From a virus, in the IMG/VR virus record IMGVR_UViG_3300022874_000465, positions 1 through 20,165 of that record: a stretch of DNA of 20,165 nucleotides, one strand, 5' to 3'. The stretch's first letter is position 1. Each line of letters starts with the position of its first letter. Shown here one piece after another: positions 1 to 20,165 of this stretch. A program made the position numbers and the translations under genes. Under the pieces are notes generated by a model, which saw nothing but the letters and a program-made list of their open reading frames with translations, did not search any database and was not told where the DNA came from.

Positions 1-17
1 TCAACATTTAGTTTCAT
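1..17 (-). CDS. 5' end of an MKLN-type hypothetical gene, cut by the window edge
   Basis: Only the first codons are present (MKLNV then a partial codon). The ATG is preceded by GAAGTGATACAA, identical to the start region of the gene at 257-496, and this stretch is part of the exact repeat 1-127 / 480-606. The gene is therefore very likely another copy of the MKLN...VKNIENM family. The rest lies outside the window. Function unknown. Confidence 0.6.
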
Positions 18-127
18 TTGTATCACTTCTTTATTTGTTTGTAATTGTTTATAATACTTTTCAACACTTTACGTCTTTCATCAGCTTCGATTGTTTCAAA
101 ACTATCATGTGCAACTTTTAAGCAATC
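1..127. repeat. 127-bp exact direct repeat, left copy
   Basis: Base-for-base identical to 480-606 (offset 479). It begins at the window edge and may extend further left. It contains the start of one MKLN-type gene, its SD GAAGTGAT, and the last 34 codons of the gene upstream. Identity stops abruptly at 128. Because flanking parts of the same genes are diverged, this looks like recent recombination or gene conversion rather than an old tandem duplication. Confidence 0.95.
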
Positions 128-250
128 GTCAAACATTTCATCGTCTGAAGGGTCTGCCACATTTTCAACTGGTCTTTTGTAAACCATTTTTTCAATGTTC
201 TTTACCAATGTTTCTGGATTGATTAGCAACCCATTAAGATCAAATCTCAT
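23..250 (-). CDS. chimeric hypothetical protein: MKLN-type N-terminus, Cys-family C-terminus
   Basis: 75 residues, function unknown. The N-terminal third (LLINPETLVKNIEKM, about residues 8-22) matches the N-terminus of the neighbour at 257-496 (LLINPDKYVKNIENM), also visibly at DNA level. The last 34 residues, from DCLKVAHDSF to NNYKQIKK, are identical to the C-terminus of the Cys-rich protein at 502-792, encoded by the 127-bp exact repeat. The gene is thus a fusion of two families, lacking the Cys cluster of the second. Start ATG follows GAGTGATGTGAA; the TGA of the upstream gene lies inside that site. The C-terminal half is predicted helical and charged. Stop TGA lies within the SD of the next gene. 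Confidence 0.85.
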   Translation of the reverse strand: MRFDLNGLLINPETLVKNIEKMVYKRPVENVADPSDDEMFDDCLKVAHDSFETIEADERRKVLKSIINNYKQIKK

Positions 251-256
251 TTCACA

Positions 257-496
257 TCACTCAATAATAATAGTTTCAGTTCCTTCTTCTTCACACTCTG
301 AATCATACTCTGGTTTCACATCATATGATTCGACAACAGGTTCAGGCTCTTCTACAACAATTGGTTTGGGTTCTACGACTTCTACAACTTCTACAGGCTC
401 TTCAATGATTTCAGCTTTTTTGCAGCTAAGCATATTCTCAATGTTCTTTACATACTTATCTGGATTAATTAATAGATTTTCAACATTTAGTTTCAT
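257..496 (-). CDS. MKLN-type hypothetical protein with Pro/Glu/Val-rich tail
   Basis: 79 residues, function unknown. The N-terminus MKLNVENLLINPDKYVKNIE is shared in part with the genes at 23-250, 10002-10520 and the fragment at 1-17. From about residue 30 it becomes a low-complexity acidic linker with repeated EEP/VVE/EPKP elements, ending in a Glu run; this part is probably disordered. I chose the ATG at 496 rather than an in-frame GTG at 505 because GAAGTGAT forms an SD five bases before the ATG and that GTG is part of it. The conserved N-terminal peptide on variable bodies may be a docking or targeting segment; that is inference. Confidence 0.8.
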   Translation of the reverse strand: MKLNVENLLINPDKYVKNIENMLSCKKAEIIEEPVEVVEVVEPKPIVVEEPEPVVESYDVKPEYDSECEEEGTETIIIE

Positions 497-606
497 TTGT
501 ATCACTTCTTTATTTGTTTGTAATTGTTTATAATACTTTTCAACACTTTACGTCTTTCATCAGCTTCGATTGTTTCAAAACTATCATGTGCAACTTTTAA
601 GCAATC
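480..606. repeat. 127-bp exact direct repeat, right copy
   Basis: Identical to 1-127. It covers the first codons of the gene at 257-496, its SD, and the 34 C-terminal codons plus stop of the gene at 502-792. The repeat is centred on a gene junction, not on a gene. Confidence 0.95.
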
Positions 607-792
607 TTCAATTTCATTTATAATACACGCATCTTTGTATAATTGGAATGGACACGTATAACCATCTTTGCGCTCACAATTATTATCACATACATCATTT
701 ACTATACATGCGTTGTTGATTTGTTCTACGAGTTCAGAAATTTTTTCAAGTCTGTCTACAATATATTTATCGGAGAATTGTTTATTTTCCAT
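502..792 (-). CDS. five-cysteine CPF mini-protein
   Basis: 96 residues. A helical, charged N-terminus is followed by Cys29, Cys35, Cys39, Cys47 and Cys56 (C-x5-C-x3-C-x7-C-x8-C, with CPF at 47-49), then a helical C-terminus that is exactly repeated in the gene at 23-250. The same cysteines at the same residue numbers occur in 799-1068, and four of five in 1817-2074. Metal or Fe-S binding is plausible from the spacing but not shown. Start ATG at 792 follows GAAGTGATTGAAG; an upstream in-frame TTG was rejected because it falls inside that site. The TGA of the preceding gene lies inside the same SD. Confidence 0.85.
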   Translation of the reverse strand: MENKQFSDKYIVDRLEKISELVEQINNACIVNDVCDNNCERKDGYTCPFQLYKDACIINEIEDCLKVAHDSFETIEADERRKVLKSIINNYKQIKK

Positions 793-798
793 CTTCAA

Positions 799-1068
799 TC
801 ACTTCTCAATTGGATGCACATCATTGTAATTTGTATCATTCATAATTTTTTTAATTTTTTCTTGTGCTTCAATAAGTTTAATATTCATCTTTTTAATCAT
901 ACAGTGGTCGGTATATACTTGAAATGGACATGTGTAATTGTCTTCTCTTTCACACTCGTTTTCACAATCTCCACTATACTTACACGCTTCTTCAAGTTCT
1001 TCTATAAGTTCAATCATGTTATTAACTATACACAATGTCCATTCATCACAGCTTCGTCTGTCTACCAT
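799..1068 (-). CDS. five-cysteine CPF mini-protein, paralogue
   Basis: 89 residues, paralogue of 502-792: Cys29, Cys35, Cys39, Cys47, Cys56 at identical positions, with the shared core YTCPFQVY. Two extra cysteines occur near the N-terminus (Cys7, Cys13). The N-terminal region IELIEELEEA is an amphipathic helix and the C-terminus is a Lys/Glu-rich helix. The start follows GAGGTGTTTAA. The gene overlaps the end of the gene at 1046-1633 by 23 bases in another frame. Function unknown; a small zinc- or iron-binding protein is the best guess. Confidence 0.85.
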   Translation of the reverse strand: MVDRRSCDEWTLCIVNNMIELIEELEEACKYSGDCENECEREDNYTCPFQVYTDHCMIKKMNIKLIEAQEKIKKIMNDTNYNDVHPIEK

Positions 1069-1633
1069 TTAAACACCTCACATCATTACCGTTTTCATCT
1101 ACCATTTTGTAATCGCAATTGTAGTCATCATTTTCTTTACACATTTCTTCATCATTCTCATCTGTTTGATAAGTGACATCACACATCTCAAGTTTAATAA
1201 TTGGTTTACATACTAATACACATAATCTTTCTATATCATCACTCCATTCGTCGTTACATGCTCTTTCTCTTTCTTCACTAAGTAATTTATTTGCATGTAA
1301 TAGAGCACTTTTCTTACCATCATATTTCTCACAATTATACAGGTGTAAATATTGTTCAGTGTCAATAACTAAATACTGTAGATCATTTTTATATTTTTCA
1401 AAGGTTTGTTTGTCTCCATTCAAATCTATAACCATGTGTCTTTGTGTAATGAGATTTGTATTGAGATCATTTTCTACAACGATAAATTTGTAATTGCATA
1501 TTTCATCAAAACCTCTATGCCAACAATTACCTTCTTTATCATAACCATTTTCATCTATCTCTGATTCATCTGGTTTGTGAACAACATCACACTGTTCCAA
1601 CATTCTAATCGGATAACATTCTAATACACACAT
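1046..1633 (-). CDS. Cys-rich internally duplicated protein, open part downstream of an in-frame TAG
   Basis: 195 residues from the first ATG, but no SD precedes it, and the frame stays open upstream to a TAG at 1688-1690. Beyond that TAG the same frame continues into 1691-1789, which has a good SD. The protein carries two related blocks: CVLECYPIRMLEQCDV near the N-terminus and CVLVCKPIIKLEMCDV near residue 137. The second block is preceded by ERERACNDEW. The equivalent of that preceding segment for the first block (RWCAWEGW) lies upstream of this ATG. The annotated ATG is therefore probably not the ancestral start. Either the gene is broken by nonsense mutation, the downstream half is restarted, or TAG is read through. 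Function unknown. Confidence 0.6.
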   Translation of the reverse strand: MCVLECYPIRMLEQCDVVHKPDESEIDENGYDKEGNCWHRGFDEICNYKFIVVENDLNTNLITQRHMVIDLNGDKQTFEKYKNDLQYLVIDTEQYLHLYNCEKYDGKKSALLHANKLLSEERERACNDEWSDDIERLCVLVCKPIIKLEMCDVTYQTDENDEEMCKENDDYNCDYKMVDENGNDVRCLNGRQTKL

Positions 1634-1687
1634 TTCTTCAGTGTTTTCATGCCATCCTTCCCACGCACACCACCTTTCATGTTCAAG

Positions 1688-1789
1688 CTAATCATGTAGA
1701 ATCTCGCACGCCACATTCTTCGAGTATTCAAGTTCTCTTTCACCATCTAATCCAACTACAACATACACCGGATCATACTTCTTCATCAT
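1688..1789 (-). pseudogene. 5' fragment of the split Cys-rich gene, ending in TAG
   Basis: 33 codons from ATG ATG (GAGG SD six or seven bases upstream) to TAG at 1688-1690. The fragment includes VYVVVGLDGERELEYSKN. It is in frame with 1046-1687 and aligns with the region before the second internal block of that gene (YLVIDTEQYLHLYN), so the two pieces once formed one gene of about 247 codons. Read alone it would make a 33-residue peptide. Suppression of the TAG would restore the full protein. Confidence 0.65.
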
Positions 1790-1828
1790 CAACCTCTTTA
1801 TTCATCATCAACCTCTTTATTCATTATC
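1782..1828. repeat. 19-bp tandem repeat over a gene junction
   Basis: Two copies of a 19-bp unit (1791-1809 and 1810-1828, one mismatch) plus a partial third copy at 1782-1790. On the minus strand each unit carries AATAAAGAGGTTGATGATG, so the stop and ribosome-binding region of the upstream gene is duplicated. Since 19 is not a multiple of three, the two ATG ATG pairs are in different frames. The first opens only an 11-codon ORF, the second opens the fragment at 1688-1789. Confidence 0.9.
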
Positions 1829-2074
1829 AACATTTCTCTCACTCACAATCCCATTAATATTATTACGTATCTTGTTTAAACTATCATAAATTATATCGAG
1901 ATGACAGTAATCTTTGTTCATTTCAAAAGGGCAGGGAGTTCCGTCACCCATTTTACATTTATTATCACGCACATTATTTTCTAAACAAATACTGTCTAAC
2001 CAACCAACAGTATCAATAAGTTCGTCCACTCTTTTTAGCATTTCTTCATCTGCCATATCTCTTACAATTGTCAT
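1817..2074 (-). CDS. CPF mini-protein with one cysteine replaced by arginine
   Basis: 85 residues, third member of the 502-792 family. Cys30, Cys40, Cys48 and Cys57 match; the second cysteine of the family is Arg36. The core GDGTPCPFEMNKDYC is clear. An N-terminal amphipathic helix (MLKRVDELIDTVGWL) and a C-terminal helix flank it. Start ATG at 2074 overlaps the upstream stop as ATGA and follows AAGGATGAACCC. The loss of one cysteine means that at least this copy cannot use all five as ligands. Function unknown. Confidence 0.8.
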   Translation of the reverse strand: MTIVRDMADEEMLKRVDELIDTVGWLDSICLENNVRDNKCKMGDGTPCPFEMNKDYCHLDIIYDSLNKIRNNINGIVSERNVDNE

Positions 2075-2346
2075 GGGTTCATCCTTGTTCTCTCATCCAT
2101 ATCGTTCTTAAGATCTTCAAACAAATTTGTAATTTTTAATATATTGCAATGCTCAAGTTGTTTTGTATAAACTTCATTCGTATTATTAAAAATACAATCT
2201 TTGCAACCGTTCTTAGCCAACGTTTCACATTCAAGCCAATAGTCATCAAAGAATTGTATGGTTTGTTTTCCTAACCTTTTGATTTCTTCTTTGGCTTGTT
2301 TTGACATTATGTATTGTTCTTTTGTTGCGTCTTCTTGTTTTGTCAT
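2071..2346 (-). CDS. Cys-containing hypothetical protein, distant CPF-type
   Basis: 91 residues. A Lys/Gln/Glu-rich helical N-terminus leads to Cys40, Cys48, Cys51 and Cys67 (C-x7-C-x2-C-x15-C, with NGCKDCIF), then a helical acidic C-terminus. The layout (helix, Cys knot, helix) matches the neighbouring CPF family but the spacing differs, so homology is only suggested. Start ATG follows GTGGTAAATCAAAA. It is translationally coupled to 1817-2074 by an ATGA overlap. Function unknown. Confidence 0.75.
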   Translation of the reverse strand: MTKQEDATKEQYIMSKQAKEEIKRLGKQTIQFFDDYWLECETLAKNGCKDCIFNNTNEVYTKQLEHCNILKITNLFEDLKNDMDERTRMNP

Positions 2347-2362
2347 TTTTGATTTACCACAT

Positions 2363-2734
2363 TTAAATTATTGAACTGATTGATCTAAGTGTTTCTTGAA
2401 TTGCATAATAATCGGGGTTTGTGATATGTAGATAAAGAGAACCAAGTGCCATGAACACTATAAATGATATTATAATTACTAATACCATAGTAAAGACTAA
2501 AAGCATGAAATCCTCGTCCTCAAGTTTATCTCCAATTTCCATTTCTTTATTTGATTTTAATATCCGTTTGTATACAAGATATAAGGTTACACATGTGGTT
2601 ATAACTACGAGAAATACTGTAACAGTTAGTGTTATCGATTGAGTTACACAAAATTTAGCATTAATACTTGTAATTTCAGTAAGTGCGATTCCTAATTTAT
2701 CTGCGAGTGTGATAGCTGCGTCTCCGAGTTCCAT
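2363..2734 (-). CDS. two-helix inner-membrane protein
   Basis: 123 residues with two strong hydrophobic segments, about residues 33-55 (ITLTVTVFLVVITTCVTLYL) and 76-102 (FMLLVFTMVLVIIISFIVFM), separated by a charged loop with EIGDKLEDED. The C-terminus has NPDYYAIQETLRSI, a type of ending I recall in other small phage-encoded membrane proteins. There is no cleavable signal. It could act in superinfection exclusion, membrane remodelling or as a holin-like protein, but nothing in the sequence decides. Start follows GAGGTAGATTAATT. One of only two clear membrane proteins in the window. Confidence 0.8.
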   Translation of the reverse strand: MELGDAAITLADKLGIALTEITSINAKFCVTQSITLTVTVFLVVITTCVTLYLVYKRILKSNKEMEIGDKLEDEDFMLLVFTMVLVIIISFIVFMALGSLYLHITNPDYYAIQETLRSISSII

Positions 2735-2736
2735 AA

Positions 2737-3660
2737 TTAATCTACCTCTTTTATCTTATCTTTGGGAGTAACACTACACCCATCCAAATCACCAACAATC
2801 CAAAATGATTTTGAATTGTAATGTTCTGATTCATATGCATCACAAATATCTTCTTCGATATTTATGTTATTTAAATCAATCTCATTATCTTTTCCAAATA
2901 TATTATCTATAATTAGTTTGCATAGACCTTCTTCATCAACATCTTCAACTAATTCTTCATCTGTGTGCAAACCATATCCGCCATCAACATCATATAATAC
3001 ATATTTGTCAAGCTCTTTATTCCAAACATTTATGCAATAAGATACAGAGCATAATAACATATCATTAAAACAATCCCAATTCTGTATAAAGAACACGTGT
3101 GGAGAAGAGAAACCACCACGAGCATCAGCGCCATTATGTGTTTGAATGATTAAATATTCATGTCCACCTGTATGATCTACGAATAATGTATATAACCAAT
3201 TACCATTTAAAAGATGTTCATAATTATATGTGTAACCGTGTGATTCACATTCAAGATCAATTTTGTATGATTCGTCTTCTTCTTCATCATAAAATATAAA
3301 TCCATTTTTAACAATTGCTTTGCGCCATTCTTCTACATTATCCCGGTATGATTCTTTGTTGTTGTTAATATCGTTCCACAAGTCTTGTTCCATCTGTTTT
3401 GATACTTCATTTATATCTAAAAATGCATTGAAGAAATGAAATAGACTTTTTGAAATTATTAGATTTTCATCATTTGAGATTTCGAGTTTTGATTCTGGTT
3501 CGTTAATTAATGTAACATCTGCTAACCTTTGCCATCTCCTATTAGATTCACCACCTGAGTCTAACATACTTGTACCTGTGTTTTCTTTTATGATCATTGA
3601 AAGTGCATTATCTTTGTGCCCTTCAAGGATTTCTTTTGTTATGTCTTCTTGATATGTCAT
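2737..3660 (-). CDS. conserved phage-type hypothetical protein (LDSGG / HNGxDxRGG)
   Basis: 307 residues. The N-terminal NTGTSMLDSGGESNRRWQR (about residues 27-45) and the later THNGADARGGFSSPHVF resemble a widespread phage protein family I recall as LDSGG...GR..QRN plus HNGcDxRGGY.P.vF; the function of that family is not known to me. Between them lies a region rich in acidic and aromatic residues; the C-terminal part contains YDVDGGYGLH and a long acidic stretch. Start chosen at ATG 3660; the AGGAG lies 11 bases upstream, rather far, and a GTG at 3672 overlaps it. The second-largest intact gene in the window. Confidence 0.8.
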   Translation of the reverse strand: MTYQEDITKEILEGHKDNALSMIIKENTGTSMLDSGGESNRRWQRLADVTLINEPESKLEISNDENLIISKSLFHFFNAFLDINEVSKQMEQDLWNDINNNKESYRDNVEEWRKAIVKNGFIFYDEEEDESYKIDLECESHGYTYNYEHLLNGNWLYTLFVDHTGGHEYLIIQTHNGADARGGFSSPHVFFIQNWDCFNDMLLCSVSYCINVWNKELDKYVLYDVDGGYGLHTDEELVEDVDEEGLCKLIIDNIFGKDNEIDLNNINIEEDICDAYESEHYNSKSFWIVGDLDGCSVTPKDKIKEVD

Positions 3661-3679
3661 CTTTTGTTTCACTCCTGTT

Positions 3680-3943
3680 TTACCACGTTTGGATTATATA
3701 CAAATATAAATCCGTGGAAATAATTGTTTCTTCTGCAAGTGTTTGGTTTCCACAATTGTTAATTTCATATCTTTTTAAAAGTTTTCCTACTTTTTCATCA
3801 GATTTGGAATTAATTATATCGTAACCAAATCCCAATTCATCTGGTGAAACTTTATAATTTTCATTTGTAAATTCTCTTGTTACATTTATAATGTTGTGTT
3901 CTACTTCATTAATTTCTTCAATTGTGTCAATTTTAATTAACAT
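3680..3943 (-). CDS. hypothetical protein, 87 aa
   Basis: Unrecognised. The N-terminus MLIKIDTIEEINEVEHNI looks like a beta strand followed by a helix, the middle has a Lys-rich helix (DEKVGKLLKRYEI), and the C-terminus is strand-like (STDLYLYIIQTW). No cysteine cluster or membrane segment. ATG at 3943 was chosen over an in-frame GTG at 3955 because GAGGTGA sits just upstream and that GTG is inside it. The TGA of the preceding gene lies in the same SD. The stop precedes the AGGAG of the gene at 2737. Confidence 0.75.
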   Translation of the reverse strand: MLIKIDTIEEINEVEHNIINVTREFTNENYKVSPDELGFGYDIINSKSDEKVGKLLKRYEINNCGNQTLAEETIISTDLYLYIIQTW

Positions 3944-3951
3944 TTTTCTTT

Positions 3952-4206
3952 TCACCTCATTTTCTCTATTTCAATTGCTTCACGATATTTTCTTTTAATA
4001 GTGTTGATTGCATCGAATACACAATCAATCTCTTCATTTGCAGGCGGTGTCATTTTGTCTTTGTGATAATCGCTACCAGAACAATTCAAACAATTCTGAT
4101 CACATTCTAAAATAATTGCGTTGTAATAATTTTCAAGTTCATCAAGATGCACACCGAGTTCTTTGAAATTCGGCTCGTTTATATGAAGTTCATCAACGTG
4201 TTTCAT
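3952..4206 (-). CDS. small Cys-containing hypothetical protein
   Basis: 84 residues with Cys35, Cys39, Cys42 and Cys62 (ILECDQNCLNCSGSDYHK), flanked by an N-terminal acidic helix and a C-terminal Lys/Arg-rich helix (AINTIKRKYREAIEIEKMR). The layout recalls the CPF mini-proteins at 502-2074 but the spacing is different. Start ATG at 4206 follows GAGAGGAAAGGAAAA and overlaps the end of the upstream gene by 14 bases; a longer in-frame ATG at 4242 has no comparable site. Likely metal-binding; function unknown. Confidence 0.75.
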   Translation of the reverse strand: MKHVDELHINEPNFKELGVHLDELENYYNAIILECDQNCLNCSGSDYHKDKMTPPANEEIDCVFDAINTIKRKYREAIEIEKMR

Positions 4207-4462
4207 TTTTCCTTTCCTCTCCTCTCTCTTTACAACTTTCATACCATTCTTCTAAGAATTCGTTGTTATACATATCTGTTACCGAAATTGAGCTATCTAT
4301 TGTTTTACCGACTCGAACTGCTCCACTTTTTCCCAAATATCTGTAACCATCTTTTCTTGCATGACTCATTCTGATATATTTTGAGCTGCTGTAATGTTCG
4401 TCAACTTTCCATTCAAGCGCTTCAAAATATAAGATGAGAAGGTCTTTTCTTTTTAGTTTCAT
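4193..4462 (-). CDS. hypothetical protein, basic, 89 aa
   Basis: More basic than its neighbours. A helical N-terminus (MKLKRKDLLILYFEALEWK) is followed by KYIRMSHARKDGYRYLGKSG and AVRVGKTIDSSISVTDMY, which look like beta strands of a compact domain; I have a vague memory of similar phage proteins but cannot name a family. The C-terminus is a charged helix. ATG at 4462 overlaps the upstream stop as ATGA and follows GGGAACAAGT, which supports it over the ATG at 4474. Confidence 0.75.
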   Translation of the reverse strand: MKLKRKDLLILYFEALEWKVDEHYSSSKYIRMSHARKDGYRYLGKSGAVRVGKTIDSSISVTDMYNNEFLEEWYESCKERGEERKNETR

Positions 4463-4743
4463 ACTTGTTCCCATATATCATAATCTCTGTTGTAATATTC
4501 AATCGAAGTGCAGCCCGAACTTCCTCTCCCGAAATCATCAAGCGGTTCAAAATATTTATGTTCCCATCCTTTATCACACAACAATCTGCCATAATAGTAA
4601 AGGTAATCATCACCATCAAGGAGTTTGAAAGCTATGTGTGGATAAGAGTTCCAAACTATCTCATCATAATCTTCTGATAAGATGGTAAATTTGGGTTCTT
4701 TATCATTGAGAAAATTAAATACATTAAAGTCAATTTTGAACAT
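4459..4743 (-). CDS. conserved phage-type hypothetical protein (PLDDFG...GCT)
   Basis: 94 residues. The segment FEPLDDFGRGSSGCTSIEYY followed by a terminal Trp (DIWEQV) is a pattern I recall from many small phage proteins with no assigned role. Before it, YLYYYGRLLCDKGWEHKY looks like an antiparallel beta region. The start ATG is 12 bases beyond GAGG, a long spacing, but it is the first in-frame ATG after the upstream stop. Translationally coupled to 4193-4462 by ATGA. Function unknown. Confidence 0.75.
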   Translation of the reverse strand: MFKIDFNVFNFLNDKEPKFTILSEDYDEIVWNSYPHIAFKLLDGDDYLYYYGRLLCDKGWEHKYFEPLDDFGRGSSGCTSIEYYNRDYDIWEQV

Positions 4744-4750
4744 GTTTTAG

Positions 4751-5347
4751 TTAGTCCTCTGTTCTTTCACCGTTATTTTTTTGTGAATTTTCTAGATATC
4801 TTTTCCATGTGTATTCACCGTCTTCTTCTTTATCATCTTCTTCTCCACTGTCTTCATCTTCTTCTTCATTTACAAGTTCTTCAATATAATTTGCAATGAT
4901 ATTAATCATCACATTGATTCTGTAGTATTGTCCAATTTGTAGTTTTATAAAGATATCAGTTTCATTTGGGTCGATCCATCCATTTTCAATTGCTTCGTTA
5001 ATATTAAAAAGTCGATTTGTGTTATCACGATACCATCCAAGTTGGTTGTAGGTTGAATCATCTGTTTCTGAGTCGGCAATTTCATAACCAATATCGTGTG
5101 CATCATCCCATGTTGTTATATCCCAACTTGTCAGATGCTCAAGAATATTAATGATTGTTCTGTAAGACCAGCCGTTTGGAATCTCTTCATCGTGACATTC
5201 ATAAATCATGTTGCGCAGATTTTCATCATCTTGAAATTCTCGTTTTACTCTGTAATATTTACCTTTGCAGTCATCTTCATCTACATAATCTCTTGTTGCT
5301 TCTTCAAATTTGTTAAGCACATCTTTTACTGCTTCGTTAAAGCTCAT
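4751..5347 (-). CDS. hypothetical protein family Y (FNEAV...KFE.ATRD), copy 2
   Basis: 198 residues, clear paralogue of 16163-16675: both start M(S/N)FNEAVK, then KFE.ATRD, KYYRVK.EF.DD, CHD(D/E)E(I/L)PN.W.Y.TI..IL, a variable middle with GWY.D..NR..NI.E, a (I/S)(G/A)QY.RI segment, and an acidic tail. Here the tail is longer (EEDEDSGEEDDKEEDGEYTW). The fold is predicted mostly helical. I recall similar proteins in other phages, without a function. Start ATG follows GAAGTGAAATAAATT. Confidence 0.85.
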   Translation of the reverse strand: MSFNEAVKDVLNKFEEATRDYVDEDDCKGKYYRVKREFQDDENLRNMIYECHDEEIPNGWSYRTIINILEHLTSWDITTWDDAHDIGYEIADSETDDSTYNQLGWYRDNTNRLFNINEAIENGWIDPNETDIFIKLQIGQYYRINVMINIIANYIEELVNEEEDEDSGEEDDKEEDGEYTWKRYLENSQKNNGERTED

Positions 5348-5360
5348 AATTTATTTCACT

Positions 5361-5951
5361 TCATACTTTGTCTAATAGTTCTTGTAGCTCATCGTTTATA
5401 GTGTTTTCGCTATATTTCACAATTACATAATCATATTTTGCACAATTGACCATGTCCTGAACAATTTCATCAAGAGTCATTTCTTCGTAATTAGATGGTA
5501 AATCTTCTTCTCCATTATAATACCATTCCCAAAAATCCCATATGCCCATATTCTCCACACATGATAAGTTGTCAATAAGATCATAAACACGTTCATCTAA
5601 TTCCCAAGTTGCGCGATCATTAAACTGTCCGATGTAGCTGCTTCCATTCCACTTTTCGCACCAATGGTTTAATAGTTGTTCAAGCATTTCTTTTATATTA
5701 GAATTCTCCCATTCATCCTGAAATCTTATCACATTAATATCACCGGGAAGATTATAATATGATTCAAAACCGAGATGACTTCTCATTGAATAAGTGCCAT
5801 CTTTATATTTTGTTATAATATCGGCGGTTGCATTTTCCCAATCAACAACAAGATAAATCAGAGCCTGTTGATAATTGTTGTATGGATCTTGTTCAACAAC
5901 ATCCATTTCATTCTCATATTTAGATATAAGTTTTAACTTTTTCATTGTCAT
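5361..5951 (-). CDS. hypothetical protein, 196 aa, Trp-rich acidic
   Basis: Unrecognised. The N-terminus (MTMKKLKLISKYENEMDV) is followed by a strand-like region ALIYLVVDWENATADIITKY, then by helices rich in Trp, Asp and Asn (LLNHWCEKWNGSSYIGQF; MGIWDFWEWYYNGEEDLP). The C-terminus ends in a strand and helix (YDYVIVKYSEN). ATG at 5951 was chosen because GAGGAG lies just upstream, inside the codons of a longer open frame. The TGA of the upstream gene overlaps this SD. No metal site or membrane segment. Confidence 0.8.
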   Translation of the reverse strand: MTMKKLKLISKYENEMDVVEQDPYNNYQQALIYLVVDWENATADIITKYKDGTYSMRSHLGFESYYNLPGDINVIRFQDEWENSNIKEMLEQLLNHWCEKWNGSSYIGQFNDRATWELDERVYDLIDNLSCVENMGIWDFWEWYYNGEEDLPSNYEEMTLDEIVQDMVNCAKYDYVIVKYSENTINDELQELLDKV

Positions 5952-5965
5952 AATTTGTCTTCTCC

Positions 5966-6154
5966 TCATTCAAAATAATAAATGCACCAATAATCTGTTC
6001 CCATGTGGCTTGTAAATAGTGTGCCAGCTTTCATCATATCAAGAATTTCAACCACATTTTTCCAATGGTCTTCAATGAAATCAATCACTCTATCTAATGT
6101 TGTTTCTTCTGTTACTCCATCACTAAATGCTCTGTAGTATTTGTATCCTATCAT
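5966..6154 (-). CDS. small hypothetical protein, 62 aa
   Basis: Unrecognised. Composition suggests a strand (YKYYRAF), a helix (TLDRVIDFIEDHWKNVVEILDMM) and a short C-terminal strand pair ending DYWCIYYFE. Start ATG overlaps the upstream stop by one base (TGATG) and follows GAGAGGTTTTG, so it is translationally coupled to 6154-6501. Function unknown. Confidence 0.75.
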   Translation of the reverse strand: MIGYKYYRAFSDGVTEETTLDRVIDFIEDHWKNVVEILDMMKAGTLFTSHMGTDYWCIYYFE

Positions 6155-6501
6155 CAAAACCTCTCAAATTCCTGCTTCATTAACCAATTAGCGAATTCAT
6201 ACCACATTGGAACATCTATATCCCCACCAAGATATGTTTTATGATGATCTTCGCGCTCATTTTCTGGTTTTTCGTTGTATAACTTCTCAGAATGTTCGTA
6301 GTGTTCAATCGCATTTACAACTCTACTTTCGATAATACTTTTTGTGCCTTCATCAAGATTATTCCAATGTGTTTTAATAATATTTACGATAGTATGTGGT
6401 AGATATGTCATCCTTCCAATAGAATGATCAAGCGCCGATGTTAATACAAGTTTGGCTTCTTCTTGATTTAAAATAATTTGTGGTTGTTCATCTGGCATCA
6501 T
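6154..6501 (-). CDS. hypothetical protein, 115 aa, helical
   Basis: Unrecognised. Mostly helical: ILNQEEAKLVLTSALDHSIG, IVNIIKTHWNNLDEGTKSII, AIEHYEHSEKLYNEKPENER, and an ending PMWYEFANWLMKQEFERF. Starts ATG ATG after GAGGATTAGATA. The frame continues upstream through ATA and a TAG (6505-6507) directly into the small gene at 6505-6618, so suppression of that TAG would give a 154-codon fusion. The good SD argues for independent translation. Confidence 0.8.
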   Translation of the reverse strand: MMPDEQPQIILNQEEAKLVLTSALDHSIGRMTYLPHTIVNIIKTHWNNLDEGTKSIIESRVVNAIEHYEHSEKLYNEKPENEREDHHKTYLGGDIDVPMWYEFANWLMKQEFERF

Positions 6502-6504
6502 TAT

Positions 6505-6618
6505 CTAATCCTCATCATATTCATCAAGAATGTCATCATCATCATAATATCCACATATATCACTGATGTTATCTACAATCTCTTCACGTCTGTTTTCTGA
6601 TAATAAAAATCGTCCCAT
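6505..6618 (-). CDS. tiny acidic protein, 37 aa, ends in TAG
   Basis: An N-terminal LLSENRREEIVDNISDI helix precedes a tail of mostly Asp and Tyr. Start ATG follows GTGAGTGAATAAC, and the TGA of the upstream gene lies inside this SD. It is the only accepted gene in the window that stops with TAG, and it is in frame with the next gene (6154-6501). The N-terminal motif resembles LENRREMLLKEF in the small gene at 8977-9138. Function unknown. Confidence 0.6.
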   Translation of the reverse strand: MGRFLLSENRREEIVDNISDICGYYDDDDILDEYDED

Positions 6619-6623
6619 GTTAT

Positions 6624-6962
6624 TCACTCACTGTTTTCGTTTGCATAGTATTCGTTAATTTCGTCAAGCGATTCTACAGTGAAATCACAATTGCCAACAA
6701 GACAATCGTTATCAATATCCATAGCCCAAATTGGATATAATTCTAATCCTTCAGGAATAGTGTATGATGGTAGGTTACATATATCAACTCCAAACGTAGT
6801 CAAACAATAGTCACAATAATATTCTCCACATAGGATATTAATGTTATTGTTTAGTTCATTTAATAGATCGCGCAATTTACCCACATTTTGTTTGTTCCAG
6901 TGCGTAATATCATATGCGAGTTCGTTACAAGAAATTTCCAGTTGATCTTTTTTTGATGTCAT
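6624..6962 (-). CDS. hypothetical protein with CxxC, 112 aa
   Basis: Unrecognised. The N-terminal half is helical (ELAYDITHWNKQNVGKLRDL). A Cys cluster follows (ILCGEYYCDYCLTTFGVDIC), which may bind a metal. The second half has Pro-flanked strands (YPIWAMDIDNDCLVGNCDF) and a final acidic helix. Start ATG follows AGGTAAACATTAA, with the upstream gene's TAA inside the site. Function unknown. Confidence 0.75.
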   Translation of the reverse strand: MTSKKDQLEISCNELAYDITHWNKQNVGKLRDLLNELNNNINILCGEYYCDYCLTTFGVDICNLPSYTIPEGLELYPIWAMDIDNDCLVGNCDFTVESLDEINEYYANENSE

Positions 6963-6969
6963 TTAATGT

Positions 6970-7275
6970 TTACCTGCTTTTGTATTTTGAGAATGCTTTG
7001 TCTTTTCCGTGGATGTCAAAGATATATTTGAGTTGTAACATTTCAGAATTGATAACATCATACACTTCAGATTCTATAAGATATTTTAAGATTTTGTTTA
7101 AAATAAACATAACTTGTACGTCATTTAATGATAGGACAAAATCTATGAATTCTGTGTTTTCGTCTTGTATCTCACTTAAAATTTCATAACCAGAAATGTA
7201 AGCTGTTTGTTCAGTGGATAATTCAATAAATACGTTTGTTAGTTTCTCTCTTCTTAGTTCTTCATTTGTTTGCAT
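6970..7275 (-). CDS. RFSNI / TDxE-type paralogue family, member 1
   Basis: 101 residues, related to 7278-7586 and 7579-7869. Shared features are NVFIELSTEQTAYISGYEIL (compare RFSNI...T.YxxGxDIL in the neighbours), then a helix, then VLSLNDVQVMFILNKIL matching LSMTDDEIESVMQNEIL. The copy is more diverged than the other two. Mostly alpha-helical, no Cys or membrane segment. Start ATG follows GAGGCTGTTAATT. Function unknown. Confidence 0.75.
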   Translation of the reverse strand: MQTNEELRREKLTNVFIELSTEQTAYISGYEILSEIQDENTEFIDFVLSLNDVQVMFILNKILKYLIESEVYDVINSEMLQLKYIFDIHGKDKAFSKYKSR

Positions 7276-7277
7276 AA

Positions 7278-7586
7278 TTAACAGCCTCTTACATATTCTT
7301 TTTTATAGAAGTCAATATCATCATCCATCATTACAATTGTATGTTCAATTTCTTTTTGCACTCGTTCACATTCAAATAGTGCTCTTAAGATTTCATTTTG
7401 CATTACTGATTCTATTTCATCATCTGTCATTGATAATATTAATTTATCAATATCCCATCCACGTCTCTCTGCTAACGACCATAACAAATCATCTCCGGTA
7501 ATACACATTGTTCTCGTTACAGATATGTTACTAAATCTTTTCACAATTTCTTTGTCGAATTTATTTACTAAATATGAATCAAGCAT
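7278..7586 (-). CDS. RFSNI / TDxE-type paralogue family, member 2
   Basis: 102 residues. RFSNISVTRTMCITGDDLLW aligns with RFSNITANDTLYLNGTDIL in the gene upstream, followed in both by DDEI plus a Gln-Asn helix start (MQNEIL / LQNILC) and an acidic ending with MDDDID / MEDDID. Start ATG lies inside the end of 7579-7869 (8-base overlap) after AAGGTGAATAATT. A similar plan (G.DLL..L ... LTDxDM) is seen in 13286-13567 and 13789-14067. Function unknown. Confidence 0.8.
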   Translation of the reverse strand: MLDSYLVNKFDKEIVKRFSNISVTRTMCITGDDLLWSLAERRGWDIDKLILSMTDDEIESVMQNEILRALFECERVQKEIEHTIVMMDDDIDFYKKEYVRGC

Positions 7587-7869
7587 AATTATTCACCTTA
7601 TCAATGTCATCTTCCATCTGATCAATTGTTAATTCTATCTCTGGAATTATCTGTTCTTCAAAGAATGCACATAGAATGTTTTGTAACAAGTTTTTGATTT
7701 CATCATCACCCATTAATATAATTGATTCTGTAACTTTTCCATGTCCTCTTTTTGCGAGACATACTAATATATCCGTACCATTTAAATAAAGAGTATCATT
7801 TGCAGTTATGTTACTGAATCTCCCGACAGTTTCATTGCCAAATTCTTTACTCAATTCTTTATGAAACAT
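7579..7869 (-). CDS. RFSNI / TDxE-type paralogue family, member 3
   Basis: 96 residues, closest relative of 7278-7586. RFSNI is at about residues 17-21, GTDIL near 31-35, GDDEIKNLLQNIL near 53-65, and an acidic C-terminus with QMEDDID. Start ATG follows GATGATTAAATT. The three genes 6970-7869 form one tandem array in descending similarity, so local duplication is the likely origin. Function unknown. Confidence 0.8.
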   Translation of the reverse strand: MFHKELSKEFGNETVGRFSNITANDTLYLNGTDILVCLAKRGHGKVTESIILMGDDEIKNLLQNILCAFFEEQIIPEIELTIDQMEDDIDKVNNYA

Positions 7870-7872
7870 AAT

Positions 7873-8094
7873 TTAATCATCATCCTTTTCTTCTTCAAAA
7901 ATTTCATCTCCACATTCATCAATTTTCGTGATTATATATATTTCTGTTTGAAGATCCTCAACAACTCCTTGATCTAATAGTTCATCGAGATTTTCATTAC
8001 TCACAAATTCTTCTACTTCATCTTCATTTTCCAAATCACTATACTTTTTTGTGATAAAAAATGATACCTTTGTACAAACTTCACAATCTGTCAT
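7873..8094 (-). CDS. tandem acidic paralogue pair, copy A
   Basis: 73 residues, paralogue of 8097-8312. Both begin with M(T/M)DC, then a strand (KVSFFITKKYSDL / EVTFTLEKEYNGV), ENEDEVEEFVSNENLDELL versus ENEEEADMIMSREELEELL, a second strand (TEIYIITK / VEVTEVLV), and an acidic EEEK tail. The start ATG follows AATT and a rather distant GGAG. A longer frame from 8133 adds an Arg-rich stretch that is only the SD region translated, and was rejected. Function unknown. Confidence 0.8.
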   Translation of the reverse strand: MTDCEVCTKVSFFITKKYSDLENEDEVEEFVSNENLDELLDQGVVEDLQTEIYIITKIDECGDEIFEEEKDDD

Positions 8095-8096
8095 AA

Positions 8097-8312
8097 TTAA
8101 TCGTCTTCTCCTTCCTCTTTTTCTTCCTCCCATGTTTTTGTTACAAGAACTTCAGTTACTTCTACGTTAAAATTTTTAACTGTTTCCTGATACAATAGTT
8201 CTTCGAGTTCTTCACGGCTCATAATCATATCTGCTTCTTCTTCGTTTTCTACACCATTATACTCTTTTTCTAAGGTGAAAGTTACTTCTGCAACTGCTCT
8301 ACAGTCCATCAT
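8097..8312 (-). CDS. tandem acidic paralogue pair, copy B
   Basis: 71 residues, paralogue of 7873-8094 (see there). The beta-alpha-beta layout with an A/E-rich helix recalls the four small proteins at 10563-11344, but I cannot align them convincingly. Start ATG ATG follows GAGGAAGACAATTAATT. The acidic tail (EEEKEEGEDD) is probably disordered. Function unknown. Confidence 0.8.
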   Translation of the reverse strand: MMDCRAVAEVTFTLEKEYNGVENEEEADMIMSREELEELLYQETVKNFNVEVTEVLVTKTWEEEKEEGEDD

Positions 8313-8314
8313 AA

Positions 8315-8584
8315 TTAATTGTCTTCCTCATTAGTTGCATCAAGAATCTTTTTGATTTCAATATATTTTCTTTCCACATCATCAACTTTATAAAGTAGTT
8401 CTTTTAAATAACATGATTTTTCATAATCATTGTAGAATATGCACTCTTCATCATGGCAATTATTTTCACAATCTTCAATTACATTTTCAAGAAACCATAT
8501 GTAATCAGATACTGTATTTTCTCTAAAGTTTTCAAACAATTCTATAAATTCGTGTTTTTCATTTTCATTAAATTTTTCGTCCAT
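8315..8584 (-). CDS. Cys-containing acidic mini-protein
   Basis: 89 residues. Acidic helical N-terminus, then Cys39, Cys43, Cys48 and Cys58 (EDCENNCHDEECIFYNDYEK), then a helical C-terminus (LLYKVDDVERKYIEIKKIL). The plan helix, Cys cluster, helix and the ECIFY...C ending link it loosely to the CPF family at 502-2074 and to the GECIFERD segment of 12286-12594. Start ATG follows GGAGATGATTAAAA. Metal binding plausible; function unknown. Confidence 0.8.
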   Translation of the reverse strand: MDEKFNENEKHEFIELFENFRENTVSDYIWFLENVIEDCENNCHDEECIFYNDYEKSCYLKELLYKVDDVERKYIEIKKILDATNEEDN

Positions 8585-8603
8585 TTTTAATCATCTCCAT
8601 TAT

Positions 8604-8966
8604 TCACATTTCAAATCCACACTTGAGACATTTGTAACCATCGAAGCACCATTCGTTACGTTCAACATACCCAAATACATTCTTCTCTTCAAGTTCTTCT
8701 CCACAATTTTCACAGAATAATTTACCTCTATATTTTCCAGAACAATCCATGTTTATTAAAGTTTTTCCATTTGAAACTCTGTAATCTCTGAAATTGATTT
8801 TGTGTTTTCCATATTCAATAGACCAGATTCCACCATTAATAAATACTTTCTCTCCTTTCTCAAAAACTTCGTCAACAATATCATCTATACGTTGTCCACA
8901 ATCCATGCAATAATCAAGGTCGTTATTTTTAACTTGTTTTTTTGTAAGTTTTATAAGCTTTTCCAT
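8604..8966 (-). CDS. zinc-ribbon hypothetical protein with three CxxC
   Basis: 120 residues. Three CxxC motifs: YCMDCG (Cys20, Cys23), LFCENCG (Cys85, Cys88) and YKCLKCG (Cys113, Cys116), with single Cys75 and Cys107 between. The last two pairs could form one zinc ribbon, the first pair plus Cys75 another site. The middle (KVFINGGIWSIEYGKHKINF) looks like a beta sheet. Start at ATG 8966 after GATGTGATCGAA, a near-perfect extended SD; the open frame to 8984 was not used. Could bind nucleic acid or protein; function unknown. Confidence 0.8.
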   Translation of the reverse strand: MEKLIKLTKKQVKNNDLDYCMDCGQRIDDIVDEVFEKGEKVFINGGIWSIEYGKHKINFRDYRVSNGKTLINMDCSGKYRGKLFCENCGEELEEKNVFGYVERNEWCFDGYKCLKCGFEM

Positions 8967-8976
8967 TTCGATCACA

Positions 8977-9138
8977 TCATTCAAGATAACTTATTTCTTC
9001 TGCTATTTCTGCAAGCTCATCAGATATCATGATTTGACAGTCTATTAATTTTTCTTCGGGAAGATTTAATTTAAATAAATTGTCGAATTCTTTAAGTAAC
9101 ATTTCTCGTCTGTTTTCAAGGGTGTTGAGTTTTGACAT
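8977..9138 (-). CDS. small helical hypothetical protein, 53 aa
   Basis: Two predicted helices: MSKLNTLENRREMLLKEF and LIDCQIMISDELAEIAEEIS, with no other features. Start ATG follows CGTGATTAAA. The stop lies 10 bases before the ATG of 8604-8966 and next to its SD. The LENRREML motif recurs in similar form in 6505-6618 and 9820-9951. Tight packing and SD support it as a real gene. Confidence 0.75.
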   Translation of the reverse strand: MSKLNTLENRREMLLKEFDNLFKLNLPEEKLIDCQIMISDELAEIAEEISYLE

Positions 9139-9162
9139 TTTAATCACGTTTAATAATTTATT

Positions 9163-9453
9163 TTATCTGGTATCAAAAATGAGATTTTTATCAACTACTT
9201 TTAAGAATGCACAGAGATCAGCTTTACAACTGATATCCACTGCACCATTACGAATCATTTCAACTGTTTTAACAAAATCATCAAAGTTATCTTCACATTG
9301 TTTAACCCAACCTTTCATTTTACATGTTTTACAAGGTGAGTCAAAATCATTGATGTGTGGTTCAAGAAATTTTTGAATTTCACCAGATTCGCGGTGTATT
9401 TCTGTTTCGAGAGAGAAGATATGACCACCGGGACATATCCATTTAATTACCAT
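9163..9453 (-). CDS. putative zinc-binding hypothetical protein, 96 aa
   Basis: The N-terminus IKWICPGGHIFSLETEIH (Cys7, His11) and DSPCKTCKMKGWVKQC (Cys41, Cys44, Cys53) could form a treble-clef-like or ribbon site of the CPxGH...CxxC type. The C-terminal half is helical (NFDDFVKTVEMIRNG). Start ATG at 9453 follows AGGAGAATAAAA; the frame to 9471 only reads through this SD. The upstream TAA is inside that region. Function unknown. Confidence 0.8.
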   Translation of the reverse strand: MVIKWICPGGHIFSLETEIHRESGEIQKFLEPHINDFDSPCKTCKMKGWVKQCEDNFDDFVKTVEMIRNGAVDISCKADLCAFLKVVDKNLIFDTR

Positions 9454-9455
9454 TT

Positions 9456-9641
9456 TTATTCTCCTTTGCATTCATAGATAGGATGATTCTCTTCTTTTCT
9501 CTCATCAATTAAACTGGTTCCACATTTTCTACAATAGCCACCATTCGGTTTTGTTCCAAGATTCATGTTTCTACTATCCCAACAAATGATTCCACATTTG
9601 GGACAGATTAATACTGTATATTTATCTTTCATAATTTTCAT
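9456..9641 (-). CDS. small zinc-ribbon protein, 61 aa
   Basis: A canonical zinc ribbon: VLICPKCGIICWDS (Cys13, Cys16, Cys20) and GYCRKCGTSL (Cys37, Cys40), with a final Cys58. No clear SD precedes either possible ATG (9641 or 9632). Instead a 14-bp palindrome lies four bases upstream and GGTGGA lies before it. This gene is the first after the only sizeable non-coding gap, so it may head its own transcript. Zinc-binding is well supported; the role is not. Confidence 0.8.
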   Translation of the reverse strand: MKIMKDKYTVLICPKCGIICWDSRNMNLGTKPNGGYCRKCGTSLIDERKEENHPIYECKGE

Positions 9642-9644
9642 ATT

Positions 9645-9658
9645 AAACTTTAAAGTTT
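9645..9658. promoter_or_regulatory. 14-bp perfect palindrome before a start codon
   Basis: AAACTTTAAAGTTT is its own reverse complement. It ends four bases before the ATG at 9641 and lies between that ATG and the purine-rich GGTGGA. It could be an operator, or in RNA a short stem (AAACT/AGTTT, loop TTAA) between SD and start. AT-rich palindromes can occur by chance, so this is tentative. Confidence 0.35.
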
Positions 9659-9682
9659 TCCACCATCAATACACATCGCCAT
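9650..9682 (-). other. possible leader peptide, 10 codons
   Basis: ATG GCG ATG TGT ... TAA encodes MAMCIDGGKL. GGTGAT lies two bases before the first ATG and eight before the second, one of the better sites in the window. The stop falls in the palindrome at 9645-9658, nine bases before the ATG of the zinc-ribbon gene. It could couple translation into that gene, which lacks its own SD. Very short, so chance is possible. Confidence 0.3.
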
Positions 9683-9819
9683 ATATCACCGTCACACAAC
9701 TTTGCAACACGCTCCCTTGTGTTTATACATTGATGCGCACGATGCTTGTAGGGGGGCTGTGTGTTAACATTTAAAAAATAGTTGTGTTGTTGTGTTTAAT
9801 TTCATATCCATTTTCTTCT

Positions 9820-9951
9820 TTATTTGATTACACCATTACCTTGCATTATCTGTTTTAACATTTCTTTTCTGACATTTTCTGTTATCACATTTCTTTCTGA
9901 TCCGATTGTGTGTATGATGTCATTTTGTTTATCGTTAATTTTCATCTTCAT
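9820..9951 (-). CDS. small hypothetical protein, 43 aa
   Basis: Residues include HTIGSERNVITENVRKEMLK and end in QIMQGNGVIK, which looks like real protein. ATG at 9951 or 9945 (both in frame); neither has a strong SD. An 8-codon ORF with a good SD (GAGTGTGAATATT before the ATG at 9961) overlaps its start in another frame and could provide coupling. Function unknown. Confidence 0.5.
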   Translation of the reverse strand: MKMKINDKQNDIIHTIGSERNVITENVRKEMLKQIMQGNGVIK

Positions 9952-9959
9952 CTTCGAGC

Positions 9960-9989
9960 ATAATATTCACACTCTATAATTATTCTCAA
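9960..9989 (-). promoter_or_regulatory. candidate sigma-70-type promoter
   Basis: On the minus strand TTGAGA (9984-9989) and TATTAT (9960-9965) are 18 bases apart, each one base from the bacterial consensus. It would start transcription near 9953, almost at the ATG of the 43-residue ORF, which is odd. The region is very AT-rich, so a chance match is likely enough to keep confidence low. Confidence 0.25.
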
Positions 9990-10001
9990 TATTATTTAAA
10001 A

Positions 10002-10520
10002 TTATTTATTTTTAAGTCTAATAGCTTCAGCACTTCGTATAGCATCGCCGTGTTCTCTCATTAGATCTTCATCATTTACTGAAAGATATGATGAATATTT
10101 GTTTCTAATACCTGTTTCTGTTTCAACAACTAAACAATCGCCATCTGTTTCCATGATGTCGTCTTTACAATCTTTAGATTTAATAATAAACAATCCTTTT
10201 TTATCAATAACAAATACATAGTCAGGATTAAAAGCCACCGAGAGGGGATAACTTGGGATTTCCATGACATTCAAATCGACTTCATCTTCGTGAATTCCAA
10301 GCAGCCGTCCATATTTCTTGTTGTAATCTTTTCTGAGTTTAACCAATTCATTAAACTGTCTGCATACAATATTTGCGTCTTGTTTGTCCCACCCTCTGAT
10401 TAATTTAGTAAGCATCTGTCCACGTTTTACAATGACATCTTCTGCTGATGTTTTGTTGTACGTGATGTTCTCGACGTTCTTTACGATGTTGCTGTGATCT
10501 GTTTTTACATTTAGTTTCAT
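10002..10520 (-). CDS. MKLN-type hypothetical protein, 172 aa
   Basis: The N-terminus MKLNV...SNIVKNVENITYNK shares its start and VKNxENx peptide with 257-496 and 23-250, also visible at DNA level. It then has a different body: a helical segment (GQMLTKLIRGWDKQDANIVC, then QFNELVKLRKDYNKKYGRLL), followed by a strand-rich segment (SVAFNPDYVFVIDKKGLFII) and a helical end with EHGDAIRSAEAIRLKNK. Start follows GAGGAAAACAAA. This is the longest member of the group and shows that the N-terminal peptide occurs on unrelated bodies. Function unknown. Confidence 0.8.
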   Translation of the reverse strand: MKLNVKTDHSNIVKNVENITYNKTSAEDVIVKRGQMLTKLIRGWDKQDANIVCRQFNELVKLRKDYNKKYGRLLGIHEDEVDLNVMEIPSYPLSVAFNPDYVFVIDKKGLFIIKSKDCKDDIMETDGDCLVVETETGIRNKYSSYLSVNDEDLMREHGDAIRSAEAIRLKNK

Positions 10521-10562
10521 TTTGTTTTCCTCGATAGTAGTTTATTCTTATGTGTATTAAAG

Positions 10563-10775
10563 TTATTTGTTTGTAGGTTCTTCGTTTGTGATTTCTTCAA
10601 TTTCACTATACTTTATATTAACCACGCCGGTATATTCTTTGGGGGTGGCATCGATGATTTTATTGTGTATAATATCACGGATTTTTTCTGCTCCCTCTGC
10701 GTTATCTGCTTTGAATTTTATCTCTCCATCAAAAGAGACTTCACATTTTGTTTTGTATGTTTTCATTTTAGTCAT
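10563..10775 (-). CDS. small tandem family (F.G....A....A), member 1
   Basis: 70 residues: MTKMKTYKTKCEVSFDGEIK, then FKADNAEGAEKIRDII and a C-terminal strand and EIEEI. It aligns with the next three genes: strand, (F/H)(D/E)G, strand, A(D/K/E)xxEgA, helix, and IxEIEE near the end. The beta-beta-alpha layout recalls DpnD/PcfM-like small domains, from memory only. Start at 10775 after AAAGGTAAACAAG; it overlaps the upstream gene by 8 bases. A second in-frame ATG is at 10766. Confidence 0.75.
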   Translation of the reverse strand: MTKMKTYKTKCEVSFDGEIKFKADNAEGAEKIRDIIHNKIIDATPKEYTGVVNIKYSEIEEITNEEPTNK

Positions 10776-10809
10776 CTTGTTTACCTTTAACTTCTTCAAT
10801 TTCGTCAAT
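10756..10809. repeat. 54-bp junction repeat, copy 1
   Basis: Matches 10940-10993 at 50 of 54 positions (offset 184): 25 and 24 identical bases flank a 5-base variable stretch. It covers the end of one gene, its SD and the start of the next. Four mismatches fall just in the SD-proximal stretch. Confidence 0.85.
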
Positions 10810-10959
10810 CCAAGAGTCTTCACAATATATATCAGTTGGTTCTTCTTCAATTAGTTTTCCCCACTTTTTTCTTGCTTCGTCCTCATTTTTTGCATTTAAA
10901 TCTACATCTCCTTCAAAAACCATTTTATATTTGATTCTATATGTTTTCATTTTAGTCAT
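10768..10959 (-). CDS. small tandem family (F.G....A....A), member 2
   Basis: 63 residues: MTKMKTYRIKYKMVFEGDVD, LNAKNEDEARKKWGKLIEEE and SWIDEIEEVKGKQDD. The C-terminus nearly equals that of member 3 (SYIDEIEEVKEGQDD). Start at ATG 10959 after AGAGGGACAAG; the longer frame to 10992 only extends into the upstream gene's codons. Overlaps both neighbours by 8 bases at the sequence GATGACTAAAATG. Function unknown. Confidence 0.8.
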   Translation of the reverse strand: MTKMKTYRIKYKMVFEGDVDLNAKNEDEARKKWGKLIEEEPTDIYCEDSWIDEIEEVKGKQDD

Positions 10960-10993
10960 CTTGTCCCTCTTTAACTTCTTCAATTTCGTCAAT
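10940..10993. repeat. 54-bp junction repeat, copy 2
   Basis: Partner of 10756-10809. It spans the last codons of the gene at 10952-11149 and the first codons of the gene at 10768-10959. Confidence 0.85.
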
Positions 10994-11149
10994 GTAAGAA
11001 TCTACACATTGTTCAGTTTCATCATTGTAAGCCGGGTCATCATTCCAGTCTCTAATTGCATCTTCTTTTGATTCAGCTTCGATTGTAACGTTACCTTCGT
11101 GCACAATGTGGTAGAATATTTTATACTCTTTTAATTCAATTTTAGACAT
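10952..11149 (-). CDS. small tandem family (F.G....A....A), member 3
   Basis: 65 residues: ELKEYKIFYHIVHEGNVTIE, AESKEDAIRDWNDDP, and SYIDEIEEVKEGQDD at the end. Family layout as in the neighbours. Start follows GTGATTAAAG, and the TGA of the upstream gene lies inside this SD. The most acidic member. Function unknown; a DpnD/PcfM-like fold is a guess from pattern. Confidence 0.8.
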   Translation of the reverse strand: MSKIELKEYKIFYHIVHEGNVTIEAESKEDAIRDWNDDPAYNDETEQCVDSYIDEIEEVKEGQDD

Positions 11150-11155
11150 CTTTAA

Positions 11156-11344
11156 TCACAACTTTTTAATTTTTATTTCTTTTGTTTTCAATTTATATTT
11201 TATCTCACACGCTCCATTTTTATATGCAGTTGGGGATTTTAAGAAAATACGTTCTGCTTCATCCTCACTTTTAGCTTCTATAAAAGTTTTTCCTTCTGTT
11301 ACACACTCCCAGCATAATTTGAATAATTTAATTTTGTTTGTCAT
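11156..11344 (-). CDS. small tandem family (F.G....A....A), member 4
   Basis: 62 residues, the most diverged member: KLFKLCWECVTEGKTFIEAK, SEDEAERIFLKSP, and a Lys-rich C-terminus (YKLKTKEIKIKKL) instead of the acidic EIEE end. The EAKSEDEAERIF helix start matches AESKEDAIRDW of member 3. Start follows GTGATTAAAA. It is basic at the C-terminus, so it may differ in partner. Function unknown. Confidence 0.8.
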   Translation of the reverse strand: MTNKIKLFKLCWECVTEGKTFIEAKSEDEAERIFLKSPTAYKNGACEIKYKLKTKEIKIKKL

Positions 11345-11358
11345 TTTTAATCACACTC

Positions 11359-11736
11359 TTAAAATTCATATCCGAACGATTCAATGTATTCCATTTCGTT
11401 TATACAACACTGACTTTTATTATCTTTATCTAAAGGTTCACCACAATAAGAGCACAGGTAATGATTTGGATCTATTGGTTTTTGGCAAACTTCACAGAAC
11501 ATAAGAGATCCTTCGAGAAAGAAATCTAAAACATCTAATCGTTCAAGATCGTAATCATCATAATCTTTTATTTCAGATTTTAAACATTCGAGACATATAA
11601 CACTGCCATCATCGAACATTGCATAACAATTTCCGTTGTAAAAAATTCTTCCATTGATGTCGTTATCTTTTTCCCACTGTTCAAAATTTGATTTAAGAGC
11701 TTGTTTATCTTCATCTGTTAATACAATATGCATCAT
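11359..11736 (-). CDS. zinc-ribbon hypothetical protein, 125 aa
   Basis: Three CxxC pairs: VICLECLK (Cys48, Cys51), MFCEVCQK (Cys81, Cys84) and LCSYCGEP (Cys95, Cys98), plus Cys110-Cys111. The last two pairs form a probable zinc ribbon. The N-terminus is helical (DEDKQALKSNFEQWEKD). The start has the best SD in the window, GGAGGTGATTAATTAA before ATG ATG. The upstream stop TAA directly abuts the ATG. Function unknown. Confidence 0.85.
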   Translation of the reverse strand: MMHIVLTDEDKQALKSNFEQWEKDNDINGRIFYNGNCYAMFDDGSVICLECLKSEIKDYDDYDLERLDVLDFFLEGSLMFCEVCQKPIDPNHYLCSYCGEPLDKDNKSQCCINEMEYIESFGYEF

Positions 11737-12258
11737 TTAATTAATCACCTCCGAACTATATTCTTCAACAAATTTGGCAATCGTATAGAGTATTTCTTTT
11801 ACCGCTTTTAGATAACCATCGTCGAGGATTGTGATAATACTTTTTGGATAATTATTTCGTATATAACCATCTAAAGCATCATCTGCATACCAAATTCTAC
11901 ATTTATCTTTTGAAAACATGCCTTTTGAATACCATTTGAAGATATTGAGTTGTTCTTCGTAAAAAACATCCTTTAAGCACTCATCAATATAATAAATGTC
12001 TTCTACATACTCTGGATTAATTTCAATGATCATATTGAGAAGCTTAACGGTTATCTCTGCATCCCAATCATCCCAATCATAATTATCATGTATCCGTGTT
12101 AATAATTCTACAACATCTTCTTTTATATATCCATCACCTAAATATTCACACCCACCGATTTCTAATGCGATTTCATGTGTATATTCTTTTGCACTCCACC
12201 CATTAAATCCAAATTCAAATTCGTTTCTTAGATATTTTACCAATTCCATATGATTCAT
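11737..12258 (-). CDS. hypothetical protein, 173 aa, acidic
   Basis: Unrecognised. Mainly helical, rich in Asp, Glu, Tyr and Trp: LVKYLRNEFEFGFNGW, a DNYDWDDWDAEITVKLLNMI segment, EEQLNIFKWYSKGMFSKDKC and a C-terminal helix ILYTIAKFVEEYSSEVIN. No metal site or membrane span. Start ATG follows GGTGGTAAATTAAA. Immediately followed by the zinc-ribbon gene, whose SD is formed by this gene's last codons. Confidence 0.8.
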   Translation of the reverse strand: MNHMELVKYLRNEFEFGFNGWSAKEYTHEIALEIGGCEYLGDGYIKEDVVELLTRIHDNYDWDDWDAEITVKLLNMIIEINPEYVEDIYYIDECLKDVFYEEQLNIFKWYSKGMFSKDKCRIWYADDALDGYIRNNYPKSIITILDDGYLKAVKEILYTIAKFVEEYSSEVIN

Positions 12259-12285
12259 TTTAATTTACCACCGTTAATATTCTCA

Positions 12286-12594
12286 TTATACTAACACGAG
12301 TCTTAATTCTTCATTGGTTAATTCTTCGCAGCAAAAGTCAGAGATTTCATTCTTGGCTCGCATTGTTTCTAATATACAAATTTTACCTGTATCTCGTTCA
12401 AAGATACACTCACCGTCTTCTGCGTAGTATGGACATATATGTTCCTTTGCATTAATTAAATCGATCACCTCATTATTAAGAAGCTCACTAACAGCTTCAT
12501 AAACTTCTGGTAAATCAATAATTTCAGATACTTTCATATCACGAATCAGTTCAAAGAGTTCAGCATCAAATTCTTCTTGTGTAATTTTCGTCAT
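12286..12594 (-). CDS. hypothetical protein with YEAVSELLNNEV and CPYY module
   Basis: 102 residues. The N-terminal half has LPEVYEAVSELLNNEVIDLI, a pattern I recall from other small phage proteins (iPxVYExxSExxNNEV). The C-terminal half is a Cys module: Cys54, Cys63, Cys73 (ICPYYAEDGECIFERDTGKI), then DFCCEELTNEELRL. The same module (CPHF..C..C...GCETLTTEESRL) is in the adjacent gene at 12591-12929 on a different N-terminus. ATGA overlap and GGAGATAACTAA support the start. Function unknown. Confidence 0.85.
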   Translation of the reverse strand: MTKITQEEFDAELFELIRDMKVSEIIDLPEVYEAVSELLNNEVIDLINAKEHICPYYAEDGECIFERDTGKICILETMRAKNEISDFCCEELTNEELRLVLV

Positions 12595-12929
12595 TTAGTT
12601 ATCTCCAAATTTTTAATAAGTCTCGATTCTTCAGTCGTAAGAGTTTCACATCCCCAATAATCAACAAGATAATCACCAACGGGACTTTTTATTGGACATG
12701 GCGTGTTTAAATTTTTCAGTTTACAGTTTTTGGCAGCAATAAAATGGGGGCAAACAATGCGCTCCCAATAGAAATCTTTTTCATTGTCTATATATATTTT
12801 ATAGTCTGATGTATATCTATTTGGAATGTGGTTTTTACATCTGTCACACCACCATTTAATGCCACCTTTATAAACATAATGTCGAATAAAACCCTTCTCA
12901 TTACAAAAGGGACATTCTTTATCTTTCAT
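12591..12929 (-). CDS. zinc ribbon fused to CPHF module
   Basis: 112 residues. N-terminal zinc ribbon: ECPFCNEKG (Cys6, Cys9) and WWCDRCKNH (Cys28, Cys31). The second part carries Cys60, Cys69, Cys78 and Cys94 (VCPHFIAAKNCKLKNLNTPC, then YWGCETLTTEESRL) and matches the C-terminal half of 12286-12594. Start ATG at 12929 has only a weak SD (GATGAATT). Zinc-binding likely; role unknown. Confidence 0.8.
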   Translation of the reverse strand: MKDKECPFCNEKGFIRHYVYKGGIKWWCDRCKNHIPNRYTSDYKIYIDNEKDFYWERIVCPHFIAAKNCKLKNLNTPCPIKSPVGDYLVDYWGCETLTTEESRLIKNLEITK

Positions 12930-12932
12930 AAT

Positions 12933-13289
12933 TCATCGGTGGCTCATATACAATTCTCTTTCGCTGCAACTTTCGATAACTTTGTCGCAAAAGGTTTTCA
13001 TATCTTCGTTTCTTCCATCAAAATATCTGTCACCATTACATTCATTAACGTGTTTAATTAATTTAATTACAATACCTCTAAAGAAAGACTCTTGTAATGT
13101 TCTATGCGCTCCTTTCCAAATTGGTATAAAATCTTTTTCAAAATCAGTGCCGGAGATGTTGTTTATATAATCAAACAGATCTTTAAAAAGCTCTTGATTT
13201 AAAGCTGACATGCTTTGGTTGTATGTTGACCAGTCTCCTGTCTCATGATATTTTGTAGCAAGCTCATATTTTTTATCTCTGTAGTTCAT
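12933..13289 (-). CDS. hypothetical protein, 118 aa, helical
   Basis: Unrecognised. Helical throughout: MNYRDKKYELATKYHETGDW, SMSALNQELFKDLFDYINNI and GIVIKLIKHVNECNGDRYFD. The segment DRYFDGRNEDMKTFCDKVI resembles endings I have seen in small phage proteins, without known role. Start ATG overlaps the upstream stop as ATGA and follows GAGGAGGCACATCC, a strong SD. Function unknown. Confidence 0.8.
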   Translation of the reverse strand: MNYRDKKYELATKYHETGDWSTYNQSMSALNQELFKDLFDYINNISGTDFEKDFIPIWKGAHRTLQESFFRGIVIKLIKHVNECNGDRYFDGRNEDMKTFCDKVIESCSERELYMSHR

Positions 13290-13567
13290 GGATGTGCCTC
13301 CTCATAATTTTTAATTTCATCTGGAATCATATCGTCATCATCAAGAGATTCGTAAATGAAATCTCCAATTGATGCATTATCACTTATTAAACATGATATA
13401 TTATCAGCGATTCTTTGCATATTAGCATCTGTTAATTTATTAACAACTTTTTTAAGGAATTCTGTGTCTTCAATTTCAAAACGATCTCCAAGAACTTCCA
13501 TGATAGTTTCTCTGTCAATTGCTACACATGAGAAAATTTTGTAGAGTGGGTTATCTTGCATTTTCAT
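13286..13567 (-). CDS. KLTDxxMxxIA-type hypothetical protein
   Basis: 93 residues. The core VVNKLTDANMQRIADNISCL, followed by an acidic tail, aligns with YISALTDEDMEKIAEELSNL in 13789-14067; both then have an (S/F)(I/E)IGD-type turn. The LTDxDMxxIA motif is common, from memory, in small phage proteins. Upstream, FSCVAIDRETIMEVLGDRF aligns with VTACSICRGDLLASLTKF. Start follows AGGTAACAATAA, with the upstream TAA in that site. Probably related to the genes at 6970-7869. Function unknown. Confidence 0.8.
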   Translation of the reverse strand: MKMQDNPLYKIFSCVAIDRETIMEVLGDRFEIEDTEFLKKVVNKLTDANMQRIADNISCLISDNASIGDFIYESLDDDDMIPDEIKNYEEAHP

Positions 13568-13573
13568 TTATTG

Positions 13574-13792
13574 TTACCTATTTTTAACAAACTCTTTAAT
13601 CATATGATAACGAAGAATACCTGAGATCGTATCATACAAACCAAGTAATTCAATCATATTTTCTGGTTGTGTAGAATCATATAATTCTTTTAGCCACCCG
13701 TCATATTTGAAAAATTCTGCTACGTTATTTCCAAGCATGTCATAAACATCATTACTTAAGAATCCATCTTCGGTTATTACACCATCTTTCAT
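13574..13792 (-). CDS. hypothetical protein, 72 aa
   Basis: Unrecognised. Helical, with EDGFLSNDVYDMLGNNVAEF and ENMIELLGLYDTISGILRYH, ending in a basic EFVKNR. It lies between two LTDxDM paralogues (13286 and 13789) but does not share the motif. Start ATG overlaps the upstream stop as ATGA after GTGATTGAGAA. Function unknown. Confidence 0.75.
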   Translation of the reverse strand: MKDGVITEDGFLSNDVYDMLGNNVAEFFKYDGWLKELYDSTQPENMIELLGLYDTISGILRYHMIKEFVKNR

Positions 13793-14067
13793 TTCTCAAT
13801 CACATTTTTAATGTTATCAAGTGCTGTATCTGTATATCCAATTAATTCAGCAATCAAATCGCCAATCTCAAATGTATTATCTATAAGATTGGATAATTCT
13901 TCTGCTATCTTTTCCATGTCTTCATCAGTAAGTGCGCTAATATATGGCAAAAGAATTTCTTCACCACAGTCATAAAATTTTGTTAATGATGCTAACAAAT
14001 CTCCACGACAAATGCTGCACGCTGTTACAACAATGGGGAATTTTTGGGAGCTTAAATTAGTTTCCAT
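13789..14067 (-). CDS. LTDEDMxxIA-type hypothetical protein
   Basis: 92 residues, paralogue of 13286-13567. ACSICRGDLLASLTKF, then ILLPYISALTDEDMEKIAEE and a C-terminal helix (TALDNIKNVIEK). The RGDLLASL...TDEDM plan also matches TGDDLLWSL...TDDEI in 7278-7586. Start ATG overlaps the upstream stop as TAATG; the SD is weak (AGAGAATC), so translation is probably coupled. Function unknown. Confidence 0.8.
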   Translation of the reverse strand: METNLSSQKFPIVVTACSICRGDLLASLTKFYDCGEEILLPYISALTDEDMEKIAEELSNLIDNTFEIGDLIAELIGYTDTALDNIKNVIEK

Positions 14068-14786
14068 TATAGATTCTCTGAATAATGATAGTTATCTTTA
14101 ACGATTACACCATCAGTATAACCATTCTTTTCTGCAAGTCTGTTCATGTAAGCAAAGAATTCACTCACTTTTTCATGATTGTAATAGTATCTGAGTTCAT
14201 CCTGTGTTGTTTCATATTGTTCTTCATCAACGCGCTTTATAAGAATTTCAAGTCGTTCGTGGTGTTCAATATCAGAACGCCCAAATGCATCTTCAATATC
14301 ACCATTCCAGAGAGCGTTCGCAAAGTGTCCCATATTTCCAATGATTCTTCTGTAACCTACCCAATCTGGTTGTGATCTTTCTTTCTTAAAACCGAAGGCA
14401 CTTTTATCATATAGAACTTTGTGTATAATGTGATCTTCTTTGCATACTGAAAATTCTTTTATATAATCCATGAAAAGTTTTGATGGATAATCTCGTAGTG
14501 CATTTCCATTGAGTTTATTATTTCTTTCATCATTACATAGTTTTTCATGTGCTTCATAACCATTTTTAAAATATTTGTAAAGAATTGCTGTCATCGTTTT
14601 ATCAAGTTCAAGTGTTTCTTCATAATCAAGAACATTGATATTGATAACTTCATTAAGCATTTCAACATTTGGTATGGTATAGTCTGAATTTTTTTCAAGT
14701 TCTTTCATATCTTCAAAGAATAAATCATTCATATAATTATTTTCTGAAACATCAGCAAATTGTTTAAGTTCTTCAAGTCTTGTCAT
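14067..14786 (-). CDS. hypothetical protein, 239 aa, helical
   Basis: Unrecognised. Almost all helical, with LEELKQFADVSENNYMNDLF, LDKTMTAILYKYFKNGYEAH, WVGYRRIIGNMGHFANALWN and VSEFFAYMNRLAEKNGYTDG. The central IIGNMGHFANALWNGDIEDA is the least repetitive part. No metal site, signal or membrane span. Start ATG follows GAGGATGTGAATTAAA. Function unknown. Confidence 0.8.
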   Translation of the reverse strand: MTRLEELKQFADVSENNYMNDLFFEDMKELEKNSDYTIPNVEMLNEVININVLDYEETLELDKTMTAILYKYFKNGYEAHEKLCNDERNNKLNGNALRDYPSKLFMDYIKEFSVCKEDHIIHKVLYDKSAFGFKKERSQPDWVGYRRIIGNMGHFANALWNGDIEDAFGRSDIEHHERLEILIKRVDEEQYETTQDELRYYYNHEKVSEFFAYMNRLAEKNGYTDGVIVKDNYHYSENL

Positions 14787-14787
14787 T

Positions 14788-14976
14788 TTAATTCACATCC
14801 TCTTTTTTTACAAGTTGTGCTTTCGTTTTTCCATCCTCATTAAAAATTTGTAGTTTGAGACCATCTTCTTTACATCGTCTCATAATGTCGTCAATCGCGG
14901 TGTCTTCAAGCTTATCTTTGTTTTTGATTTTAATAATTTTAACTGGTGATTCTGCATATATGTTATTTTTTGACAT
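14788..14976 (-). CDS. small basic hypothetical protein, 62 aa
   Basis: Unrecognised. Lys-rich with two predicted strands (VKIIKIK; KLQIFNEDGKTKAQLVKK) around a helix (AIDDIMRRCKEDGL), a compact alpha/beta layout. Start ATG follows AAGGAGAAATAATT. It lies after a 45-base gap downstream of 15022-15354, one of the larger spacers in the window. Function unknown; basic charge could fit nucleic-acid binding. Confidence 0.75.
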   Translation of the reverse strand: MSKNNIYAESPVKIIKIKNKDKLEDTAIDDIMRRCKEDGLKLQIFNEDGKTKAQLVKKEDVN

Positions 14977-15021
14977 AATTATTTCTCCTTTTTTATAATT
15001 GTTTAATGGTGTTATCTTTGT

Positions 15022-15354
15022 TCATTTTCTTAAATACCCACCATCTTCTATTAAACTTTCTTCGATTAGATATGATTTGCAACATTCATTACCATTGTTT
15101 CTTAATTTATCAATAAAATCTTCTTCTCCACATTCTGTACACATATAAATTTTTTCAAGTTTATCACCGTTCATCATCCATATATCTCCCCATGTATTTG
15201 AAATAAACACATCTCCTGTATGGTTATTAAAATAAATTTTTGGTTCAGATTTTATACTAATTATTTCATCTTTCATGTGAGACAATAATATTACAGCCAT
15301 TTTAATTTCACGGTGTCCAAAGTCTCTCCAATCTGTTATTAAGAATTTATTCAT
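15022..15354 (-). CDS. MMNGD zinc-ribbon protein, single repeat
   Basis: 110 residues, paralogue of 15371-15859. DFGHREIKMAVILLSHM, a beta region NHTGDVFISNTWGDIWMMNG, then a zinc-type unit Cys72, Cys75, Cys91-Cys92 (MCTECGEEDFIDKL...ECCKSYL). I recall a phage family with this order (GxxELxMAxELL, SGxVFLxDExxNVxMMN, CPxCGxEGF), function unknown. It has one such unit where the neighbour has two. Start follows GAAGTGATTTAA. Confidence 0.85.
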   Translation of the reverse strand: MNKFLITDWRDFGHREIKMAVILLSHMKDEIISIKSEPKIYFNNHTGDVFISNTWGDIWMMNGDKLEKIYMCTECGEEDFIDKLRNNGNECCKSYLIEESLIEDGGYLRK

Positions 15355-15370
15355 TTAAATCACTTCTTTA

Positions 15371-15859
15371 TTATCGTCCTCTAAAATTAGTTGGTGGGGT
15401 ATAACTGGCTTTTTCTTTTTCGCTCTCTTCATCTTCTTCTTCATCATCAATTAAATTGTTTTCTATAAGATATTCTTTACAACAATCTTTTCCATCTTCT
15501 AAAAGCTCATCTATTGTACCTTCTTTTCTACATTCGGGGCAGATATAAACATCATCAGCTATTTCACCACATTGTTTGAGATAATCAATGCAACACTCTT
15601 TACCATATTCTTTTAAATCTTCTGCAAAACCTTCTTCTCCACACTCTCCACAAGAATAAAATTTTTCTAAATTATCTCCATTCATCATCCACACGTTACA
15701 ATTTTCATCTGAAAGAAAAACACAACCACTGTATGTATTGAGACATATGCTGAGATTTCCCCATGCATTTGCTTCAAATATATGATCAAGTAGTTCTTTA
15801 GCCATTTCAATTTCGCAGTTTCCAAATTTGCTTAAATCTAATGTTACAATTTCATTCAT
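15371..15859 (-). CDS. MMNGD zinc-ribbon protein with duplicated zinc unit
   Basis: 162 residues. NCEIEMAKELLDHIF, then a beta region YSGCVFLSDENCNVWMMNGD, then two zinc-type units 37 residues apart: Cys70, Cys73, Cys89-Cys90 and Cys107, Cys110, Cys126-Cys127 (each CxECxxEGxxxxLxxxGKxCC.xYL). The tail is acidic, then SYTPPTNFRGR. The second unit looks like an internal duplication. Start follows GAAGGTGATTTAA and overlaps the upstream gene by 8 bases. Zinc-binding is likely; role unknown. Confidence 0.85.
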   Translation of the reverse strand: MNEIVTLDLSKFGNCEIEMAKELLDHIFEANAWGNLSICLNTYSGCVFLSDENCNVWMMNGDNLEKFYSCGECGEEGFAEDLKEYGKECCIDYLKQCGEIADDVYICPECRKEGTIDELLEDGKDCCKEYLIENNLIDDEEEDEESEKEKASYTPPTNFRGR

Positions 15860-16163
15860 TTAAATCACCTTCAATCTTTATATATTCATTTTTAATTTGA
15901 GATTTTTTACGTTCAATAATTTGATTTTTTTCATTTAATCCAACATAGTAGTCGGGTTCAATAAAATAATGTTGATATATATCATTTTTAAAATGAACTC
16001 TAATGCCATGAACATTGTGGTTACATTTGTTTACATAAGTTAATTTTATATCTTCTTTTTCACCAGTTAAAAATTTTACAATCGCTTCGTAACATTCATA
16101 TGTTCCATCAAAACGTATCACTTTAATGAATTCTCCACGAAAATGTTTTACCTTATACATCAT
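15852..16163 (-). CDS. hypothetical family X (YKV.HF...RFDGT), copy 2
   Basis: 103 residues, paralogue of 16678-16986: YKVKHF / YKVEHF at the start, VIRFDGTYECYEAIVKFLT versus LMRFDGTHKCYKAIVMFLT, a beta-rich middle, and YIKIEGD / YTKIEGE near the end. The start overlaps the upstream TAA (TAATG); the ATG three bases downstream fits the paralogue equally well. Probably a small alpha/beta domain. Function unknown. Confidence 0.85.
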   Translation of the reverse strand: MMYKVKHFRGEFIKVIRFDGTYECYEAIVKFLTGEKEDIKLTYVNKCNHNVHGIRVHFKNDIYQHYFIEPDYYVGLNEKNQIIERKKSQIKNEYIKIEGDLNE

Positions 16164-16675
16164 TATACTTCTTCTTCATCTTCTTCTTCATCATCATCAC
16201 TTTCTTCTACAAGTTCTCCAATATAATTTGTGATAACATGAACCATCATACTGATTCTGTTGTATTGTCCGGCTGATAACATCGCATCTACATCAAATTT
16301 CTCAGTGTCAAATAATCCTTTACTGTATGTTTCTTCAATATTATATTTTCTGTTTGGACGATCACTATACCATCCGAATAATTTAGATGTGAAACAATCT
16401 ACTTCTTCTTCAGCAATTTCGTGATCGTAACCATAGTCATACATTATATATTTTTCTTCAATATCAAAACCCGTCATCTGTTCAAGGATGCCAACGATTG
16501 TTTCATAAGTCCAATCATTTGGAAGTTCATCATCGTGACACTTAAAGATCATGTTAGTTAGATCATCATCACTAAACTCGTCTTTAACTCTATAATATTT
16601 ATCCTGATCTTCGTTATCTCTCGTAGCACATTCAAATTTGTCAAGTGTTAGTTTTACAGCTTCATTAAAGTTCAT
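16163..16675 (-). CDS. hypothetical protein family Y (FNEAV...KFE.ATRD), copy 1
   Basis: 170 residues, paralogue of 4751-5347 eleven kilobases away (shared motifs listed there). NFNEAVKLTLDKFECATRD, CHDDELPNDWTYETIVGILE, LFGWYSDRPNRKYNIEE, AGQYNRISMMVHVITNYIGE, then an acidic tail EESDDDEEEDEEEV. The family tail is acidic in both copies. Start ATG follows AAGGAGAAAATTAATT. Sits between two copies of family X. Function unknown. Confidence 0.85.
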   Translation of the reverse strand: MNFNEAVKLTLDKFECATRDNEDQDKYYRVKDEFSDDDLTNMIFKCHDDELPNDWTYETIVGILEQMTGFDIEEKYIMYDYGYDHEIAEEEVDCFTSKLFGWYSDRPNRKYNIEETYSKGLFDTEKFDVDAMLSAGQYNRISMMVHVITNYIGELVEESDDDEEEDEEEV

Positions 16676-16677
16676 AA

Positions 16678-16986
16678 TTAATTTTCTCCTTCAATCTTTG
16701 TGTAGTGTTTTTCAACCTGTTTCTCATCACGCAGTATAACTTTTTGATTACTATCGAAACCAATGTAATCTCCAACACGTACATCATAAGGTTTTCTATA
16801 ACCACCATCTATAACAGTAATATTTATTATACAATACTTCAAATTATAATCATCTGTATAAGATATGTGGATAGTTTGATTTTTATGTGTTAAAAACATT
16901 ACAATTGCTTTATAACATTTGTGTGTTCCATCAAATCTCATTAATTTTACTGGATTGCTATGAAAATGCTCTACTTTATATATCAT
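16678..16986 (-). CDS. hypothetical family X (YKV.HF...RFDGT), copy 1
   Basis: 102 residues, paralogue of 15852-16163. MIYKVEHFHSNPVKLMRFDG, CYKAIVMFLTHKNQTIHISY, a beta-rich region (YCIINITVIDGGYRKPYDV), and KHYTKIEGEN at the end. ATG overlaps the upstream stop as ATGA and follows GAGGAAAAAGTACA. Function unknown. Confidence 0.85.
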   Translation of the reverse strand: MIYKVEHFHSNPVKLMRFDGTHKCYKAIVMFLTHKNQTIHISYTDDYNLKYCIINITVIDGGYRKPYDVRVGDYIGFDSNQKVILRDEKQVEKHYTKIEGEN

Positions 16987-17354
16987 TGTACTTTTTCCTC
17001 GTCATTAATAGTCCCATCCTCATAAACTCCGGGATAGTGAGCAAACGCACCGCCATTTTCTACACTATTGAAGATGTGAACATACGTTTTTCCATCAATA
17101 GAATCATGGCAGATTTTGTGTAAATAATCAAGTGTGGCATCTTTACTGTTTTCAAATCCAAGTATAGGGTATAAAAATTTACACGCTTTTTTAAGATCCC
17201 AAAACCACAGTGATGTAATAACATATTTCTTATCATTCACAAAAAAGAAATCGCCGGGATAACCAATAGCTTCATTTTCAATGATTGCTATTTTTTCGTC
17301 TTTTGATATTTGTTCTTGCTCAACATGTAGTAAAGCAACTGATATTTCTCTCAT
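16983..17354 (-). CDS. hypothetical protein, 123 aa
   Basis: Unrecognised. N-terminus EISVALLHVEQEQISKDEKI, then strand-like PGDFFFVNDKKYVITSLWFW, a helix (DLKKACKFLYPILGF), and a C-terminus with YVHIFNSVENGGAFAHYPGV. Probably an alpha/beta domain. Start ATG follows GGGAGTTTGAA, the end of the upstream gene. Function unknown. Confidence 0.75.
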   Translation of the reverse strand: MREISVALLHVEQEQISKDEKIAIIENEAIGYPGDFFFVNDKKYVITSLWFWDLKKACKFLYPILGFENSKDATLDYLHKICHDSIDGKTYVHIFNSVENGGAFAHYPGVYEDGTINDEEKVQ

Positions 17355-17355
17355 T

Positions 17356-17523
17356 TCAAACTCCCGTCTTCTGCTTTAAAACTTTGCATAAATAAATAGA
17401 TTTATCATAATCAAGACCCCGTTGCTCATCATATGCTTCATTTGCCTCCTTTTCCGTATCATATTCATTAATCCATGGATAGTATGCTTCATCTGAACAG
17501 ACCAGATATTTCACCCTTGTCAT
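17356..17523 (-). CDS. small hypothetical protein, 55 aa
   Basis: MTRVKYLVCSDEAYYPWINE, then YDTEKEANEAYDEQRGLDYD and SIYLCKVLKQKTGV. A strand, a helix with the pattern T.KEANEAYDE, and a final strand (SIYLCKVL) suggest a small alpha/beta protein similar in size to 10563-11344. Start ATG follows GAGGAAAAAGAAAT and the upstream TGA is in that site; the stop overlaps the next gene's SD. Function unknown. Confidence 0.75.
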   Translation of the reverse strand: MTRVKYLVCSDEAYYPWINEYDTEKEANEAYDEQRGLDYDKSIYLCKVLKQKTGV

Positions 17524-17535
17524 ATTTCTTTTTCC

Positions 17536-17910
17536 TCACTTATTTTTATCAGCTAACAAATATGCAACAAAGAATGTAAAGCATATTCCTAATACAAAAC
17601 CAATTGCATAATCAACAATCTTACGATCTTCCAGATTATATTTTGTATCAATGAAAAACATCCCAGTATATTCATTGTAATCAAACTTAATATAATCATC
17701 GTCATAGATATTATAACGAACATTACTTATAATATGTTCGTTATAACCATTATCATATCCATCCTCATACCCATTAATATACGCCGAATTGTGATAGTTA
17801 TAACGGATATTATCAAAGTTGTATGTATAACCTCCTGCTGCAACCGGGATAATCAAGAGTTGCATAACAATTAATAGTAAAAATATTTTAGTCAGAGTTT
17901 TCTTTTTCAT
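17536..17910 (-). CDS. Tyr/Asn-rich membrane protein, 124 aa
   Basis: An N-terminal hydrophobic segment (about 7-24, IFLLLIVMQLLIIPVAAGG) resembles a signal peptide or anchor. A Tyr/Asn/Asp-rich middle follows (INGYEDGYDNGYNEH, NVRYNIYDDDYIKFDY) and a C-terminal hydrophobic segment (about 101-119, YAIGFVLGICFTFFVAYLL) precedes DKNK. The AGG after VA is a possible signal-peptidase site. Start at ATG 17910 after GGTGAGAAAGATT; the longer frame to 18090 overlaps 17933-18115 and has no SD. The middle would face outside. Function unknown. Confidence 0.8.
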   Translation of the reverse strand: MKKKTLTKIFLLLIVMQLLIIPVAAGGYTYNFDNIRYNYHNSAYINGYEDGYDNGYNEHIISNVRYNIYDDDYIKFDYNEYTGMFFIDTKYNLEDRKIVDYAIGFVLGICFTFFVAYLLADKNK

Positions 17911-17932
17911 AATCTTTCTCACCAATTCCTTT

Positions 17933-18115
17933 TCAACAAAATACTGGTTCAACCTCGAATTCTTTTCCACAAAACTGACATTCAACCAAACCATCAGCGT
18001 CAAATTCAAGATGTCTTTCACAATCGCAGTAAGGACAATACCAAACTGCACAATCTTCAAACATCGATTCGTCTTCATCCAGTTTTCCAAATAATATATC
18101 TAAATTTTCTTTCAT
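17933..18115 (-). CDS. small zinc-ribbon protein, 60 aa
   Basis: Acidic N-terminal helix, then a zinc ribbon: AVWYCPYCDCERHLEF (Cys27, Cys30, Cys32) and LVECQFCGKEFEVEP (Cys46, Cys49), ending in Cys60. It resembles the zinc-finger half of many small phage proteins. Start ATG follows GGAGAACACTAACT. Zinc-binding well supported; role unknown. Confidence 0.85.
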   Translation of the reverse strand: MKENLDILFGKLDEDESMFEDCAVWYCPYCDCERHLEFDADGLVECQFCGKEFEVEPVFC

Positions 18116-18117
18116 AG

Positions 18118-19152
18118 TTAGTGTTCTCCTTTACTTTCAACATAATTAGAAAATGCATCTAATACATATCCCGGTTCAGCCCAATTATAAGTATCTATTT
18201 CTGATACTTTGTTTATGAAAATTAGTGCAAGCTTTTTATAAAGTTCGTATGCTAATTTAAATCTATCAGCAAAGTAACCATATGATTCTGGAATATATTT
18301 CAATTCAGCGCCATACATATCTTCAAATGACATATTTTTGAGTTCAATGTATTCATAAGGAAGAGCAGTTGTAATAAAGTAGTCAATATTAAATAAATTT
18401 CTGTAATAATATTGATGTGGAATTGTAAACATTTTATTTACCAATTCCCACTCTTTATTTACATCATATAACCACCATGCAATGTACCGTGAAACCGAAT
18501 CAAAATAATTGTTGTCTTCCAGATAAGGCATTAAAAGTTCATCGAAGAAATCATCATCAGTAAAATCATTTGGATAATATGTATCATTTACTATTTCAAT
18601 AATATCTCCTATGTCATAACCGGGATTTGTTTTTAAATCTGAGTTGATAATTAATATTTCGTGATGATGATACCCACAACTTTCATCCAGTGTTATAAGC
18701 ATATCTGCATTTTTGTAGCATTCTATTGTAATTTGATCGTAGGAATAATCAACTCCATGTTTACTTAATCTTTCAAGCAAATCACTATATTTAATGGGTG
18801 GGTAGTCATATTCAAGACCTCTACTACAAGAGTATCTATCATCGTTGTAATTAATGAATAGATGACTGTCCTCTCCAAAATTTTCTTCTAATAGATCGTT
18901 AAATTCATAATCATCTAAACGGTTCGTTTCAATCATTAATCGATCATAATATTCTTCACTGACAAGCTCCCACCCTTTTTCATCGTGCCTTAAGAATTCT
19001 TCAATGTCTTCTTCACTTGTGTTATGATCAATGATATTTCCGTTTTTATCTTCTGCTGTTATTCCCCAATCTTCATCTGCACACTCTTTAATTTGATATA
19101 TGAGTTCTGCGATAACATTTTCTTCATCGAATTTGTAAACAACTTTTCTCAT
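18118..19152 (-). CDS. large hypothetical protein, 344 aa
   Basis: Unrecognised and the largest gene here. N-terminus MRKVVYKFDEENVIAELIYQ, then an acidic helical region, ESCGYHHHEILIINSD (a His cluster near residue 160), NDTYYPNDFTDDDFFDELLM, and a Tyr-rich C-terminal half with MFTIPHQYYYRNLFNIDYF. No metal site except possibly the HHH, no membrane span. Start ATG follows GTGGTAATTAATT, with the upstream TAA in the SD. Function unknown. Confidence 0.8.
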   Translation of the reverse strand: MRKVVYKFDEENVIAELIYQIKECADEDWGITAEDKNGNIIDHNTSEEDIEEFLRHDEKGWELVSEEYYDRLMIETNRLDDYEFNDLLEENFGEDSHLFINYNDDRYSCSRGLEYDYPPIKYSDLLERLSKHGVDYSYDQITIECYKNADMLITLDESCGYHHHEILIINSDLKTNPGYDIGDIIEIVNDTYYPNDFTDDDFFDELLMPYLEDNNYFDSVSRYIAWWLYDVNKEWELVNKMFTIPHQYYYRNLFNIDYFITTALPYEYIELKNMSFEDMYGAELKYIPESYGYFADRFKLAYELYKKLALIFINKVSEIDTYNWAEPGYVLDAFSNYVESKGEH

Positions 19153-19158
19153 AATTAA

Positions 19159-19356
19159 TTACCACTTTTCATGCTTGCGATAAACATGTCTATTTAAATT
19201 CATTACATCAATCAGTTTTTGTTCCATTGCATCTTGTTCTTTGGATAAATGGTTTGCTTTGGTCATAGAATTACAAGCAATCAACTCATCAATTCTATTT
19301 TCAAAAATAATACTATCTTGTGCTTCTTTATCAGAAACTCTAATTTTTTTAACCAT
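19159..19356 (-). CDS. small helical hypothetical protein, 65 aa
   Basis: Basic at both ends and mostly helical: MVKKIRVSDKEAQDSIIFEN, then ANHLSKEQDAMEQKLIDVMN and HVYRKHEKW. Start ATG follows GGGTGGTAAGAAAAG, with the upstream gene's TAA inside the site. Function unknown. Confidence 0.75.
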   Translation of the reverse strand: MVKKIRVSDKEAQDSIIFENRIDELIACNSMTKANHLSKEQDAMEQKLIDVMNLNRHVYRKHEKW

Positions 19357-19362
19357 CTTTTC

Positions 19363-19902
19363 TTACCACCCAACTTCAAATAAATCATAATCTAAATCTT
19401 TATCAACGCCATATTTTTCATACACAATTTCTCTAAGTTTTGGCATTGCATTTAAAAACTTTTCAAATCTTTCTTTAGTAATTGCCTTTTCACCGCACAT
19501 TTCATCAATATCATAGAAGATATCGAACTCTTCATTGTTTAGACCCACACGAATATCTTTTAATGTCTTCGCGCATACATATTTAACATCCTTAAAGTGT
19601 ACTGGGATGACACTTATTGGAACGTTAACTTTTTCTTTTGTTGTTAGATGTTCATATTCAATTAATTCATCATAACCATACACCCAATCATAATTGTTTA
19701 TATCAAGACCGATGTTTTTAAAAGCTTTGGCATAATCATACAGAGCTTCTTTTTTAGTATGGTATTCTACATTTCCAAAGCTGTTTTGATATTTAAGTAT
19801 GTGATTATCAAAGATTCTAAATTTTCTTTTGTTATCTTCAGATTCGAGTTTGGCATGTTCTTCTTTAGAAATAATTTTGTAGAAATAAATGTTCATTCCC
19901 AT
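19363..19902 (-). CDS. conserved phage-type hypothetical protein (MGxNIYFYK)
   Basis: 179 residues. The N-terminus MGMNIYFYKIISKEEHAKLE resembles a family of phage and prophage proteins I recall beginning MG(L/M)DIY(F/L)YK, without assigned function. KKEALYDYAKAFKNIGLDIN and a C-terminal helix FEKFLNAMPKLREIVYEKYG follow. Start ATG after GAGTGATTAATT. No metal site or membrane span. Confidence 0.8.
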   Translation of the reverse strand: MGMNIYFYKIISKEEHAKLESEDNKRKFRIFDNHILKYQNSFGNVEYHTKKEALYDYAKAFKNIGLDINNYDWVYGYDELIEYEHLTTKEKVNVPISVIPVHFKDVKYVCAKTLKDIRVGLNNEEFDIFYDIDEMCGEKAITKERFEKFLNAMPKLREIVYEKYGVDKDLDYDLFEVGW

Positions 19903-19912
19903 AATTAATCAC

Positions 19913-20165
19913 TCATGTTTTATCATAATATTTTTCAAAGATGGCGTCAGGTCTTTCTTGGTTTTCACAATAATCTAAAAATAAAATATATTTTTGTCCA
20001 CCAGTGGTTTCAATTATCAATTCTTCAAAAATTACACTGTCATTTTCTGTAATATCATAAGGACTTATATCTATGATTTTTGCTCCGAGAAATTCTTTTA
20101 TTCTATTTTCATAAGCGATTTCTTTATCTGTTTTAATATTTTTGACGAGTTCATATCTTTCTTTA
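19913..20165 (-). CDS. hypothetical protein, 5' end outside the window
   Basis: The last 83 complete codons are visible, ending PDAIFEKYYDKT then TGA. It includes KERYELVKNIKTDKEIAYEN, ITENDSVIFEELIIETTGGQ and KYILFLDYCENQERPD. Frame chosen because the alternative with a stop at 19909 is interrupted by a TAG. It is likely an alpha/beta protein; the start lies beyond 20165. The TGA is just before the SD of 19363-19902. Function unknown. Confidence 0.8.
   Translation of the reverse strand, partial: KERYELVKNIKTDKEIAYENRIKEFLGAKIIDISPYDITENDSVIFEELIIETTGGQKYILFLDYCENQERPDAIFEKYYDKT

Follow-up and report, generated by a model that had tools for sequence, protein, structure and literature searches.

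The window, a stretch of 20,165 bases with 31% G+C, is a complete IMG/VR record, and its base 1 therefore marks where the contig itself ends rather than an arbitrary cut. Several small genes lie at this end, all on the minus strand. Gene A (502–792, minus strand) encodes 96 amino acids and has paralogues at 799–1068 and 1817–2074. Gene B (257–496, minus strand) encodes 79 amino acids when read from the ATG at 496–494 and is present in two identical copies, the other of which is visible in the window only by its start (1–17, minus strand), as it is truncated by the contig end. Between them lies the fusion gene C' (23–250, minus strand; 75 amino acids), which consists of a stop-less gene C followed in frame by the last 34 residues of A. 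The SD-like sequence GAAGTGAT (501–508, minus strand) precedes B and sits at the 3' end of A, where it overlaps the stop codon of A; its copy at 22–29, at the end of C', overlaps the C' stop codon in the same way. The initial annotation, made from the sequence alone, described ORF 23–250 as chimeric, and this holds: the N-terminal motif LLINPxxxVKNIExM of C' is also found in B, and its last 34 amino acids, DCLKVAHDSFETIEADERRKVLKSIINNYKQIKK, are identical to the tail of gene A.

The same annotation reported that positions 1–127 equal positions 480–606 and that the repeat covers a gene end, an SD and the next gene start. Exact-match comparison bore out this 127-nt identity, and the elements covered are the 3' end of A, the SD-like GAAGTGAT and the start of B. 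To the right the match stops where 128 G faces 607 T, and to the left it runs up to the contig end. Since the next longest exact repeats within the window are only 24–25 nt, chance is ruled out as its origin.

In searches against Pfam and PHROG, no family matched A, B or C' convincingly, and AlphaFold models were poor (mean pLDDT 65.8 and 55.8). A fusion at a domain edge was considered and found unsupported, as the low-confidence model of A places the breakpoint inside a helix. Elsewhere in the window, a 172-amino-acid ORF (10002–10520, minus strand) has an N-terminus, MKLNVK...IVKNVENI, that resembles B and C; the rest of this longer protein is different.

The duplicated block in an overlapping contig

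An IMG/VR search with gene A recovered a second record containing the locus, IMGVR_UViG_3300031227_003885, of 38,148 bases (coordinates on this 38-kb contig carry the labels L008 and L007). Over 13.85 kb it matches window positions 1–13,853 apart from six substitutions and a single indel, and it reaches further left than the window, of which base 1 corresponds to L008 5295. The two contigs are very probably separate assemblies, since they differ at seven sites and a single assembly would not normally output the same 13.85 kb twice. The leftward extension that the initial annotation had called for could thus be carried out through the 38-kb contig, and it yielded a 483-nt repeat together with its left flank.

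This repeat is a perfect direct repeat (L008 4939–5421 and 5418–5900) with a period of 479. The two copies are adjacent, head-to-tail and in the same orientation, and they overlap by the four bases AATC. The duplicated unit is a 479-nt block that comprises the last 34 codons of A, gene B and gene C. The second full copy lies at 124–606 of the window (unit 128–606, period 479), which is L008 5418–5900 and identical to 4939–5421. Positions 1–127 are the final 127 nt of the first (left) copy (L008 5295–5421, the end of copy 1), and AATC at 124–127 is the duplication joint, the four bases being common to both breakpoints. The repeat reads as 127 nt in the window because the window contig begins inside the first copy. 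On the coding strand the gene order is A-B-C'-B-C. The native gene C (L008 4937–5065, in the left outer copy) encodes 42 amino acids, MRFDLN...DDEMFDD, and ends with its own TAA. Both outer edges read as unrearranged genes, on the left with the gene C stop and on the right with an intact gene A. At the inner joint the stop codon of gene C is exchanged for GATTGC... of gene A, which gives C', with MFDD|CLKVAHD as the peptide across the fusion point. The joint sequence, with the unit end AAGCAATC running into the unit start GTCAAAC, is present in both contigs.

The A/B junction is thus not the site of either breakpoint: one falls in gene A, ahead of the final 34 codons, and the other at the gene C stop. 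This bears on the initial annotation, which took the 127-bp repeat for an exchange anchored at that junction, by which domains could be swapped between small genes. Gene conversion or targeted exchange of this kind, acting as a domain-shuffling device, would fit with the facts that the 127-nt stretch does span the A/B junction and that the region is full of paralogues. However, once the left flank is seen, the identity extends through two adjacent copies over their full 483 nt, its bounds are a point within A and the end of C rather than the junction, and no second instance of the same exchange was found. Nor was there a tract that is bounded by the junction and runs between separate paralogous genes. 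With a unit of 479 nt and breakpoints inside A and at the C stop codon, the anchored exchange of 127 bp falls away; the wider claim of domain exchange between small genes is not supported, as a single joint is seen, shared by two contigs from the same virus population. The loss of identity at 128 had been ascribed to recent recombination or gene conversion. The event is indeed recombinational and looks recent, but the break at 128 marks the joint of the tandem duplication, and the structure can be explained without gene conversion. We consider an exchange anchored at the junction extremely improbable, and it is highly probable that the 479-nt block was recently duplicated in tandem at this locus, without any difference between the copies, and that the 127-bp repeat is the remainder left by an assembly cut.

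Relatives and a host were also sought. To find an unduplicated relative, IMG/VR was searched by protein, by alignment and by DNA pattern, and a phage collection by tblastn with gene A; these searches returned only the 38-kb contig or nothing. Among the collections searched, the sole other record with the locus is therefore this contig, which carries the duplication. Tailed phages with varied hosts carry relatives of the SNF2 helicase of this contig (best match 43.7% identity over 64%), and a search with the contig's helicase gave one more, distant relative at 27% identity. A host search with the PHP-domain gene of the 38-kb contig in a genome-contig collection gave no match. The contig further encodes a diversity-generating retroelement (L007 1–56, 1294–2370 and 2596–2651; reverse transcriptase RVT_1, E 1.3e-21) with its template repeat at L007 2596–2651 and its variable repeat at L007 1–56, and all 10 of the 10 differences in this 56-nt block fall at template adenines. 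Sugar genes are present as well, for a UDP-sugar dehydrogenase, a GFO/IDH/MocA oxidoreductase and a DegT aminotransferase (L007 3032–4534, 11610–12629 and 12669–13877).

The contig end and the assembly graph

The length of 127 nt can be understood from the assembly. A de Bruijn graph of the locus with 127-mer vertices has exactly two branching vertices, which are the first (L008 4939/5418) and the last (5295/5774) 127-mer of the repeat. Base 1 of the window, at L008 5295, is thus a branching vertex at k=127, and it is not one at k 99, 121 or 141. JGI metagenomes are assembled by metaSPAdes with k 33, 55, 77, 99 and 127 (PMC10604447), so that 127 is the largest k of this pipeline. From the 127-nt length and this JGI practice we infer that the window was assembled by metaSPAdes at k=127. 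It very probably represents the path of last 127-mer, back edge, repeat and right flank, cut where the assembler was unable to decide between continuations; the exact 127-bp repeat would then be there because an assembler using 127-mers broke the contig at a branch point inside the repeat. Overlaps of k-mer length in de Bruijn assemblies usually join the two ends of circular contigs. The present case is like them in that a branch in a metaSPAdes graph at k=127 leaves just such an exact 127-nt repeat at the end of a contig, but it differs in that the overlap pairs one contig end with an internal position, the repeat being a tandem loop. A cautionary point for practice is that where a contig ends in an exact repeat as long as the assembler's k-mer, the assembly has been broken there, and the repeat in the genome may be longer.

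Since the repeat begins exactly at the contig end and its length equals the k of the assembler, the whole structure might be suspected to be an artefact, in which a single genomic copy was given a joint by chimeric reads or by a false graph loop. The branch at k=127, however, accounts for the position of the contig break and not for the existence of the joint. The joint occurs in two contigs with different SNPs, one of which has both full copies and, in its left flank, the stop codon of the native gene C, and chimeric reads are not expected to make an identical in-frame joint twice. A purely artefactual origin therefore seems very improbable. Because the longer contig has the same joint, a false duplication is unlikely, and the tandem duplication is very probably genuine. 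The copy number is at least two and the true number could exceed two; the placement of repeats longer than the reads depends on the assembler's own handling of loops. Both copies are identical, which suggests that the duplication event was recent or that the copies have been kept alike through recombination.

Formation of the fusion gene

The duplication most likely arose when illegitimate recombination, slippage during replication or a template switch connected a site in gene A with the C stop codon, two sites that have only AATC in common. The resulting joint removed the C stop and fused C in frame to the A tail, giving C', and the A tail brought along the ribosome-binding site of B, so that the second copy of B would retain its translation start. 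Since this tail carries the SD-like GAAGTGAT, the duplicated B retains its start signal, and both copies of B are probably translated. A shared stretch of at least four bases has a chance of about 3% at random pairs of breakpoints. The AATC thus mildly favours joining guided by microhomology, and four shared bases are weak evidence for a specific recombination mechanism. Guidance by similarity of the breakpoints beyond AATC was rejected, as the score was not above background (34% of random pairs scored as high).

In phage T4, recombination at short microhomologies, typically of 6–10 bp, leads to tandem segmental amplification of the small counter-defence gene tifA (PMC9391042). This amplification of dmd-tifA was obtained under laboratory selection against a toxin-antitoxin defence and reached about tenfold (Srikant et al., 2022, PMC9391042). 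The two cases are alike in that a block of small genes forms head-to-tail tandem repeats, with one copy of the short breakpoint sequence left between the repeats. They differ in that T4 was under selection in the laboratory, with about tenfold amplification and typically 6–10 bp at the breakpoints, whereas here there are two copies and 4 bp in an environmental virus; the in-frame fusion gene is a feature of this virus. By this comparison the process is of an already known kind, with an anatomy of the same kind as that of T4 tifA.

The T4 case also raises the question whether the duplication is neutral, or an adaptive copy-number amplification that raises the dose of B or C or lengthens the array; such an amplification would refine the tandem-duplication reading and not compete with it. 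The segmental amplification of a small counter-defence gene at microhomologies of 6–10 bp in T4 (PMC9391042) would agree with adaptive amplification, as would the fact that B is duplicated whole with its start signal, but the family searches gave no function for A, B or C, and we regard an adaptive role as possible though rather unlikely. Whichever applies, the tandem duplication at this locus can be described as recent, well resolved and ordinary; it gives rise to a fusion ORF, and in the window it is very probably viewed through an assembly break at k=127.

Local paralogues in the window

The duplication lies in a region with many local paralogues. A significant paralogue within the window was found for 21 of its 57 minus-strand ORFs. 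All but one of the 15 paralogous pairs (14/15) lie within four genes of each other, compared to 2.0 expected under permuted gene order, and none of 20,000 permutations reached 14, a figure that is indicative since pairs of the same family are not independent. As controls for the paralogue search, reversed sequences gave no pairs and five shuffles gave 0–1. Among these pairs, A/C' is the recent event itself and B/C' goes back to an earlier relationship between B and C; the other families in the window are for the most part diverged and older.

ORF 1046–1633 (minus strand) resembles its own upstream part with 39% identity over 61 amino acids when an in-frame TAG is read through. The region 1046–1797 (minus strand), with this TAG near 1687, points to a tandem duplication of greater age that has partly fused or decayed. 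The local clustering of paralogues and the self-resemblance of this ORF therefore indicate that tandem duplication is a repeated process in the region. At 10563–11344 (minus strand) there are four consecutive short paralogous ORFs (10563, 10768, 10952 and 11156) with a 143-nt repeat at 76% identity. The sole distant pair in the window consists of 4751–5347 and 16163–16675 (minus strand), which are clear paralogues (E about 1e-46) lying 11 kb apart.

It is conceivable, though we hold it to be improbable, that the region repeatedly makes new small genes via local tandem duplication and loss of stop codons, and that C' or the dosage of B could be under selection in a conflict with host defences. 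If this were true, one such event would have been caught so fresh that its copies remain identical. In any case the locus gives an exact view of a fusion gene and an extra gene copy arising in a natural virus population, amid older local duplicates.
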